A stretch of DNA of 64,000 bases from Agromyces laixinhei. Its GTDB lineage: Bacteria > Actinomycetota > Actinomycetes > Actinomycetales > Microbacteriaceae. A program made the translations under genes and the position numbers. The stretch covers positions 992,001 through 1,056,000 of the forward strand of contig NZ_CP040872.1 of assembly GCF_006337065.1 (NCBI RefSeq). The letters run 5' to 3'. The notes under the pieces are model-generated. The model did no database searches, was not told where the DNA came from, and was given only the letters and a program-made list of their open reading frames with translations. The first letter of the stretch is position 1. Each line of letters starts with the position of its first letter. This document shows positions 1-64,000 of this stretch, in pieces.

Positions 1-1
1 G

Positions 2-400
2 CCGCTCGGTCCGAACGTGTCCGACCACTGGGAGTGGTGCCTGCGCGCGATCGACGGCCTCGGGCTCTCCGATCTCGATATGGACCGGGTCATCAACCTG
101 CTGCTGGGATACGTCGGCGGGCCGGCCGGCGCGTACGTCGACGCCGAGCGGTTGCACGCCTCGAGCGACGAAACCGACCTCGAGTGGTGGGAGCGCAACG
201 CACCGCTGCTCGACGAGATCATGGACGCCGCCCGCTACCCCGTCTCGGGTCGCGTCGGCCAGGCGGCCGGCGAGGCTTACCAGTCGGCGAGTGACCCAGC
301 CGACGCGTTCGAGTTCGGGCTCGCTCGCGTCATCGACGGCATCGAGGGCTACATCGCGGCGTCCGGGCGCCCGGGCGCTACTTCGACGGCGGCTTCATGA
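2..400 (+). CDS. TetR-family regulator, C-terminal part (cut by window start)
   Basis: The reading frame is open from the first bases of the window, so the gene begins outside it; a GTG at 17 is in frame but is probably internal. The visible 132 residues are all-helical and match the ligand-binding C-terminal domain of TetR-like repressors: a segment around DMDRVINLLLGYVGGPA, then WWERNAPLLDEIMDA and a final FEFGLARVIDGIEGYIA helix, which is the usual end of this domain. The N-terminal HTH is not in the window. Its target cannot be judged. The last 23 bases overlap the convergent small membrane-protein gene. Confidence 0.6.
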   Translation, partial: PLGPNVSDHWEWCLRAIDGLGLSDLDMDRVINLLLGYVGGPAGAYVDAERLHASSDETDLEWWERNAPLLDEIMDAARYPVSGRVGQAAGEAYQSASDPADAFEFGLARVIDGIEGYIAASGRPGATSTAAS

Positions 401-548
401 TCGCCCCCGCGGCGAGGCCGACCACGACACCCGCCGCCGTCCACAGCCAGAAGCCGGTCCACAGGCTGATGGCGACCCCGACGATGGCTCCGACGATGAG
501 GCCGACGATCAGCTGATTGCGGCGTGCGGAAGACTTCGGTTCGGCCAT
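378..548 (-). CDS. Small hydrophobic membrane protein, 56 aa
   Basis: This short gene reads MAEPKSSARRNQLIVGLIVG at its start, then a hydrophobic glycine-rich stretch that can form two membrane helices around a short turn, and ends in MKPPSK. The positive N-terminus followed by two closely spaced helices is typical of small actinobacterial membrane proteins of unknown role. It overlaps the 3' end of the TetR gene in convergent orientation and lies downstream of malate dehydrogenase on the same strand, 30 bases after its stop. No function can be assigned. Confidence 0.6.
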   Translation of the reverse strand: MAEPKSSARRNQLIVGLIVGAIVGVAISLWTGFWLWTAAGVVVGLAAGAIMKPPSK

Positions 549-578
549 GACCTCAGCCTACGTCGGCGCCGGAGGCCG

Positions 579-2749
<2,171 letters not shown>

Positions 2750-2774
2750 TTCCGTCGAGGAGTAACGTCGGCTC

Positions 2775-3644
2775 ATGACGTTCAATCCCGACGCCGACAT
2801 CAGTAGGGGCAAGGCGTCGAAGCGCGGCCGCAACGCCGGAATCGCCGTGGGCGGCGGGCTCGGCGTGCTCGCCCTCTTCCTGATCTCCCAGTTCCTCGGC
2901 GTCGACCTGACCGGGCTCGGCGGCGGCGGCGAACAGTCCGCGGTGAACGACTCCGCGCTCGAGCAGTGCCTCACCGGTCAAGACGCGAACGAGAACGTCG
3001 AGTGCCGCATGAAGGGCGCGTCGGCGTCGCTCGAGGCGTACTGGCAGACCGAAGCGCCGGCGCTCGGCGTCGCCTACAACGCCCCGCAGGACTTCATCCT
3101 CTTCGAGCAGGCCGTCACGACGGCGTGCGGCGCCGCCTCATCGGCCACCGGGCCGTTCTACTGCCCGCCCGACCAGATCATCTACATCGACGTGAGCTTC
3201 TACGACGAGCTGCGCAGCCGCTTCGGAGCGAGCGGCGGCCCGCTCGCCGAGATGTACGTCATCGCGCATGAATGGGGCCACCACGTGCAGAACCTCGCGG
3301 GCGTGCTGCAACGCTCGCAAGACGGGCAGACCGGCCCGACATCGAACGCCGTGCGGGTCGAGTTGCAGGCCGACTGCTTCGCTGGTGCGTGGGCGGCGGA
3401 GGCATCCCGCGTGGCCGACGAGCGCGGCGTGCCGTTCCTGCAGCCGATCACGAAGGCGCAGTACGCCGATGCGCTGAGCGCGGCATCGGCGGTCGGCGAC
3501 GACCGGATCCAGCAGGCGACGCAGGGACAGGTGACGCCCCACTCGTTCACGCACGGCACGAGCGAGCAGCGCATCGCATGGTTCGAGACCGGCTACGAGC
3601 AGGGCGCCGGCGCCTGCGACACCTTCAGCCCGAGCACCCTCTGA
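2775..3644 (+). CDS. Neutral zinc metallopeptidase (YpfJ-like), membrane-anchored, 289 aa
   Basis: The protein has a short cytoplasmic N-terminus (MTFNPDADISRGKASKRGR), one membrane segment (about residues 22-45) and an extracytoplasmic zinc peptidase domain of the YpfJ/'neutral zinc metallopeptidase' family. The metal site is the HEWGHHVQ motif near residue 164, with a downstream Glu in VRVELQADCFAGAWA; that LQADCFAG block is a family signature. Four or more cysteines lie outside the membrane, consistent with disulfides. The family is common in bacteria but its substrates are unknown. It follows pip on the same strand, but a shared transcript cannot be proven. Confidence 0.9.
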   Translation: MTFNPDADISRGKASKRGRNAGIAVGGGLGVLALFLISQFLGVDLTGLGGGGEQSAVNDSALEQCLTGQDANENVECRMKGASASLEAYWQTEAPALGVAYNAPQDFILFEQAVTTACGAASSATGPFYCPPDQIIYIDVSFYDELRSRFGASGGPLAEMYVIAHEWGHHVQNLAGVLQRSQDGQTGPTSNAVRVELQADCFAGAWAAEASRVADERGVPFLQPITKAQYADALSAASAVGDDRIQQATQGQVTPHSFTHGTSEQRIAWFETGYEQGAGACDTFSPSTL

Positions 3645-3755
3645 CCGGCGGCCACTCGGCCGCCGAACGGATTTCGCCGCCCGGCGTCATGATCGGCCGC
3701 GATCGACGTCTCTTCTGTAAGCGCACCGACGACGTGCGCAGACAGGAGAGCGAGC

Positions 3756-4016
3756 ATGGCCCGGCGACGACGCGACACCCCCACTCAACACCGCGAGTTC
3801 TTCCGAGCGGTCACGATCGACGAGACGGTCGCACTCGCGTGCACCTGCAACCGCGGCGCCGATCACTGGTACGCAGAACCGACGGGCACCCCGCCGGTGA
3901 CGGGCACCCGCCTCGGCAAGCGCGTCGAGCAGCACGACACCCCGGAACCCGACCTGCTCGCCCTCAGTCTGCGAGCGCTGCAGCGATCGTCTGACCGAGC
4001 TCGACCGGCCTGGTGA
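3756..4016 (+). CDS. Small hypothetical protein, 86 aa
   Basis: An ATG preceded by a good AGGAG ribosome site (spacing about 7) opens an 86-residue frame with an Arg-rich start (MARRRRDTPTQHREFF), a CTC pair and a charged C-terminus. The final 53 bases overlap the 3' end of the hydrolase gene on the other strand, which weakens the case. I recognise no family. The ribosome site is the main reason for listing it; an accidental frame in high-GC DNA remains possible. Confidence 0.4.
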   Translation: MARRRRDTPTQHREFFRAVTIDETVALACTCNRGADHWYAEPTGTPPVTGTRLGKRVEQHDTPEPDLLALSLRALQRSSDRARPAW

Positions 4017-4662
4017 ACTGCGGCCAGTGGCCGGTCGGCAGGTCGACGTAGTTCACCTGCTCGACCTTCGCGAGTTCGCGGGTCATCGGTGCGTCTGCTG
4101 CGATCCACTCGGCGAGCAGCCGGCTCGGGAACTCGCACGCGATGATCGTGATCGGCACGTCGTAGCGACGCTCGTCGCCGAGGCGGATGGGGTCGGTGGC
4201 GACCGCCGACGGCTGGGGGACGGCGCGAGCCCTGAACTCGGAGCGGAGCCCGTCGTCGAGGTCGACGAGGTCTTCGTCGCTGAACGCCTCCCACGGCGGG
4301 AGCGGCAGGTCGGCGCCCTCGACGGGCAGATCGTCGTTGATCACGTCGCCCTCGGCGACCGGCCCGGAGTCGACGTAGACGACACGTGCGATGCGGTCGG
4401 GGCGAGCGTCGACGACGCCGTGGGCGACCGTGCCGCCGCCCGAGTGGCCGACGAGCACGACGGGCTCGTCGAAGCCGTCGACCACCTCGACGACGGCATC
4501 GATGTGGGTGCGCAGGCCGATGTCGGAGCGGTCGGCGTCCGCCGACTCGAGGCCGGGCAGGGTGAGCGGATGCACGCGGTGGCCCGCCTCTTCGAGCAGC
4601 GGGGTGACCCGTTGCCACGATGACGCGTCGAGCCAGAAACCGGGGATGAGAATGACGTCCAT
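3964..4662 (-). CDS. Alpha/beta hydrolase, 232 aa
   Basis: A compact alpha/beta hydrolase of the esterase/'salicylate esterase-like' group. It opens directly with strand and oxyanion loop MDVILIPGFWLDASSW, has the nucleophile elbow VLVGHSGGGTVAHG (Ser near residue 74) and ends with the histidine in DLPTGHWPQF followed by a Thr-rich tail. The acid is probably in TIIACEFPS. The gene lies 9 bases downstream of the EamA transporter stop on the same strand, so the two are probably co-transcribed, hinting at a substrate handled by both. Substrate unknown. Confidence 0.85.
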   Translation of the reverse strand: MDVILIPGFWLDASSWQRVTPLLEEAGHRVHPLTLPGLESADADRSDIGLRTHIDAVVEVVDGFDEPVVLVGHSGGGTVAHGVVDARPDRIARVVYVDSGPVAEGDVINDDLPVEGADLPLPPWEAFSDEDLVDLDDGLRSEFRARAVPQPSAVATDPIRLGDERRYDVPITIIACEFPSRLLAEWIAADAPMTRELAKVEQVNYVDLPTGHWPQFTRPVELGQTIAAALAD

Positions 4663-4671
4663 GCGGTGACG

Positions 4672-5655
4672 CTATCCCCGACCTCCGACACGGGGAACTG
4701 CGACGGCCGCCCCTCGGGCGACCGAGACGCGGGGGCGCCGCCCGACGTTCGCTGTCGCGAGCACGACGATGCCCGCGGCGAGCACGACGAGTCCGAGCAG
4801 TGCGCCGCCGGTGAGCGCCTCGCCGAGCAGCGCGACACCGAGGATGCCCGCGGTCAGCGGCTCGGCGAGGGTCAGCGTCGACGCCGTGGCGGGGGCCAGT
4901 CCGCCCAGCCCGTACCCGAAGAGGAGGTAGGCGACGGTCGTGGTGACGAGGCCGAGCCAGAGCGCCATCACGAGTCCGGGCGCGGTCGCGAGCCACGAGA
5001 CATCCGTCGTCGCGAGCACTGGGATGCTGCAGACCGCCGCCGCGCCGAAGAGCGCCCCCATGCTCGACGACGCGCTCCAGCCGCGATCGAGCAGTGCCTT
5101 CGCGGCGAGCGTGTAGACGGCGTACGAGGCGCCGGCGCCGAGCGACGCGGCGAGGCCGAGCGGGTCGGCCCCCGCGGATCCGCCGCCGCCGGTCGCGGCC
5201 GCGAGGATGCCGACGCCGAGGGTCGCGATGGCGGTCGCGACGGCCCAGCGGTGGCCGGGATAGCGGCGCCGCAGCATCCAGTCGAGTCCGCCCGTGATGA
5301 CAGGGGCCGAGCCGAGCGCCACGACGGTGCCGACGGCGACGCCGTTCGCGGCGGTGCCCGCGAAGAACGCCGGCTGGTAGGCGAGCACGCCGGCAGCGCC
5401 GATGGCGACGACGAGCCATGAGGGCAGCGGATGCCGCGTGGCGATGCCGGCGGCCGGCGCGACGGGGGCGCGGGCGGCCGCGCGTCGGCGCGCGGCGAGG
5501 ATCGGAACGAGGGCGATGAGCCAGAGCGCGCCGCCGCCGATCAGGATCCGTGCCGCGCCCACCGAGGCCGCGCTCGCATCGGGGCCGAGCGCCTGCGCGG
5601 TGCCGGTGGTGCCGAAGCAGACGGCCGCGAGCAGTACGGCGGTCACGAATCTCAT
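4672..5655 (-). CDS. EamA/DMT-family transporter, 327 aa
   Basis: Ten hydrophobic segments in two homologous halves, as in the drug/metabolite transporter superfamily. The first half begins MRFVTAVLLAAVCFGTTGTA; the second carries the typical ALWLGLVTTTVAYLLFGYGL and LTLAEPLTAGILGVALLGEAL motifs of EamA repeats. It probably exports a small metabolite or amino acid across the cytoplasmic membrane. I take the ATG at 5655. A GTG at 5670 also opens the frame but would place the start inside a perfect inverted repeat that looks like an operator. The alpha/beta hydrolase gene follows closely. Confidence 0.85.
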   Translation of the reverse strand: MRFVTAVLLAAVCFGTTGTAQALGPDASAASVGAARILIGGGALWLIALVPILAARRRAAARAPVAPAAGIATRHPLPSWLVVAIGAAGVLAYQPAFFAGTAANGVAVGTVVALGSAPVITGGLDWMLRRRYPGHRWAVATAIATLGVGILAAATGGGGSAGADPLGLAASLGAGASYAVYTLAAKALLDRGWSASSSMGALFGAAAVCSIPVLATTDVSWLATAPGLVMALWLGLVTTTVAYLLFGYGLGGLAPATASTLTLAEPLTAGILGVALLGEALTGGALLGLVVLAAGIVVLATANVGRRPRVSVARGAAVAVPRVGGRG

Positions 5656-5660
5656 GCCAT

Positions 5661-5673
5661 ATTGTTCCACAAT
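5661..5673. promoter_or_regulatory. Inverted repeat ATTGT-TCC-ACAAT upstream of EamA gene
   Basis: A perfect 5-bp inverted repeat with a 3-bp spacer lies 5 bases upstream of the EamA ATG, in an AT-rich pocket inside very GC-rich DNA. The form TTGT-N3-ACAA resembles sites of GntR-like regulators, but no regulator gene is adjacent and the arms are short, so the operator role is inferred. Confidence 0.35.
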
Positions 5674-5798
5674 CCCGCGTGCGGTGGTGCGCGGGCGCCT
5701 CGCCGCAGGCGGGTAGGCTCGCGGATGTCGTGCGCGCGATCCGGCGACGAAGCCGTGGGCGCAGCCGACATCCGTGACCCGAAACGGAAAGGACTCCT

Positions 5799-6842
5799 GT
5801 GCGCGCCGTGCTCTTCAACGCCTTCGGTGAGACGCCCGAACTCGTCGACGTGCCCGAGCCCGAGTGTCCGCCGCGCGGCGCCGTCATCCGGGTGCGCGCG
5901 ACCGGCGTGTGCCGCAGCGACTGGCACGCCTGGATGGGGCACGACGAGACCGTGTCGCTCCCGCATGTGCCCGGGCACGAGTTCGCCGGCGAGATCGCCG
6001 TGCTCGGCTCCGAGGTCGACCCGGCGGCGGGCTGGGCGGTCGGCGATCGCGTCACCGCCCCGTTCATCTGCGCGTGCGGCCGCTGCCACGAGTGCCTCAC
6101 CGGCAACGAGCAGGTCTGCGACCACCAGTCGCAGCCGGGCTTCACCCGCTGGGGCTCGTTCGCCGACTTCGTCGCGATCGACGAGGCGGAGCTGAACCTC
6201 ATCGCCCTGCCCGATTCGCTCGGCTTCGTCGAGGCGGCCTCGCTCGGCTGCCGGTTCGCGACGGCCTACCGGGCCATCGTCTCGCGTTCGCGACTCGCTC
6301 CCGGCGAGCAGATCGCGGTGCACGGATGCGGCGGGGTGGGCCTCTCCGCGATCATGATCGCCGTCGCGGCGGGCGTGAAGGTCTACGGCGTCGACGTGTC
6401 GGATGCCGCGCTCGCCGCGGCCGAGGGGCTCGGCGCCGTGCCCGTGCAGGGCGGCGAGGGCGCGGCCGATCGCATCCTCGAGATCTCGGGCGGCGGTGTG
6501 GATGTCTCGGTCGACGCCTACGGCTCGTCGCAGACGTCGTTCGCCTCGGTGCGCAGCCTGAAGAAGCGGGGCCGGCACGTGCAGATCGGCCTCATGGTCG
6601 GCGATTCCGCGCTCGCCGCGATGCCGATGGACGCCGTCATCGACGGCGAACTCGAGATCCTCGGCAGTCACGGCATGGCGGCCCACGAGTATCCTTCGAT
6701 GCTCGGCGCCGTCGCCTCGGGTGACTTCCGCCCGATCGAGCTCGTCGGTCGGCGCATCACCCTCGACGAGGTGCCGTCGGCGCTCGCGGCGATGGGCCGG
6801 GCGGGCGGCGCAGGCTCGGGCATGACCGTCGTCGAGCTGTAG
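5799..6842 (+). CDS. Zinc-dependent alcohol dehydrogenase family protein, 347 aa
   Basis: Medium-chain dehydrogenase/reductase with both zinc sites. The catalytic zinc ligands are Cys in ATGVCRSDWHAW and the His-Glu of PGHEFAGEI; the structural zinc ligands are four cysteines in CACGRCHECLTGNEQVC. The NAD(P)-binding motif is HGCGGVGLSAIMIA and the following acidic VYGVDVS suggests NAD preference. It oxidises an alcohol or reduces an aldehyde or ketone; substrate unknown. The start is a GTG preceded by AAAGGA at a normal spacing. Length fits the family. Confidence 0.92.
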   Translation: MRAVLFNAFGETPELVDVPEPECPPRGAVIRVRATGVCRSDWHAWMGHDETVSLPHVPGHEFAGEIAVLGSEVDPAAGWAVGDRVTAPFICACGRCHECLTGNEQVCDHQSQPGFTRWGSFADFVAIDEAELNLIALPDSLGFVEAASLGCRFATAYRAIVSRSRLAPGEQIAVHGCGGVGLSAIMIAVAAGVKVYGVDVSDAALAAAEGLGAVPVQGGEGAADRILEISGGGVDVSVDAYGSSQTSFASVRSLKKRGRHVQIGLMVGDSALAAMPMDAVIDGELEILGSHGMAAHEYPSMLGAVASGDFRPIELVGRRITLDEVPSALAAMGRAGGAGSGMTVVEL

Positions 6843-6919
6843 CGGCATCCGCTCGCCCTGCTCGTCAGGTGCCCATCGGATGACCCCGTAGCATGACGGG
6901 GAACCCTCAGGAGGAATCG

Positions 6920-7603
6920 ATGAGCGATGGTCGTGCCGCACCCGCAGGCTGGTATCCCGATCCGAACGATGCCGCAGCGCAGCGTTGGTGGGACGGTGCG
7001 CAGTGGACCGAGCACCGGGCTGCCGCCCCGGTGACGGCATACCCCGCCGCCCCCGCCTACGTGCCGGCTGCGGAGGGCGGGCGCCCTGCGCCGTACGGCG
7101 GCGCCGAAGCCGCGCGCATGCCCGAGGGCACTCCGGTCGACACGCTCTGGATCTGGCTGATCGTGGCCCTGCCCGTGCTCGCCGCGCTGCCGATCTTCTT
7201 CTGGGACCTCGAGGCGTACGTGATGTCGTCGATGTCGGTGGATGCTTCGGCGAACCCGGTGCTCGCCGCGCTCGGCCCCTACACCGACCCGTGGTATCTC
7301 GCGCTGATGTTCGGCAGCTGGATCGCCTACGGGCTCGTCGTCTGGTTCGCCTACCTCGACTACGCGGCACTCAGGCGGCTCGGCTACGCGCGCCGCTTCC
7401 ACTGGGCGTGGGCATTCCTCTCCTCGCTCGTCTACGTCATCGGCCGTTCGGTCGTGGTGCGGGGGCAGGCCGGTCGCGGGTTCCTGCCGATGGCGGCGGC
7501 GATCGCGTTGTCGGTCGTGCTCACGATCGGCGTGGTGACGTGGGTCGCGGTCATGATGGTGAACCTCTTCTCGAGCTCGATGGAGATGTACTCCTCGTAC
7601 TGA
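6920..7603 (+). CDS. DUF2510-domain membrane protein, 227 aa
   Basis: The N-terminus has the DUF2510 signature GWYPDPNDAAAQRWWDG followed by WTEHR, a small Trp-rich module common at the N-termini of actinobacterial membrane proteins. After a Pro/Ala linker come four membrane segments, the last pair separated by a positively charged loop. An upstream in-frame ATG at 6893 exists, but the ATG at 6920 follows an ideal AGGAGG, so I use it. It sits between the dehydrogenase and the PHP gene on the same strand. Function unknown. Confidence 0.85.
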   Translation: MSDGRAAPAGWYPDPNDAAAQRWWDGAQWTEHRAAAPVTAYPAAPAYVPAAEGGRPAPYGGAEAARMPEGTPVDTLWIWLIVALPVLAALPIFFWDLEAYVMSSMSVDASANPVLAALGPYTDPWYLALMFGSWIAYGLVVWFAYLDYAALRRLGYARRFHWAWAFLSSLVYVIGRSVVVRGQAGRGFLPMAAAIALSVVLTIGVVTWVAVMMVNLFSSSMEMYSSY

Positions 7604-7629
7604 CCGCCGCGACCGAGCAGAATGGGGCG

Positions 7630-8652
7630 ATGGACCCCGTCGCCGCGCTCGAGGAGATCGCCTTCCTGCTCGAACGCGATCGCGCCTCGGCGTACAAGTC
7701 GAAGGCGTTCCGGCGGGCGGCCGAGATCATCCGCCCGCTCGACGCCGAAGAGGTCGCGGCTCGCGTCGGCGACGGCCGGTTGAAGCGCACGGCCGGCATC
7801 GGCGACTCGACGCTCGCGGTCATCGCCCAAGCGGTCGAGGGCGGCGTGCCCGCGCGTCTCGCGGAGCTCCGGGCGAAGGCCGGCCTCTCGCCCGAGGGCG
7901 CGCGCACCGGTCTCCGCGCGCAGTTGCGCGGCGATCTGCACAGCCACACCGACTGGTCCGACGGCACGACGAGCCTCGAGACGATGGCCAGGGCGGCTGA
8001 GGCACTCGACCTCGAGTACCTCGCCGTCACCGACCATTCGCCGAGCCTGCGCGTCGCCAACGGGCTGAGCGCCGAGCGACTCACGGCACAGCGGCACGCG
8101 ATCGCCGAGGCGGCGGCGGGGGCCGGCGGCATCCGTCTGCTTCGCGGCATCGAGGTCGACATCATGCTCGACGGCACCCTCGACCAGACTCCAGAGATGC
8201 TCGACGGGCTCGACGTCGTGGTCGCGAGCGTGCATTCCAAGCTCCGCACCGAGGCGCCCGAGATGACGAAGCGGATGCTGCGCGCCATCGCAGACCCGCA
8301 CACGAACGTGCTCGGGCACTGCACCGGCCGGCTCGTCGAGGGCGCGCGCGGCACTCGCCCGCCGTCGACCTTCGACGCGCAGCCGGTCTTCGAGGCGTGC
8401 GCCGAGCACGGCGTCGCCGTCGAGATCAATTCGCGGCCCGAGCGGCAGGATCCGCCCGATGAGCTGATCGCGGTCGCGCTCGAGGCGGGGTGCCTGTTCT
8501 CGATCGACAGCGATGCGCACGCTCCGGGGCACCTGACGTTCCTCGAACTCGGGGCCGCCCGCGCGACGGCGAACGGCGTGCCCGCCGAACGCATCGTCAC
8601 GACATGGCCGGTCGAGCGGCTGCTCGAGTGGAGTCGCGACCGCTCGGCGTGA
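7630..8652 (+). CDS. PHP-domain metal-dependent phosphoesterase (PolX C-terminus-like), 340 aa
   Basis: Residues 1-95 are a helix-hairpin-helix region (GIGDSTLAVIAQAV) like the DNA-binding N-terminus of PolX enzymes, and residues ~100-335 are a PHP domain. The metal-binding motifs are GDLHSHTDWSDG, VTDHSPS, IEVD, VVASVHSK, NVLGHCTGR and SIDSDAHAP, all intact, so an active trinuclear metal phosphoesterase is expected. The polymerase palm of PolX is absent; this short form is widespread in Actinobacteria and is often called a PHP or histidinol-phosphatase-like protein. It may act on DNA ends, but that is inferred. The ATG at 7630 follows the DUF2510 gene by 26 bases. Confidence 0.88.
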   Translation: MDPVAALEEIAFLLERDRASAYKSKAFRRAAEIIRPLDAEEVAARVGDGRLKRTAGIGDSTLAVIAQAVEGGVPARLAELRAKAGLSPEGARTGLRAQLRGDLHSHTDWSDGTTSLETMARAAEALDLEYLAVTDHSPSLRVANGLSAERLTAQRHAIAEAAAGAGGIRLLRGIEVDIMLDGTLDQTPEMLDGLDVVVASVHSKLRTEAPEMTKRMLRAIADPHTNVLGHCTGRLVEGARGTRPPSTFDAQPVFEACAEHGVAVEINSRPERQDPPDELIAVALEAGCLFSIDSDAHAPGHLTFLELGAARATANGVPAERIVTTWPVERLLEWSRDRSA

Positions 8653-8661
8653 GCTGCTCTC

Positions 8662-9564
8662 CTACGAACCCGGACGCTGCGATGTGCCCTGATGCGGCGG
8701 CAGGTGCGTGCCGCGGTGGATCTCGGTGAGGCTCGCGTGTCCGGGGGATGCGGGGTCGTCGACGATCGGTCTGTCGGCCATGAACAGTCGGATGAGATGG
8801 GCGAGCTCACCCGAGTGGCTGAAGTTGATCGCGTGCGCCGCGCCCTCGATCTTGACGAGCAGCACGTGGTTGTCGGTCGCTGCGGCGACCTCCTGCACCC
8901 GGGTCGCACCGGGCATGAGCGGATCGCGTTCGCCGATGACGACGAGCGTCGGAACGTGGAGCTCGAGCAGACGTTCGAGCGACGGGTACTGCGTGAGGGC
9001 CCGGAACATCTTGAAGGTGCTGGGCACGCCGAAGCGAAGGTAGTCGGGCACGGCGACCTTCATCATGCGCGGGGGCTCGCGGCCGCCGTCACGGGTGAGC
9101 TGGCCGACCGCGCGGCCGAGCGGCTGGTTGTAGACGCCGCCGGCCGGTGAGACGAGCACGGCCCGCTCGATGCGCTCGGGGTAATGGTGTGCGAATTCGA
9201 GGATGACCGGGCAGCCCATCGAGTTGCCGACGAGGGTGGCCTTCTCGATGCCGCGATCGTCGAGGAAGCGGGCAGCAGCGTGCGCGAGGTCGGGCACGTC
9301 GAGCGCATTCGCGGCCCTGCCGCTGCGGCCGAAGCCGGGCAGGTCGGGCACCAGGGTGTGGAACTGGTCGGCGAGGCGCTCTGCGGTCGGCAGCAGGTAT
9401 CGCCCCGAGAGGCCGAAACCGTGCAGGTGCATCATCGCCGGGGCATCCGGTGGCTGCGGGGATTCGCGGTAGAACAGGGCGATGCCGTCGACCGTGGTCC
9501 ACCGCTCGGCCAGACTCGACTCCGGCCGCCTGGGAGGCCGCCGGGGCGCCGCTTTCGTGCCCAT
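8662..9564 (-). CDS. Alpha/beta hydrolase, 300 aa
   Basis: Typical alpha/beta hydrolase fold with MHLHGFGLSG (oxyanion), PDLPGFGRSG, nucleophile elbow LVGNSMGCPV and the final acid/His pair in VIGERDPLMPG and EGAAHAINFSH. The NSMG elbow and the order resemble C-C bond hydrolases (MhpC/BphD-like), but substrate is unknown. The frame is open to 9666, yet that extension is encoded by a repeat-rich stretch containing a perfect inverted repeat, so the ATG at 9564 (or 9576, preceded directly by GCGAGG) is more credible. It converges with the PHP gene. Confidence 0.85.
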   Translation of the reverse strand: MGTKAAPRRPPRRPESSLAERWTTVDGIALFYRESPQPPDAPAMMHLHGFGLSGRYLLPTAERLADQFHTLVPDLPGFGRSGRAANALDVPDLAHAAARFLDDRGIEKATLVGNSMGCPVILEFAHHYPERIERAVLVSPAGGVYNQPLGRAVGQLTRDGGREPPRMMKVAVPDYLRFGVPSTFKMFRALTQYPSLERLLELHVPTLVVIGERDPLMPGATRVQEVAAATDNHVLLVKIEGAAHAINFSHSGELAHLIRLFMADRPIVDDPASPGHASLTEIHRGTHLPPHQGTSQRPGS

Positions 9565-9624
9565 AGCGTCGATCATCCTCGCCGCCGGAATCCCCGTCAA
9601 CGGCGTGGTGCTGGCACACTCTCC

Positions 9625-9649
9625 TACTGATGCGTCTGGCGCATCAGTA
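9625..9649. promoter_or_regulatory. 25-bp perfect palindrome, probable operator of the hydrolase
   Basis: Arms TACTGATGCG and CGCATCAGTA are perfectly complementary around a 5-bp spacer, and a further half site CTGATGCG lies at 9667-9674. The palindrome is 50-60 bases upstream of the hydrolase start on its 5' side, the position and shape of a site for a dimeric repressor (TetR, MarR or similar). No regulator gene is next to it, so the protein that binds is unknown. Confidence 0.55.
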
Positions 9650-9666
9650 CGTGAGTCTGGCCGCAC

Positions 9667-9843
9667 CTGATGCGCCTGGCCGCACCTTGACGAGCCGGGG
9701 TCTTCTACGCCGAGGCGCCGGGGCTCGATTCGCGCGTGCGCGCGCAGCCGTCCGGGATGTCGATCCGTTCACTGACCCAGACGGGTACGAGTGGACCGGT
9801 TCGTGACCGGTGGTTCGGGAGTCGCGCGTCGTCGGTGAGATGG
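9667..9843. other. Intergenic segment with no gene seen
   Basis: About 180 bases between the hydrolase promoter and the DUF1990 stop. Apart from the CTGATGCG half site at its left edge I see no gene, hairpin or repeat. Confidence 0.5.
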
Positions 9844-10320
9844 TCAGCGTAGCGCGCTCAGATACCGGCGTCGGGCAATCTGCTGAGCGATGCGGAGTAG
9901 CGGATAGAGCGCCCGCCACGGTTGCTGGGGCGCCGGGCGCGTGAGCGATCGGATGGTGAGGAACACGTCCTCGACTTCGCGGTGGACGATGAATGCTTCC
10001 TCGCCGTCGACGGGGTGCCCTGGGAGGGTTCGGTAGGAGAACCCGACGCGTGATCCGGTGGCGATGACGGACACCACTCGGACGGGTTCGTGGACGGTGA
10101 TGCCGGCCACCCGGGCGGTGATCGTGAGTTCCATGCCCGGCGAAACCGGTTGCGCGTCGGGTACGGTGAATCCGCTCCGGGTCTTCACCTTCCAACGGAG
10201 GACATCGTGTACGGCGCGCTCCCAGACCTCGTCGCCGTGTCCGATCCCGGTCGATGCTTCGGAGCGATGGAACGAGCTCGACTCGTCGACGGGCCATGCC
10301 TGCAGCTGAGGGTCGGTCAT
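9844..10320 (-). CDS. DUF1990 family protein, 158 aa
   Basis: The middle part GHGDEVWERAVHDVLRWKVK and the later YRTLPGHPVDGEEAFIVHR match the DUF1990 family, small cytosolic proteins with a SRPBCC-like beta fold and unknown ligand. The ATG overlaps the stop of the upstream SRPBCC gene by four bases (ATGA), so the pair is translationally coupled. Two consecutive hydrophobic-ligand-type folds in one operon suggest a shared lipophilic substrate, which is inference only. It lacks membrane segments. Confidence 0.82.
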   Translation of the reverse strand: MTDPQLQAWPVDESSSFHRSEASTGIGHGDEVWERAVHDVLRWKVKTRSGFTVPDAQPVSPGMELTITARVAGITVHEPVRVVSVIATGSRVGFSYRTLPGHPVDGEEAFIVHREVEDVFLTIRSLTRPAPQQPWRALYPLLRIAQQIARRRYLSALR

Positions 10321-10778
10321 GTGGTGCCGGTCGCCTCCTCGAGCACCGCAACGAGGTGGCGGTTGCGGATGCGGATCAGCCGGCGCAGGTAGGGCACCAG
10401 CGCCGTGCGCTCGGCGAGCCGTCCGAAGATCGGCGACCCGATCGTCAACGTGTCGACCATGACGGTGATCTCGCCGTCCCGGCCGAACGAGTGCTCATGG
10501 CGAAAGGAGCGGAACGGTCCGCTGGTCTGCTCGTCGACGAACCGATCGGGTCGATCAAGACTGGTGATCTGCGCGGTCATCGTGAACCAGACCCCGAAGT
10601 GCCGCGCACGCCAGGTCACGGTCTCGCCGAGCCCGATCGATCCGCCGGTGACACCGCCGATCGCTCGCTCGCTCGACTGCCGCATCGACGCCACGTGCTC
10701 GTCGATGCTCAGGGAGGCATCGAACAGCTGCTCCACCGGCACTGTCGTTCGGGTGACGAGAGAAAAGGAACTGACCAC
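10317..10778 (-). CDS. SRPBCC family protein, 153 aa
   Basis: The start SFSLVTRTTVPVEQLFDASL is the classic first strand and helix of SRPBCC/START-like polyketide-cyclase folds, and the order of strands (VTWRARHFGVWFTMTAQI ... FRSFRHEHSF) fits. Such proteins bind hydrophobic ligands. It precedes the DUF1990 gene with a 4-bp ATGA overlap. The LuxR gene, read on the same strand, lies upstream, ending 80 bases before this start. Confidence 0.8.
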   Translation of the reverse strand: MVSSFSLVTRTTVPVEQLFDASLSIDEHVASMRQSSERAIGGVTGGSIGLGETVTWRARHFGVWFTMTAQITSLDRPDRFVDEQTSGPFRSFRHEHSFGRDGEITVMVDTLTIGSPIFGRLAERTALVPYLRRLIRIRNRHLVAVLEEATGTT

Positions 10779-10858
10779 GCATCGATCCTGTCAGGTGGGC
10801 CGCCTCCGACCTCGATTGAGGATGCTTCCGATCTTGCTGCAGAGATGTGCAGTGGGAG

Positions 10859-13600
10859 TCACGGAAGGGAGAACTCTCTGAGTTGACGGCGCGAGGTGAG
10901 GTCGAGCTTGCGGAAGATGTTCCGCAAGTGGGCTTCGATCGTGCGCGGACTCAGGAACAGTTGCGAGCCGACTTCTCTCGACGTCGCCCCGGTGGCCACG
11001 AGGCGCGCGATGTGAAGCTCCTGGGCGGTGAGTTCGTCGGTGGACCGGGCGGTTCGTTTGCGCGGATGCTCCCCGGTGGCGCGTAGCTCACGGGCGGCTC
11101 GTGAGGCGAACGCCTGCGCACCCATGTGCGACAGAAGCTCGTGGGCCTCCCGCAGCTGTTCGCGTGCATCCTGCCGACGACCCTCGCGGCGCAGCCACTC
11201 CCCGTAGACCAAGTGGGCGCGGGCGGTTTCGCCGGTCATCCTGGAGTCTCCGAGGAGTGCCAGCGCCTCACGGTAGTGGTCTTCGGCATCGGGGCCGGTG
11301 CTCGTCAGTGCCCGTGAACGTGCCTCGAGGCCGAGCGCCCACGGCGTGCCACAGGCACGGGCTCGCGAACTCAACCGCTCGAGCGCGAGTGCCGCGCGTT
11401 CCGGGTCGCCGGCACGAACGGATGCTTCGATCAGCTCGGGCAGGCTGACGCTGCTGATCGACAGCTCGTCGGTGCTGCACGCCCTCGCCGCAGCCTCCTG
11501 AGCGGCCGGATACTCGCCGAGCCCGTTGTGAAGCACTGCTGTCGCATACTGTGCCAAGGCAACCTCGGCACCGTCCTCGGGGTAGCTGGCATCGTGGAAT
11601 GTGAGATCGCTCAGTTCGGTCGTCACAGCTCGGTCGCCACACCAGGCAGCCAGGATGGTGTGCGCGTGACGCAGCTGAACGCCGCCGGTCGAGTCGGTGA
11701 TCGCCGACGCCTCGGCAGCCAACTCGCCGGCGCGGGCGAGCTGCCCGCTGATGACGAGAACGTTGGCCTGGAAGTTCAGGGCGGCGGGGAGCCCTGCCAG
11801 TGCGCCGGCGGCACGCGTCAGGCGAACGGTGCGGTCGGACAGCACGTGAGCCAGCTCGTCGTCGAGGATTCCGACGGCGATTCGGCCCGCCAGCCACAGC
11901 CACGGCTGATCCCGATCGTCGTGCACAACGTCCGCGCGGTCGGCGTCACGAAACGCCTCCAGCGCGAGCCGCAGTCGAGGAACCCCTGCCGAGTACCCCC
12001 GGGCCATGGTCGTCGCAAGTCCGTCCAGGAGCAGGTCGACCGGCCGCGCCGTCGGCCCCGGGTCGCAAGCGACAAGCGTCGCCTCGGCGATGCCCGCACC
12101 GGCGGAGCCGCCGTTGATGATCGCCGCATCGAGTGCGTAGAGGTACGTCTCGCGAGACAGCGCTGCGTCCAACGGGGCGAGCATCCTGGCGGCATCCAGC
12201 AGCATTCCCGGCGCCTCCGTGCCACGCGACACGTGGAACGCGATCTGAGCGCGCAGCAGATCGACTCGTGCGCGCTGCAGCGTGTCGAGCGGCCCGGCCT
12301 CCGCGACCGCGAGCAGTTCCAGGGCGGCATCCGATGCACCGGCCTCGTGCTTGGCATGCGCGGCGTCCAACGCGCGTCTCGTGCGGTCGGACGGCTCGGG
12401 CGTCAGCTCTGCGGATCGCTGCATGAACGCTCCCGCGGCTGCGAATCCGCCGCGGGCACGCGCTCGCCCTGCTGAACGCTCCAACTCTGCTGCGGCCTGC
12501 TCGTCGGCGCCCATGACCGCTTGCGCGCCGTGCCATGCGCGCCGGTCGGGGTCGAGCAGGGGGTCGGTTGCCGTGGCCAACGCGCTGTGCGCCCGGCGGC
12601 GGTCGGGCGGGGTTGCGGCCCGATACACCGCCGAGCGCACCAGCGGATGGCGAAACCGCACTCGGGAGTCGATCTCGAGCAACCCGGCGGATTCCGCCGG
12701 CGCGGCCGCCTCAGGGGAGATCTCGAGCTGAGCAGCCGCGCGCCACAGCAGAGCCGCGTCTCCCGTCGGTTCGGCCGCGGCCACCAGCAGCAGAGCCTGC
12801 GTGGTCTCTGGCAGGCTGCCCGAGCGGCGTCGGAAACTGTCTTCGACGCGGCCCGGGACATCCATGAGGTCTGGCAGTTGGAAGCCTCCCGCAAGCCGAG
12901 CAGGTTGCATGCTCCCGGGCAGCTCGAGCAGCGCGAGCGGGTTTCCCCGCGCCTCCGCGATGATCCGGTCGCGAACGCCGTCGTCGAACGCCGCCCGCAC
13001 GGCTGTGCCCAGCAGCACCCGGGCATTCGTCTCGTCGAGCCCGTTCAGACGCAGATCGGGCAGGCCGGCGAACGTATGTGCAGTGCCCTCTGCGGGGTCG
13101 CGCACACCGAACACCAACACCAATTGCTCGGCCGACACCCGCCGGGCCACGAACGCCAGCACCTCGGCGGACGCGTGGTCGAGCCACTGCGCATCGTCGG
13201 CGAGACAGAGCAACGGGCCATGCTCGGCGACCTCGGCGAGAAGGTTGAGGGTCGCCAATCCGACGAGGAACCGGTCTGGAGCGGCACCGCCTTGCCTGCC
13301 CAACGCCACTCCGAGGGCGATCTGCTGCGGTTCCGGCAGCACCCCTATGCGGTCGAGCAGCGGTGCACACAACTGATGCAACCCGGCGAACGCGAACTGC
13401 GATTCGGCCTCGACTCCCGTCGATGACTCCACCCGGAACCCGGATGCTTCTGCCATGTCGCGCAGGTGATCGAGCAGGGCGGTCTTCCCGATTCCAGCCT
13501 CGCCGCGCACGACGAGCGCCCCGCTGCGCCCGGCTTGCGCCGCGGCCAGAAGTTGCTCGAGCTCGTGGCGCTCAGAGCGCCTGTCCAGAAGCTTCGGCAC
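10859..13600 (-). CDS. LuxR-type STAND/AAA transcriptional regulator, 913 aa
   Basis: Large MalT/LAL-like regulator. The N-terminus has the Walker A GEAGIGKTALL (about residue 33), Walker B-like LLCLADDAQWLD, and a STAND ATPase core; the middle is a long helical TPR-like region; the C-terminus is a LuxR HTH (LTAQELHIARLVATGATSRE ... SPRTIEAHLRNIFRKL). ATP-dependent oligomerisation on ligand binding is the family mechanism. The GTG at 13600 has a GGGAG ribosome site 6 bases upstream, so I prefer it to the in-frame start at 13663. It is divergent from the chloroperoxidase-like hydrolase, its most likely target. Confidence 0.92.
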   Translation of the reverse strand: MPKLLDRRSERHELEQLLAAAQAGRSGALVVRGEAGIGKTALLDHLRDMAEASGFRVESSTGVEAESQFAFAGLHQLCAPLLDRIGVLPEPQQIALGVALGRQGGAAPDRFLVGLATLNLLAEVAEHGPLLCLADDAQWLDHASAEVLAFVARRVSAEQLVLVFGVRDPAEGTAHTFAGLPDLRLNGLDETNARVLLGTAVRAAFDDGVRDRIIAEARGNPLALLELPGSMQPARLAGGFQLPDLMDVPGRVEDSFRRRSGSLPETTQALLLVAAAEPTGDAALLWRAAAQLEISPEAAAPAESAGLLEIDSRVRFRHPLVRSAVYRAATPPDRRRAHSALATATDPLLDPDRRAWHGAQAVMGADEQAAAELERSAGRARARGGFAAAGAFMQRSAELTPEPSDRTRRALDAAHAKHEAGASDAALELLAVAEAGPLDTLQRARVDLLRAQIAFHVSRGTEAPGMLLDAARMLAPLDAALSRETYLYALDAAIINGGSAGAGIAEATLVACDPGPTARPVDLLLDGLATTMARGYSAGVPRLRLALEAFRDADRADVVHDDRDQPWLWLAGRIAVGILDDELAHVLSDRTVRLTRAAGALAGLPAALNFQANVLVISGQLARAGELAAEASAITDSTGGVQLRHAHTILAAWCGDRAVTTELSDLTFHDASYPEDGAEVALAQYATAVLHNGLGEYPAAQEAAARACSTDELSISSVSLPELIEASVRAGDPERAALALERLSSRARACGTPWALGLEARSRALTSTGPDAEDHYREALALLGDSRMTGETARAHLVYGEWLRREGRRQDAREQLREAHELLSHMGAQAFASRAARELRATGEHPRKRTARSTDELTAQELHIARLVATGATSREVGSQLFLSPRTIEAHLRNIFRKLDLTSRRQLREFSLP

Positions 13601-13640
13601 GTTTCGCTCCCATGCAGTGTCGGATGGCACCGCCTGCCCG

Positions 13641-13656
13641 AAACCATGTGGTTTCC
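13641..13656. promoter_or_regulatory. Inverted repeat GAAACC-ATGT-GGTTTC in divergent promoter region
   Basis: A perfect 6-bp inverted repeat in the 247-bp gap between the divergent LuxR regulator and the hydrolase, overlapping a second small palindrome GTGG-TTT-CCAC. It is a plausible binding site for the LuxR regulator or another factor; short arms keep confidence low. Confidence 0.35.
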
Positions 13657-13823
13657 ACAGCAATTATCCCTGACGCGGGTGTCGACGGCCCGAACAGCCG
13701 TCGGTGACATCCGGAGATCAACTCGGTGGCTTCCACCGACGCGAAGCGGCCCGTGCCGGTGCGAGCCTGACAGCACGGTGGAGACCCGCGAGTCGGGGAA
13801 CCAGCCGAACCGAATCTGCATGA

Positions 13824-14699
<876 letters not shown>

Positions 14700-14747
14700 C
14701 GGCGCCGCAGAGCCGCCGTCGACGACCCGTCTCAGAAGGAGCCGACG

Positions 14748-14930
14748 ATGAATGAACCGAGCAGCTCGACCGGGGCGACCCGCGCTGCGAACCCGGCCAC
14801 CGCTCGTGATCGTGCCACCCGCCCCAGCGGTTTCAGCGTCGCCGCGGTGCTCGGCGGCACCCTGTTGGGCCTGGCCGGCACGCAGCGCCCCCGCATCCCG
14901 CACCGACGACCGCCTCGGGCAGAGAAATGA
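14748..14930 (+). CDS. Short hypothetical frame, 60 aa, possibly a gene remnant
   Basis: An ATG with AGAAGGAG eight bases upstream opens a 60-residue frame with a Ser/Thr/Ala/Arg-rich start and one weak hydrophobic stretch (FSVAAVLGGTLLGLAG), ending in an Arg/Pro-rich tail. The tail loses any pattern, as after a deletion or frameshift. The next 195 bases hold no recognisable gene, so this may be the 5' remnant of a membrane-protein gene. No family recognised. Confidence 0.3.
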   Translation: MNEPSSSTGATRAANPATARDRATRPSGFSVAAVLGGTLLGLAGTQRPRIPHRRPPRAEK

Positions 14931-15126
14931 CACCCCGTTCAGCCGCGGTGACTGCCGGCGGCTTCACGCTGCCTCTCTGCACCGAGACGGTTCCGGTCAC
15001 ACGAGTCCGACCCGACGATCTGGGTCTCGCCACCGCATCGATAGTGGCCTATCACGCACGACGCGCAAGCGCGCACCCGTCAACCCAACCATGCCCGTCG
15101 CGAATCACATCGAGTCAGGAGACACC
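14931..15126. other. Intergenic segment with small palindrome
   Basis: Contains the palindrome GATAG-TGGC-CTATC at 15040-15053, about 75 bases upstream of the RidA start, in an otherwise featureless stretch. It could be an operator for the MerR regulator encoded two genes downstream; this is inferred from position alone. Confidence 0.3.
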
Positions 15127-15420
15127 ATGACCGTACGACTGCTCAACCCCGACAAGGCCGGCCCCGACCCGCTGTACCATCACGTCGCCGTCGCGACCGG
15201 GGACACCCATGTGCACATTGCGGGCCAGGTCGCATGGGACGAGAACGGCGAGCTGGTCGCCGGTGTCGAGCAGGCCTCACGCGAGTTCGATCTGCCTCGA
15301 CCGCCACTCGCCGCGATCGGGGTCGACATCCTGTTCGATGAGGGCATCCTTGTTGAAGCGGAGGTCACCGCCATCGTCGACACCTCTCGCCCTGGCCCGT
15401 CCCTGCAGGGCGGACGGTGA
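15127..15420 (+). CDS. RidA-family protein with internal deletion, 97 aa
   Basis: The N-terminus MTVRLLNPDKAGPDPLYHHV and AGQVAWDENGELV and the C-terminus IGVDILFDEGILVEAEVTAI are clear RidA (YjgF/YER057c) sequence, a family that hydrolyses reactive enamine/imine intermediates as a trimer. About 40-50 residues that normally lie between them, including the region with the conserved Arg, are missing: VEQAS runs directly into LPRPPLAAIGV. The frame is otherwise intact with an AGGAG ribosome site. It is therefore probably non-functional or a reduced variant. The MerR gene follows after 24 bases. Confidence 0.7.
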   Translation: MTVRLLNPDKAGPDPLYHHVAVATGDTHVHIAGQVAWDENGELVAGVEQASREFDLPRPPLAAIGVDILFDEGILVEAEVTAIVDTSRPGPSLQGGR

Positions 15421-15444
15421 AGCCCGATACCGAAGGAGCAGCCG

Positions 15445-16206
15445 ATGCCCTGGAGCACGCGTGAGCTGGCAGAACTCGCCGGCACGACCGTGAACACGAT
15501 CCGCCACTACCACCGGCTCGGTCTGCTCGACGAACCCGAGCGCCGGTACAACGGGTACAAGCAGTACGGCGTGCGAGACCTGGTGCGCCTGCTGAGGGCC
15601 CGACGGCTTGCGGAGCTGGGGGTTCCCCTGTCGCGGATCGGGCAGGTCGGCGCAGGTGACGAGAGCACGCCGGATGCGCTCCGGAAATTGGATGCAGAAC
15701 TCGCGGCGAGTATCGAGCGTCTGCAGCGGGCTCGCACTGACATCGCCGTGATCCTGCGTGAGAATGCGCCTGCGGATGCGCCGGCCGGGTTCGCGTCGGT
15801 CGCGTCGCGCATGTCGGAGGCGGACAGCTCGATCATCCACATCTACACGCAGCTGTATGACGAAGAAGCTCTCGCCGATCTGCGGCGCATGGTTGAAGTC
15901 GACGCCGACGCCGGCGCGGTCGGGGAAGCGATCGATGCGTTGCCGGAGAACGCGGATGACGCGACTCGACAGCGACTTGCAGAGCGGCTCGCTCCAGCCC
16001 TCGCGCAGAACCTGGTCGAGTATCCGTGGCTGGCGGACCCGGCAGGGCATCTGTCGAAGAGTGAACGCGTCACCCAGCAGACGTTCATCGAGGCAGCGGT
16101 CGAACTGTACAACCCCGCACAGCTCGACGTTCTCGGTCGCGCCGGCGTGCTCGCTCAAGAGCAGTTGCGCACCGAACGAGGGAAGGCCCCGGACGATGCG
16201 TTCTGA
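15445..16206 (+). CDS. MerR-family transcriptional regulator, 253 aa
   Basis: Residues 1-70 are a MerR winged-helix: TRELAELAGTTVNTIRHYHR, LGLLDEPERR, then YGVRDLVRLLRARRLAELGV. Residues 80-115 form the dimer helix, and the ~140-residue C-terminus is helical without the metal-binding cysteines of MerR or CueR. It is therefore likely to sense an organic ligand or another protein. An 11-base overlap couples it to the DUF4260 gene. The truncated RidA and the upstream palindrome may belong to its regulon. Confidence 0.88.
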   Translation: MPWSTRELAELAGTTVNTIRHYHRLGLLDEPERRYNGYKQYGVRDLVRLLRARRLAELGVPLSRIGQVGAGDESTPDALRKLDAELAASIERLQRARTDIAVILRENAPADAPAGFASVASRMSEADSSIIHIYTQLYDEEALADLRRMVEVDADAGAVGEAIDALPENADDATRQRLAERLAPALAQNLVEYPWLADPAGHLSKSERVTQQTFIEAAVELYNPAQLDVLGRAGVLAQEQLRTERGKAPDDAF

Positions 16207-16594
16207 GACGACCACGACCATCCAGCGAATCGAGAATGCCGCGATCGCGGTGGCGATTCTGCTCGCAGTGATTGCGTTCGGTCAGCCCTGGTGGCTGCTG
16301 CTCGCCGCGTTCCTGCTGTTCGATCTCTCCGCTGCCGGCTATCTGCGAAGCGCTCGCATGGGCGCCGTCACCTACAACGCGGTGCACAACTACGCCGGCC
16401 CGGCGATCGTGTTCTCGCTCTACGTGATCCTGCTCATCATGGATCGTCATGTGGTCTGGCTTGCCCTTCTCGCGGCGTGCTGGGCGTTTCACGTCGCCGT
16501 CGATCGAGCGCTCGGGTACGGACTCAAGCTGGAGGATTTCGCTCATACGCACCTCGGGCGGATCGGCCGGCGGTCGCAGATCACGCCAGACTGA
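16196..16594 (+). CDS. DUF4260 family membrane protein, 132 aa
   Basis: Small membrane protein with four hydrophobic helices. The family signature is visible as GYLRSARMGAVTYNAVHNYAGP and RALGYGLKLEDFAHTHLGRI. Function is unknown. The start lies inside the merR 3' end (11-base overlap), so the regulator probably controls it, as in other MerR-DUF4260 pairs. Length matches the family (about 120-135). Confidence 0.85.
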   Translation: MRSETTTTIQRIENAAIAVAILLAVIAFGQPWWLLLAAFLLFDLSAAGYLRSARMGAVTYNAVHNYAGPAIVFSLYVILLIMDRHVVWLALLAACWAFHVAVDRALGYGLKLEDFAHTHLGRIGRRSQITPD

Positions 16595-16643
16595 GGCAGC
16601 CGGCCGGTTCTGAGGTGCTCGCGAACGATGGAGGGAGACCCGT

Positions 16644-17372
16644 ATGGGGTCGGCCAAGAGACCGAGGAGCGACATCTTCCGGGTCTGGGTGAGCAGCGCG
16701 GTCGCTTCCGTCGCCGCTCTCGCGGTGCTGGCGATCCTGGTGTACGTCGTGCACATCGACCTCCGCGAGCTGGACCAATGGATCGTGCCGGTCTACGCGA
16801 TCTCGTGGCCCGTGTACACCGCGCTGTACGTGGGCTGGGGATACCGGGTGTACTCGCGCCTCGACCATGCCTCACTCAGGCGCGTGACCGTCGCCGAGAA
16901 CCGGCATGAACACCGTTCGCTGCCGCGATTCCTCGGCCTGACCGGCACGACCAACACGACCATCTCGGCCGCCGTCGTGGCCGTCGCCGTCACCGTGGCG
17001 ATCGCCCAGCAACCGGCGTTTCGCGGAGAACCCCTCTACATCGTTCTCGCGCTGCTCACCGTCGCGAGCTCCTGGATCCTGATGGTCTTCTCCTTCGCGC
17101 AGAGTTATCTCCGGCTGGGGGCCGGGGCCGGAGACGGCGACGGAGACGGCGACGGTGCTCACTTCCGTTTCCACCTCCCCGACCGCGCGCACTTCAGCGA
17201 CTACATCACGTTCGCCGTGCTGATCTCCACCATGGCCGCCACGACCTCAGCCGACCCCGCCTCCCGTACGGCCTGGCGCATCGTGCGCGGCAACGTCGTC
17301 ATCGCCTTCGTCTTCAACTCCGTCATCATCGCCATGATGGTCTCGTTCCTGTTCGGCGGACTGTCGGGGTAG
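16644..17372 (+). CDS. DUF1345 family membrane protein, 242 aa
   Basis: Membrane protein with about five hydrophobic helices and the DUF1345 pattern DHASLRRVT ... FSFAQSYLRLG ... FSDYITFAVLISTMAATTSAD. In place of the usual short loop it has a run of alternating Gly and Asp (GDGDGDGDG, about residues 162-171) that looks like slippage of a GACGGC repeat. Function unknown. Confidence 0.82.
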   Translation: MGSAKRPRSDIFRVWVSSAVASVAALAVLAILVYVVHIDLRELDQWIVPVYAISWPVYTALYVGWGYRVYSRLDHASLRRVTVAENRHEHRSLPRFLGLTGTTNTTISAAVVAVAVTVAIAQQPAFRGEPLYIVLALLTVASSWILMVFSFAQSYLRLGAGAGDGDGDGDGAHFRFHLPDRAHFSDYITFAVLISTMAATTSADPASRTAWRIVRGNVVIAFVFNSVIIAMMVSFLFGGLSG

Positions 17373-17523
17373 CGAACGATCAGCGGAAGCAGCCGGGTCA
17401 GGCGGAAGTGAAGGGGCTCTGCTTCTGGCTCACAGGACTTGACCATGTTCTGAGAACGCGGTTTCTACTGGGGAACAGCCGGGACGAATCTCGGCGTTCG
17501 CCACCCAGTTCGAGGAGCTCACC
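17373..17523. other. Short intergenic segment
   Basis: About 150 bases between DUF1345 and the efflux gene with a GGAG ribosome site at its right end. No gene or strong hairpin seen. Confidence 0.4.
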
Positions 17524-18126
17524 GTGAATCCCGTCGAGGAACTCATCCGCAATTTCCAGGATCTCGTGGCCCAGGTGCCTGAGATCTTCCAGCCGTTCAT
17601 CGTCTTGCTGGCCGGCGCCGTTCCCTTCATCGAAGGCGAGGGGGCAGCCATCATCGGCATCGTCGGCGGAATCAATCCCATCATCGCGGGCATCGCCGGC
17701 GCCGCGGGCAACTTCGTCGCCGTACTCGTCGTCGTACTCGTCACCTCGCGAGCTCGCAGCGCCGTCGTGAGTCGTCGTTCGGCACGCGCACCGGCGACGG
17801 TGGGCGCCCCGGCAACCGTGGGCGCTTCGCGTTACGCGGGCGCTTCGCGATACGCGGATGCCCCGGAGCTCGAGGAGCCCGCGCCCGCCAAGCCGGAGTC
17901 GAAGGGCCGTCAGCGCTTCAAGAGATGGCTCATCCGATTCGGCGTGCCCGGGGCCAGCATCCTCGGCCCGCTCGCGATCCCGACGCATTTCACGGCCGCC
18001 ATGCTCGTCGCCGGAGGAACCCCTCGAGCGTGGGTGCTGCTCTGGCAGGCCATCGCCATCGCGCTGTGGACGACGGTGGGCACGGTCTCGGTCTGGGCCG
18101 CTCTCACCTTCGTCGTCGGCGTCTGA
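17524..18126 (+). CDS. Small multidrug-efflux-like membrane protein, 200 aa
   Basis: The two halves FIVLLAGAVPFIEGEGAAII and GVPGASILGPLAIPTHFTAAM match the 'small multi-drug export protein' family (Sm_multidrug_ex): two re-entrant hydrophobic hairpins and two or more membrane helices. The ~60-residue loop between them carries an alanine-rich degenerate repeat (GASRYAGASRYADA) and a Pro/Glu-rich patch, unlike shorter homologues. GTG start after GGAG. Transport substrate unproven. The GPP34 gene follows on the same strand behind a tandem repeat. Confidence 0.75.
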   Translation: MNPVEELIRNFQDLVAQVPEIFQPFIVLLAGAVPFIEGEGAAIIGIVGGINPIIAGIAGAAGNFVAVLVVVLVTSRARSAVVSRRSARAPATVGAPATVGASRYAGASRYADAPELEEPAPAKPESKGRQRFKRWLIRFGVPGASILGPLAIPTHFTAAMLVAGGTPRAWVLLWQAIAIALWTTVGTVSVWAALTFVVGV

Positions 18127-18154
18127 GCACCTACGACCTCGTCCGCGCACGTCC

Positions 18155-18248
18155 GTCGACGAGAACAACAGAGTCGACGAGAACAACAGAGTCGACGAGA
18201 GCACAACAGGGTCGACGAGAGCACAACAGGTCGACGAGAGCACGACAG
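18155..18248 (+). repeat. Five tandem copies of an 18-20 bp repeat
   Basis: Units beginning GTCGACGAGAACAACAGA start at 18155, 18173, 18191, 18211 and 18230. The first three are 18 bp, the next two 20 and 19 bp with AG-CACAACAG variants. The array fills most of the gap between the efflux gene and GPP34 and ends just before the GPP34 ribosome site. It probably arose by slippage; variable copy number could alter the leader of the downstream gene. Confidence 0.9.
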
Positions 18249-18261
18249 AAAGGAACGACCG

Positions 18262-18993
18262 ATGATCCCGCATCCCGACGGCCCACTCGCCCGCCCCGAA
18301 CCCGCGAGCCCCCGCGAGAACACCCCCTCCGACGCATCCACCTTGGCGGAGGACCTGCTCCTCCTGCTGTTCCAGCCCGACTCCGGAGCGATCGCCGGCG
18401 AGAACACCCTGTTCTACATCCTCGCGGGAGCAGTGGTCGCAGACCTCGCCCTCGGCGACCACGTGAGGACGAGCCGGAACACGAAGGTGGAGGCCGTCGA
18501 GCACCGGCCGCCGGCCGATGACATCCTCCGAGCCGCCTGGGACTACGTCTCTGAGAAGCCAAGGGGCGTCCAGACGATCCTCGCTGCGATCGGGCCGACG
18601 CTGCGGGGGCCACTGCTGGAGCGGCTCATCGAACGCGGCGACGTGCGCCGAAGCACCCGCAAGGCACTCGGGTTGTTCGAGATGGCCGTACTCGAAGACG
18701 GCGGGACCGCTCGTCGCGATCGCCTGATCGCCGAGATCCGCGACGTGCTCGTCGACGGCGCGGAGCCGTCGCCCCGTGTCGCCGCGCTCGCCGCATTGCT
18801 CTCCGGAAGCGGCACACTTCCCCAGTTCCATCGTGAGATTCCCTGGTCGTCGCCGGTCATCACCAGGGCGAAGGAACTCGAAAGGGGCAACTGGGGGGCC
18901 GGAGCCGCCGCCGAGGCCGTCGCCCGCACCATGACGGCGATCATCGTCAACAACGTCATCATCGCCGCGGCCGTCCTTCCGCGGAATAGCTGA
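18262..18993 (+). CDS. GPP34 (GOLPH3/Vps74-like) family protein, 243 aa
   Basis: Cytosolic helical protein of the GOLPH3/VPS74 family, which in eukaryotes binds PI4P membranes. Here the conserved start LAEDLLLLLFQPDSGAI and AGAVVADLALGD are visible and the C-terminal helix ends VARTMTAIIVNNVIIAAAV. Bacterial members are common in Actinobacteria and have no proven role; membrane or lipid binding is presumed. The ribosome site AAAGGA overlaps the end of the tandem repeat array. Length is normal. Confidence 0.88.
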   Translation: MIPHPDGPLARPEPASPRENTPSDASTLAEDLLLLLFQPDSGAIAGENTLFYILAGAVVADLALGDHVRTSRNTKVEAVEHRPPADDILRAAWDYVSEKPRGVQTILAAIGPTLRGPLLERLIERGDVRRSTRKALGLFEMAVLEDGGTARRDRLIAEIRDVLVDGAEPSPRVAALAALLSGSGTLPQFHREIPWSSPVITRAKELERGNWGAGAAAEAVARTMTAIIVNNVIIAAAVLPRNS

Positions 18994-19142
18994 GCCCCGG
19001 CATCCGCTCGACGGCGTCGCGGATCGTGATGATGTGCCGGAGGTCGTATCGATCCGTGGTCGGCTTCGGGGTACGGTCCAGAAGAGGGCCACGTGCAGCG
19101 TGGCCACCGTCGAATGCCCGAGAACGGCAAGTGGGGGATGGA
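18994..19142. other. Intergenic segment upstream of kinase gene
   Basis: Starts with the common word GGCATCCGC and ends with GTGGGGGATGGA as the kinase ribosome site. No other feature seen. Confidence 0.4.
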
Positions 19143-20192
19143 ATGCGGATGGATGTGCCTGCGGTCTCCGGTTCGGTGATCGCCGAGTTGCATGCGCGGC
19201 TGCTGCAGCGAGGGAGCGTGTTGGCGACTGCTGATGCGCTCGACGGTGGGCTGGAGTTTCAGGTCGAGTCGATCCTTGCGGAGACGTTCTCGCAGTTGGG
19301 CGACGGCGGGGTCGGCTCGCCGCTCGTCGCGGTTGAGTACAGCGAGCTCGAGGTGTTGAGTGCGCACGGACAGCTGTCGGCTGCGTTGGACATCGATCCA
19401 TCTGAGGCGCTGATGGCCGCGGAACTGCTGTACGGCGTGGCGTTGCCGCTCGTTGCCGACGCCGCTGCCGAAGCGTCCGGTCAGCGACGGGACCTGGATG
19501 TCGCGCGGGCGTTGCATCATGCGATCTGGCGGCGGTTCCCGCCCGGCGCCATCGCCTATGTGGAGGTGCTCCGGCATCAGCTGCGGTCGACGCATCGTGA
19601 GGCGCGGTTACGACTCGCGCGCGAGCTGCACGATCGGATCGCCCACGGCATTGCGGCCGGAGTGCAGCGGTTGGAGGCGGCCCAGCTGGGTCGACCGGAT
19701 GAGGAGGTCGCGACGGCGATCGGGATCCTCCGCGGTGCGCTCGCAGACACGCAGGACATCGCCGTCGACCTCCGGGCGAAGGTCGGCGACAAGGATCTGG
19801 CTGAAGCGCTCGAGGACTACGCGTTTGCGACCGGCGGGCGCGGCACGCTGCCCATTCACGTCACGCAGGTCGGTGCGGTGAGGCCGCTGAGCGACCTTGC
19901 CCGTGAGGAGCTGTTCACGATCGTCACTGAGGCGACCCGCAACGCGCGCACGCACGCACGGCAGGCGACCGCGGTGCAGGCGCGTCTGGAGTGGTCGTCG
20001 ACCGAGTTGCACATCACGGTCACCGACGACGGGCTCGGCTACGCCGACGGCGTTCGCCAGCCCACCTCGCTCGGGCTGCACGGCATGGCCGAGCGCGCCG
20101 GCACGATCGGAGCGACGGTGGAGTTTCCGACCGCGCCCGGTGCTGCGGGCGTACGACTCAGGTTGCCGTTCGTCGGCCGGAGCGCAATGTGA
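19143..20192 (+). CDS. Sensor histidine kinase (NarL/HisKA_3 type), 349 aa
   Basis: The phospho-acceptor histidine is in RLARELHDRIAHGIAAG, the HisKA_3 motif. The HATPase domain shows NARTHARQA (N box), DDGLGYADGVR (G1) and GLHGMAERAG (G2). The N-terminal ~150 residues are soluble with no membrane segment, so it probably senses a cytosolic signal. The frame opens at 19026, but the ATG at 19143 has a GGGGGAT-GGA ribosome site and fits. Its stop overlaps the response regulator start by four bases (GTGA), so the two form a two-component pair. Confidence 0.9.
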   Translation: MRMDVPAVSGSVIAELHARLLQRGSVLATADALDGGLEFQVESILAETFSQLGDGGVGSPLVAVEYSELEVLSAHGQLSAALDIDPSEALMAAELLYGVALPLVADAAAEASGQRRDLDVARALHHAIWRRFPPGAIAYVEVLRHQLRSTHREARLRLARELHDRIAHGIAAGVQRLEAAQLGRPDEEVATAIGILRGALADTQDIAVDLRAKVGDKDLAEALEDYAFATGGRGTLPIHVTQVGAVRPLSDLAREELFTIVTEATRNARTHARQATAVQARLEWSSTELHITVTDDGLGYADGVRQPTSLGLHGMAERAGTIGATVEFPTAPGAAGVRLRLPFVGRSAM

Positions 20193-20806
20193 CGGGCGCG
20201 GCATCCGTGACCGTGGTCATCGCGGACGACCACGAACTGTTCCGGGACGGGCTGCGGGCGATGCTCACCGCGGCCGATGGAATCGAGGTCATCGGTGAGG
20301 CCGCGACGCACGATCAGGCGTACGAGCAGACGATCGCGACACGACCAGATGTGCTGTTGCTCGACGTCGAGATGCCCGGCATTCCGGTGCTGTCGACGAT
20401 CAGCCGGGTCCGAGCCGAGGCCCTCGACACGCGGATCCTCATCGTCACGATGCATCGCGACCGGGTCCTCGCGAATCACCTGCGAGCGGCGGGCGCGGCA
20501 GGGTTCGTGTCGAAATCGGCGCCGGCCAGCGAGCTGGTCGACGCGATCCGTTCCGCGGCCTTCATCAGTGACACTGTCGGCCGGGCCGCGCCCGTCGCCT
20601 CGATTCTGTCGCTGCGCGAGAAGGAAGTGATGCGGCTGATCGCGCACGGCATGTCCAATGAGGAGATCGGTCGATCGTTGTCGATCTCGGTCGGCACGGT
20701 CAAACGGCACAACACCAACATCTTCACCAAGCTCGGGGCGTCCTCCCGCACCGCCGCCGTGCAGAAGGCGTCACGGCTCGGCGAGATCGAATCACCGCGG
20801 TCATGA
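20189..20806 (+). CDS. NarL/FixJ-family response regulator, 205 aa
   Basis: Receiver domain with acidic pair in VIADDHELFRDG, phospho-acceptor Asp in VLLLDVEMPG, Thr in ILIVTM and Lys in GFVSKSAP. The C-terminal LuxR HTH is SLREKEVMRLIAHGMSNEEI ... GTVKRHNTNIFTKL. The start is GTG overlapping the kinase stop; its own stop overlaps the membrane-protein ATG (ATGA). It is therefore the cognate partner of the kinase. Targets unknown; autoregulation of this operon is possible. Confidence 0.93.
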   Translation: MTGAASVTVVIADDHELFRDGLRAMLTAADGIEVIGEAATHDQAYEQTIATRPDVLLLDVEMPGIPVLSTISRVRAEALDTRILIVTMHRDRVLANHLRAAGAAGFVSKSAPASELVDAIRSAAFISDTVGRAAPVASILSLREKEVMRLIAHGMSNEEIGRSLSISVGTVKRHNTNIFTKLGASSRTAAVQKASRLGEIESPRS

Positions 20807-21480
20807 GCGAGCCGTCGTCTGATCCGGCCCCGCAGAACGGCGGTGTGGTTCCTTCAGGCGCGCGATCGGCTCCGATTGCACTGCTGCCCCCGTCGTCGGG
20901 CCGCCTTCGCGCGGCCATTCGCTGGGTGGCGATGGCCGCCGCTGGAGCCTCCGTGAGCGCGCTGCTCATCTTGGAACACCTCCAGCTTCCCGGGTTCGAC
21001 GTCGTCGTCTTCTCGGTGGACACCTCCCAATGGGAAGTCATCCTTCACTTCTTCTTCCTCGGCTCGGCGTGCGTGGCGGCAGGGACAATCACGCATCAGC
21101 TGACCAGAGCGACGCGGACGCTGGAGCGCGCAGCCGGCTGGGCGCTCGGACCACTTCTCATCCTGTGCGGAATCGCAATCGGCCTCTTCTTCCTGCTCCT
21201 CATCGCGATCGCCTCGGTCAGGCAGTACGTCACGATCACGGCGGACGACGGCACGCAGCACCTGGTCCGCGCCCAGACTTGGCATCACACCAGGTACACC
21301 GTCCTCGAGCCTGCTGAGGAATGGGGCCCGTGGTACTCGGACGGCGCATCGATCCTCACGGACGACCCGAACAACGCGCTCGCGAACGGCGAGTACGGCC
21401 TGATACGAACGCCGAGGGGCTACCGCCTGACATTCGGTTCGCCGCCTGGAGACGGCCGCTCGTACGAACTCGTGTGGTGA
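20803..21480 (+). CDS. Membrane protein of two-component operon, 225 aa
   Basis: Three hydrophobic helices (about residues 40-58, 78-98 and 112-135) follow a Pro/Ser-rich cytoplasmic start, and a ~85-residue extracytoplasmic domain follows with several Trp residues (TWHHTRYTVLEPAEEWGPWY). No family recognised. The 4-bp ATGA overlap with the response regulator makes it part of that operon, so it may supply the signal to the soluble kinase or be its output. Orientation is predicted, not shown. Confidence 0.75.
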   Translation: MSEPSSDPAPQNGGVVPSGARSAPIALLPPSSGRLRAAIRWVAMAAAGASVSALLILEHLQLPGFDVVVFSVDTSQWEVILHFFFLGSACVAAGTITHQLTRATRTLERAAGWALGPLLILCGIAIGLFFLLLIAIASVRQYVTITADDGTQHLVRAQTWHHTRYTVLEPAEEWGPWYSDGASILTDDPNNALANGEYGLIRTPRGYRLTFGSPPGDGRSYELVW

Positions 21481-21609
21481 ACTCCTTCGGTGCATCGGAC
21501 AGGCGGCGGCTCGGGCACGTGGAATGTAGCGAAGGTCGTATCGACGCACTGACGGGCCCCGACGTACGTTGCCTGTAGCCCTACCGTCACCGACCTGAGA
21601 TGAGCCGAC

Positions 21610-22074
21610 GTGGAACCGTACAACGCCGCAATACCCGACCGCGACGTGCCGGGCAGGGCGGCTGAGCAGATGCCGGAGGCCCTCATGAAGGCCGATGCGC
21701 GACGGGCGCGGGCTCGCCGGGTTCTCGGCCCTGTGCTCACGGTCGTGCTGACGTGCGTCGCCCTGCCGATCAACCTCTTCGCGATGTTCGGGCTCTCGAT
21801 GAGCCTGCACGACTACGACACCAGCGGTCAGGGTGGCCCGTTCCGCACGTGCACGGCAGATTCCACGGAGTGTTCGGGCATGAACCCGGTCGGCATCGTG
21901 CTCACCAGTGCGGTGCTCGTCGGCATCGCCGTCGCCATCGGCTTCGCCGGACAGGCCGCTGCCGCGTTTCCCTCCAAGCTGATCGGGCGAATCACCATGA
22001 CGACGTTGAGCGCCATCGTGACGGTGGCCGGTGTGGGGCTCATCTGGTCACAGCCCTTTCGCGGGGGCAGCTGA
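21610..22074 (+). CDS. Small membrane protein, 154 aa
   Basis: GTG start. Three predicted helices: PVLTVVLTCVALPINLFAMF, GIVLTSAVLVGIAVAIGFAG and a C-terminal MTTLSAIVTVAGVGLIW. Between the first two is a short exposed loop with two cysteines (CTADSTEC), able to form a disulfide. It is 130 bases downstream of the two-component operon on the same strand. No family recognised. Confidence 0.6.
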   Translation: MEPYNAAIPDRDVPGRAAEQMPEALMKADARRARARRVLGPVLTVVLTCVALPINLFAMFGLSMSLHDYDTSGQGGPFRTCTADSTECSGMNPVGIVLTSAVLVGIAVAIGFAGQAAAAFPSKLIGRITMTTLSAIVTVAGVGLIWSQPFRGGS

Positions 22075-22229
22075 ACGAGCGCCCTATCGCCGTTTCGGTC
22101 GGCTCGCCGATGCGTACCATCCCGCGTTGGATGCGATCTGCAGACCGTGCTACGTGTGTGGCGCCGTGTTGCTCTGGTCAGTGGGGTGATATCAGCGGTT
22201 GAATGAGCAGACGACGACCGGAGGCGGCA

Positions 22230-23618
22230 ATGACGACACTCGACGGGCGATACGAGTTCCGTGGCGGGTTCCCCACAGAGCAGACCGTGACCACGGCGTA
22301 CGACAACGCCGACTTCATCCGCGCGGTGACGTGCTACAAGCACTTCTTCCCCGCTGTGTCCGGCATGGCCATCCTGAAGGGCACCGAAGCGGTTGGAGTG
22401 AGACCGAATCGGGTGTTCGGAACGATGGACACGCGCCCCGGCCAGATCGGGTTCACCCTGAACTCCGACACGCCCTACGCGCCGGTCTTGCTCGATCTCA
22501 GCGGCGGCCCGCTCGAGGTCACGATCCCGCCGGGCCCGATCGTGGGCGCGTCACTCAACGCTGACCAGAGCTGGATCAGCGATGTGGGCATCCCCGGACC
22601 GGACGCAGGCAAGGGAGGCCGGCATGTGTTCGCCACCGCAGATCATGACGACGGCTTCCCCGACGGCGCCTACGTGCACCGCGCGTTGGGCAACCGGGTC
22701 GTGGTCGGCCTCCGGGCGATCCCAGTAGGCGGTGACGTCGACGCGGCGATCGACCTGTTGCGCTCCGTCGAGGTGAATCCGTTGCGCCACGACACAGCAT
22801 GGGAGCAGCCCACGTGGCTCGACCTCACGGGCAAGCCGCAGGACACCACGCCGCTCGAGGTCCAGGGAACGATCGGCTACTGGCGTCTCCTGCACGACTA
22901 CCTCAGTACCGAACCCATTCATGCCGACGACCGGTCGTACATCGGTGAACTCGCCGTTCTCGGAATCCGCGGCAACACACCGTTCGCTCCGGATGAGAGG
23001 CTGACACGCATCCTGGTCGACGCGGCCCGCGAAGCCGACGCGCAGCTGCGCGTCCAGTCGCTCGCCGATCGTCGAGAGGATCGTGTGGTGTGGACCGATC
23101 GGCAGTGGGAGTGGGTGACCCTGCGCCCCGAGAACGCGGCGTTCGAGATCGACGGGCGACCTGACGTCGACGCACGAGAGACCTGGTTCTACCAGGCCAT
23201 CGCTTCATCACCGGTGATGTTCCGCCGCCAGGCCGGCCAAGGGTCGCTGTACTGGTTCGTCGCGCGCGACGACACCGGTGTCTATCTGGGCGGCTCTCGC
23301 TCCTACCGTCTCCGAGTGCCCCTTCCCGTTCCGGCCGGGCTGTTCTGGTCCCTCACCGTCTACGACGCGGAGACCCGATCGCAGATCGCCACCGCCCAAG
23401 ACGCAGCCGCGGTGCGATCACTGTTCGAACTCGACGGGAAGCTCGACGGAACCGACGCCGAGATCGTCTTCGGCCCCGAGCGACCCGATAGTGATGCGGC
23501 CGCGTGGGTACAGACTCAGCCTGGGCGCGGCTGGTTCGCGTACTTCCGCATCTACGGTCCCACGCCGGCCGCGTTCGACCACAACTGGCGACTCGACGAC
23601 ATCACACCGACGGACTGA
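22230..23618 (+). CDS. DUF1254/DUF1214 domain protein, 462 aa
   Basis: Full DUF1254-DUF1214 architecture. The DUF1254 part holds the region from AYDNADFIRAVTCYKHFFP to LNSDTPYAPVLLDLSGGP, the type with a beta-sandwich; the DUF1214 part begins about residue 330 (GSLYWFVARDDTG ... LRVPLPVPAGLFWSLTVYD) and ends with FRIYGPTPAAFDHNW. No signal peptide is visible, unlike many Gram-negative members. Function unknown. I use the ATG at 22230, which follows GGAGG, rather than 22203. It is the first gene of a DUF1254-HAD-DUF1254 operon. Confidence 0.85.
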   Translation: MTTLDGRYEFRGGFPTEQTVTTAYDNADFIRAVTCYKHFFPAVSGMAILKGTEAVGVRPNRVFGTMDTRPGQIGFTLNSDTPYAPVLLDLSGGPLEVTIPPGPIVGASLNADQSWISDVGIPGPDAGKGGRHVFATADHDDGFPDGAYVHRALGNRVVVGLRAIPVGGDVDAAIDLLRSVEVNPLRHDTAWEQPTWLDLTGKPQDTTPLEVQGTIGYWRLLHDYLSTEPIHADDRSYIGELAVLGIRGNTPFAPDERLTRILVDAAREADAQLRVQSLADRREDRVVWTDRQWEWVTLRPENAAFEIDGRPDVDARETWFYQAIASSPVMFRRQAGQGSLYWFVARDDTGVYLGGSRSYRLRVPLPVPAGLFWSLTVYDAETRSQIATAQDAAAVRSLFELDGKLDGTDAEIVFGPERPDSDAAAWVQTQPGRGWFAYFRIYGPTPAAFDHNWRLDDITPTD

Positions 23619-23682
23619 TCACGGTGAGACTGTTCGTCGGCGTGAACCCCTCGAGGTCGGCTGCCACGCGCGAGATGACGTC

Positions 23683-24642
23683 GTGACGGAGCCGGATCTG
23701 GCGTCGTGGCAGGACACGTCTGTGAAGACGGCCATCCTCCGATTCGTCGAGTCTGCGACGACCGGCCCTTCGGCGATTCCGGTCGAGGAGCGGATCGCCG
23801 TGTTCGACAACGACGGCACGTTGTGGACTGAGAGGCCGTTGCCGGCGCAGGTCGGGTTCATCGTCGAGCAGTGGAGTGCGATGGCCACAGCTGATCCGGC
23901 GCTCACCGCCCGTGAACCGTACCGCAGCGCGGTGCGCGGTGATTTCTCCTGGCTTGCCTCTGCGCTGCGCAAGCACCTTGCCGGTGACGACACCGACCTG
24001 CACATCCTGATCGGTGCGATCACGCGCATCACGGAAGGGATGGGCGTCGCTGACTACGCGGCGTCGGTGGCCGAGTTCGCGGCGAGGGCGGAGCATCCCG
24101 TCCTGCGCCGCCCGTACGCCGAGACGGTGTACCGGCCGATGCTCGAGCTGCTGCGATACCTCGAGCGGGCGGGCTTCACCTGCTACATCGTGTCCGGCGG
24201 CGACCGCGACTTCATGCGGCCGTTCACCGAACGCGTCTACGGCATCCCTCCGGAGCGGGTGATCGGCTCGGCCGTCGGCCTGCAGTATGACGACGCCACC
24301 ACCGAAGTGAGGTACGGACCGTCGTTCTCGTTCATGGACGACGGTGCAGAGAAGCCGGTCCGAATCTGGAGCCGCGTCGGGCGACGCCCCATCTTCGCTG
24401 CGGGCAACTCCGACGGTGACGCCCAGATGCTCGACTACGCCCTCGGCGGAGCACGGCCGGGATTCGCGTTGCTCGTCCATCACGACGACACAGAGCGGGA
24501 AGACCCCGCCTACGACACCGGCGCGGAGACCGTGCTGGCATCTGCCGCCGACCGCGGATACACGGTGGCCAGCATTGCCCGCGACTGGACGGACATCTGG
24601 ACCGACAGCACCCGCACTCACACGGAGACGAGGATGAAATGA
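23683..24642 (+). CDS. HAD-family hydrolase (phosphoserine phosphatase-like), 319 aa
   Basis: The HAD motifs are all present: IAVFDNDGTLW (motif I, nucleophile and acid), CYIVSGGDRDFM (motif II Ser), a basic residue in the PPERVIG area (motif III) and AAGNSDGDAQM (motif IV). A helical cap lies between motifs I and II. Members of this branch are annotated as haloacid dehalogenase-like hydrolases and probably act on a phosphate ester. The GTG at 23683 is chosen; the frame is open further upstream but overlaps DUF1254. The stop overlaps the next gene by four bases (ATGA). Confidence 0.86.
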   Translation: MTEPDLASWQDTSVKTAILRFVESATTGPSAIPVEERIAVFDNDGTLWTERPLPAQVGFIVEQWSAMATADPALTAREPYRSAVRGDFSWLASALRKHLAGDDTDLHILIGAITRITEGMGVADYAASVAEFAARAEHPVLRRPYAETVYRPMLELLRYLERAGFTCYIVSGGDRDFMRPFTERVYGIPPERVIGSAVGLQYDDATTEVRYGPSFSFMDDGAEKPVRIWSRVGRRPIFAAGNSDGDAQMLDYALGGARPGFALLVHHDDTEREDPAYDTGAETVLASAADRGYTVASIARDWTDIWTDSTRTHTETRMK

Positions 24643-25988
24643 CCGACACCGACACCAGCACGGACGCGCTCGCGCGCGGGACGCACCGCCACGCGGTCGA
24701 GGCCGCGATCTGGGGTATGGCTGCCGTGAACTTCCAGCTGATGCGGGAAGTGATGACTTCGGGCAAGACCAACGAATTCGTCTACTGGTCGCAATTGCTC
24801 GACTGGCAGAATCAGACGCTCACCCCGAACCCCGACCTGATCTACTACATGGCCTTCTTCGACACCCATGACGGCCCGGTCGTCGTCGAGATCCCGGGTG
24901 AGAGCGACGGTCAGGCGCTGAACGGCTCGATCTGCAGCCTCTGGCAGGTTCCGCTCGAAGATGTCGGTCACTTCGGCGTCGATCAGGGTCGCGGCGGCAA
25001 CTACCTCATCCTCCCTCCCGGATGGGATGAACCGGTGCCGGAGGGCTACATCGCCTTGCCCTGCGAGACCTACAGCTCCTACGCGCTGCTGCGCTCTGTG
25101 CTGGGCGAGCACACCCAGGAGGCCCTCGACAAGGGCCTCGAGCTATGCCGGCGCATCCGCGTCTACCCCCTCGCCAGCGCAGGCAGCCCGCCCGAAACCC
25201 ACGCCCGCGACCTGCAGGGCAAGGTCGTCGACGCCACCATCCCGTACGACCTGCGCTTCTACGAGCTCCTGCACCGGGCCCTCCAAGACGAGCCGCTCCT
25301 CGCACGCGACCGACCCTTCGCCGAGATGCTCTCCTCGATCGGCATCCGACATGGCGAACCGTTCCGGCCATCGCCGGAGCTGACCGCGATTCTCGAAGAC
25401 GCCGTCGTTGAGGCGCATGCGTGGGTGAAAGCCGAGTACGAGCAGAACTTCGATCCGTTCTTCGCAGGCACGCAATGGTTCTTCCCCGGCCGCACCGACT
25501 TCACCGACAGTCAGCGCGACGGTTTCGACGCCCACCCTGAGGGGTACCCCTACCTCAACCGCGGTGTCATCTATCACATGGCCTTCATCGGCATCCGGTA
25601 CCTCGGGATCGGACAGTTCTACCTGGTCGACCTGCGCGACAGCGACGGCGAATTCTTCTCCTCGAACAACAGGTATCGGATGCGCGTGCCCGCGAACGTC
25701 CCCGTCTCGCAGTTCTGGTCGGTCACCATGTACGACGCCGGCACCCACGCGTTCATCCGCGGCAACACGAAGTACTCCGTCTCGTCGCAGACGCCCGGGC
25801 TCGTCACCAACGACGACGGCACCGTTGACGTCTACTTCGCGCCGCATGCCGCGCCGGGCGAGGAGGCGAACACCATCGAGACCGGAGACTCGGAACGCTT
25901 CGAGCTGATGTTCCGGTTCTACGGAGTCGGCAAGGAGGTCATGACCAAGGAATGGGCTCTGACCGACGCGACTCGTGTCGACCACTGA
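24639..25988 (+). CDS. DUF1254 domain protein, second copy, 449 aa
   Basis: A second DUF1254/DUF1214 protein, distantly related to the one at 22230. It opens with GTHRHAVEAAIWGMAAVNFQ and shows TPNPDLIYYMAFFDTHDGPV and the late NNRYRMRVPANVPVSQFWSV motif of the DUF1214 half. No signal peptide. It is translationally coupled to the HAD gene. Having two paralogues flank one phosphatase suggests a shared pathway, but the reaction is unknown. The gene ends 175 bases left of the mobile-island repeat and seems to be the last chromosomal gene on this side. Confidence 0.85.
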   Translation: MTDTDTSTDALARGTHRHAVEAAIWGMAAVNFQLMREVMTSGKTNEFVYWSQLLDWQNQTLTPNPDLIYYMAFFDTHDGPVVVEIPGESDGQALNGSICSLWQVPLEDVGHFGVDQGRGGNYLILPPGWDEPVPEGYIALPCETYSSYALLRSVLGEHTQEALDKGLELCRRIRVYPLASAGSPPETHARDLQGKVVDATIPYDLRFYELLHRALQDEPLLARDRPFAEMLSSIGIRHGEPFRPSPELTAILEDAVVEAHAWVKAEYEQNFDPFFAGTQWFFPGRTDFTDSQRDGFDAHPEGYPYLNRGVIYHMAFIGIRYLGIGQFYLVDLRDSDGEFFSSNNRYRMRVPANVPVSQFWSVTMYDAGTHAFIRGNTKYSVSSQTPGLVTNDDGTVDVYFAPHAAPGEEANTIETGDSERFELMFRFYGVGKEVMTKEWALTDATRVDH

Positions 25989-26024
25989 TGAACCCAGCGC
26001 ACAGCGAGGCCCGGGCGCTGCGCG

Positions 26025-26155
26025 CGTCGCAACTGCACCGTCGCCGACCGAGGCGACGTGGGTCAGCAGCGCGAGCGCAACTCCCTGGTCGAGCATGCCC
26101 GCTTCATCGACGAATGGTCCGCACGCGGGAAGGCGAGCGGATGCCGCGGGGACGG
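26025..26155 (-). pseudogene. Relaxase-helicase fragment (third relaxase copy)
   Basis: About 130 bases are clearly homologous to the helicase part of both relaxases in this window, around the 'DEAGMLDQDTAL' coding region (compare 37,550-37,660 and 40,865-41,010). The words GGTCGAGCATGCCCGCTTCA and GCGAGCGGATGCCGCGGG are shared. Frame is not maintained. It lies just outside the left attachment-like repeat, so it probably derives from an earlier or tandem element. Confidence 0.75.
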
Positions 26156-26164
26156 CGACGTTCC

Positions 26165-26192
26165 TCGATCGGGTGACCTTTCGATTTTCAGT
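26165..26192 (+). repeat. Left attachment-like repeat (copy of tRNA-Phe segment)
   Basis: Matches 53717-53744 inside the tRNA-Phe gene at 27 of 28 positions, including 21 consecutive identical bases (GGTGACC...TTTTCAGT, 26172-26192), in the same orientation. This is far beyond chance in a 64-kb window. The left side does not continue with tRNA 3' sequence, so the original chromosomal junction has been lost or rearranged. Part of the sequence also resembles an IS21 end (TTTCAGTGAGC). Confidence 0.8.
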
Positions 26193-26405
26193 GAGCCTGG
26201 GCGGTTTTCGCTCAGTTCTTATGTGTGCGATATCGCGCTGATCAGGGATTCTTCGAAACGGTCACAGTTGGTGGCACAGATTCGGTTCGGAATCGGGGTC
26301 GGCGATCAGGCTCGTCGGTGACGAATCTGTGTAGGGACATCGGTAACACTTCGTATGCCAAGACATCGGCACACTCCGGGGTGTCGGTCTGCGGGTCGCG
26401 AGTCG

Positions 26406-27083
26406 CTAATCGGAGCGAGCGGCGATCAATGCATCAAGCTCATCGGACACAGCGTCAACGAGATCAAGGTGTCGCAGGAACTTCTCCGCGATCTTTGCCT
26501 GCTTCTTGAGAGTCGCCGCCGACTGAATTTTGACTTCGAACTCGGAAGAGATCGCAGTAAGACGCTCGAGTTCAATTCGCAGTTCCGACTCTCTGTCGTT
26601 CGACTGCACTCCTTGAAGGGGCTGGCTCGACGGTTCTTCGTTGCCCTCGAACCCGTCCTCTCCAAGCCCCGAGTGACCGCCCAATGAGGCGAGCGCACGC
26701 TTCATCGCCGCCGCATCCCCGTTCAGGCGATGCTCAGCCCTCGCCGCTGTGTCCTTCCCGAGGTCCCGACGCAGCGTCTTAGTCACCGTCTTGAGTGCGC
26801 CCTTCAGCCCCTTCTCCGTTGCACCCGCCCCGACGACTGCATATGCGGTAGAACCATCCGTGATCGCGGGTTTGGCGCCATCGCCCGCCATCGCGACCGG
26901 GATCATCACTCGGTAGACGTAGCCGATAGCGCTGTCGTGAATCTCGAAGTCGTCCGGATCAACACCTGCGGATCGGGCGGACTCTCGCAACTCTTCGGTG
27001 AACTCATAGTCAACGATGATGAGTGGTGGGACTGCGATCTCGATAGTTGCCGCGAGACCCGAATCGTTCACGTGAAGTTCCAT
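26406..27083 (-). CDS. Hypothetical protein with C-terminal coiled coil, 225 aa
   Basis: Starts MELHVNDSGLAATIEIAVPP. Residues 1-110 are mixed strand and helix (VDYEFTEELRESARSAGVDP; IGYVYRVMIPVAMAGDG), followed by a helical charged region and, from about residue 160, a probable coiled coil (RESELRIELERLTAISSEFE ... LKKQAKIAEKFLRHLDLVDA). I recognise no family. The frame is open to 27155, but the ATG at 27083 gives a sensible start. Lower GC than the chromosome and its place inside a decayed IS suggest acquired cargo. Confidence 0.6.
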   Translation of the reverse strand: MELHVNDSGLAATIEIAVPPLIIVDYEFTEELRESARSAGVDPDDFEIHDSAIGYVYRVMIPVAMAGDGAKPAITDGSTAYAVVGAGATEKGLKGALKTVTKTLRRDLGKDTAARAEHRLNGDAAAMKRALASLGGHSGLGEDGFEGNEEPSSQPLQGVQSNDRESELRIELERLTAISSEFEVKIQSAATLKKQAKIAEKFLRHLDLVDAVSDELDALIAARSD

Positions 27084-27270
27084 AGTCATCCATTCGCGCG
27101 GGTAGCACATGAATCGTGCGCGTTGGCGCGGGAGCAGGCAGCTTGACCGCACCAAATGTGCTGCATCGTGATCCTACTGTGCGCTGCGCACCTCATCGGC
27201 GACCCGGTCTTGCGGGGCGGGTCGCGGCAGAACGCGACGGGAGGGCCCGTGGCGCGCTGTCGGGGCGGGG

Positions 27271-27390
27271 CGGTGGCTTCGCCGGGCCAGTAGGCGGTAG
27301 CCGAGCTCGTCGATGATCAGCAGGGGCTGTGCCGGCGAAGAACCGCATCCGGGTCGCCCATTTGCCTTCGATCGCGGCGCAGAGCGCCCC
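27271..27390 (-). pseudogene. istB fragment
   Basis: About 120 bases match the istB gene of the intact IS21 element at 30,660-30,780 with several small indels; the shared block GCCCATTTGCCTTCGATCGC is identical. It covers the Walker B region (LLIIDELGYLPLPGE) and is out of frame. It is a remnant of another IS21 copy. Confidence 0.8.
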
Positions 27391-27448
27391 CCGCCCCCGA
27401 GGTGCGCGACGGGGCTTGGAACTCGTTACCTGAGTTGCCCACCACTGG

Positions 27449-27922
27449 TTGATGATCGCCCGCGACGCAGGCAGCGCGTGTGGGCAGCGAAGCGGTCGCG
27501 TTCACATCTACAACACCGAGCGCCCTCACCAGGGACTGCCCGGTCGCGTCATGCCGCTGACAGCATGGTCGGCGACCCCGAAAGCCCAGGCGCCACGACC
27601 GAAGCCTGACCGGCCGAGACCGCAACGGGCAGCGTCGACCGATTCACCCATCCGCACGATTCCGGTTGTCGGCGGCATGCGTGTCCTCAAGCTGCGTGAG
27701 AACGGCAGCATCCGTCTACGCAAGATCACCTACATGGTTGACGGCCAACGCGCTGGCGAAGACGTGCTCGTCAGCGAAGACGGTGACCCCATCACCGTCG
27801 CCGACCTCAACGGCACGGTCCTGATCGAGCACAGCAGGCCCGCGCCCGGGATCAAGTACGTCGGCAACGGCAAACCCCGCGGCCGACGCCCCCGAACCAC
27901 CGTAGCGTCACCGATGTCCTGA
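27449..27922 (+). pseudogene. IS481 transposase, C-terminal remnant
   Basis: From about 27,500 the frame encodes HIYNTERPHQGLPGRVMPLT, the end of the DDE domain of IS481-type transposases, followed by the extra C-terminal domain common in actinobacterial members (LKLRENGSIRLRKITYMVDG ... GIKYVGNGKPRGRRPR). The catalytic D-D-E region and N-terminal HTH are missing, so it cannot be active. It ends 0-15 bases from the repeated right terminus. Confidence 0.85.
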
Positions 27923-27977
27923 GACATGAAGTGTCACCGATGTCCTGAGGCAGTTTCGTCACCGATGTCGTGAGACA
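27907..27977 (+). repeat. Three 25-26 bp repeats at IS481-type right end
   Basis: GTCACCGATGTC followed by C/G-TGAG-A/G-CA occurs at 27907, 27933 and 27958, and imperfect inverted copies are at 26314, 26337 and 26362. Multiple subterminal repeats of this sort are probably transposase-binding sites. Confidence 0.75.
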
Positions 27978-28052
27978 TCACAATCCCGCTCCAGGCGGCG
28001 GCGGTCGCCTGCGTCGACGGGGCATCTTGGGCGGTCTGTCCTCGGTCGTCAC
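27978..28052 (-). pseudogene. Truncated partner gene of AbiEi, 24 codons left
   Basis: A GTG overlapping the abiEi stop by two bases, with GGAGG just upstream inside abiEi, opens a frame starting MTTEDRPPKMPRRRRRPPPP that stops exactly at the IS481-type end. The position and coupling are those of the AbiEii toxin (nucleotidyltransferase) in type IV systems, but too little remains to identify it. The toxin has probably been removed by the IS. Confidence 0.55.
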
Positions 28053-28918
28053 TTGCGGACCTCCTTCGTCGCCGGTTGCGTCGACACGGCAAGTGAGACC
28101 CAATCAACCGCGTCCAGTTGCATTGTCAGCCGCGCATGCGCGTCTGACGACCTAGTCGCTGCAGCGACTCCGCTAATGGACTCGGCCTTCGGGAGGTTCT
28201 CGAGGAAATGGGCTGCGATGAGGCCGCCGAGCGAGGGGATCGAGGCGATCTGCTTCGCGATGCTGTCCTGGTCGATGCCGGCGACACGCATGAGTTCCTC
28301 GAGCAGCGCATCACCATCACCCCTGCGGTGGCCGTTGCGATCAGCGAGCGGGCTCAGGAGTTCGGTGAGTCGGTCCACGTCCAGACGGGACTGCCAAGCG
28401 GCGTCACGGAGTGCATTACCGACGATGCTGAAGTCGTGCCGACCCTCGACCAGGTCGGCGATCGTGCGTTCCCGAGTCGTCGTGGGCAGGCCGTCCAGCA
28501 CGGTGACGTCCTGCTCGGGCAGCACTCGGGTTCGGTGTCGGACGTCTGCTCGCTGGGTCTGCTTGCGGGTTGGGGTCGTGAACTCGCTTTTCATCGCCCG
28601 TAGGTCGCCGATGTCGTGGAGTCGAGCTGCCGATTCCCCGGAGACGACGGCGCTTCCCGGTCGTTCGCTGAGGCGCTCGTACGCAAGCTTCGCGGGCTCG
28701 GTTGCCAGCCATGCCGCACGCAGTTCCTCATGCTGTCCGCCGGGTGCGCCGGCAACCCTGTACACCCCGTGCGACAGGCGGATCAGGTCACCGGACTCAG
28801 CCAGTCGCGTGAGGTTCATGTGGCTGATGCCGCGCGCGCTGGCTTGTGCTGAGGTGACCATGCCCCACTGGGATCCGGACACCTCCGCCAGCACTCGGAG
28901 CGCCTCACGCGATTTCAT
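28049..28918 (-). CDS. abiEi: AbiEi-type antitoxin of type IV toxin-antitoxin system, 289 aa
   Basis: N-terminal winged helix-turn-helix (VSGSQWGMVTSAQASARGIS ... LTRLAESGDLIRLSHGVYRV) is the AbiEi_4 pattern of antitoxins that repress their own operon. The C-terminal two-thirds (GDLRAMKSEFTTPTRK; VLPEQDVTVLDGLPTTTRER; ADLVEGRHDFSIVGNALRDA) is the antitoxin domain that blocks an AbiEii nucleotidyltransferase toxin. The toxin is cut off after 24 codons by an IS end, so this is an orphan antitoxin. A 10-bp inverted repeat overlaps its start codon. Such an orphan could still neutralise an incoming AbiEii-like toxin. Confidence 0.85.
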   Translation of the reverse strand: MKSREALRVLAEVSGSQWGMVTSAQASARGISHMNLTRLAESGDLIRLSHGVYRVAGAPGGQHEELRAAWLATEPAKLAYERLSERPGSAVVSGESAARLHDIGDLRAMKSEFTTPTRKQTQRADVRHRTRVLPEQDVTVLDGLPTTTRERTIADLVEGRHDFSIVGNALRDAAWQSRLDVDRLTELLSPLADRNGHRRGDGDALLEELMRVAGIDQDSIAKQIASIPSLGGLIAAHFLENLPKAESISGVAAATRSSDAHARLTMQLDAVDWVSLAVSTQPATKEVRK

Positions 28919-28956
28919 GCTTGGATTCTAACGAAAGATGTGAGTTTCCAAGCATG
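28916..28956 (-). promoter_or_regulatory. abiEi promoter with perfect 10-bp inverted repeat
   Basis: CATGCTTGGA (28916-28925) and TCCAAGCATG (28947-28956) are exact inverted copies 21 bases apart; the left arm contains the abiEi start codon. On the minus strand a TTGGAA / TAGAAT pair lies between them with TAGAAT six bases before the ATG, so the mRNA may be leaderless. This is the layout expected for cooperative autorepression by AbiEi. Confidence 0.7.
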
Positions 28957-29397
28957 GAGATTGGATTTGGGCCATTCCGGGTGAAGACGTTCCGCGTGAC
29001 CTCTCTCGCATCGTGCGCGGTGATCAGAGCGAGACCTGCTCCCCGATGCGTACCCCGTCCTTGAGAGTGACACGCAGACTCTGCCACCAAGCACCGCACC
29101 GGTGAGATGCTCATACACGGAGGCCCTGCCCGGGCGCCCGGGCCGGTATGCCGATCCCCGAACGGAGATCCCAGCTTGCCCATTGGCGTGCCCCTGCGGG
29201 CATCCTCACTGGGCGATGTTTCTTGGTCATTACAATTCGCGCACCGGCGAGCGTGCGGATGGGCTCGAACTGCGGTCGCTCGAGCACCGGCTATGGGCAC
29301 TGGTGCTCGCCACCGCTACCGAAACCGCCACCCTCGTCAAAGACAGCTACCACCGTTGGAAGGTGAAGCTCGAGACCTCTCACCCGGACCGTGCCGA
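28957..29397. other. Gap of about 440 bases, possible coding remnant
   Basis: No confident gene. A plus-strand frame at about 29,250-29,400 reads EHRLWALVLATATETATLVK, with protein-like composition, but it lacks a start and runs into the next gene's 3' end. It may be a remnant of a deleted cargo gene. Confidence 0.3.
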
Positions 29398-30255
29398 TCA
29401 GCTGAGCTCGGTCCACGGCCGGCTGCCGGTGAGCTTTGCTAGCCGGTCCACGATCGCAGACTGCCAGTACTTCGGGTCGGAATTCCGCATCCAGCGGCGC
29501 AGCACCTCGATCTCCTCATCGTGGCGGCCGAGCTTCCGTAAGATGATCGCCGCCTGCTCGGTGTAGAACGGTGGCAGCGCCCGCTTCCCCTCAAAACGGC
29601 TTCCGTCCTCGGCAGCCTCGATCGCCTTGTAGGCCAGCACCAGCGCCTCCTCGAGCCGACCGTCGCGCTTCAGCTGCTTGATCGGTTCGACCAGCTCGAG
29701 GTAGTGGACGCCGTCCACCAGCGACGCCCGGAATTGGTCACCGCGCTCATCATCGCGGGCGATCGCATCGGCGACCATTCGGCGTGCTCGCTGGTGGTTC
29801 GCCAGCCGTTTCTCAGCCGAGGTCATCGGCGGGCGGTCGACCTCGTTGAACGTCCATCGAGGCTTCCGGCTTCCGATCCAGGCCCACCCTTCGACCCGGA
29901 ACCCGCTCGGGGTGTCGGCGGAGAACAACCGGACTGGAACTGTCACCGCGCCGTCGCCGAGCGGAAACCCACCGGCTGTCCCCGACGAGAGGTATCCGAT
30001 CCGATCCCCTTCGACGTGCACCGCGATCGCGCCGGCGTAGACCGGGTTGTCTGGTTCGCGCACCAGAACGCCGGTCCTGTCGAGCATCCCCACCCCGGAG
30101 ATCCCGTGCCTGAGCATCAGCGCGTGGGCGGCAGCTTTGCTGGTCGTGGTGGTGCCGGCCAACCACTCCTCGTCACGCTGGTTCGAAGCAGCCGCGACGA
30201 ACTGACGCACGTCCGGCTGAGAAACCGCTTGCTTCGACCTGGCAATGTCATCCAT
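29398..30255 (-). CDS. HIRAN-like protein with C-terminal helical repeat, 285 aa
   Basis: The middle (NPVYAGAIAVHVEGDRIGYL and PVRLFS...FRVEGWAWI) resembles the second half of HIRAN domains, which bind DNA ends or stalled forks. The C-terminal ~110 residues (LKRDGRLEEALVLAYKAIEA ... AIILRKLGRHDEEIEVLRRW) are TPR-like and align with the C-terminus of the protein at 48,973-49,872. An upstream in-frame start at 30330 exists, but the ATG at 30255 (MDDIARSK) is preferred. The IS21 element sits just upstream, so its native promoter may have been displaced. Confidence 0.6.
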   Translation of the reverse strand: MDDIARSKQAVSQPDVRQFVAAASNQRDEEWLAGTTTTSKAAAHALMLRHGISGVGMLDRTGVLVREPDNPVYAGAIAVHVEGDRIGYLSSGTAGGFPLGDGAVTVPVRLFSADTPSGFRVEGWAWIGSRKPRWTFNEVDRPPMTSAEKRLANHQRARRMVADAIARDDERGDQFRASLVDGVHYLELVEPIKQLKRDGRLEEALVLAYKAIEAAEDGSRFEGKRALPPFYTEQAAIILRKLGRHDEEIEVLRRWMRNSDPKYWQSAIVDRLAKLTGSRPWTELS

Positions 30256-30348
30256 GCACTCATCTTGCCGGCTGCCGCAGACCAAGGCGTGGGCCACGCG
30301 TAACGGTCTCGAGGAAGGGACACCCGACAAACGAGCGGGCTGACCCCA

Positions 30349-30352
30349 GCGA
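30349..30352. repeat. IS21 target-site duplication, left (GCGA)
   Basis: GCGA immediately precedes the left IS21 end and is repeated at 32685-32688 directly after the right end. A 4-bp duplication is within the 4-8 bp range known for IS21-family insertion. Confidence 0.6.
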
Positions 30353-30415
30353 TGACGGCGCTCAGCGAATTTCCCCAGAGTTGCTCATCGAAGTTCCTCA
30401 GGTCGCGGGGCAAGG

Positions 30416-31222
30416 TTAGCGCAGGTTTGTGCCGGTGGTGACGCGGCGGAGTTGCTCGGCTGCGGCGTGGTGGTTTCGGAGCCGGTAGGAGGCTCCGTCG
30501 AGGGTGACGACGACGGATCGGTGGAGGAGCCGGTCGAGCATCGCGGCGGCGACGGTCGTGTCGCCGAGGATCTCGCCCCAAGCCCCGACGGGCCGGTTCG
30601 TGGTGATCACGATCGAGGTCTTCAAGTACCGCTGGTTGATGACCTGGAACAGTGCGGACGCGGCTTCGCCGGGCAGCGGGAGGTAGCCGAGCTCGTCAAT
30701 GATGAGGAGCGTGGGGCCGGCGAAGAACCGCATCATCGTCGCCCATTTGCCTTCGATCGCGGCGCGGTGGCAGCGCGCGGCGAGGTCGGCGGCGCTGATG
30801 AAGTAGACCCGGTAGCCAGCGGTCACGGCGGCGTGGCCGAGACCGGTCGCGATGTGGGTCTTCCCGACGCCGGGCGGTCCGATCAGGAGCACGTTGGTGG
30901 CGGTGTCGATGTAGCGGCAGGTGCCCAGCTCGGCGAGCAGCGAACGGTCTATGCCGCTGGCGGAATCCAGATCGAAGTCGTCGAGGGTCGCGCCGGTGGG
31001 GAGGTTCGCGAACCGGAACCGGCCGGCCAGGCGGCGGGCGTCGATCGCGGTGACCTCGACGCGCAGCAGGTGCTCGAGCGCCTGGGTGAGCGACCAGCCC
31101 TCGGCAGTGGCTTGGTCGAGCACTGTGGGCAGCGCCTCGGCCGCGTCGGTGAGTTTGAGTTCGAGCAGGTGGCCGCGCAGCTGCTGGTAGACACTCGCGG
31201 CGGTGGTCGTAGTGGTGGTCAT
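30416..31222 (-). CDS. istB: IS21 helper ATPase IstB, 268 aa
   Basis: AAA+ ATPase that directs the IstA transposase to target DNA. Walker A LIGPPGVGKTHIA, Walker B LLIIDELGYLPLPGE, sensor region SIVITTNRPVGAWGEILGD and the final arginine-rich ADLDRLLHRS-type motif (AAMLDRLLHRSVVVTLDG) are present. Length is normal. Its ATG overlaps the istA stop by four bases (ATGA). The frame is complete, so it should be active. Confidence 0.95.
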   Translation of the reverse strand: MTTTTTTAASVYQQLRGHLLELKLTDAAEALPTVLDQATAEGWSLTQALEHLLRVEVTAIDARRLAGRFRFANLPTGATLDDFDLDSASGIDRSLLAELGTCRYIDTATNVLLIGPPGVGKTHIATGLGHAAVTAGYRVYFISAADLAARCHRAAIEGKWATMMRFFAGPTLLIIDELGYLPLPGEAASALFQVINQRYLKTSIVITTNRPVGAWGEILGDTTVAAAMLDRLLHRSVVVTLDGASYRLRNHHAAAEQLRRVTTGTNLR

Positions 31223-32598
31223 CGGAGGGTGTTCCTGTTCTTCGCGGCCTGCTCGTAGGCGGCCAGGCTGATCACGGTCGAGGAGGGCTGGGCGGCGCCG
31301 GTCAGGACCTGCGCAGCCCGAAGCGCGGCGGGCCCGGGCGGGATGCGTTCCTTGCGCCGGTGTGGGCGTCCCGGCGGTGCCGAGGCCATTGCGATCGCTT
31401 CCAGCGCGGTGACGTGTCCGCTGTCACGGATCGTGACTCCGAGGCCGGACTCGGCGAGGCGGTGCCGGGCGACGACGGTGCCCGCGGCGGTGGCGATGTC
31501 GATCGTGTTGGCGCCGAGGCGCTGGTGCACGGTCACTCTCGTGGCGGCCAGCTCGGGCGGGACGGAGTACCGGTTCCCGCGCCAGTCGATCAAGGCCTGC
31601 CGAGTCGCGGAGCGCTCCTCGGTCACCACGACGGGGAACACGAGCGGTGGGAGTGGGCGGAGTCGCTCGGCGGTGAACATCGCCGCCGAGGTCGTCTTGC
31701 CGGTCTGGGTCTGCCGTGGCCGGTCGTCCTGCCGTTTCGCGAACGCTTCGACGCTGGCTTGCGCCTGCTCGAGGGTGAGCTCGTCGGGAAGGTTCCGCCA
31801 CCAGCGTTGCGCGGCGGTGTGGTTGTTCTTCTCGACCACGCCCTTCCGGTTCCCGCTGCGGGGTCGGCAGACGATGGGCTGGACGGCGTGGTGCTTCGCG
31901 AACGCCGCGAACATCGGTGTCAGATCCCCGGTCACGGGGTCCAGCACGGTCCGCATCCGGTCGAACCGCCAGACCCTGGTCAGCCCGCCCAGCAGCGCGA
32001 GCAGGGTCGTCATCGCGGCCAGCAGGTGCGGGATATCCATCGACGGCGAGATCACCGCCCGCCAGGCTCCGGAGTGCGCGAGCGAGCCGACCAGCAGGAA
32101 CGCCCGCTTGCGCGGGAACCGCCACCCGGCGGGTGGGTCGGGTAGCTCGAGCCAGTCGAACTGGGTCTCCTCCCCGGGCGGGTGCTCGATGATCGCGTTG
32201 GGCCGTTTCGTGACGTGTGCGCAGGCCGTGCACGCCGGGCGCAACCCTCGGACCCGGATCTGCCGCGTCAACGTCGGGTACGACCCGGTGAACCCCAGCG
32301 GCACGAGTTCGTCCAGCAGCGTCGCCGCCCACAGGTGCGGATCCTCGGCCAGCCGGGCGGTGACATAGTCGACGAACTCATCGAACGCGTCCGGGGCGGC
32401 GCGTTCACGCACCCCAGGGCTGCGTTCACCGTTCAGGTAGGCACGGATGGTCTTGCGGTCATGGTTGGTGCGGCGGGCGATCTCGCTGATCGTCATCCCT
32501 GCCGTTTCAGAGCGTGGATATCCACGCTGCTCCTCTCTGAGAGCATGAGAAACAGGGCCTCCCTCGAAGGCTGGTGTGTGGTCAGAGACCACCAGCAT
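31219..32598 (-). CDS. istA: IS21 transposase IstA, up to 459 aa
   Basis: HTH at TISEIARRTNHDRKTIRAYL, then the DDE catalytic core: EETQFDWLELPDPPAGW with the first Asp, VWRFDRMRTVLDP with the second, and RSGNRKGVVEKNNHTAAQRW with the Glu. The C-terminal beta-barrel (ALIDWRGNRYSVPPELAATR) is also complete. The open frame reaches 32598; the true start may be the ATG at 32496 (MTISEIARR), since upstream residues look unlike the family. It catalyses cut-and-paste or replicative movement of this element together with IstB. Confidence 0.93.
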   Translation of the reverse strand: MLVVSDHTPAFEGGPVSHALREEQRGYPRSETAGMTISEIARRTNHDRKTIRAYLNGERSPGVRERAAPDAFDEFVDYVTARLAEDPHLWAATLLDELVPLGFTGSYPTLTRQIRVRGLRPACTACAHVTKRPNAIIEHPPGEETQFDWLELPDPPAGWRFPRKRAFLLVGSLAHSGAWRAVISPSMDIPHLLAAMTTLLALLGGLTRVWRFDRMRTVLDPVTGDLTPMFAAFAKHHAVQPIVCRPRSGNRKGVVEKNNHTAAQRWWRNLPDELTLEQAQASVEAFAKRQDDRPRQTQTGKTTSAAMFTAERLRPLPPLVFPVVVTEERSATRQALIDWRGNRYSVPPELAATRVTVHQRLGANTIDIATAAGTVVARHRLAESGLGVTIRDSGHVTALEAIAMASAPPGRPHRRKERIPPGPAALRAAQVLTGAAQPSSTVISLAAYEQAAKNRNTLR

Positions 32599-32684
32599 CG
32601 AGGGAGGCCCGCCTCATGCGGCGGAGCGACCCACGGTGGGGAATTTCGATGAGCAGAAGTGGGGACTTTCAGTGAGCGCCGTCA

Positions 32685-33025
32685 GCGATACGCTCCCGGC
32701 CTTGATGCATGGCTCGCTCGTAGCGATTGAAGCATCCGAGTCATCGTGCAAGGCAGTCCGGCCGTCGGGATTGCCGAACGCATACAGTACTTGGCAGCGG
32801 CCTGCGCTGCGTTGCTTTCGCTCCTGGGGCTCGCGATGGCGTTCACCGGGGGTGAAGGTGCGCGGGCCATCGGGCTGGGTGATGTCGTCGGCGGCGGCAC
32901 CGTTGGTGACCGTCCCTGCGGGAACCGTCTCTTCGGGTTGTTCGGTCTTATCGGTGGAACGTCGCAGCGGGTGTTGCGGTTCATCCAGCGACGAAGGCCG
33001 GGTGCGCGGCTGGCAGGCTATCGGT
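32685..33025. other. Gap between IS21 and HEPN gene
   Basis: 340 bases without a convincing gene. A plus-strand frame with a hydrophobic stretch (QYLAAACAALLSLLGLAMAF, 32746-33120) and a minus-strand frame overlap here; neither has a ribosome site or family match. The IS21 insertion may have removed the gene that was here. Confidence 0.35.
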
Positions 33026-34033
33026 ATGACCTCGAAATCGTTGCCGGTGTCGACAGTAGGCGCCGCACTCGTCGCCAGCGCGGAGCGATGGGCTCGCGAC
33101 GCGTTAACCGCATGGCATGACGAAGATCTGGAAGCAGTCTGCCTCATGGCCCCGCAAGCGGTCGAGCTGCTGGGCAAAGCTGCCCTTTGGGCGCGTAACC
33201 CCGCGCTGCTCGCGGTGGTCTCCGGCAACGATGGCGAGCAATCTCTGCGGCGGCTCGTCAAGGGGGACCCCCTCAGTGCACCAGGTCTCAAGACGGCCAG
33301 TCTGAGCGTCGTCCTTTCTCGACTTGCTGACCTCAACGCCGGATTCCCAGTTGAGAAGAAGCGTCGTGACCGCATTGCGGCTGTGCGGAACGGTGCGGTC
33401 CATGTTGGAGCTGCGTCCGAGGAGGCAAGGCACGTCTTGCTTGACTGCCTGGCGGTGATCGATTTCTTGCTTGAGCAGCTCGGCCGCGACCGCAATGCGT
33501 TCTACGGGAGTGATGTGGCGACCGTCAATGCCTTGGCGGAGGATCAACAGGCGTCGGTGTCAACCACCGTGCAGATGAAACTCGCGAAAGCACGCAACCG
33601 GCTTCGCCGGTTGGAGGATCTGCTGGGGCAGCCCAGCTTCGACACGACAACAAGTCAGCGCGAGCGCGAGCGCTTCACCCTGGACCCGAAGGACTACGTG
33701 CCTGGCGGCACGAGCATGGATGCCGATTGCCCCGAGTGCGCCTCGTCGGGCCGGCTTTTCGGATACGTCGATGTGGAGGCTGAGGTCGACTGGGACGTGG
33801 AGCCTTTGGGAGGCGGGCAGTACGAACCAATCGCAATCGGTTATTGGCAGCCATCTTTCGATCCGATGGTGTTCTTCTGCGCCGTTTGCGAGCTCGTCCT
33901 CGACGGCCAAGAAGAACTATCGACAGCTGGCCTCCCGGCCCGCCGGTTCGACGTTGACCCAAGCGCACTCGACGATCCGGCATTCGACTTTGAGACCTTC
34001 GTAGCCGCCTCGAGGTACGACGACGAAACGTGA
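33026..34033 (+). CDS. HEPN-like domain protein with zinc ribbon, 335 aa
   Basis: Residues ~1-155 are all-helical with an ERWARDALTAWHDEDLEAVC start and the motif RNGAVH (R121-H126). This fits the R-x4-6-H catalytic motif of HEPN domains, many of which are ribonucleases in toxin-antitoxin and antiviral systems. After a short coiled coil (KLAKARNRLRRLEDLL), the C-terminal part has CPEC (235-238) and CAVC (285-288), a probable zinc ribbon. The ATG at 33026 is used; no strong ribosome site. I know no named family with this combination. Role in host defence is inferred from the HEPN motif and location. Confidence 0.6.
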   Translation: MTSKSLPVSTVGAALVASAERWARDALTAWHDEDLEAVCLMAPQAVELLGKAALWARNPALLAVVSGNDGEQSLRRLVKGDPLSAPGLKTASLSVVLSRLADLNAGFPVEKKRRDRIAAVRNGAVHVGAASEEARHVLLDCLAVIDFLLEQLGRDRNAFYGSDVATVNALAEDQQASVSTTVQMKLAKARNRLRRLEDLLGQPSFDTTTSQRERERFTLDPKDYVPGGTSMDADCPECASSGRLFGYVDVEAEVDWDVEPLGGGQYEPIAIGYWQPSFDPMVFFCAVCELVLDGQEELSTAGLPARRFDVDPSALDDPAFDFETFVAASRYDDET

Positions 34034-34159
34034 CCGATAGGGGATCCGCTTGCCGACGTCCGTTGGCGGACCGCCGACCGAGACACGAGTCTGCTAGGGA
34101 GCGCCGCGCCTCCTCGGCATGAAGCTCGTCCTTTCCGAAGTCTGGAGCCGTCTCCGTTA
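34034..34159. other. Short intergenic segment
   Basis: Between convergent HEPN and HNH genes. No hairpin or gene seen. Confidence 0.3.
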
Positions 34160-34836
34160 TCAGGCAGTCGTCGACGGCGTGGCCTCGAGGTAGGCCCGCA
34201 CACGCGTTGCATGCGAATCGTTGCGGCGCACTCGCAACCCGGCATTCCGCAGCTGGTCGATGAAGCGTTCTTTGCGCGCCGCTTGAATACCGGCGCCACT
34301 GTGCGTTCCAGCCGACCTCATCGTCGGCGAGAAGCCGCGGCTCGTCGGGCGCAACACGCATCGCCACGAGCGCCAGGAGTAGCTGTCGGCTTTCCTCACT
34401 GGCGGGAACGAAGTTCTCGGCGGTTTTCGCGTGGTGGCAGTCGAGGCAGAGCAACTGCAGATTGTCGAGCTCGTCGGAGTTCCCGTCTATGTGATCGACT
34501 TCGACCCCTGGCTTGCCGCATCTCTGACAGATCCCGCTATCGCGCTGTCGCACCTCGACTCGGATCCGGGGGAGTAAGCCTGCGCCCGAGCGAGCGATAC
34601 CCGCCGACCAGGAGGCATGCGTTCTTTGTGTGGATGGCGAGTTGCACGTCCGGGTCATGGAAGCGTCCGTCCCGGAACACCCGTCGCATGTAACGGACGT
34701 GGCCCGGCACCTCTTGGCACCAGGTTGAACAATAGAGTCCTGCGATGTCGAGGTCGAGCTCATCGAGGCAATTAGCGCAGTGGTCATCTACGAAGTAGCG
34801 AGCATGCGGGACCTCGATCAGGAATGGTGGCTGCAC
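34160..34836 (-). pseudogene. HNH endonuclease gene with two frameshifts
   Basis: Frame one (from 34836) encodes HARYFVDDHCANCLDELDLD and YCSTWCQEVPGHVRYMRRVF, up to YRSLGRRLTP. Frame two continues PRIRVEVRQRDSGICQRCGK, VEVDHIDGNS and LQLLCLDCHHAKTAENF, the HNH active site with its CxxC and CxxCH zinc ligands. Frame three ends KERFIDQLRNAGLRV. The first switch is at a run of five G on the plus strand (34568-34572), where removing one base restores the frame; the second is one extra base near 34287-34291. It is either a true pseudogene or carries assembly errors. If corrected it would be a ~225-aa HNH nuclease. Confidence 0.8.
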
Positions 34837-34965
34837 ATCGTCACCATAGCGAGATTCGGGTCATTGACCGATGTCGTGCGGATCGCTGAACAGCTCAGCG
34901 CATTCCAGTCCCCGTAGCCTCTTGCGGTGAGCTAAAGCCCGCCGCACGGCTGGCAGGATGACTCT
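34837..34965. other. Divergent promoter region between HNH and NYN genes
   Basis: About 130 bases between divergent starts. No clear hairpin; the NYN gene start GTG at 34966 follows GGCAGGATGACTCT. Confidence 0.35.
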
Positions 34966-36222
34966 GTGGAATACAACCCGCTTGCCTCGCACATTCGCGC
35001 GCACACAGAAGCCCTCGAAGATTTGGGCTCGACAATCGGCGAATGCCGCGAGGAGCTCGAGTGGTTCGACGCTTTCGAACCGGCCGCGATGGAGAGTCAG
35101 ATCGCCGACGCTGAGGCGGCCGTGGTCGACGGCGAAGACAGACTCGCGAACCTGCGGACGACGATCGAGGGCACACGTGAGCAGGCCGACAACCTTCGGC
35201 CGCAGACTCGTCTTCAAATCGAACCTCGGAATTTGGTACTCCCTTGGACTCTGCTCTGGGATCTGGTCTCCGCTACTCGGATAGCGGTGGCGAAGACGAA
35301 GGAGCTGAATCGGTGCCTTGTCGAGATCGAGAATGGTCAGTCGCTAGAGCGCGAGCTTGCAGACGGGCAGGCCATGATGTTGACACGTCTCGCCGAGATG
35401 CGCGACGAGCTGGAGCGGCACTCGATGTTCGACCGCGGCGCGACTGGGGATCGCCTGGGCAAGTTGGTCGCTGAAGCCGCGGGCAGGAGCGACGAGTTGG
35501 ACGCGTTGACGGCGCGGGCGACTGCACTCGACGAGGAACTCGAAGTCCCCTTGAAGGAGTACCTCAGGCGGAAGAGCGAGCTGGGCGATCTGGAGCGGAA
35601 GCTTGAGCGGGCTCGATACTACGACCGACAGCTCGGACTGGCTGAGAATGGCAGGGAGAGGCGGCAGATCCACGAGGAGTGCGGCAGCGACCTAGGCAAT
35701 TCGAGGCCCCGCGACATCATCAATTCCGCCGTGCCGAAGGTCGCCTCGGCGCAGCGGGATGTGGCCAAGCTGGAATACCGTGTTCAGGACATCATCCGCC
35801 GTGGAACGCTGGACGTACAGAAGCTCATTGTCGACGGCAGCAACCTCTGCTACGAGGGTGACAGGCTCATCGGGTTGTGGGCGCTGCGAGCGCTGTTGGC
35901 TCGATTGGCCGAGGACGCCGAGGTGCTGGTGATCTTTGACGCGTCGATCGTTCAGAAGCTCAGCGTCCAGAGCACTGACGCGCTCCGATCTCAGATGCAG
36001 GGGATGAATGTCCACATCGTCGCCACGAAGGCCGGCGCGGACGAGACCATTCTCGACGCGGCGAAGGAACCCAGTACCTACGTGCTGAGCAACGACCGGT
36101 TCGCGGACTTCCCCGAGAAAGCCGCCGTCCGCGAAGGCAGGCTCATCAGGCACGAGATTTTCGACGGCCGGATCCTCGTCCACGATCTGCGGATCGACAT
36201 GGAGTACAGCACGCGACGGTAA
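34966..36222 (+). CDS. Coiled-coil NYN/PIN-like ribonuclease, 418 aa
   Basis: Residues 1-280 are mostly long coiled coil (LEWFDAFEPAAMESQIADAE; ELERHSMF; LRRKSELGDLERKLERARYY). Residues 285-410 look like a NYN/Zc3h12a-type PIN-fold nuclease: LIVDGSNLCYEG (D289, N293), LVIFDAS (D325), AGADETILDAA (D359, E360) and VLSNDRFADF (D377, D381), the acidic residues expected to bind the metal. The combination of an N-terminal coiled coil with a C-terminal NYN domain suggests a sensor-effector protein, perhaps cleaving RNA on stimulus. GTG start. It lies in the cargo between HNH and the dead relaxase. Confidence 0.7.
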   Translation: MEYNPLASHIRAHTEALEDLGSTIGECREELEWFDAFEPAAMESQIADAEAAVVDGEDRLANLRTTIEGTREQADNLRPQTRLQIEPRNLVLPWTLLWDLVSATRIAVAKTKELNRCLVEIENGQSLERELADGQAMMLTRLAEMRDELERHSMFDRGATGDRLGKLVAEAAGRSDELDALTARATALDEELEVPLKEYLRRKSELGDLERKLERARYYDRQLGLAENGRERRQIHEECGSDLGNSRPRDIINSAVPKVASAQRDVAKLEYRVQDIIRRGTLDVQKLIVDGSNLCYEGDRLIGLWALRALLARLAEDAEVLVIFDASIVQKLSVQSTDALRSQMQGMNVHIVATKAGADETILDAAKEPSTYVLSNDRFADFPEKAAVREGRLIRHEIFDGRILVHDLRIDMEYSTRR

Positions 36223-36265
36223 CCTCAACGCTGACGGTTAGCGAACGGGTCTTGGTCACGTACTT

Positions 36266-36607
36266 TCATTGTGCCGATCTTCCCCTTCGGCGAATCGTCA
36301 TGGCAGAACGGCGTCCTAGCTTGCGACGGCGAAGATACAGCGACGGCGACACGCCTTCGCGGGCAGTGGCGCCGGCCCATCCCAGCAGCAGGACGCCCAC
36401 TTCCCAAGCGGCTGCTCCGGGTTGCCGCCGTTCCTCGTGGGCGTAGTCCAGCGGCGAGGCGCCCAAGAGGTCCAGCGGAGCCATCGACGCTAAGCAAGGG
36501 ACAGCTATACCGAGCCTTCCCGGGCGGAATCCGAGGCTCTCCGTCGATGACACTTTCCGTGCACTCGCGGCCACAGGTGCCAAGTCAGCGCGGAACCTAT
36601 ACGTCAT
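36266..36607 (-). CDS. Hypothetical protein coupled to relaxase copy, 113 aa
   Basis: The ATG overlaps the stop codon of the upstream relaxase frame by four bases (ATGA), the best evidence that it is real. The product opens MTYRFRADLAPVAASARKVS and contains DLLGASPLDYAHEERRQPGA and VGVLLLGWAGATAREGVSPS, with an Arg-rich end. No family recognised. It may assist relaxase function, but the upstream gene is now N-terminally deleted, so expression is uncertain. Confidence 0.5.
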   Translation of the reverse strand: MTYRFRADLAPVAASARKVSSTESLGFRPGRLGIAVPCLASMAPLDLLGASPLDYAHEERRQPGAAAWEVGVLLLGWAGATAREGVSPSLYLRRRKLGRRSAMTIRRRGRSAQ

Positions 36608-38135
36608 CGGCTCAGACCGACTTCCGGCGTGCTCCGGGTTGTGGAGTCCCGACCGAAACTCGTCCCGTCCGGCAGGCGAGCTTCGCGACGCCGCTCGTCC
36701 GTGCTGGTCGCGAGGCCGCGCACGGACTCCCGCGCGGCGATGGTCGCGCGGGTAAGCCCGCGATCGGCGCGGTCGCGTTCCGTCGCGAGGACAACCTGCT
36801 CCCGTGCATCGTCCAAGTCGCCGGCGACGAGGTGCAGGCGGTTGGAGTCACGTCCGCGGGTCATGCCGACATAGACGCCCGCCGCATCCATGACGTCGCC
36901 GAGGATCGTGTGGGACTCGCGCACAGTGGCGCCCTGCATCCCGTAGGCGGTCGACGCGTACGCCAGATGGGTGTGCTCGGCGACGTACTCCGCCGGCAGT
37001 CGCACAGTGCGTTGTCTCCAACTCGAGGTGTGTTCCTTCGCCCACACGGCGCCATCGCCGCCCACGCTCTGGACGATCCAGGTCTGCCGGTTCGCCACGT
37101 GCACAGCGGAGTCGTTCTGCCGGGTCTGGATCACGTCGCCGCGTCCGATGCTTAGGCCGTCGCTGCCGGTCGCGGTGAGTTGGTCGTCGACGTGGCCGGC
37201 GCGCACTCGCTCGTCGCGGATGCGCGTGTTCAGTTCGCGGGCTTCGTCGTTCGTCGCGACGGTGATCGCATTTCCGTCACACCACTCACGTGCGAGTGCA
37301 TCATGGAGGGCATTCGGGCTTTCATGCATCACGACGAGGCCGAGCGCGTGAAGGCGGTCGAACAGCGATTCCGGATGCTCCCCGCGTCGCATCTGCACGG
37401 TGAGCGCGGCATACGCGGGGTCGGTGAAACGGTGCACGGCGGTCATGCTGTGCACGCGGGGAAGCAGTTCCACGGCCATGTCGAGCACGCCACCGCGGCC
37501 GATCGCGGCGAGTTGCGCGCGGTCGCCGACCAGGGCGAGGGTTGCGCCGTGCTCGTCGGCGACGGTCAGGAGCGCGAGTGCGGTGTCCTGGTCGAGCATG
37601 CCCGCTTCATCGACAACGATCCGCTCACCGCGGGCAAACCGAGCGGATGCCGCGGGGCCGGTGTATGGGGCATCCGTTGCAGGGTCGATCTCGCCGACGG
37701 CGAGCTGGGTCCAGACGCCGTCGCGATTCCATCGCCAGCCGTGCTCGTGCACGAGCTTCGCGACGCTGTCGGCTGCAACCCCGAGTTCCTGATGCGTAAC
37801 ATCGGCCGCCTTCTTCGTCGGCGTGACCACCCGGGTTGCGCGGCCGTGCGCGGCGGCGGCCTCGATTGCGGCGGCGAGCATCGTAGTCTTCCCCGCGCCG
37901 GCTGCGCCTTCGACGACGACGAGCGGATCGACGGATGCCACGGCCGCGGCCGCTCGCGCCTGCGCCGGGTCGAGCCGGTGCCTGCGTGCGACGTGCGTCA
38001 CATCTGGTGCACGTTGCCGTGATTGCGCGGCGCGAGCGGTGAGCAGGTCGCGCAGGCGGGTCTCCGTGGCGATGACGTGCAGGCTCGTGAGGTGCGCGAC
38101 GTGCTCGGGATGCGGGCTGTCGGGCGGACCCGGGG
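36604..38135 (-). pseudogene. MobF relaxase copy lacking the relaxase domain
   Basis: About 510 codons align with the C-terminal half of the intact relaxase at 40,014-42,662. The helicase motifs remain: VEGAAGAGKTTMLAAAI (Walker A), RIVVDEAGMLDQDTALALL, LVGDRAQLAAIGRGG, MQGATVRESHTILGD and VYVGMTRGRDSNRLHLV. The frame is open leftward from PPDSPHPEH at about 38,130, where homology stops abruptly next to a stretch resembling an IS21 end. The nicking domain with its tyrosines and three histidines is gone, so it cannot start transfer. A GTG at 38001 could allow translation of a solitary helicase. Confidence 0.88.
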
Positions 38136-38136
38136 T

Positions 38137-38162
38137 AGGGGAGTTTCAGAGCGCCGTCAGCT
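38137..38162 (-). mobile_element. Solo IS21 end remnant
   Basis: GGGGAGTTTCAGAGCGCCGT followed by CAGC is nearly the same as the right end of the IS21 element (GGGGACTTTCAGTGAGCGCC, 32661-32680). It lies exactly where relaxase homology breaks off, so an IS21 copy probably inserted here and then deleted the N-terminal part of the gene. Confidence 0.65.
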
Positions 38163-38178
38163 CCGACGTGGGCGACCC

Positions 38179-38670
38179 TCAAACTGCGTCGTCCGTTGGT
38201 CTCTGGGCGGGGTCGCCCAGACGGCCCGTACGAGCCCAGGCAAAGAGGCGGGGACCCACACGTTCTCTTAGCGCCTGGAGCTCTCGGGTCTGGTGCCCGT
38301 CGATCGCCTCCGCCAAGATGGCCGCCAGCGAGGCAGTCAGTTCGTGTTTCAACCAAGCGTCGACCTCAGACACATCGCGAACGGAAACAGCAGCCGCGTT
38401 CATCTTGACCGTGACGTCGTGCAGTGCCGTCTTGATGCTCGAGGCTCGCTGGTAATCGATCTCGCCAGACTGCAGCCTCGATCGGTACTCGGCTAACGCG
38501 AGATCGATTGCGAGCGCATACTCCAGTCGCTGAGAGCGTTCGGCTTCCGCGCGCTGAACTCTTGCGAGCCGAACCGTCACAAAGACTGCCGTAATCGCGA
38601 CTGCTGTCGAGGCGATGACGCCCGCGGCAGGGATGATCATCTCAGCCCACCACTGCCACGCCGAATACAC
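38179..38670 (-). CDS. Single-pass membrane protein with coiled coil, 163 aa
   Basis: GTG start. One membrane helix at about residues 10-32 (MIIPAAGVIASTAVAITAVF), followed directly by a long charged helix (RLARVQRAEAERSQRLEYAL ... LAEYRSRLQSGEIDYQRASS). The C-terminus is soluble. No family recognised. Proteins of this form occur in mobile elements as membrane-anchored coiled coils, but no role can be given. Confidence 0.6.
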   Translation of the reverse strand: MYSAWQWWAEMIIPAAGVIASTAVAITAVFVTVRLARVQRAEAERSQRLEYALAIDLALAEYRSRLQSGEIDYQRASSIKTALHDVTVKMNAAAVSVRDVSEVDAWLKHELTASLAAILAEAIDGHQTRELQALRERVGPRLFAWARTGRLGDPAQRPTDDAV

Positions 38671-38974
38671 GTATCCAGTGTTTCACCCGGCTCACGCGGG
38701 CGCAGTCGAGGACGCGAAGCCGGTGCGCTCGCTGATGACTTTTTTCCGCATTCCGGGTGCCGCGTACACGCGGCTAACGGCGCGACGAGTTTGACAATCC
38801 CAAGCCTCGCGCGCGAAGCGGTTCCGTCGTGGTGGTCATGTCCGCAGCTCTTGCCAGAATCGAATCATGAGGACGTTGCTGCTCGACACCACCTTTGAGG
38901 CAGATGATGTTGCTGACCGGTTCGCCTTCACCAGTATGGTGTCACTCGCCGAGACCCTCGCCAGTCTCGAGCGA
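38671..38974. other. Gap of about 300 bases
   Basis: Contains no convincing gene. A 41-codon plus-strand frame at 38867-38992 (MRTLLLDTTFEADDVADRFA) has a protein-like look but no ribosome site and overlaps the next gene's 3' end. Confidence 0.35.
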
Positions 38975-39985
38975 CTACTTCTTCCCGATTGAGTTCATGG
39001 ATTCGATGTAGTTCTCCAAGAACCCATGTTCAGCAAGGACTCGCCAAGGGTTATTTGCTGCCGCAATGTCACGATCAGCATCCTGGATCCTGCACCATGA
39101 GCAGCGATTGCCCATTACTAGAGGCTCGCCGCACACCTCGCAAGCGTTCTCGGGTTCTGAGATCGCCCCTTCTGCAAAGACACGAGACGAACCGTCCGAA
39201 GCCAAGAAGAATGGGGTTATGTTGTTTCGCCCGATCTTGCTCTCATAGACTTCGCAACCAATATCCGCGGCGTACGAGCGCAGTTTGGACTGCGTGTCAG
39301 CGTCAATGTTCGAGCCGAGGATCACTGCGGTTACACAATGACGCGGAATCGAAAGGAGTGATGCTCCGTCCACATGAACGAGGTCGGTCGCATTGTTCAG
39401 GACGAGACGCCTCTCCTTCTCGTACGACCAGCACGAGGCCTTTGTGAAGTATGCGGCGTGGTACACACTATTGCGGAGAAAGTAGATGTCCCTAAACTTC
39501 TGGCGATATTGAGCCCGCGCGAGTGAACCCGCGAGGTCGTCGGCGGGCGAGTCGCGATAGGTTACGTCATCAATAACGCAGGAGTCACCGAGTTCAGCAC
39601 GCAAACTTGCTTCATCTATCTCAATGACAAACCCCTCACCGTTCTGTCCGTAGTGAGCCCACATCGGAACGACATCAGGGTGACGTGAGAAGCATGTGGT
39701 GGGCATCATCCCCATCGCTCCGATCACCTCTTCATAGAAAGCGAGAGTGTCAGGGGGGAAATTATGGTCAACGGTGAGAAACAACTCGAAAGGGTCATTG
39801 AACTCGTTCGGCAGGGAGAACTTGAGTGTTGCGCCATTTTGCGAAAGTGCTTTGCCTGCAAGATCAGGGGCGAGGTACTTGTACAATTTGCCGGCCAAAT
39901 GACTTCCTTTCGGGAACAGAGTCTTACTTGGATCAGGCTTCGCTCTGCCAAGGCCGGGTCGCAGGGCAAACGATACATCGACCAT
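38975..39985 (-). CDS. DUF2971 domain protein with zinc-ribbon tail, 336 aa
   Basis: DUF2971 signatures: LYKYLAPD, FSLPNEFNDPFE, CFSRHPDVVPMWAHYG, GFVIEID and KASCWSYEKERRLVL. Members are common in defence islands and near phage genes, but the biochemical role is unknown. An added C-terminal piece CEVCGEPLVMGNRCSWC (about residues 281-297) is a probable zinc ribbon. Base composition is visibly lower in GC (about half) than the adjacent relaxase genes, and codon use differs, so it is a recent arrival. It lies 28 bases downstream of the intact relaxase on the same strand. Confidence 0.82.
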   Translation of the reverse strand: MVDVSFALRPGLGRAKPDPSKTLFPKGSHLAGKLYKYLAPDLAGKALSQNGATLKFSLPNEFNDPFELFLTVDHNFPPDTLAFYEEVIGAMGMMPTTCFSRHPDVVPMWAHYGQNGEGFVIEIDEASLRAELGDSCVIDDVTYRDSPADDLAGSLARAQYRQKFRDIYFLRNSVYHAAYFTKASCWSYEKERRLVLNNATDLVHVDGASLLSIPRHCVTAVILGSNIDADTQSKLRSYAADIGCEVYESKIGRNNITPFFLASDGSSRVFAEGAISEPENACEVCGEPLVMGNRCSWCRIQDADRDIAAANNPWRVLAEHGFLENYIESMNSIGKK

Positions 39986-40013
39986 CCGCTCGGTAGGTCT
40001 CGCCCACGGATAC

Positions 40014-42662
40014 TCATCGGTTCAGGACTGCTCCTGGGTTCCTCCGTGGTGAGGGTGCAGATGCAGTCGTAAGTCCGCGAACGGACTCTCGTGCAGCCGA
40101 GGTGCCCCTCACGAGGCCGTGATCGGCGCGATCCCGATCCATCGCGACGACGAACTGCTCACACGCATCACCCGCATCCACGGCCACGAGGTGCACCCGG
40201 TTGATGCTCCGGCCGCGCGTCATCCCCACGTAGACACTCGCCGCACCCATCGCATCACCGACCACCGTGTGCGACTCGTCCACCGTCATGCCCTGCACCC
40301 CGTGTGCCGTCGCGGCGTACGCGAGGTGCGTGTGCTCGGCAACGTACTCTGCTGGCAGCCGCACTGATGGCGGCCGACGCCCGGGGGCACGTTCCGCCGC
40401 CCACACTGCGCCATCCTCGCCCACGCGCCGAATGACCCATACCTGCCGATTCGCCACTCGCACGCCCGAGTCATTCCGCCGAGTCTGAATCACATCGCCG
40501 CGCCCGATGCTCAACCCATCGCTCCCGATCACCGTGCAACTGTCATCGACGAGATCGGCCCGCACCCGCTCCTCGCGGATCCGCGCATTCAGCTCGCGCG
40601 CCTCGTCGTTCGTCGCAACGGTCATTGCGCACCCTTCGCGCCACTCGCGCACAAGCGCCTCGAGCTGCGCATCCGGGCTCTCATGAATCGCAACAAGACC
40701 GAGCGCGCACAGCCGATCGAAGACGGCCTCCGGATGATCCCCGCGCCGCATCTGCACGGTGAGCGCGGCGTACTTCGTATCGACGAATCGGTGCACGGTC
40801 GTCATGTGATGCACGCGGGGGACCAGTTGCGCGGCCATGTCGAGCACACCACCTCGGCCGACGGCGGCGAGCTGCGCACGGTCGCCGACGAGGGCAACGA
40901 TGGCGCCCACCTCATCGGCGACGGTCAGTAGCGCGAGCGCCGTGTCCTGGTCGAGCATTCCCGCCTCGTCGACGACGATTCGTTCGCCGCGGCGCAGCCG
41001 AGCGGATGCCGCAGGGCCGGCGTACGCGGCATCCGTGTCAGGATCGCGGTCGCCGATGGCGAGCCGCGTCCACACGCCGTCGCGATTCCACCGCCACCCG
41101 TGCTCGTGCACGAGCTTGGCGACGCTGTCGGCCGCAACCCCGAGCTCCTGGTGCGCAACGTCGGCCGCCTTCTTCGTCGGCGTGACCACGCGGGTCTTGC
41201 GACCCTGCATCGCCGCCGCCTTGATCGCAGCGGCGAGCATCGTCGTCTTGCCCGCGCCGGCTGCACCCTCCACGACGACGAGCGGTTGAGCTGATGCCAC
41301 GGCCGCAGCCGCGCGCGCCTGTGCCGGGTCGAGTCGGAGCCGCTGTGCAAGGCGCGAGAGGTCCGGCGTGTGTTGCGGAGGCCGCCCGGCACGGGCCGTG
41401 AGCAGATCTCGCAGCCGGGTCTCGACCGCGATTACATGCACGCTCGTCAGGTGCGCGACGTGCTCAGGATGCGGCCCATCGGGCGGCAGCACCGACAGGC
41501 AGTTCGCCTTGGCGAGCTCTGTGACGAGCGTGACGAACTCGCGCAGCGGCGTCGGGTCGGCCCGAACGCCGGCCTCGGTGACGAGGTGCGACACGTGCTC
41601 CTGGATGTCGTGCACCGTCCACGTCGACGCAGCGGCCGCGCATCGATCGAGCGCGCGGGACGCGACATCCTTCACACTCAGCTCATCGAGCGCGACGGCC
41701 CGTTGCGCCCGCACGCGTTCGAGATTAGGTCGATAGCCGGATGCCTCGAGCTCGCGCCGCCACGCTTCCTCGCTGCCGAGTTGGGTCGGCTTCTTGTGCG
41801 GCCGCTCGTGATCCCACGCCATCGCGGTCAGTCGCGACATCGCGGCGGGTCCGGGTTCTTGGTCCGGATGCACCGCACGCCAGTCCTTCTCGAAGCGTGC
41901 CAGGTTGCGCGTAACCTGCTCGGCACGCTTGCTCATCGCCGCGTTGAACGGCTGCAGTTCGGTGACCTCGGCCGTCACCGGATCGAGCGTGAGGCCATGC
42001 GCGTCGAGCGCGGCCGCGAGGTGCGGATGCGCCGCGATCACGGCCGTGCCGAGCGCGCGGATCGCACCTTGCTGACGGAACAGCGCCGCCGTGTCGAGAC
42101 CTCGCCACGCGGCATCCGCCCACACCCGTGTGCCGATCTGGAAGTGGATGTGCCGGTGCGGGTCGCCGGCCCGCGAGGTCTTGTGCGAGACCGCGACCGT
42201 CTCGAACTGCTCGACCGGCACCACCCGCTGCGCCCCGCGCGGGCCGACACGAGTGACCGAGTGCTGGCCGAGCCAGACGCGGATCTCGGCGACCGCGTCA
42301 CGCTGCGCCGCATCGAGGGCCTCGGATACCTCGGGGTGAAGCGCCGCGGCGATCGACAGCGACTTCGGCGCGTTGACGACCATCTCCGCGAACCGCGGCG
42401 ATCCGTGGCGAGCGTCGCCGGCGTGGCGGGGCGTGCCCATCGACTCGCCGGTGAGCGGGTTGATCCAGTCGACCCAGTGCGCGTACTGCTCGGGAGTGAG
42501 GGCGCCCTCGCCGATCAGGTCGCCGTTGCCGTCGACGACGGAGAACTCGGCCAGCGCCGTGCCGCCCTCGAGGTAGTAGTCGTCGGCGCGGGAGCGATCG
42601 GACTCCAGGTATCGGCGCGCATCGGCTCCGGAACCTCGGTACAGGTTCACTCCACCTCGCAT
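40014..42662 (-). CDS. MobF-family relaxase/helicase (TrwC/TraA-like), 882 aa
   Basis: Nicks oriT and unwinds DNA for conjugative transfer. The N-terminal relaxase domain has the catalytic tyrosines in RADDYYLEGG, an active-site loop APKSLSIAAAL and the three-histidine metal motif DPHRHIHFQIGTRVWAD. The C-terminal half is a RecD-like superfamily 1 helicase: VEGAAGAGKTTML (Walker A), IVVDEAGMLDQD (motif II), LVGDRAQLAAVG, and VYVGMTRGR (motif VI). ATG 42662 follows GGAGGA; the frame is open 11 codons further. Upstream at 42681-42695 is the operator-like motif shared with the integrase promoter. No coupling protein or mating-pair genes are present in the window. Confidence 0.92.
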   Translation of the reverse strand: MRGGVNLYRGSGADARRYLESDRSRADDYYLEGGTALAEFSVVDGNGDLIGEGALTPEQYAHWVDWINPLTGESMGTPRHAGDARHGSPRFAEMVVNAPKSLSIAAALHPEVSEALDAAQRDAVAEIRVWLGQHSVTRVGPRGAQRVVPVEQFETVAVSHKTSRAGDPHRHIHFQIGTRVWADAAWRGLDTAALFRQQGAIRALGTAVIAAHPHLAAALDAHGLTLDPVTAEVTELQPFNAAMSKRAEQVTRNLARFEKDWRAVHPDQEPGPAAMSRLTAMAWDHERPHKKPTQLGSEEAWRRELEASGYRPNLERVRAQRAVALDELSVKDVASRALDRCAAAASTWTVHDIQEHVSHLVTEAGVRADPTPLREFVTLVTELAKANCLSVLPPDGPHPEHVAHLTSVHVIAVETRLRDLLTARAGRPPQHTPDLSRLAQRLRLDPAQARAAAAVASAQPLVVVEGAAGAGKTTMLAAAIKAAAMQGRKTRVVTPTKKAADVAHQELGVAADSVAKLVHEHGWRWNRDGVWTRLAIGDRDPDTDAAYAGPAASARLRRGERIVVDEAGMLDQDTALALLTVADEVGAIVALVGDRAQLAAVGRGGVLDMAAQLVPRVHHMTTVHRFVDTKYAALTVQMRRGDHPEAVFDRLCALGLVAIHESPDAQLEALVREWREGCAMTVATNDEARELNARIREERVRADLVDDSCTVIGSDGLSIGRGDVIQTRRNDSGVRVANRQVWVIRRVGEDGAVWAAERAPGRRPPSVRLPAEYVAEHTHLAYAATAHGVQGMTVDESHTVVGDAMGAASVYVGMTRGRSINRVHLVAVDAGDACEQFVVAMDRDRADHGLVRGTSAARESVRGLTTASAPSPRRNPGAVLNR

Positions 42663-43076
42663 CGCCTTCCTCCGAGCTAGCTCAGGTTCTTGCAACTACC
42701 TACGGTAGCATACGTCCATTCAGAAATGGGGGACTCGGAGTGTGCGGGTGTGTGCTGTAGGAACGATGTATCGGTACTCTTGGCGGCGCCTGGAGGTGTA
42801 TCCGGTCGAGCAGGTTCGAGTTGGCTAATTCGCTCGCCGAGCGCGTGACCGGTATGTCGGGTGAGAACCCAGCAGCCCCGAGCGTGACGCGGGTGCCTCG
42901 CTAGGTGCGCTCCCACGCCATGTCGTCGATGTTGAGCATCCGCCGCAGTCGCAGCACACCTGGAAAGCATGGTTTCGCTCCCGCGCGCCTCGTGAATGAG
43001 ACCCAGATGCTCGCCACCTCCGGATAGGCGGTGTGTCTCTCTCCTCAGATCGCCAGTTTCGTTCGGCGCACGCGAC
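42663..43076. other. Relaxase promoter region and remnant
   Basis: Holds the relaxase promoter area with the motif CTCAGGTTCTTGCAA (42681-42695) and a minus-strand TATGCT (-10-like) just upstream. Further right, a minus-strand frame of ~40 codons ending at 42901 reads PEVASIWVSFTRRAGAKPCF and RLRRMLNIDDMAWERT, which looks like the C-terminal scrap of a lost gene. No complete gene. Confidence 0.45.
42681..42695 (+). promoter_or_regulatory. Operator-like motif at relaxase promoter (CTCAGGTTCTTGCAA)
   Basis: Differs by one base from CTCAGGTACTTGCAA at 50713-50727 and matches CTCAGGTACTTGC at 50677. It lies 19 bases upstream of the relaxase start codon. A regulator of the element, perhaps the HTH protein at 49,942, could bind all three and coordinate excision with transfer. 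Confidence 0.6.
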
Positions 43077-46000
43077 TCAGGAGAGCCTAAGTAGCGCCTC
43101 CCGCGCGGTGGAGCTCGGGTGGGGTGGAGATCGAAAGCAGCTCGGCTTCTGGCACTCGCGCGAGCCCGCCGAGTTTACGGTTCGGCAACTGAGGCATTCC
43201 CATCCGGGTTCGGGGCGCTCCGCAATCGCTTCCAAGAGGCCACGGGCATCCGGAGGCGCAATGCGCGCGAGAGCATCGATGGCGGCCTCCTGAACGTGAC
43301 CGTCCACATCGTTCAACAGCAGAGCAAGGCGCGGGTCAACTCGACGGCGGTCGAACTCCGTCATGGCCGCCGCAGCTGCCCTCAACACCGGGTCCGGATC
43401 ATTCAGCCAGATTGATGGCTCAGGCTGGCCAGAGAGCGAGGACAGAGTAAGGGCAGCGAGTCGTTCATGCTCCGGAGAGCTGTGCAGCTTGGGGATCAGA
43501 TCACGGATGAGACGCGCGGCCGTGGCAGCTTGTGGTGTTGCCCAAAGGAATCTAGCGGCTACGCGGGCTTGTGTCGTGGTCAGAAGGAACTGGCTTGCAA
43601 GCGCGTGCACGGCTGAATCGGGGTCGTCGAGGCGAGCCCACTCAGGTTGTCGTGGCGCGGGGGGGTCGAACATCGCATCGAATGGCGCGGACGACCTTGT
43701 CTCGCCCATCCGCTCAAGGAGAATCGAGGCTTCGGTGGCGAGTTCGCTCATGTCCAGCCCGAGTAGTTCGGCCACCGCTGTGAATACAGAACGCCGGACT
43801 GCGGGACTCTGTGCGTGGAAGGGGTCGCCGTAGTCCTCCAGACGGAGGGCTTGGAGAAGCGATGCCAGCGAATCAAGTGCGACGGATTCGCGCCCCGTCA
43901 TGGAGAGGCGCTGGCCCTCAGCGATCTGCTCGACTGTTTCCGATTCTCGGGCCTCCTCGTGGTCGTCAAGCCAGGCCGCGAGTCTGATCCGTCCCGGTTC
44001 GTCGGTGCGTGCCTCGACGATCTCACGCACCTCAGCGTCGAAGCCGTGATCCACCAGAACTTGCGTGAGCGGATCGGCGAGCATCGCTGGACCGTGCATG
44101 ATCCTCTGCACAAGCAAGTCGACGTTCTCCGGACTGTGTTCGGCGAGGAAGCCAGCTGCCTGCGACTGCGCGGTTGCCAATGAGCCGACGTGGCGCAGGA
44201 CGCTCCAAAAGTCGCGTGACTCCCGTCCAGTGCCGCCGGCCGATTTCGGCAAACTGCTAAGCGTCATGAGCTTTCGCACCTGCTCGATCAGGTCCTCAGG
44301 AGACGGCTGAGTGAACCGGAGCGCAAGCGTCGTCTCGGCGACGAGTGCGTGATCCTCACTATGGGAGCGGGCCGCCGCGATTATGCTTTCGTGCGCGTCC
44401 GTCGGCGGGCACATCTCGAGGAGGTCGTCCCAGCAGTCCCAGCTTTCGTCGGTACCGAGGTTCAAGCTTTCGATGAGCGACGAGAGGATCTCTCGCCTCT
44501 CCCGCTCGGCCAACGCGGCGCCTTCACGAATGGCACGTGCCAGCGCGCGAGCAAGCTGCACGTTCGACGGCGTTGCTCGCAGAACTTCGACCGCCGCGGC
44601 GCCCGCGGTGGCAGGATCAAGCGCGCATGCAAGCACAACGGACTCGAGATTCTCCGCAGCGATACGAGCGCCGGTCCAGGTGGACAACGTGGTTGGGTTG
44701 GCAACGGCGTGCATCGCGTCTCCGATCTCTGCGAAGAAAACGATGCGGGGAGTTACTTGACTCGACGATGTGCCGATGGTGAATATCCCGCTTTCGTCGA
44801 ATAGACGGATCGCATCAAGTGATGCCGCTTTCGCGTCGCCTGGTGCGAGGTCCCATTGGTGGCTTAGCTCGGCACCTACAACTTCCACGAGGGCGGTGAG
44901 GCTCACCGATCCGTTGTGGTCCATCAGCGTTCTCGCTTCAACCGCGAACGCGTGGAGGCCCGCAATAGGGAGTGCGCTTCCTTCAAGCCTCCCGAGAGGG
45001 TGACCGTCATTGCGTCTCAGCTCACGTCGCGTGACGACCTCGTCTACGGCCTCCCGGAGCACGTCCGCCCGGCGGTGCGGGAGCCCGCTTTCATCGGTGC
45101 GCGTGGCGAGCAACGTGAGCAGAATTGGTATCAGGGGTGTCTCGCGAAGGATGCTATCGCTCGCGAGCACGTCGTTTGCCCATCGCTGGCGGACCTCGAT
45201 CCACTCACCAGCGCTTACCCCCTCCCGGGTCGGGGCAGCTAGCCGAAGTATCGCACCGATGGTGACGCCGGAATTCGCGGGTGGCATGAGGTTGACGTGT
45301 GGCCAGCCCAGTGTCTCGGCGTACGCGTACGCGACGTCCCTGGTGCTTAGCAGGACCGGCACGCCGGCATCCAACGTTTCCGTGAACCGTTGCACGTCGC
45401 TGATGACCTCTGCTCGGTGGTCGTACGTCTCATCGAGCGCATCGAGCAATACAGCAACCGGTCGTGTTCCATCGAGCCGCACCTCGAACTCAGCCCGCAG
45501 TACCTCCCGATCAGAGGCTGTGCAGTCTTTCAGAGCGATGGCGAGCAAGCGGTCGCGGAAGCTGAGACTGTGATCCAGCGCGTTGACTTCACGTAGCGAC
45601 GCCAGAAGGGGTATCGGCAAGTGCCCGCCGGCGCAAAGATCTGCGGCAGCCCGGCGCATGGCTGTGGATTTTCCTGCTCCTGGCAGACCAGTGAGGACGC
45701 AGCGCACACGTCGGAGGAATGCCCACGTCAGTGGGCGGCCGACGGTATGGCCGTCGACTGACCGTTCCACGCGAACGTCCGCATCGGCTTCAGCGAGTGC
45801 GACATTCGGCAGGGCCGCGCCGAGCGAGCGTAGGTCGATCTCCCAACCACGCCGTCGGACGCTCAGACGATATCGGTCGAGAGCAGATTCGCGTTTCTCG
45901 AAGAGCCCGGCTGGCGACGCAGACAGTTCCCTGAAACCGGCACCACCAGCACGGAGCGCCGTCAACCATGCGTCTAGGTCGTTCCCACCTCGCAAGCGAG

Positions 46001-46643
46001 CTACACGGCCGGCCTCCTGGAGAGTGAGCCCCCACACCAGCATTGCTTGTTTCGGATCCTGGAGCTCGGCCCTCAGCAATCCGATTGCGACCTGCGCACC
46101 GGGTTCTTCGGGCTGCTCCGCCTGGACCTCCCAAATCACGGCTACTTTGAGCACCTGCTCGAACTGTTCGTCGTTGAGCTCCGACAGCTTCTCGCGAAGC
46201 TTCACCCTAAGCGACTGCTCCTCGCCCGTGTCCGCCGCGGGTGTTGTCAGTTTCTGCCGTTGGAGCCATCGGCGCATGGAATGCATGGTTCCCGAGAGCC
46301 TCCCAGACGCAATAACGAGACGCGTCTTGGCGGGGTTGACGCCTTGCTTGACCGCCGCGACCCACTGAGTAACCGCCTTCGACAAAGACGCGCCGGCGTC
46401 GAGGCTTCTCTTCGCCTGAATGAGGGCCATCCAGCCATCATCGAACGAAACCGAAATGTCGTCGACGGCGTCGTCCGTTTCGAGCCCGACCGCTCTGACG
46501 AAGGCGTACTCTGTCGGCACATCCAGCCCGGCTACTGGTGCTCCGGCTATGCCGCTCGCCACCAGATAGGAAGCAACCGCGCGACGATACTCGGCGCCAG
46601 CTTCTCCCGCGGCACCCCCAACGCTGCCTCGCCCTGCGACCAC
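43077..46643 (-). CDS. PD-(D/Q)xK nuclease-STAND NTPase-repeat-zinc finger protein, 1188 aa
   Basis: Residues ~15-130 resemble a Mrr/Cap4-type restriction nuclease: Asp in VDDISVSF (61-68), then ALIQAKRSL (Q76-K78), and TRLVIASGRLS. Residues ~290-620 are a NACHT/STAND NTPase with Walker A GLPGAGKST (319-327), Walker B PVAVLLDALDET (395-406) and VLLSTRD (430-436). From ~650 to ~1140 the protein is helical and repeat-like (HEAT/ARM-type). At the end WECLSCRTVN ... C ... C (C1150, C1153, C1164, C1169) is a RanBP2-like zinc finger. This is the plan of antiviral STAND (Avs) proteins: sensor repeats trigger the NTPase, which activates the nuclease. A terminal zinc finger is not usual. GTG start after GGGGG. 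Confidence 0.8.
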   Translation of the reverse strand: MVAGRGSVGGAAGEAGAEYRRAVASYLVASGIAGAPVAGLDVPTEYAFVRAVGLETDDAVDDISVSFDDGWMALIQAKRSLDAGASLSKAVTQWVAAVKQGVNPAKTRLVIASGRLSGTMHSMRRWLQRQKLTTPAADTGEEQSLRVKLREKLSELNDEQFEQVLKVAVIWEVQAEQPEEPGAQVAIGLLRAELQDPKQAMLVWGLTLQEAGRVARLRGGNDLDAWLTALRAGGAGFRELSASPAGLFEKRESALDRYRLSVRRRGWEIDLRSLGAALPNVALAEADADVRVERSVDGHTVGRPLTWAFLRRVRCVLTGLPGAGKSTAMRRAAADLCAGGHLPIPLLASLREVNALDHSLSFRDRLLAIALKDCTASDREVLRAEFEVRLDGTRPVAVLLDALDETYDHRAEVISDVQRFTETLDAGVPVLLSTRDVAYAYAETLGWPHVNLMPPANSGVTIGAILRLAAPTREGVSAGEWIEVRQRWANDVLASDSILRETPLIPILLTLLATRTDESGLPHRRADVLREAVDEVVTRRELRRNDGHPLGRLEGSALPIAGLHAFAVEARTLMDHNGSVSLTALVEVVGAELSHQWDLAPGDAKAASLDAIRLFDESGIFTIGTSSSQVTPRIVFFAEIGDAMHAVANPTTLSTWTGARIAAENLESVVLACALDPATAGAAAVEVLRATPSNVQLARALARAIREGAALAERERREILSSLIESLNLGTDESWDCWDDLLEMCPPTDAHESIIAAARSHSEDHALVAETTLALRFTQPSPEDLIEQVRKLMTLSSLPKSAGGTGRESRDFWSVLRHVGSLATAQSQAAGFLAEHSPENVDLLVQRIMHGPAMLADPLTQVLVDHGFDAEVREIVEARTDEPGRIRLAAWLDDHEEARESETVEQIAEGQRLSMTGRESVALDSLASLLQALRLEDYGDPFHAQSPAVRRSVFTAVAELLGLDMSELATEASILLERMGETRSSAPFDAMFDPPAPRQPEWARLDDPDSAVHALASQFLLTTTQARVAARFLWATPQAATAARLIRDLIPKLHSSPEHERLAALTLSSLSGQPEPSIWLNDPDPVLRAAAAAMTEFDRRRVDPRLALLLNDVDGHVQEAAIDALARIAPPDARGLLEAIAERPEPGWECLSCRTVNSAGSRECQKPSCFRSPPHPSSTAREALLRLS

Positions 46644-46955
46644 TCAGACCCCCAAAACCGTCAACCCGGCATCGTGCTCTACGAGCACATTCTCCTGCCT
46701 ATCCGAGTCGTGTAGGACCGTGGAACCTGAAGCACACTTGGCTGGGTCGAGCAGAGTCGCGATGTGCAGTAGCCGTTTCGAAGACATTCCTCGGCAGCCT
46801 TGGCTTCCATGCCACCTAGGCTCGGCGCTGGACCGCTAACCGCTCTCATGAAGCGTCGGGAAGGTGGCAGTCGCAGCAGGTATGCCCGAACCGCCGACTG
46901 ACCTGATGCGGTCGAATGAGTGTTCTAATAGGATCCGGCGAAAGGAGGAGAGCGC
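46644..46955. other. Divergent promoter region between STAND and PRTase-like genes
   Basis: About 310 bases with no gene. Near the right end, TAATAGGAT is a possible -10 and AAAGGAGGAG is a strong ribosome site for the gene at 46,956. Confidence 0.4.
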
Positions 46956-47408
46956 ATGGATATTCTCGAGCTCATCCAACGCGGCAACGACAATGTCGTC
47001 GTTAACGATGACCACCGATCCCTGAGGGCTGCCGCCGCTACACTGGTGGACTCTTTCGACGAGTGGTCGGCCTTCACCGTTGTGGCGGCGAGCCCGGCCG
47101 GCGAGCGGTTGCTCGGCGCTGCGATGATGCTTTACCCGACCCTCAGAGGCGGTCGCTCCGCTCGGACGGTGATCGTCGACATCAATGTTGCAAGCGGCAC
47201 GCTCATCGCCAACGCGGCCCGGCGGCTCCGAGAGGAAACCGTCGTCGAGCGAGTCGTTGCGATAGCGCTTCACTCATTGGTGGCACACGACTTCCGATGG
47301 TCGATTGAGGGTGTCGACTCGGTCCTTATCCCAAGCGCCCAAGCGCCTGATTCACGCGAGTTCGGACAGCGCCGCAAGTACGGCCTCGTACTTGCCGGCA
47401 CCGATTGA
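46956..47408 (+). CDS. Phosphoribosyltransferase-like protein, 150 aa
   Basis: The core FTVVAASPAGERLLGAAMML ... TVIVDINVASGTLIANAARR resembles the type I phosphoribosyltransferase fold: a strand with hydrophobic-acidic residues, a flexible hood and the PRPP loop region, here VIVDINVASGT in place of the usual DD-(A/S)-TG pattern (one of the two acidic residues is replaced). It may bind a nucleotide without catalysis. A strong AAAGGAGGAG ribosome site supports the ATG. Its last 57 bases overlap the convergent gene at 47,352. Its location, divergent from the STAND gene, suggests a link, but this is inference. Confidence 0.6.
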   Translation: MDILELIQRGNDNVVVNDDHRSLRAAAATLVDSFDEWSAFTVVAASPAGERLLGAAMMLYPTLRGGRSARTVIVDINVASGTLIANAARRLREETVVERVVAIALHSLVAHDFRWSIEGVDSVLIPSAQAPDSREFGQRRKYGLVLAGTD

Positions 47409-47801
47409 CTTCGCGTACGCGACCGCGTCGTCCAGGCCGTTCTTCTTGAGGCGGCGGGCGAATGCCTGCGCATCCCCGAGAACAACAGGCTGGCCGAGGT
47501 GCTCGCGCACGACGAAGATCGAGGCCCCTTCAGCGTGAGCTCGTGAGAACTGTGCTTTTGAACGTCGGGCAACCGGGGAGGTTCCGGCGACGCGGAACAC
47601 GGCTCTCTCGAATGCTAGCGATGGCAGTTTCCCGCTAAGCAGTCGTGCGAGATCGACGGCCTGCTCCGCGGGTTCGACAGAAGAGGCACGGAGTTCGAAG
47701 TCGGCCTCGACGACAGGACTGGCGGTGGTTCCGCTGAGGACAACGCCGACGATGCGCGGTTTGCCGGCCGCAGGTATTACGGAGACGCCAAGAACTCGCA
47801 T
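47352..47801 (-). CDS. RNase H-fold-like hypothetical protein, 149 aa
   Basis: The opening MRVLGVSVIPAAGKPRIVGV followed by VVLSGTTASPVVEADFEL looks like the first hairpin of an RNase H/RuvC-type fold (as in DUF3010), but the usual catalytic Asp on strand one is absent (LGVSV). A later stretch (VFRVAGTSPVARRSKAQFSR; IFVVREHLGQPVVLG) and a C-terminal helical end (LDDAVAYAKSIGAGKYEAVL) fit. If so it is likely inactive as a nuclease. Its ATG is only 22 bases from the divergent kinase ATG, so both must share or overlap promoters. Confidence 0.5.
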   Translation of the reverse strand: MRVLGVSVIPAAGKPRIVGVVLSGTTASPVVEADFELRASSVEPAEQAVDLARLLSGKLPSLAFERAVFRVAGTSPVARRSKAQFSRAHAEGASIFVVREHLGQPVVLGDAQAFARRLKKNGLDDAVAYAKSIGAGKYEAVLAALSELA

Positions 47802-47823
47802 TGCACGACAGTACCCTGAGTGC

Positions 47824-48864
47824 ATGTCATCAGCGCCCGACTACCCGCCGGGAACCGTCGTTAACGATCGCTACGAATTTCGGGGGAAGCTCGGCCGGGA
47901 CGGCAGTGTCTACGAAGCATTCGACCGGAATCTGCGTCGCGTCGTTGCGTTCAAGGTGTTGGAGCCTCGCCAAGGGCAATCCCAGTCATGGGATGAAGCT
48001 CGAAGGCTCGAGCAGCTCCGGAGCGAGTTCATCGTCGATGTGTTGAACGCGGACGTCGTAATCAATAGTGACATCAGGTACATCGTTACGCCGCTGGTCC
48101 CAGGTGGTGACCTAGAACAGCTCGCCAGTCCCGTCGGCGTCGGTCTGAGGAGCGCAGTGCGCTTTGGCCAACAGATTGCGGCTGGTATCGATCGCGTTCA
48201 CGAAAGCAACATGCTTCACCGCGATGTGAAGCCTGCAAACGTCCTGCTACAGGGTGACAAAGTGCGCGTCTCAGATCTCGAGTACTGCATCGCCATGGAC
48301 GAGATCGGTGAGGCTGAACCGGCGGGAAGTTGGTGCTCGGTTGCGCCGGAAGCAGCCATCGACAATGGCAGGTGCTCGGTTCGAAGCGACATCTACTCGC
48401 TCGGTGCAACCGTCTTCTACCTACTATCCGGTGAGTACCCAGTCGACCACCGGCTCCACCCCGCAGAGCAGAGAGACCGAATCGTGCGGGGCGACATTCG
48501 GGAACTCCGCGAGCTTGCACCGCACGTCCCTCAATCCGTCGCAAACGTTGTGCGTCGCGCGGTGAGGCATGATCCGAACAAACGCTTCGATTCCGCTCTT
48601 GCGTTCGGGAATGCCTTGGCAACTGCGTACGCGAACGCACAGGATCGGAGACGTGTGGTGCACCCCGATCACCTCCACTGCATTGAGCTAGATGGGGGAA
48701 CAAAGGCGCCCGTGACGATCTGTGCTGTCCGGAACGCAGTCGGTGTGCACCTCTCAGCACGACACTCGCGAAACGGTCGCCGCGTTGCGGGCGTTCGTGA
48801 TCGCGTTGTAGCCGATGCGAATCTCGCATCCGAGTTGCGCACGCTTGTTCAGGAGTGTGCGTAG
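47824..48864 (+). CDS. Atypical Ser/Thr protein kinase, 346 aa
   Basis: Protein kinase domain, residues ~15-270. The glycine loop GKLGRDGSVYEAF (degenerate), VVAFKVLE (Lys44), LHRDVKPANVLL (catalytic HRD, 132-134) and VAPEA are present. The metal-binding DFG is replaced by DLE (151-153), which keeps the Asp, so phosphorylation is still possible. The ~80-residue C-terminus has no membrane helix, unlike PknB-type kinases, so it is cytosolic. Kinases fused or linked to defence genes are known; the neighbours here are a STAND nuclease, PRTase-like and HIRAN-like genes. Confidence 0.82.
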   Translation: MSSAPDYPPGTVVNDRYEFRGKLGRDGSVYEAFDRNLRRVVAFKVLEPRQGQSQSWDEARRLEQLRSEFIVDVLNADVVINSDIRYIVTPLVPGGDLEQLASPVGVGLRSAVRFGQQIAAGIDRVHESNMLHRDVKPANVLLQGDKVRVSDLEYCIAMDEIGEAEPAGSWCSVAPEAAIDNGRCSVRSDIYSLGATVFYLLSGEYPVDHRLHPAEQRDRIVRGDIRELRELAPHVPQSVANVVRRAVRHDPNKRFDSALAFGNALATAYANAQDRRRVVHPDHLHCIELDGGTKAPVTICAVRNAVGVHLSARHSRNGRRVAGVRDRVVADANLASELRTLVQECA

Positions 48865-48972
48865 CGACGGGGGCTGATTGAGCAGCGTCCTCCCAAAGCG
48901 GACCCGCCCACGTCGCGTACTCAGGCATCGATCGAGCGAGTGACGCTGTCTGCGTTGAGGTCGGGCTTGGGC
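48865..48972. other. Short gap between convergent kinase and HIRAN genes
   Basis: About 108 bases. No terminator hairpin stands out. Confidence 0.3.
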
Positions 48973-49872
48973 CTACGCACCGCGTTCGGCGGTGATTCGT
49001 GACCGGCTAATCCGTGACGACACCGAGTCCGGAATCTCGCGGTCTCCGCAAGCAGCGACGTAGCGCTCCAACGCCTCCAGCTCCTGCGGGAACTCACGGA
49101 GTCGACGCAGGACTACGGACAATTGCTCGGTCGCCCACGGGTTCGGGATCTCTCCCATCGAGGCTGCCTCCCGTTCGGCGGCATCGCGACACTTCACAAG
49201 CAGATCCCGGGCCTCGTCAAAGCGCTGTTGGCGCTTGAGTTCGGCGATGCTCGGTTTGAGTAGTGCCCAGTACTCACCGTCGACGGCGCCAGCGGTCCGT
49301 CGAGCTTCCTTCTCCGCCTCGCGCGCAGCCTTTGCCTCGGCCTTGCGCATTTGCTCAACAAGCCTCGCGGATTCGTACGCTTCGCTCGCGAGCCGCTCTG
49401 CCGCGTAGTCCTTTTCCGACTCGGAGTCGCCGGAAAACATCAGCGTTACTCTTCCCCGCCACACGTTGTCATCGTTGCGGGCCCAGATTCGTGCCGGGAC
49501 TACCGCGATGCCTCCGCGACCCACCGAACTGCAAGCTCGCGCCACATTCCTGCTGTCCTCTTGCGGGACGTGGCCGACCTGATGCCCGTTGACGACGACT
49601 CGGACCGCGTTCGGGTCGTACTTGTTCGTCGGTTCCGGGATTAGCTGTGCCACTTGCATCGTCACGCCACCCTCAAGGCGCCCTAGGCTGCCAAAGATGT
49701 TTGCGAGCCCGCCGCGATAGTACGCCTCGCCAGCGACCTCGATGTCGTTCCATCCACGGCCAATCGGGACCTCTCTGGCGACAACACTGCTTGCAGACTG
49801 CGCTGGCTGAGTTTCCGTGGTGCGAGCCTGTCCTGAGCCGCCGCCGAACAGTCTGGACAGGAAGCCAGCCAT
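48973..49872 (-). CDS. HIRAN-domain protein with C-terminal helical repeat, 299 aa
   Basis: Residues ~38-160 form a HIRAN domain: VAGEAYYRGGLANIFGS, VAQLIPEPTNKYDPNAVRVV, NGHQVGHVPQEDSRNVARA. HIRAN binds DNA 3' ends or damaged DNA. Then a charged Ala/Glu coiled coil (KAEAKAAREAEKEARRTAGA) and a TPR-like end (KPSIAELKRQQRFDEARDLL ... LSVVLRRLREFPQELEALER). The C-terminal part aligns with that of the protein at 29,398. Start MAGFLSRLFGGG with ATG at 49872. It might recognise foreign or broken DNA, or serve the element itself. Confidence 0.78.
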   Translation of the reverse strand: MAGFLSRLFGGGSGQARTTETQPAQSASSVVAREVPIGRGWNDIEVAGEAYYRGGLANIFGSLGRLEGGVTMQVAQLIPEPTNKYDPNAVRVVVNGHQVGHVPQEDSRNVARACSSVGRGGIAVVPARIWARNDDNVWRGRVTLMFSGDSESEKDYAAERLASEAYESARLVEQMRKAEAKAAREAEKEARRTAGAVDGEYWALLKPSIAELKRQQRFDEARDLLVKCRDAAEREAASMGEIPNPWATEQLSVVLRRLREFPQELEALERYVAACGDREIPDSVSSRISRSRITAERGA

Positions 49873-49941
49873 TGATGTCTCCTCGATATGCGGAGGGCGT
49901 ACCCCTCCTCCTCGCGTGAGTGTAGCGAAACCTTGGCGACT

Positions 49942-50655
49942 CTATCCCGCGCGGCCGCGACGCCCAGGCGGTAGGAGCCCGCGGTCTCGGGCCTTCGTGA
50001 TCCAGCCCTGCGCGGTGGAGAGGGCGACGCCGTTGATCTGCGCCATCGTCGCGCTCGGATTCGCGTCGCCCTGCTGGGTGAGCCGGCCGTGCTGCAGCGC
50101 CACCAGCTCGTAGAAGTCCGGGACCTTCTTCGGGTCACCCAGCGGCTTGAGCAGATCCCGCCGGCTGACCTTCCGCCCAGACGGGAGCACGATCTTGCCG
50201 CCGGTGATCGTCTCGGTGCGCTTCATCGCGAAGAGGCGCTTGTTGATCGCGGCCTCGATGCGGGCGGTGGGCAGCTCGCGGAGGAGCTGGCTCGTGATCG
50301 GGTCTCCGGCCCGCCAGGGAAGGTAGATGACGCCGGTGATTCGCACCTCCCCCGGTACGGCGAACGTCTGGCGCTGCAGGCGGATCATGACGCGTGTGTG
50401 CGTCGCATTGTGTTCGATGTATCGCCAGCGGCCGTCGATCGTCTCGTTCTGGTCGGACTCTTGCTGCCCCTGAGCCCGCTCGTCGGTGTTTGCCCAGTCG
50501 TTGTAACCGAGGAGCTCGTCGATCTGCGCGCTCGCGTCGTCGCTCCGCTCGCCGGCGAATCGGCTTGGGAGGTGCCACCCGTCGGGAAGGTCGGTCGTGT
50601 CAAGCAGCCCGTCTTGCGACTGGTTCGCCCATGGGGACGGTTCGGGAAGGCCCAT
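49942..50655 (-). CDS. HTH protein of integrative element, 237 aa
   Basis: The C-terminal ~60 residues (YELVALQHGRLTQQGDANPS, ATMAQINGVALSTAQGWITK) read as a helix-turn-helix of the kind seen next to integrase genes in actinobacterial elements. The N-terminal 170 residues have mixed strand and helix and no recognised family. On the minus strand TAGACT lies six bases before the ATG, so the mRNA may be leaderless. It diverges from the excisionase/integrase operon. The shared gap has two CTCAGGTACTTGC motifs, and I infer it is the element's regulator. Confidence 0.68.
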   Translation of the reverse strand: MGLPEPSPWANQSQDGLLDTTDLPDGWHLPSRFAGERSDDASAQIDELLGYNDWANTDERAQGQQESDQNETIDGRWRYIEHNATHTRVMIRLQRQTFAVPGEVRITGVIYLPWRAGDPITSQLLRELPTARIEAAINKRLFAMKRTETITGGKIVLPSGRKVSRRDLLKPLGDPKKVPDFYELVALQHGRLTQQGDANPSATMAQINGVALSTAQGWITKARDRGLLPPGRRGRAG

Positions 50656-50676
50656 GGCTCGAGTCTAGCCACACAG

Positions 50677-50727
50677 CTCAGGTACTTGCCGAAACCCGTG
50701 CGCGATGGTAATCTCAGGTACTTGCAA
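50677..50727. promoter_or_regulatory. Divergent promoter with two CTCAGGTACTTGC motifs
   Basis: Copies at 50677-50690 and 50713-50727. For the rightward promoter, TTGCCG (50686-50691) and TAATCT (50709-50714) are 17 bases apart, so copy one overlaps the -35 and copy two follows the -10. For the leftward promoter, copy one sits in the -35/-10 spacer of TAGACT. A protein bound to both copies would repress both directions. Confidence 0.65.
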
Positions 50728-50793
50728 ATAGCCGCGCGTGGGTCGGCATGCACGAGATGCCAGCCGGCGGCCGATGAGTCGAGGGGGAGCGTC

Positions 50794-50991
50794 ATGGCCG
50801 ACACCGCGTGGAGGGTTGAGTACCTGAGTCGAGTCGAGGCGGCCGAGCGGTGTCGCATCCCGGTCTCGAGCTTCGACAAGCTGCGCCACGACGGACTCAT
50901 CCCCGAGCCGGACGCGCGCATGGGCAAGCACCTGCTCTGGAGCGCCGACACGATCGACGAGCTGCTCGCGCGGGGTGGAACGGAACACTGA
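50794..50991 (+). CDS. Excisionase-like HTH protein, 65 aa
   Basis: Small winged-helix protein, YLSRVEAAERCRIPVSSFDK followed by GLIPEPDARMGKHLLWSADT, the MerR/Xis-like pattern of excisionases. AGGGGGAG precedes the ATG. Its stop overlaps the integrase start by one base (TGATG), as expected for an xis-int pair. It would favour excision when expressed. Confidence 0.82.
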   Translation: MADTAWRVEYLSRVEAAERCRIPVSSFDKLRHDGLIPEPDARMGKHLLWSADTIDELLARGGTEH

Positions 50992-52196
50992 TGGCCGGGC
51001 GGCCGACGAGAGACACCCCGTCGCGCGTCGATCCGCGCACGGGTCGGCCGCTGCCCGAGGGCATCCGCTGGCGAGCCGACCGCCAGCGGTACCAGATCCG
51101 CGTCGTCGGCCCGAGTGTCGAGGGCGGCGCTGCCGAGCGATCCCGCACCTTCCTCACGCTCGCCGAGGCCAAGCGTGAACTCGCGAAGATGGTGGCCGGC
51201 CGCAACCCGAACGGCTCGATGACGCTCGACCAGTGGTACGACAAGTACTGGCCTGCGATCGAGTCATCCATCCGCCCGGCGACGGCCCGCAGCTACGGGG
51301 TCGCCTGGCGGCTCCGCGTGAAGCCGAGCCTCGGCCGGCACCGGCTCGACGAGATCACCTCGCCGATGATCGAGTCGGCGATGGTCGCGTGGTCGGGCGG
51401 GGCTTCCGCCAAGAACGATGCGCTCGCCGTGCTCTCGCGGTTGCTGGATGGCGCGCGCCGCTCCCGGTTCATCGACTTCAACCCGGCCCGAGAGGTGAAG
51501 CGTCCGAGCATGCGCGAGTCCATCTCGCCGGTCTCGCGCGCGCTCACCCTCGACCAGATTCGCGCCCTGCTCGAGCTCGTTCCCGAAGGGGCATACCGCG
51601 GCTACCTCGCGGCCCTCGTCTACACCGGCATGCGGGCGGGGGAGGCGACCGCGTTGCGCGTGGGCGATGTCGACTTCGAGCGCGGCATCATCCGCGTCAG
51701 CCGGTCGCTGAGTCCTGGCCAGCGCGGCGAACTGATCGAGCAGTCGCCGAAGAGCCACAAGTCGCGCGACGTCCCGCTGATCGACGCGCTGCGTCCGTAC
51801 GCCGAGGCAGCCGCGAGAGGCAAGCAGGCGAGCGACCTGCTCTTCGCCGGACCCGACGGCGGGCGACTCACCAACCACAACGCGCGACGAGGAGCAAACT
51901 GGGAGACGCTTCGCGAGGCGATCGGTCGACCCGACCTGCGCATCCACGACCTCCGGCACACGTTCGCGACGATCCTGTTCGACGCCGGCGCCACCGCGCC
52001 CGACGTGCAGGCGACCTTCGGCCACTCGAGCCTGCAGGTCACCGAGCGCTACTCGCGCGCTCGCGAGGGCGTCGCGCTGCGCACTGGCGCGGCCCTCAAC
52101 GACGCGCTCAAGAGCGCAGGCGCCGGACCATCGCAACGAACCAAAGGGCGGACCCCCGCCGACCTTAATGGCACATTAATGGGCGCTCCTGACTGA
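50991..52196 (+). CDS. int: Tyrosine-type site-specific integrase, 401 aa
   Basis: Catalyses integration at tRNA-Phe. The N-terminal arm-binding domain (residues ~20-75), the SAM-like core-binding domain (TLDQWYDKYWPAIESSIRPA) and the catalytic domain are complete: Arg in TGMRAGEATALR, Lys in SPKSHKSRD, HDLRHTFATIL, and GHSSLQVTERYSR with the nucleophile Tyr. The last codons are altered by the ISL3 insertion: normal reading after one target copy would end MAQPHRRPRGMTH, now it ends MGAPD. This loss is beyond the catalytic domain, so activity may remain. Confidence 0.93.
   Translation: MAGRPTRDTPSRVDPRTGRPLPEGIRWRADRQRYQIRVVGPSVEGGAAERSRTFLTLAEAKRELAKMVAGRNPNGSMTLDQWYDKYWPAIESSIRPATARSYGVAWRLRVKPSLGRHRLDEITSPMIESAMVAWSGGASAKNDALAVLSRLLDGARRSRFIDFNPAREVKRPSMRESISPVSRALTLDQIRALLELVPEGAYRGYLAALVYTGMRAGEATALRVGDVDFERGIIRVSRSLSPGQRGELIEQSPKSHKSRDVPLIDALRPYAEAAARGKQASDLLFAGPDGGRLTNHNARRGANWETLREAIGRPDLRIHDLRHTFATILFDAGATAPDVQATFGHSSLQVTERYSRAREGVALRTGAALNDALKSAGAGPSQRTKGRTPADLNGTLMGAPD
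52174..52181. repeat. ISL3 target-site duplication, left (CATTAATG)
   Basis: CATTAATG directly before the ISL3 left end is repeated at 53618-53625 after the right end. Eight base pairs is the ISL3-family length. Confidence 0.85.
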
Positions 52197-53617
52197 TCTG
52201 TGGGTCATGCCCGGCGCGGGAGGACGGGGCGGTGGCCGCCGAGGCTGAGCAGCGCGAGGGCGATCAGTGCTTCGGCGGACTTGAAGCCGAACGCGATCCT
52301 GGTTATTAGGCGGATCTTGGTGTTGGTCGACTCGATGAGCCCGTTGGACAGGTTGTGCTCAATCGCGGCGAGGATCCGGGCGCGGTGTTTGACGATGCTC
52401 TTCTGCAGCTTCACGAATGCCGGGATCCGGCAGCGGCGGGCCCAGCTGACCCACCGGTCCAGAGCCTCGACCGCGGCGTCGTACGGCATCGTGAACACCA
52501 GCCGCAGCCCCTCCTTGAGCAGGTAGGCGCGATAAAGCTTCGGGTCGGTGGCGGCGATCCAGGCGAGCTTGACCTGCTGGTGCTCGGTGAGGTTCTCCGG
52601 GTTCTTCCAGAGCGAATAGCGGGCACCGTTGAGCGCCTTGGCGCGCTCGCTTCCAGGTCGCGGTGGGGCGTCCGCTCGGGGACGCCCGCGCCCACGCCCC
52701 GGCTCTTTGCGGGCCAGGGCACGAGCGTCGTTCCACGCCTGACGGCGGACCTCGTCGAGCGCATCGGTGGCCCACTTCACGATATGAAACGGGTCGGCGA
52801 CCCGGACCGCGTCCGGACACTTCTCGGCGACGATCGTGTCGATGAAGTCCGCCCCGTCGGCGCTGACGTGGGTGATCTGTGCGCAGCGCTCTTCGCCGAG
52901 GAGGTCGAAGAACTCACGCACGGTCGCGCTGCTGCGTCCCGGCGCCGCCCACACCAGCCGGCGGGTGTCGTGGTCGACGACGACCATCAGGTACTTGTGG
53001 CCCTTCTTGTAGCTGATCTCGTCGATCCCGATCCGCCGCAGCCCGGCGAACCGATCGTGAGCGGCCTCGACATCCGCCCAGACCCGGGTGATGATCGACC
53101 CCACCGTGCGCCACGCGATCCGCATGAGTTCGACCACGGTGGACTTCGACGCCTGCGTGGCCAGCCACGCCACCTGATCATCGAAGACGTGAGTGTGACC
53201 GGCGTCGTGACGAGCCCACGGCACCGCGGCGACAACGACCCCCGTGGACACGGCACCGAACGCGCGGTGAGTCCGCTTCGACGAAGGCCTGGATCGTGCC
53301 CAGATCCAGCGTCCGCCACCGCCGCCGACCAGGACCGGTGTCATAGCCAGGGCAACGGCGGCGACAGATCCCGCACCGGCGGCGCTCCCGCGAGCGGGGC
53401 CGCACGTGCGCGACCAGTAGCTGCACGTCCTCGTCGAACTCGACTCGTTCGATCACGGTCTTCTCGAGGCCGAGCACACCCCGCCATAAACTGACATCAC
53501 GCACGCCGTTCTCCTGACCCTGGATTCTGATGCCTTCGACAGCTCAGAACCTATACAGGGAACGGCGTGCGCCACGCTCAGACCCGCTCAGGCACCCACA
53601 GAAGAGTCAGGAGCGCC
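52182..53617 (-). mobile_element. ISL3-family insertion sequence (1436 bp)
   Basis: Terminal inverted repeats begin GGCGCTCCTGACT at 52182 and end with the inverted copy at 53617, with further similarity inward (CTGTGGGT). It carries one transposase gene with a probable frameshift. It inserted in the last codons of the integrase, with an 8-bp duplication. Confidence 0.9.
52205..53504 (-). pseudogene. ISL3 transposase, frameshifted
   Basis: N-terminal part (from GTG 53504): MRDVSLWRGVLGLEKTVIER, then the zinc-finger pair CGICRRRCPGYD. After VRCRVHG the frame shifts at a run of five G (plus strand CCCCC, 53239-53243); dropping one restores VVVAAVPWARHDAGHTH. The rest is complete: RIGIDEISYKKGHKYL, VSADGADFIDTI and SNGLIESTNTKIRLITRIAF, the DDE domain. 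A single base correction gives a ~430-residue enzyme. It could be a real inactivation, a programmed shift or an assembly error. Confidence 0.85.
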
Positions 53618-53670
53618 CATTAATGGCACAGCCTCACCGGCGTCCTCGCGGAATGACCCACTGACACGAA
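53618..53670 (+). other. Displaced 3' end of the integrase gene
   Basis: From the second CATTAATG the sequence continues in the integrase frame as M-A-Q-P-H-R-R-P-R-G-M-T-H and a stop at 53661-53663. This shows what the native C-terminus was before ISL3 inserted. Confidence 0.8.
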
Positions 53671-53696
53671 AAAACCCCCGGTAAACCGGGGGTTTT
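53671..53696. terminator. Bidirectional rho-independent terminator
   Basis: Perfect 12-bp stem AAAACCCCCGGT / ACCGGGGGTTTT with a two-base loop, flanked by A-run and T-run. It lies between the integrase end and tRNA-Phe and could stop both. Confidence 0.9.
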
Positions 53697-53701
53697 GACT
53701 G

Positions 53702-53774
53702 TGGCTCCGACCGGCATCGATCCGGTGACCTTTCGATTTTCAGTCGAACGCTCTACCAACTGAGCTACAGAGCC
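53702..53774 (-). tRNA. tRNA-Phe (GAA)
   Basis: Seventy-three bases fold as a cloverleaf: acceptor GGCTCTG with CGGAGCC, D-arm TAGCTCAGTTGGTAGAGC, anticodon loop CTGAAAATC (anticodon GAA) and T-loop region CCGGATCGATGCCGG, discriminator A, no encoded CCA. It contains the right attachment repeat from anticodon loop to T-arm, so it is the integration target, restored intact by the element. Confidence 0.95.
53717..53744 (+). repeat. Right attachment repeat inside tRNA-Phe
   Basis: Same orientation and 27/28 identity to 26165-26192. It covers the anticodon loop through the T-arm, a standard crossover zone for tyrosine integrases that use tRNA genes. Confidence 0.85.
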
Positions 53775-53823
53775 TCGAAGCATCCGCTCGGCCGAAGCCG
53801 AGAAAGATACCTCGATAAGGAGA

Positions 53824-53853
53824 AAGCCCCTTCTCTCGTAAGGGAAAGGGCTT
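53824..53853. terminator. Hairpin between tRNA-Asp and tRNA-Phe
   Basis: AAGCCC and GGGCTT form a stem with an inner CCTT/AAGG pairing option. It separates the two tRNA genes and may be a processing or termination structure. No T-run. Confidence 0.3.
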
Positions 53854-53863
53854 GTCGCCTGAG

Positions 53864-53937
53864 CGACCCTGACGGGACTTGAACCCGCGACCTCCGCCGT
53901 GACAGGGCGGCACGCTAACCAACTGCGCTACAGGGCC
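53864..53937 (-). tRNA. tRNA-Asp (GTC)
   Basis: Seventy-four bases: acceptor GGCCCTG / CAGGGTC with discriminator G, D-arm TAGCGCAGTTGGTTAGCG, anticodon loop CTGTCAC (GTC) and T-arm CGGGTTCAAGTCCCG. No CCA encoded. It is transcribed with tRNA-Glu upstream and tRNA-Phe downstream. Confidence 0.95.
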
Positions 53938-53983
53938 TCGTGGTGTCTTGCGACACCGAGCTATTCAATTGTACGTCGTGCAG

Positions 53984-54056
53984 TGACCCCAACGGGATTC
54001 GAACCCGTGCTGCCGCCGTGAAAGGGCGGTGTCCTAGGCCACTAAACGATGGGGCC
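53984..54056 (-). tRNA. tRNA-Glu (TTC)
   Basis: Seventy-three bases: acceptor GGCCCCA / TGGGGTC, discriminator A, D-arm TCGTTTAGTGGCCTAGGA, anticodon loop CTTTCAC (TTC), T-arm CGGGTTCGAATCCCG. First of the Glu-Asp-Phe cluster, a common order in Actinobacteria. Confidence 0.95.
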
Positions 54057-54225
54057 GGAGGGCGATGCCTGGGCACGCCCGCCGACAGCCAAGCATACGT
54101 GCAGTCGCGCGAGATGGCAAAACGACCCGCAACGACGCGTTGACTCATGATGGATGCCCGCGAAGTGGCCGAGGGCGACGAATCGAAGACGGGCTGTGCA
54201 GCGGTCGGGCATGCGAGCGTGCGCG

Positions 54226-55062
54226 TCATATCACGGGCTCGACGGTGGCCATCCATCGCGTGAGCTCGGCGGAGAGCGCGGCGGGAGCATCGAGCTGGAT
54301 GAGGTGCCCGGCATCTTCGATGATCGTGACTGATGCGTGTGGGATCGCCCCTTGGAGCCGGTCTGCCCGGTCGGCGGGAATCCAGGTGTCTTCGGCGCCC
54401 CAGATGATGTGCACGGGTTCAGTGAGCGTGCCGTACTCGGGTTCGATCTGCTCGGTGAAGCGTTCGTCGGCTTGCGCGATCTGGCGATAGAACGCGGTCT
54501 GCCCCGCGTCATCCGCCCACGGCTCGACGAGCATTGCGAGGTCATCGTCGCGCAGTCCGCGATGGCTTGCTCCTCGGATGTAGGCCTCGATCGCCCCGCG
54601 GTGCACCGCCGGAGGCAACTGCGCGAAGACGCGTGCGTGTTGCTTGACCAGCGTGAAGTACGGCGAGCCCCACGGAGACAGAGCCACCACGTCGACGAGG
54701 CAGAGCGAGGCGTACTGCGCACCGTGCAGCAATCGCGTGCGAAGCGCCACAGCGCCGCCGAGATCATGAGCGACGACGTGCGGTCGGTCGAGACCCCACT
54801 GCTCGAGCAAGTGCGCGAACAACTCACCCTGCGCGCCCAGGTCGACCGGGTGCTGCGCCTCTTTCGAGGAGGCGCCGTAGCCCGGCATGTCCCAGAGATA
54901 GACCGTGAACCGCTGGGAGAGTGCTGATGCGATCGGATGCCACAGGGCTGACGACCAGGGCGTGCCGTGCAGGAACACGAGAGCGGGCCCCACCCCGAAA
55001 CGCTCCCACGCAACGGATCGTCCTTGCCAGTGCAACTCTCGGGTGAGGTGGTATCGGGACAC
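54226..55062 (-). CDS. Alpha/beta hydrolase with Asp nucleophile, 278 aa
   Basis: The oxyanion loop FLHGTPWSSALW, GYGASS and nucleophile elbow HVVAHDLGGAVALR place it in the haloalkane dehalogenase/epoxide hydrolase branch, where Asp replaces Ser. The late acid is near IIWGAEDTWIP and the His is in EDAGHLIQLD. Substrate unknown. ATG at 55062. Upstream of tRNA-Glu on the same strand, with no obvious operon partners. Confidence 0.87.
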   Translation of the reverse strand: MSRYHLTRELHWQGRSVAWERFGVGPALVFLHGTPWSSALWHPIASALSQRFTVYLWDMPGYGASSKEAQHPVDLGAQGELFAHLLEQWGLDRPHVVAHDLGGAVALRTRLLHGAQYASLCLVDVVALSPWGSPYFTLVKQHARVFAQLPPAVHRGAIEAYIRGASHRGLRDDDLAMLVEPWADDAGQTAFYRQIAQADERFTEQIEPEYGTLTEPVHIIWGAEDTWIPADRADRLQGAIPHASVTIIEDAGHLIQLDAPAALSAELTRWMATVEPVI

Positions 55063-55269
55063 CCTTCAATCGTGACAGCAACCAGGCACTCGAAGGCAGC
55101 GGATGCCGCGGCGCCGGCCACACACTCGCGACGGCACCGCCACGCGGCATCCGCGGACATGCCCGTGAAATGCCCGGTGTGGGCCGATCTCCCGCCTATC
55201 GTGGGGCTGCCAGTGCCCGAACCGAGAGTCGAGGAGCGCGGGGACCCGAGCCCGCGTGGACGGGGAAAG
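55063..55269. other. Divergent promoter region before M23 gene
   Basis: About 200 bases between the hydrolase and the M23 peptidase. It contains two GCGGATGCCGCGG / GCGGCATCCGCGG words facing each other (55,100 and 55,147), able to form a long-range pair. No gene. Confidence 0.35.
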
Positions 55270-56592
55270 ATGTACCGCACCACAGACCGAACGCCCACCG
55301 GCGGGGCCCGAACGAGCCCGGCATCAGGCGGCGTTCGGCGAGCCGGTCGCTCGCGTGCCGCGCGGCGTCTCGTCGCCCTGGTCGCGATCGTCGGTGCCGC
55401 ACTCATGGCTCCCGTGATCACGCCGATGCAGCAGCCCGCGATCGCGGCGACGTATCCGAGCTGGGACGAACTGCAGGCAGCCAAGGCCAACACCGCCGCC
55501 GGCGCTGCGGCGGTCGAACAGGTCACCGCACTCATCGCGGAGCTGGAGGCGAACGTCGCGTTCACGCGAGCCGAGGCCGAGCGCCGCACCGACGAGCTCT
55601 TCCTCGCCCAGCAGAAGTACGACGAGGCCGTGCTGCGTGCCGATCAGATCCAGGCTCAGGCCGACGCATCCGCTGCAGAGGCGGTGGCAGCCGAGTCGAA
55701 CGCCGGCCAGGTCGCAGCGCAGCTCTACCGCTCGGGCGGCAGCGACGTCGGGGTGAACCTCTTCCTCGATGCCGGTAACGCGCAGGCGACCGACACGCTG
55801 CTCTCCAAGCTCGGCAACATGGAGAAGATGGTCGAGCGCACCTCGAGCATCTACGACCGCGCACAGGAGAAGCAGAACACCGCCGAGGCGCTGAGCGGCC
55901 AGGCCGAAGTGGCGCAGGGTGAGCGCGAGAAGCTGCGCATCGCCGCCGAAGCGGCCCTCGTCGCGGCTCAGGAGGCGCAGGCGGCGGCCGAAGCAGCACT
56001 CGCCGAATCGCAGGCGAAGAAGATCGAGCTCGACGCCCAGCTCGCGTTCCTGAAAGACGCCGAGGCGAAGACCACGGCGGCCTACGAAGAGGGCGAGCGC
56101 ATCCGCAAGGAGGAAGAGGAGCGGCGCCGACAGGAGGCCCTGCGTGCCGGCTCGCCGGGCACGCCGGCCTCATCGGGCTGGGCATTGCCCGCGAGCGGCG
56201 GACTCACGGGCGGCTACGGGCCGCGATCGCCGATCTGCGCCGGCAGCGGTTGCTCGGGCAGCTTCCACTACGCGGTCGACATCGGCACCGGTTGCTCGTC
56301 TCCGATCTACGCCGCGAACAGCGGAGTGGTGACGTTCTCGGGGTACTCGGGCAGCTACGGCAACTTCATCAAGGTCGACCACGGCGGCGGCATCTCGACC
56401 GGCTACGCGCACATCCGCGACGGGGGCCGTTTCGTCGGCGTCGGCGAGTGGGTCGGCGCCGGGCAGAACATCGCGTCGAGCGGCACGACCGGGGCATCGA
56501 CGGGCTGTCACCTGCACTTCGAGGTCTACAACGGCGGCAGCCGCATCGACCCCGAGCCGTTCATGGGGGACCGGGGGGTCTACTTTGGCTGA
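55270..56592 (+). CDS. Secreted M23 (LytM-type) peptidase with coiled coil, 440 aa
   Basis: N-terminal signal or anchor (RRLVALVAIVGAALMAPVIT, about residues 34-53) is followed by a coiled coil (~60-285) rich in Ala, Glu, Lys and Arg, then the M23 domain. The metal ligands are in SFHYAVDIGTG (His, Asp) and CHLHFEVYNGG (His-x-His), and a conserved GYAHIRDGG lies between. It hydrolyses peptidoglycan cross-bridges, and the coiled coil resembles FtsEX-activated RipC/EnvC-like hydrolases. ATG after GGGGAAAG. The stop overlaps the NlpC gene start by eight bases. Confidence 0.9.
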   Translation: MYRTTDRTPTGGARTSPASGGVRRAGRSRAARRLVALVAIVGAALMAPVITPMQQPAIAATYPSWDELQAAKANTAAGAAAVEQVTALIAELEANVAFTRAEAERRTDELFLAQQKYDEAVLRADQIQAQADASAAEAVAAESNAGQVAAQLYRSGGSDVGVNLFLDAGNAQATDTLLSKLGNMEKMVERTSSIYDRAQEKQNTAEALSGQAEVAQGEREKLRIAAEAALVAAQEAQAAAEAALAESQAKKIELDAQLAFLKDAEAKTTAAYEEGERIRKEEEERRRQEALRAGSPGTPASSGWALPASGGLTGGYGPRSPICAGSGCSGSFHYAVDIGTGCSSPIYAANSGVVTFSGYSGSYGNFIKVDHGGGISTGYAHIRDGGRFVGVGEWVGAGQNIASSGTTGASTGCHLHFEVYNGGSRIDPEPFMGDRGVYFG

Positions 56593-57865
56593 CAATCGCA
56601 CCAGACCGCTGTCGCGCGTGAAGCCCGCAACCATCTTCTCGGCGGTCGCCGTCGGCGCGGTGACGGCGTCGGTCGTCGCCGCGGGCGGGCCCGCCATGGC
56701 CGAGCCCGACTACCCGTCGTGGAGCGAGATCGAGCAGGCCAAGAGCAACGAGGCCACGAAGCAGGCCGAGATCGCACGCGTCGGCGAGCTCCTTGTGGGC
56801 CTCCAGCAGGCAGCGGATGCCGCGGTGCAGGCGTCGCAGATGGCGGCCGAGTCGTATCGCATCGCCGCCGACCAGCGCGACCAGGCGGCCGAACGAGAGC
56901 AGACTCTCGCACGGCAGGCCGGCGAGGCCGACGCCGTGGCGGAGATCTCGAAGATGCGCGCGGGCCTGCTCGCAGCGCACATCGCGAAGGCCGGGGGCAA
57001 CGACCTGAGCTCCGAGCTCGTCTTCGCGGGCGACGGCGCCGATGGCCTGCTCAAGCAGCTCGGCATGGCGACGAAGCTCGGCGAGCAGTCGCAGGCCGTC
57101 TACGAGCAGGCGATCGCCGACCGCAACACGGCTGACTCGTTGCGTGCGCAGGCCACCGAAGCGGCCGCAGAGCGCGCGAGGCTCGCGGCACTCGCAGAGG
57201 CGAAGGCGACCGAGGCGAATGCCGCAGCGGAATCGGCGATGGCTGCCGTCACCGCGCAGGAGCAGCGTTCGGCCGAGCTATACGCCCAGCTCGCGACCCT
57301 GAAAGACACGACCGCCGAACTCGAGCGCGAGCGCGTCGAGGGGCAGGCGCGCGAGGCGGCGATGGCAGCCCTCGAGGCCAGCCGGCCGAGCACTCCGGCG
57401 CCGCCGTCCGGGGGAACCGGCGGCAGCGGCGGCAGCAGCGGCGGCAGCGGCGGCAGCACCCCGGCGCCGAACCCCGACCCCGCCCCGCCGAACGCGAGCG
57501 CGGTCGAGACGGCGATCTGGTTCGCGAGCCAGCAGCTCGGCGAGCCCTACCGGCTCGGCGGCGCAGGCCCCGACGAGTGGGACTGCTCTGGCCTCACCCG
57601 CGCCGCGTACAGCGCTGCGGGCATCGGCATCGGCACGCACTCGGCGACGAACCAGTACCACACGCTCGCCGGCCGCGGCAAAGCCGTGCCGCTCGGCAGC
57701 GTGCAGCGCGGCGACCTGCTCTTCTGGGGCTCCAGCGGCAACTACTACCACGTCGCCATCTACCTCGGCGGCGGCCGCATCCTCGAGGCGCCCGACTACG
57801 GCAAGCCCGTGCGCGAGTGGCCGATCTGGGGCAGCCCCTCAGCCGCGGCGCGCCCCGCCGGCTGA
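56585..57865 (+). CDS. Secreted NlpC/P60 peptidoglycan hydrolase with coiled coil, 426 aa
   Basis: TTG start overlapping the M23 gene by eight bases. Signal peptide (residues ~18-40, ending AMAEPDYPSW), a coiled coil (~45-265) homologous to that of the preceding gene, a Pro/Gly/Ser linker (GGSGGSSGGSGG), then NlpC/P60: catalytic Cys in DEWDCSGLTRAAY and His in YYHVAIYLGGG. It cleaves peptide stems in cell-wall turnover or cell separation, as RipC/RipA do. The two enzymes clearly arose from a common coiled-coil precursor with different catalytic heads. Confidence 0.92.
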   Translation: MADNRTRPLSRVKPATIFSAVAVGAVTASVVAAGGPAMAEPDYPSWSEIEQAKSNEATKQAEIARVGELLVGLQQAADAAVQASQMAAESYRIAADQRDQAAEREQTLARQAGEADAVAEISKMRAGLLAAHIAKAGGNDLSSELVFAGDGADGLLKQLGMATKLGEQSQAVYEQAIADRNTADSLRAQATEAAAERARLAALAEAKATEANAAAESAMAAVTAQEQRSAELYAQLATLKDTTAELERERVEGQAREAAMAALEASRPSTPAPPSGGTGGSGGSSGGSGGSTPAPNPDPAPPNASAVETAIWFASQQLGEPYRLGGAGPDEWDCSGLTRAAYSAAGIGIGTHSATNQYHTLAGRGKAVPLGSVQRGDLLFWGSSGNYYHVAIYLGGGRILEAPDYGKPVREWPIWGSPSAAARPAG

Positions 57866-57870
57866 CCGAC

Positions 57871-58029
57871 GAGGTTCGCCGCACGCCGCGCCGCGCCGCG
57901 CCAGTGCTGGCCAGCGCTGCGCCAGGTTCGCCGCGCGCTGCGCCAATGCTGCGCCAGGTTCGCCGCGCGCTGCGCCAGGTACGCCGCGCGCTGCGCCAGC
58001 GCTGCGCCAAGGTTCGCCGCACGCCGCGT
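57871..58029 (+). repeat. Imperfect GC-rich tandem repeats
   Basis: Five copies of AGGTTCGCCGC (one with TACG) separated by blocks of GCGCTGCGCC, immediately after the NlpC stop. Units are 21-32 bp. No gene; likely slippage products or the remains of a coding tail. Confidence 0.8.
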
Positions 58030-58052
58030 ACAACGGTTTGCGCGTACATCGG

Positions 58053-58263
58053 TTTGTAGGACGAAGGCCTCGTTGTAGGACAGCGGGGCACGGTTTCGTC
58101 CTACCAAGCGGCCTTCGACCTACAAACCCGGTGGGGGTGAGGGGCTGGAGCCGGGGGCTGGAGCTTGGGAGCCGGGGCTGGAGGCTGGGGCTGGGAGCTA
58201 GGGGCAGGGGGCTGGGAGCGAGGGCAGGGGCTGGGTCCTACCACGCGGCCTTCGGCCTACAAA
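58053..58263. repeat. Three copies of a 29-bp intergenic repeat with G-rich core
   Basis: TTTGTAGG-N-CGAAGGCC followed by a variable hexamer and GTAGGAC occurs at 58053-58081 (plus), 58098-58126 (minus) and 58235-58263 (minus). Copies one and two face each other over a 16-base loop, giving a ~29-bp imperfect stem. Between copies two and three lies a run of about 100 bases of GGGGCTGGAG-type purine repeat, a candidate for G-quadruplex structure. This looks like a REP-type element or a structured RNA. Confidence 0.75.
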
Positions 58264-58267
58264 TACT

Positions 58268-58299
58268 GAGCGGATGCCGCGAGCCCGCGGCATCCGCTC
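58268..58299. terminator. Perfect 14-bp hairpin after ppa
   Basis: GAGCGGATGCCGCG and CGCGGCATCCGCTC flank a four-base loop. It lies 15 bases after the ppa stop (minus strand). It has no T-run, so it may stop transcription through a strong stem or stabilise the mRNA. Confidence 0.6.
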
Positions 58300-58313
58300 G
58301 GTTCATGCCGTGG

Positions 58314-58799
58314 TCAGTGACCGGGGAACTTCTCGATCGCCTTCTGGATGAGCCCCTCGGCCTCGGCCGCGTCGGCCCAGCCCTCGGTCTTGACCCACTT
58401 GCCGGGCTCGAGGTCCTTGTAGTGCTCGAAGAAGTGCTCGATCTCCTTGCGAGTGAACTCGGGGATGTCGTTGACGTCCTGGATGTGGTTCCAGCGCGGG
58501 TCGCCGGCGGGCACGGCGATCACCTTGGCGTCGCCGCCGCCGTCGTCGGTCATGTGGAAGACGCCGACCGGGCGCACCTTGACGCCCACGCCCGGGAAGA
58601 GCGGGTAGTCGAGCAGCACGAGCACGTCGAGCGGGTCGCCGTCGTCGCCGAGGGTGTTCTCGAAGAAGCCGTAGTCGGTCGGGTAGACGAACGTCGTGTA
58701 GAGCACGCGGTCGAGAAAGACCCGGCCCGTCTCGTGGTCGACCTCGTACTTGTTGCGGCTCCCCTTGGGGATCTCGATGACGGCGGCGTACTCGCCCAT
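58314..58799 (-). CDS. ppa: Inorganic pyrophosphatase, 161 aa
   Basis: Family I soluble pyrophosphatase, converting PPi to two phosphates. It shows [33 protein letters not shown] (the acidic metal-binding signature D-x-D-P-x-D), and [12 protein letters not shown]. Length is that of bacterial family I enzymes. The ATG is followed normally and GGAGAA precedes it. It diverges from tilS with 61 bases between starts, a common arrangement in Actinobacteria. Confidence 0.97.
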
Positions 58800-58860
58800 G
58801 CTGTTCTCCTTGATTCTGGAAGCTTCGTCGCCCGCGCGGGGCGCGGAATAAGGTTACTTG

Positions 58861-60016
58861 ATGCCTCACGATCAGCCGACGGATGCCGCGGCTCCCCGGC
58901 GCCCGCGCCTGACACCGCCGATCGCCGATGTGCGCCGGGCGGTGCGTGCCGTGCTCCCCGCCGGTGCCGAGTCGGCCGATCGCCGAGCCGAAGGAGCCGA
59001 GGGGCGACACGCCGAGCTTCGCGCCGGTCGGTCGACTTCAGCTCCTGCGACTCGGCGAGAACCGGGCGGCACACTCGTGCTCGTCGCCCTCTCGGGCGGC
59101 GCCGACTCGCTCGCCCTCGCTGCGGCCGCCGCGTTCGAAGCGCCGAGGGCCGGATGCCGCGCGGGCGCCGTCATCGTCGACCACGGGTTGCAGCCCGGCT
59201 CGGCCGAGGTCGCGGCTGCCGCGGCGGCGACCGCGCGAGAGCTCGGGCTGGGCCCCGTGCTCGTGCGACGCGTCGAAGTGCCGTCGACCGGGGCGGGCAG
59301 CGCGGGGGGTCCCGAGGCATCCGCTCGCGATGCCCGATACGGCGCGCTCGACGCCGCGGCGGCCGAGACCGGGCCGCCCTCGTGCTGCTCGGCCACACGC
59401 TCGACGACCAGGCCGAGACCGTGCTGCTCGGGCTCGCGCGCGGCTCGGCGCCGCGAGCCTGTCGGGCATGCCGGCGCGCGCCGGCCGTTACGCACGGCCG
59501 CTCCTCGGCATCCGCCGTGCCACGACCCGGCAGGCCTGCCTCGACGCGGGGCTCACCCCGTGGGACGACCCGCACAACCTCGACCCCACGTACGCACGGG
59601 TGCGGGTGCGCGAGCGCGTGCTGCCCGTGCTCGAGGCCGAACTCGGGCCGGGCATCGCCGAGGCGCTCGCGCGCACGGCCGAGCACCTCCGTGAAGACGA
59701 GGCGGCGTTCTCGGAGCAGATCGAGGAGTTCATCGAGGAGATCTGCGAGCCCGCAGAGGCCGGCATCGCGATCTCGGTCGGCGCCCTCTCGGCGAACCCG
59801 GCGGCGCTGCGACAGCGGGTCATCCGGCACGTCGTGGGCAGTGAGTTCGGCGTCTCGCTCTCTCGCACTCAGACGCTCGAGGTCGCCCGGCTCGTCACCG
59901 ACTGGCACGGGCAGGGCCCGATCGACCTGCCGGGCGGGGTGCTCGCGACCCGCGCGGGCCGGCACATCGTGCTGAGCACGACGGGGTCGACCGAGATCCT
60001 TCCGCACGACCACTGA
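58861..60016 (+). pseudogene. tilS: tRNA(Ile)-lysidine synthase gene with two apparent frameshifts
   Basis: TilS makes lysidine at C34 of tRNA-Ile2 and is normally essential. Frame one reads to [10 protein letters not shown] and contains [13 protein letters not shown] (the PP-loop ATP site). The next frame gives [20 protein letters not shown], the conserved motif, and the third frame continues [20 protein letters not shown] to the end. Each switch is repaired by adding one G, at a GGG near 59371-59373 and a GG near 59447-59448. Two such deletions in an essential gene are more likely to be assembly errors than a real pseudogene. If corrected the protein is about 385 aa. Confidence 0.85.
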
Positions 60017-60114
60017 GCGAGCCGAGCGAGCCGAGCCGGCCGCCCGCTGAGCACGGGGCACCGCCGACGCGGCGTAGGCTCGACGCATCCGTCGTCGTCA
60101 CAGAAGGAGCAGGC

Positions 60115-60666
60115 ATGTACGCGCGCGAGATCGAGGCCGACCTCACCGAGGTGCTCGTCACCGAAGCCGAGATCCATGCGAAGCTCGCCGAGCTCGCCCG
60201 CCGTATCGAGGCCGACTACGAGGGCAGGGACCTGCTGCTCGTCGGCGTGCTGAAGGGCGCCGTCATGGTCATGGCCGATCTCGCACGAGAGTTGCGGCCG
60301 CACCTCAACATGGACTGGATGGCGGTCTCCTCCTACGGCGCGGGCACCCAGTCGTCGGGCGTCGTGCGCATCGTGAAAGACCTCGACACCGACCTCACCG
60401 GCCGCCACGTGCTCATCGTCGAGGACATCATCGACTCGGGCCTGACGCTCAGCTGGCTGCGCGGCAACCTCGAGTCCCGCGGCGCCGAGTCGGTCGAGAT
60501 CTGCGCGTTGCTGCGCAAGCCCGATGCGGCGAAGGTCGAGGTCGACGTCAAGTACCTCGGCTTCGACATCCCGAATCAGTTCGTCGTCGGCTACGGCCTC
60601 GACTTCGCCGAGAACTACCGCAACCTCCGCGACGTCGCGATCCTGGCACCGCACGTCTACAGCTGA
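60115..60666 (+). CDS. hpt: Hypoxanthine phosphoribosyltransferase, 183 aa
   Basis: Purine salvage: hypoxanthine or guanine plus PRPP gives IMP or GMP. The PRPP motif HVLIVEDIIDSGLTL and VGVLKGAVMVMADL are plain; the ending VGYGLDFAENYRNLRDVAIL is the Hpt signature. Length is normal. An AGAAGGAG ribosome site precedes the ATG. It lies 98 bases downstream of tilS, as in most Actinobacteria. Confidence 0.96.
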   Translation: MYAREIEADLTEVLVTEAEIHAKLAELARRIEADYEGRDLLLVGVLKGAVMVMADLARELRPHLNMDWMAVSSYGAGTQSSGVVRIVKDLDTDLTGRHVLIVEDIIDSGLTLSWLRGNLESRGAESVEICALLRKPDAAKVEVDVKYLGFDIPNQFVVGYGLDFAENYRNLRDVAILAPHVYS

Positions 60667-60728
60667 TCCACCGCACGTCTACCGCTGATCCCTCGCGCGG
60701 CGAGCGGTCGCGGGCCTAGAGTCTTCGC

Positions 60729-62429
60729 ATGGCCGAAGGGCAACGCCGAAGCACGTTGCGCGACGCTGCCGCCGCGTTCACGAGCAACTGGCGCAACCGC
60801 AACCTGCGCCGGGCCCAACTCAGCTTCCTCGGCGCGTGGACCGCCGAGTGGGCGTTCACCGTCGCCCTCGGCATCGTCGCCTATCGCGACGGCGGCGCGG
60901 TGGCGCTCGGCCTGGTGGGCCTGCTTCGCATGCTGCCCTCGGCGATCCTCGCCCCGCTGCTGTCGCCCATCGCCGATCGGGGCCGACGCGAGCGGGTGCT
61001 CGTGCTCGTCTCCATCGTGCGCGGCCTCGCGACGGCGGGCGCCGCCGTGGTCGCCGCCGTGTCGGGCCCGGTCGCCGTCATCTACGTGCTCGCCGTGCTC
61101 TCGACGATCGCCGCGACCCTCTACCGCCCGGCGCACTCCGCGCTGCTGCCCTCGCTCTGCCGCACGGGTCATGAGCTCGCGAGCGCCAACGTCGTGCGAG
61201 GGCTCCTCGACTCGGCCGCCACGCTCGTCGGCCCGCTGCTCGCGGCGGTGCTGCTGCAGTTCACCGGCGTCGACGTCGTCTTCGCGGTCGCGGCGGCCGC
61301 GTCGTTCTGGGCGGCGGGCCTGCTCGTTCGGCTGAGATACGACGCGCCGCCGCGCCCTCCCGCGCCGCAGCGCCCCAACCTGGCCAGGGAGGCGCTCGAC
61401 GGCGTGAAGGCGGTCGTGTCGAACCGCGACCTGTCGCTCATCCTCGGTCTCGCCGCGGCGCAGGCCCTCACCCGCGGCGCGCTCACGGTGCTCTCCGTCG
61501 TGGTCGCGATCGAACTGCTCGGCACGGGGGAGCCGGGAGTCGGCGCCCTGATGACCGCGGTCGGGGTCGGTGCGGTGCTCGGATCGCTCGCGGCCTCGCT
61601 GCTCGTGGGCACCGGGCGGCTCGGCGTGTGGTTCGCCGTCGGAGTCGCGCTCTGGGGGCTGCCGTTCACGCTCGTCGGCCTGGCGCCCTACGAGGTGCCG
61701 GCCCTCGGCCTGCTGGCCTTCGTCGGCGTCGGCAACGCCCTCATCGACGTCGCCGGGTTCACCCTCATCGCCCGGTTGGCCCCCGACGAGGTGCTCGCTC
61801 GCGTCTTCGGGGTGCTCGAGAGCCTCGTCGCCGTCTTCATCGGCATCGGCGCGGTCGTCACGTCGGCCCTGATCGAATGGTTCGGAGCGACGACCGCGCT
61901 CGTGGCGATCGGCCTCGTGTGCCCGGTGCTCGCGCTCGTGTCGCTCCGGCGCCTGCGCGGCATGGACCGTTCGGTCGACGTCATCGACGACGACATCGAG
62001 CTGCTGCGGCGGGTGTCGATGCTCCGCACGCTGCCGCTGCCCTCCATCGAACAGCTGGCCCGCGGCCTCGAGCCGGTCGCCGTTCCCGCGGGCACCGCCG
62101 TGTTCACGCAGGGCGACGTCGGCGACCGCTACTACGTGATCGAGGCGGGTGAGGCCGACGTGGTCGGCGACGGCCGGGTCGTCGCGAGGCTCGGCCCGGG
62201 GGAGGGCTTCGGCGAGATCGCGCTGCTGCGCCGCACGCGAAGAACGGCCACGGTCACGGCGAACAGTGCGCTCGCGCTGCGGGCGCTCGGCTCCGACCGG
62301 TTCCTTCCCGTCGTGCTCGGCTACACGGCGAGCGCGCAGGAGGCGGCCGTCGTCGTCGACGGGCAGCTCGACCGATACGCCCCGAAGCATCCGTTCGTCG
62401 ACCCGCCTTCAGGAGGGCAGCCCTCCTGA
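60729..62429 (+). CDS. MFS transporter fused to a cyclic-nucleotide-binding domain, 566 aa
   Basis: Residues ~25-415 are a 10-12 helix MFS permease (ADRGRRERVLVLVSIVRGLA is the signature loop), and ~435-560 are a CRP-like cNMP-binding domain: PAGTAVFTQGDVGDRYYVIE, VVGDGRVVARLGPGEGFGEI, ALLRRTRRTATVTANS. The phosphate-binding Arg and Glu in the FGEIALLRRTRRTA loop are present, so it may bind cAMP or cGMP. The fusion implies transport gated by a nucleotide or other ligand. The gene is inserted between hpt and ftsH, and the DUF2652 cyclase-like gene follows. Confidence 0.85.
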   Translation: MAEGQRRSTLRDAAAAFTSNWRNRNLRRAQLSFLGAWTAEWAFTVALGIVAYRDGGAVALGLVGLLRMLPSAILAPLLSPIADRGRRERVLVLVSIVRGLATAGAAVVAAVSGPVAVIYVLAVLSTIAATLYRPAHSALLPSLCRTGHELASANVVRGLLDSAATLVGPLLAAVLLQFTGVDVVFAVAAAASFWAAGLLVRLRYDAPPRPPAPQRPNLAREALDGVKAVVSNRDLSLILGLAAAQALTRGALTVLSVVVAIELLGTGEPGVGALMTAVGVGAVLGSLAASLLVGTGRLGVWFAVGVALWGLPFTLVGLAPYEVPALGLLAFVGVGNALIDVAGFTLIARLAPDEVLARVFGVLESLVAVFIGIGAVVTSALIEWFGATTALVAIGLVCPVLALVSLRRLRGMDRSVDVIDDDIELLRRVSMLRTLPLPSIEQLARGLEPVAVPAGTAVFTQGDVGDRYYVIEAGEADVVGDGRVVARLGPGEGFGEIALLRRTRRTATVTANSALALRALGSDRFLPVVLGYTASAQEAAVVVDGQLDRYAPKHPFVDPPSGGQPS

Positions 62430-62443
62430 GGGCAGCCCTCCTG
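62408..62443 (+). terminator. Repeated AGGAGGGC-GCCCTCCT hairpins
   Basis: AGGAGGGC and GCCCTCCT repeat around the stop codon of the MFS gene, able to form a GC-rich hairpin that overlaps the coding end. It probably attenuates read-through toward the DUF2652 gene. No T-run. Confidence 0.4.
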
Positions 62444-62487
62444 AACAGGGGTGTTGAGGTGTGCTCAGTTCAATGGGATGGTGAGGC

Positions 62488-63201
62488 ATGATCTCCGGCC
62501 GCGCCGTGCTGCTGATCGCAGACATCGGCGGCTACACCGACTACATGAGCTCCCACCGCATGAGCCTCGCGCACGCCGAGGTCAACACCGGTCGCATGCT
62601 CGAGCGCATGATCGACGCCGCCCCCGGATTCGACCTCATCGAGATCGAGGGCGACGCCGCCTTCCTCTCGTTGCAGCTGGGCGACGGCGAGACGGATGCC
62701 TCGATCCCCGTGATCCTCGACGCGGCCCTCGCCATGCATCGCGCCTTCCACCTCGAACGCGCGTACGTCACGGCCAACCTCTGCCCCTGCAAGGGATGCA
62801 AGGGCGCGTCCGACCTCAAACTGAAGTTCGTGGCGCACGTCGGAGAGGTCGCCACGCAGACCATCCGCGATCGCATCAAGCTGGTCGGCATCGACGTCAT
62901 CCTCGTGCATCGCATGCTGAAGAACCCGGTCGACGTCGCGGAGTACGTGCTGCTCTCAGAGGAGCTCTACCGTTCGGGCGTAGACGCGCTGCCTGCCCCG
63001 GTGCACGACGTGGTGTCGGAGTTCGAGGGGTTCGGGGCCGTGCGCGGGTACTACGTCGACGTCGATGAGCTCGACGGCGAGACGGTGATGCCGACGCCCT
63101 CGTGGCCGAAGCGCATCGGGCAGACGTTCGCCGCGGTGGGCCCCGGCGTGCCCTACATGCTCGGACTTCGCGACACCCGCCGCGCGGCATCCGATCGGTG
63201 A
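62488..63201 (+). CDS. DUF2652 protein, class III cyclase-like, 237 aa
   Basis: MISGRAVLLIADIGGYTDYM and the later LIEIEGDAAFLSLQL echo the metal-binding LxADIxGFT and GD motifs of class III nucleotide cyclases. A CPCKGCKGA motif (residues ~92-100) belongs to DUF2652. The C-terminus matches the family too. A cyclase role is inferred; some residues differ from true cyclases. It lies 58 bases after an MFS protein with a cNMP-binding domain, which makes a signal pair attractive. Confidence 0.72.
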   Translation: MISGRAVLLIADIGGYTDYMSSHRMSLAHAEVNTGRMLERMIDAAPGFDLIEIEGDAAFLSLQLGDGETDASIPVILDAALAMHRAFHLERAYVTANLCPCKGCKGASDLKLKFVAHVGEVATQTIRDRIKLVGIDVILVHRMLKNPVDVAEYVLLSEELYRSGVDALPAPVHDVVSEFEGFGAVRGYYVDVDELDGETVMPTPSWPKRIGQTFAAVGPGVPYMLGLRDTRRAASDR

Positions 63202-63292
63202 ACTCACCGCCGCTCGCCCGCAGCGCGCGACGCACAGCCCTCAGCGAACACTCGGCTGCCATTCGGTGACTGCAATGTAGCCTGTGAGCACC
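63202..63292. other. Short gap before ftsH
   Basis: About 90 bases, containing CTCGGCTGCCATTCGGTGAC and the ftsH start region. No clear promoter motif picked out. Confidence 0.3.
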
Positions 63293-64000
63293 ATGAACAT
63301 CAAGAAGATCCTGCGCGGGCCGATCATCTACATTCTGCTCGCGATCGTCGCCGTGTGGATCGGGTCGAGCCTCATCACCGCCTCGGGCTTCAAAGAGGTC
63401 TCGACGCAAGAGGGCCTCGAGCTGCTGAACGACGGCAAGGTCGCCTCGGTCAAGATCGTCGACGGTGAGAACCGCGTCGACCTGACCCTCGCGAAGGCCG
63501 ACGAGGAGCTCGGCACGCAGGTGCAGTTCTACTACGTCACCCCGCGCGGGGCCGACGTCATCGCGGCCGTCGACGCGGCAGACCCGGCAGACGGCTTCAA
63601 CGACGAGGTGCCGCAGCCGAACTGGTTCCTCTCGATGCTCGGCATCCTGCTGCCGCTCGTGCTCATCGGCCTGTTCTTCTGGATCATGCTCTCGGGCATG
63701 CAGGGCGGCGGCAACAAGGTCATGCAGTTCGGCAAGTCCAAGGCGAAGCTCGTCTCGAAGGAGAGCCCCACCGTCACGTTCGACGACGTCGCGGGCGCCG
63801 AGGAGGCGATCGAAGAACTGCACGAGATCAAGGAGTTCCTGAAGGAGCCGGCGAAGTTCCAGGCCGTCGGGGCGCGCATCCCCAAGGGCGTGCTGCTCTA
63901 CGGCCCTCCCGGCACCGGCAAGACGCTCCTCGCCCGTGCGGTCGCCGGTGAGGCGGGCGTGCCGTTCTACTCGATCTCGGGTTCCGACTTCGTCGAGATG
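63293..64000 (+). CDS. ftsH: ATP-dependent zinc metalloprotease FtsH, N-terminal part (cut by window end)
   Basis: The first 236 residues are visible. Residues ~8-28 ([20 protein letters not shown]) and ~105-130 ([20 protein letters not shown]) are the two membrane helices with the extracytoplasmic domain between. After them come [20 protein letters not shown] and Walker [21 protein letters not shown], then the pore-loop region start. The peptidase part lies outside the window. FtsH degrades membrane and short-lived proteins. Confidence 0.96.

Follow-up and report, generated by a model that had tools for sequence, protein, structure and literature searches.

A nuclease-NACHT-HEAT protein with a predicted RanBP2-like terminal zinc finger in a mobile element of Agromyces laixinhei

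Bacterial NACHT proteins are relatives of the animal NLRs, and what each of them senses is a hard question. The Avs proteins provide a model for STAND activation by a ligand, and Cap4 is switched on by its SAVED domain and a cyclic nucleotide. Among the described systems, bNACHT25 and bNACHT32 (clade 6) carry an N-terminal PD-(D/E)xK DNase, a central NACHT module, and a C-terminal sensing part, as described in the main text of PMC12169576; for bNACHT25, the same text reports that the nuclease is required for phage protection and that the host DNA is degraded upon infection.

In this study, we analyzed a window of 64,000 nucleotides from Agromyces laixinhei (contig NZ_CP040872.1, positions 992,001 to 1,056,000), in which one gene encodes a protein, P0001, with the same order of nuclease, NACHT module, and putative sensing part. 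The predicted zinc finger at its C-terminus is unusual for this class and belongs to a type familiar chiefly from human cell proteins.

Architecture and conservation of P0001

The gene and its parts are located in the window as follows.

43077..46643, minus strand: STAND gene, P0001, nuclease-NACHT-HEAT-zinc finger protein of 1188 aa
45924..46604, minus strand: PD-(D/Q)xK nuclease domain of Cap4/LmuA fold, residues ~14-240 (D61, D62, Q76, K78, Q93)
46404..46463, minus strand: nuclease motif DD...QAKR, residues 61-80
44394..45896, minus strand: NACHT/STAND NTPase module with winged-helix and helical domains, residues ~250-750
45666..45689, minus strand: Walker A GLPGAGKS, residues 319-326
45429..45443, minus strand: Walker B DALDE, residues 401-405
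43206..44393, minus strand: HEAT-type helical superhelix, residues ~751-1146
43134..43202, minus strand: predicted RanBP2-like zinc finger, residues 1148-1170 (C1150, C1153, C1164, C1169)

The open reading frame was confirmed at this place with a GTG start codon, its N-terminus aligns with those of other family members, and the host genome (3.44 Mb, single contig) contains this one match to P0001 only. A search of 5.8 billion proteins identified at least 62 homologues at E <= 0.001, a lower bound obtained by scoring the 7989 candidates that shared the most words. The length is 1121-1249 aa in 56 of the 62, and the organisms named here, for the genome-contig homologues, and in the C-terminal search described below belong to the actinobacteria (Streptomyces, Kitasatospora, Nocardia, Lentzea, Microbacterium, and Arthrobacter). 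Alignment A1 comprises 58 proteins, namely P0001 and 57 of the 62 homologues; the remote hit P0063 and four fragments of 831-914 aa were left out, of which P0040 and P0059 have the finger by pattern and P0035 and P0042 do not.

The original prediction had read from the letters a PD-(D/Q)xK-like N-terminus, a NACHT/STAND core with Walker A and B, a long helical repeat region, and a four-cysteine RanBP2-like finger at the C-terminus, and all four parts were recovered. Structure prediction gave a nuclease of Cap4/LmuA fold for the N-terminal part and a HEAT-like superhelix with the finger for the C-terminal part, and the homologue search yielded the same architecture, with the motifs kept across A1 and the finger in nearly all of its members. 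The observation is thus real and conserved, and the earlier interpretation is supported.

The N-terminal domain has a Cap4-like PD-(D/E)xK fold and a D...QxK active site, and is predicted to be a nuclease. D61, D62, Q76, and Q93 are invariant in A1 (58/58). K78 is Lys in 55/58 and Arg in 3/58 (P0031, P0032, and P0055, with QAR for QAK), and therefore catalysis may not be retained in every member; in these three proteins, the nuclease may be impaired or altered. Pfam DUF4297 was absent among the 12 families listed for P0001 at E up to 10, a scan in which the HMMER filters drop most weak matches.

The Walker B motif of NACHT/STAND proteins is defined as D-small-h-D-E, with a small residue and an acidic pair. 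In A1, G319 and K325 of Walker A are present in 58/58 proteins, and D401, L403, D404, and E405 of Walker B are likewise invariant. The predicted structure of this module is a NACHT fold that includes winged-helix and helical domains. With the Pfam NACHT model, P0001 scored 20.7 bits against a gathering score of 26.7; among seven relatives scanned, P0008 (34.6) and P0061 (36.3) lay above this score and the other five below.

For the HEAT part, Pfam HEAT_2 matched P0001 with E 1.4e-5 (25.7 bits, under the cut-off of 27.7) and HEAT with E 0.15, and no family beyond these two was found for the HEAT and finger part in Pfam, NCBIfam, or PADLOC. Helical repeats filled the list of the C-terminal structure search and no Foldseek match reached E <= 0.001, so that the HEAT match in this search is one of arrangement. 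The entropy of the HEAT part was 2.65 bits compared with 2.00 for the NACHT module; this variability would fit a ligand-facing arm, and relaxed constraint would look identical.

Based on this architecture, P0001 is probably a single-gene STAND immune effector that would sense with its C-terminal arm, assemble in an ATP-driven manner, and cut DNA with its Cap4-like nuclease domain. The analysis itself yielded the parts, with their conservation and predicted folds, and we infer ligand sensing, assembly, and DNA cutting from known STAND proteins. The HEAT superhelix and the terminal finger would form a ligand-binding arm that keeps the protein closed until an invader product binds to it. By analogy with Avs and with bNACHT25, as the latter is presented in the main text of PMC12169576, a ligand that binds to the C-terminal arm is expected to open up the NACHT module, which would lead to assembly and nuclease activation. 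In this process, ADP would be exchanged for ATP before self-assembly, the Cap4-like nuclease domains would be brought together to cut DNA, and the infection would be stopped by destruction of the invader DNA, the host DNA, or both.

The part played by the finger is the least certain step: it would most likely seal the superhelix at its C-terminal end and contribute to the ligand-binding or regulatory surface. That the finger is instead a dedicated sensor, a bacterial RanBP2-like finger on the HEAT arm with which the family recognizes a molecule of the invader or a host protein modified by it, is a tentative reading that we consider unlikely; if true, P0001 would be an NLR-like receptor with a recognition unit of a type known mainly from the nuclear-pore, ubiquitin, and RNA biology of eukaryotes.

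Mobile element, gene neighbours, and distribution

The STAND gene lies in an integrated element, for which the following features were identified.

26172..53744, no strand: integrated mobile element with a 21-bp direct repeat at its ends, left boundary less certain
50850..52196, plus strand: phage-type integrase
40014..42695, minus strand: MobF/TrwC relaxase-helicase, downstream of the STAND gene
38975..39985, minus strand: DUF2971 protein, PADLOC candidate PDC-S31 (E 9.3e-25)
28049..28918, minus strand: AbiEi-like regulator (PADLOC E 4.3e-92)

The 21-bp direct repeat is perfect (26172-26192 and 53724-53744), its second copy lies inside a tRNA-Phe gene, and when extended it agrees at 27/28 positions. 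The left copy is not accompanied by the remainder of the tRNA end, which makes the left boundary less certain. IS elements also occur between the repeats, and the element stretch is lower in G+C. The mobile-element setting claimed earlier is therefore corroborated by the integrase, the MobF relaxase, and the direct repeat reaching into tRNA-Phe, and the other defence-like genes claimed for the element correspond to the AbiEi-like gene and the DUF2971 gene (PDC-S31).

The tRNA-cluster query matched 60/60 genomes of the genus, and in at least 11/60 the tRNA-Phe end recurs as a 25-26-bp copy, 3.6-25 kb away on the same contig, which is what an integration hot spot would be expected to show. The DNA at 46800-49900, upstream of the STAND gene, matched 23/60 genus genomes, over 73 bases at most outside the own genome.

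Several further genes of the element were noted. Upstream of the STAND gene and divergent from it, an ORF of 150 aa (46956-47408, plus strand) has a good ribosome-binding site and resembles a phosphoribosyltransferase by eye, with no Pfam or PADLOC match. The DUF2971 gene is downstream of the relaxase gene, and its product has a C-terminal CxxC...CxxC of its own (residues 282-298). The ORF at 36604-38001 (minus strand) partially duplicates the MobF relaxase, sharing 76% identity with the helicase half over 434 aa. A 418-aa protein (34966-36222, plus strand) appears NYN/PIN nuclease-like at one end by eye, with a DGSN motif, and matches Pfam RNase_Zc3h12a at E 0.23 only. A kinase of the element matches many PADLOC kinases and is unspecific. 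As for an AbiEii partner of the AbiEi-like gene, the tested neighbours at 26406-27155 and 29398-30330 gave no PADLOC hit.

Homologue neighbourhoods were inspected at four genome-contig loci (L002-L005), where a chosen subset of neighbours was scanned without a background rate. In L002 (Streptomyces panaciradicis), the STAND homologue has a match to a CBASS-type oligonucleotide cyclase (L002:8543-9292, E 9.9e-105) ~700 bp away on its upstream side and a match to a type I methyltransferase on its downstream side. The neighbours are a kinase (unspecific match), NERD, and AAA_5 in L003, Schlafen AlbA_2, DUF4062, a DitA-like gene, and an HNH/PtuB-like gene in L004, and PDC-S39 with a weak integrase match in L005. 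No partner gene common to the four neighbourhoods was seen by eye. On the actinobacterial contig of L004, the homologue (L004:9995-13563) is split over two frames, 992 aa followed by 197 aa bearing the finger.

Matches were found in 3/396 genomes of a phylum sample (the own genome, one full-length, and one partial) and in 3/299 genomes of a Microbacteriaceae sample (the own genome and two partial). The family is rare, with the patchy spread expected for mobile defence genes. Carriage by phages was also considered and rejected: neither the viral-contig scan with A1 nor the phage records gave a carrier, and a scan with the fingerless relative P0075 gave none either.

These surroundings bear on what P0001 would act against. 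With the same switch and nuclease, it might be triggered by the product of an incoming competing plasmid or conjugative element rather than of a phage, and this would agree with the adjoining MobF relaxase gene in the integrated element, with the lack of homologues in 50,697 phage records and in the viral-contig scan, and with the presence on large plasmids of two partial relatives, at 26-28% identity across roughly half of the protein. However, the lack of matches in phage records is a poor guide to the target, and one homologue lies close to the CBASS-type cyclase; we therefore regard a plasmid-directed role as rather improbable.

The predicted terminal zinc finger

The strict RanBP2 pattern is W-x-C-x2-4-C-x3-N-x6-C-x2-C. 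The 73 C-termini examined comprise the 58 rows of A1 and 15 proteins (P0093-P0107) from a C-terminal search. The strict pattern was present in 14/73 real C-termini and in 0/116,000 shuffles, and a loose finger pattern was found in 66/73, as compared with 3/116,000 shuffled A1 C-termini. Among the seven misses of the loose pattern, P0005 and P0056 have no finger, P0038, P0039, and P0041 have four Cys with a C-x-C spacing, and P0060 and P0107 lack the last Cys. In A1, C1150, C1153, and C1164 are each kept in 56/58 and C1169 in 55/58, and three or four of the finger Cys are kept in 71/73 members. The last Cys pair of P0001 is C-x4-C, not C-x2-C. In the C-terminal model, 10-residue blocks across the finger had a mean pLDDT of 92-96.

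Compared with solved structures, the family profile A1 matched archaeal L40e (E 0.0028) and Nup153 (E 0.0096). The finger profile A3, with 15 of its 16 rows chosen for C-x2-C spacing, matched a RanBP2-type chain (E 3.1e-6), Nup358 (1.6e-5), and, with a near-equal score, L40e (2.6e-5). When the 16 tails of A3 were scanned singly, six matched PF00641 (best E 1.8e-5) and seven matched DZR, the double zinc ribbon. The best whole-protein score for PF00641 was 17.2 bits (P0049), under the cut-off of 27, and PF00641 was not listed for P0001 in the Pfam scan; the own genome gave no PF00641 match, and the control likewise passed the cut-off in 0/14 genomes. By these profile matches, the finger is assigned to the short zinc fingers of the RanBP2-like group, below the Pfam threshold.

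The original prediction had also held that Avs-type defence proteins have nuclease-STAND-repeat order and that a terminal zinc finger is not a known standard part of them. A profile search returned 89 proteins at E <= 1e-10, including the short P0064 and P0065 (613-643 aa), and 28 of the hits (P0063 and P0066-P0092) are more distant. The finger was absent by pattern in all 28, four of which are under 900 aa and perhaps incomplete, and the DD...QxK nuclease motif was kept in 11/28. Therefore, the finger marks the P0001 family, not nuclease-STAND proteins at large.

An effector swap, with another N-terminus on a finger C-terminus, was sought by using the final 174 residues of P0008 as the query; none was found among 27 hits, in a search that reaches close relatives only. 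The DD...QxK motif was present in 24/27. For P0093, P0104, and P0107, the alignment to P0001 does not begin until residues 185, 223, and 118, respectively, and these proteins look N-terminally truncated or altered.

Apart from the Cys, W1148 and N1157 are kept in the finger and P1176, A1180, and L1184 in the tail, and the other finger positions vary (entropy 2.2-3.5 bits). Judged from the alignment, the conservation of the finger is that of a scaffold, and the variable positions around the kept Cys, W, and N count against a single shared ligand. This combination of a fixed scaffold and a variable surface is easier to reconcile with a structural cap that shares in binding than with a universal ligand.

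RanBP2-type fingers of ZRANB2 bind RNA, and in RNA-binding fingers of this type an aromatic residue follows the Asn, while ubiquitin-binding ones carry a T-F type dipeptide. It is thus conceivable that sensing is done by the finger instead of the HEAT repeats, through binding of nucleic acid, so that the protein would detect invader RNA or DNA; the near-constant Cys and the profile matches to fingers of the RanBP2 type and of ribosomal L40e point in this direction. In contrast, the aromatic residue after Asn was found in 0/56 fingers and the surface positions vary, which makes nucleic-acid sensing quite unlikely; the T-F type dipeptide was found in 0/56 as well. A non-immune role as a host regulator or developmental STAND protein is very improbable: STAND regulators are common in actinobacteria and the named homologue organisms all belong there, but P0001 keeps a nuclease fold with its active site, its gene sits in a mobile element, and the distribution is patchy (full length in two genomes of the phylum sample and one of the family sample, own included).

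For P0001 as a STAND immune effector, the C-terminal piece is recognizable, nearly always kept, and could be disabled by point changes of four Cys; therefore, the role of the terminal domain, ligand sensing or autoinhibition, is directly testable.

Comparison with known systems

The nuclease fold of the P0001 N-terminus is common to Cap4 (CBASS) and LmuA (Lamassu). Cap4 differs in having SAVED after the nuclease, as named in the matched PDB titles, where P0001 has the NACHT module. No PADLOC model of Avs1-5 was among the three families listed for P0001 at E up to 1, and the chain of the solved Avs3 structure has 2028 aa compared with the 1188 aa of P0001, which has HEAT repeats and the terminal finger.

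The match to PDC-M54A covers residues 7-341 of P0001 and model positions 11-346 of 1621 (E 2.4e-9), the rest being unmatched, and it was also obtained with P0008 (E 6.1e-17) and P0049 (3.4e-23). The two matching models have 1621 and 1657 aa, and P0001 matches neither in full length; P0075 is a full match to the PDC-M54A models and has no finger by pattern. The finger also marks a family that PADLOC models catch by the first third only. RanBP2-type fingers (Nup153, Nup358, and NPL4) are linked to the family by the strict pattern in some members and by the profile matches; the P0001 finger is set apart by its C-x4-C end and its score below the Pfam cut-off.

In bNACHT25 and bNACHT32, the C-terminal domain is NCH1, unlike that of P0001, a distinction drawn from the description, not the sequence, in the main text of PMC12169576, in which the word 'zinc' does not occur. 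In the open-licence literature searched, including the accessible text of PMC13092281, PMC10910872, PMC12169576, and PMC7159879, no description of a nuclease-NACHT-HEAT-finger protein was found. A figure legend of DefensePredictor (PMC13092281) names ZF, zinc finger, among the domains of its validated systems, and this legend entry counts against the novelty of a finger protein. P0001 represents an uncharacterised family in which a known kind of protein has gained a further domain at its end, and not a new class.
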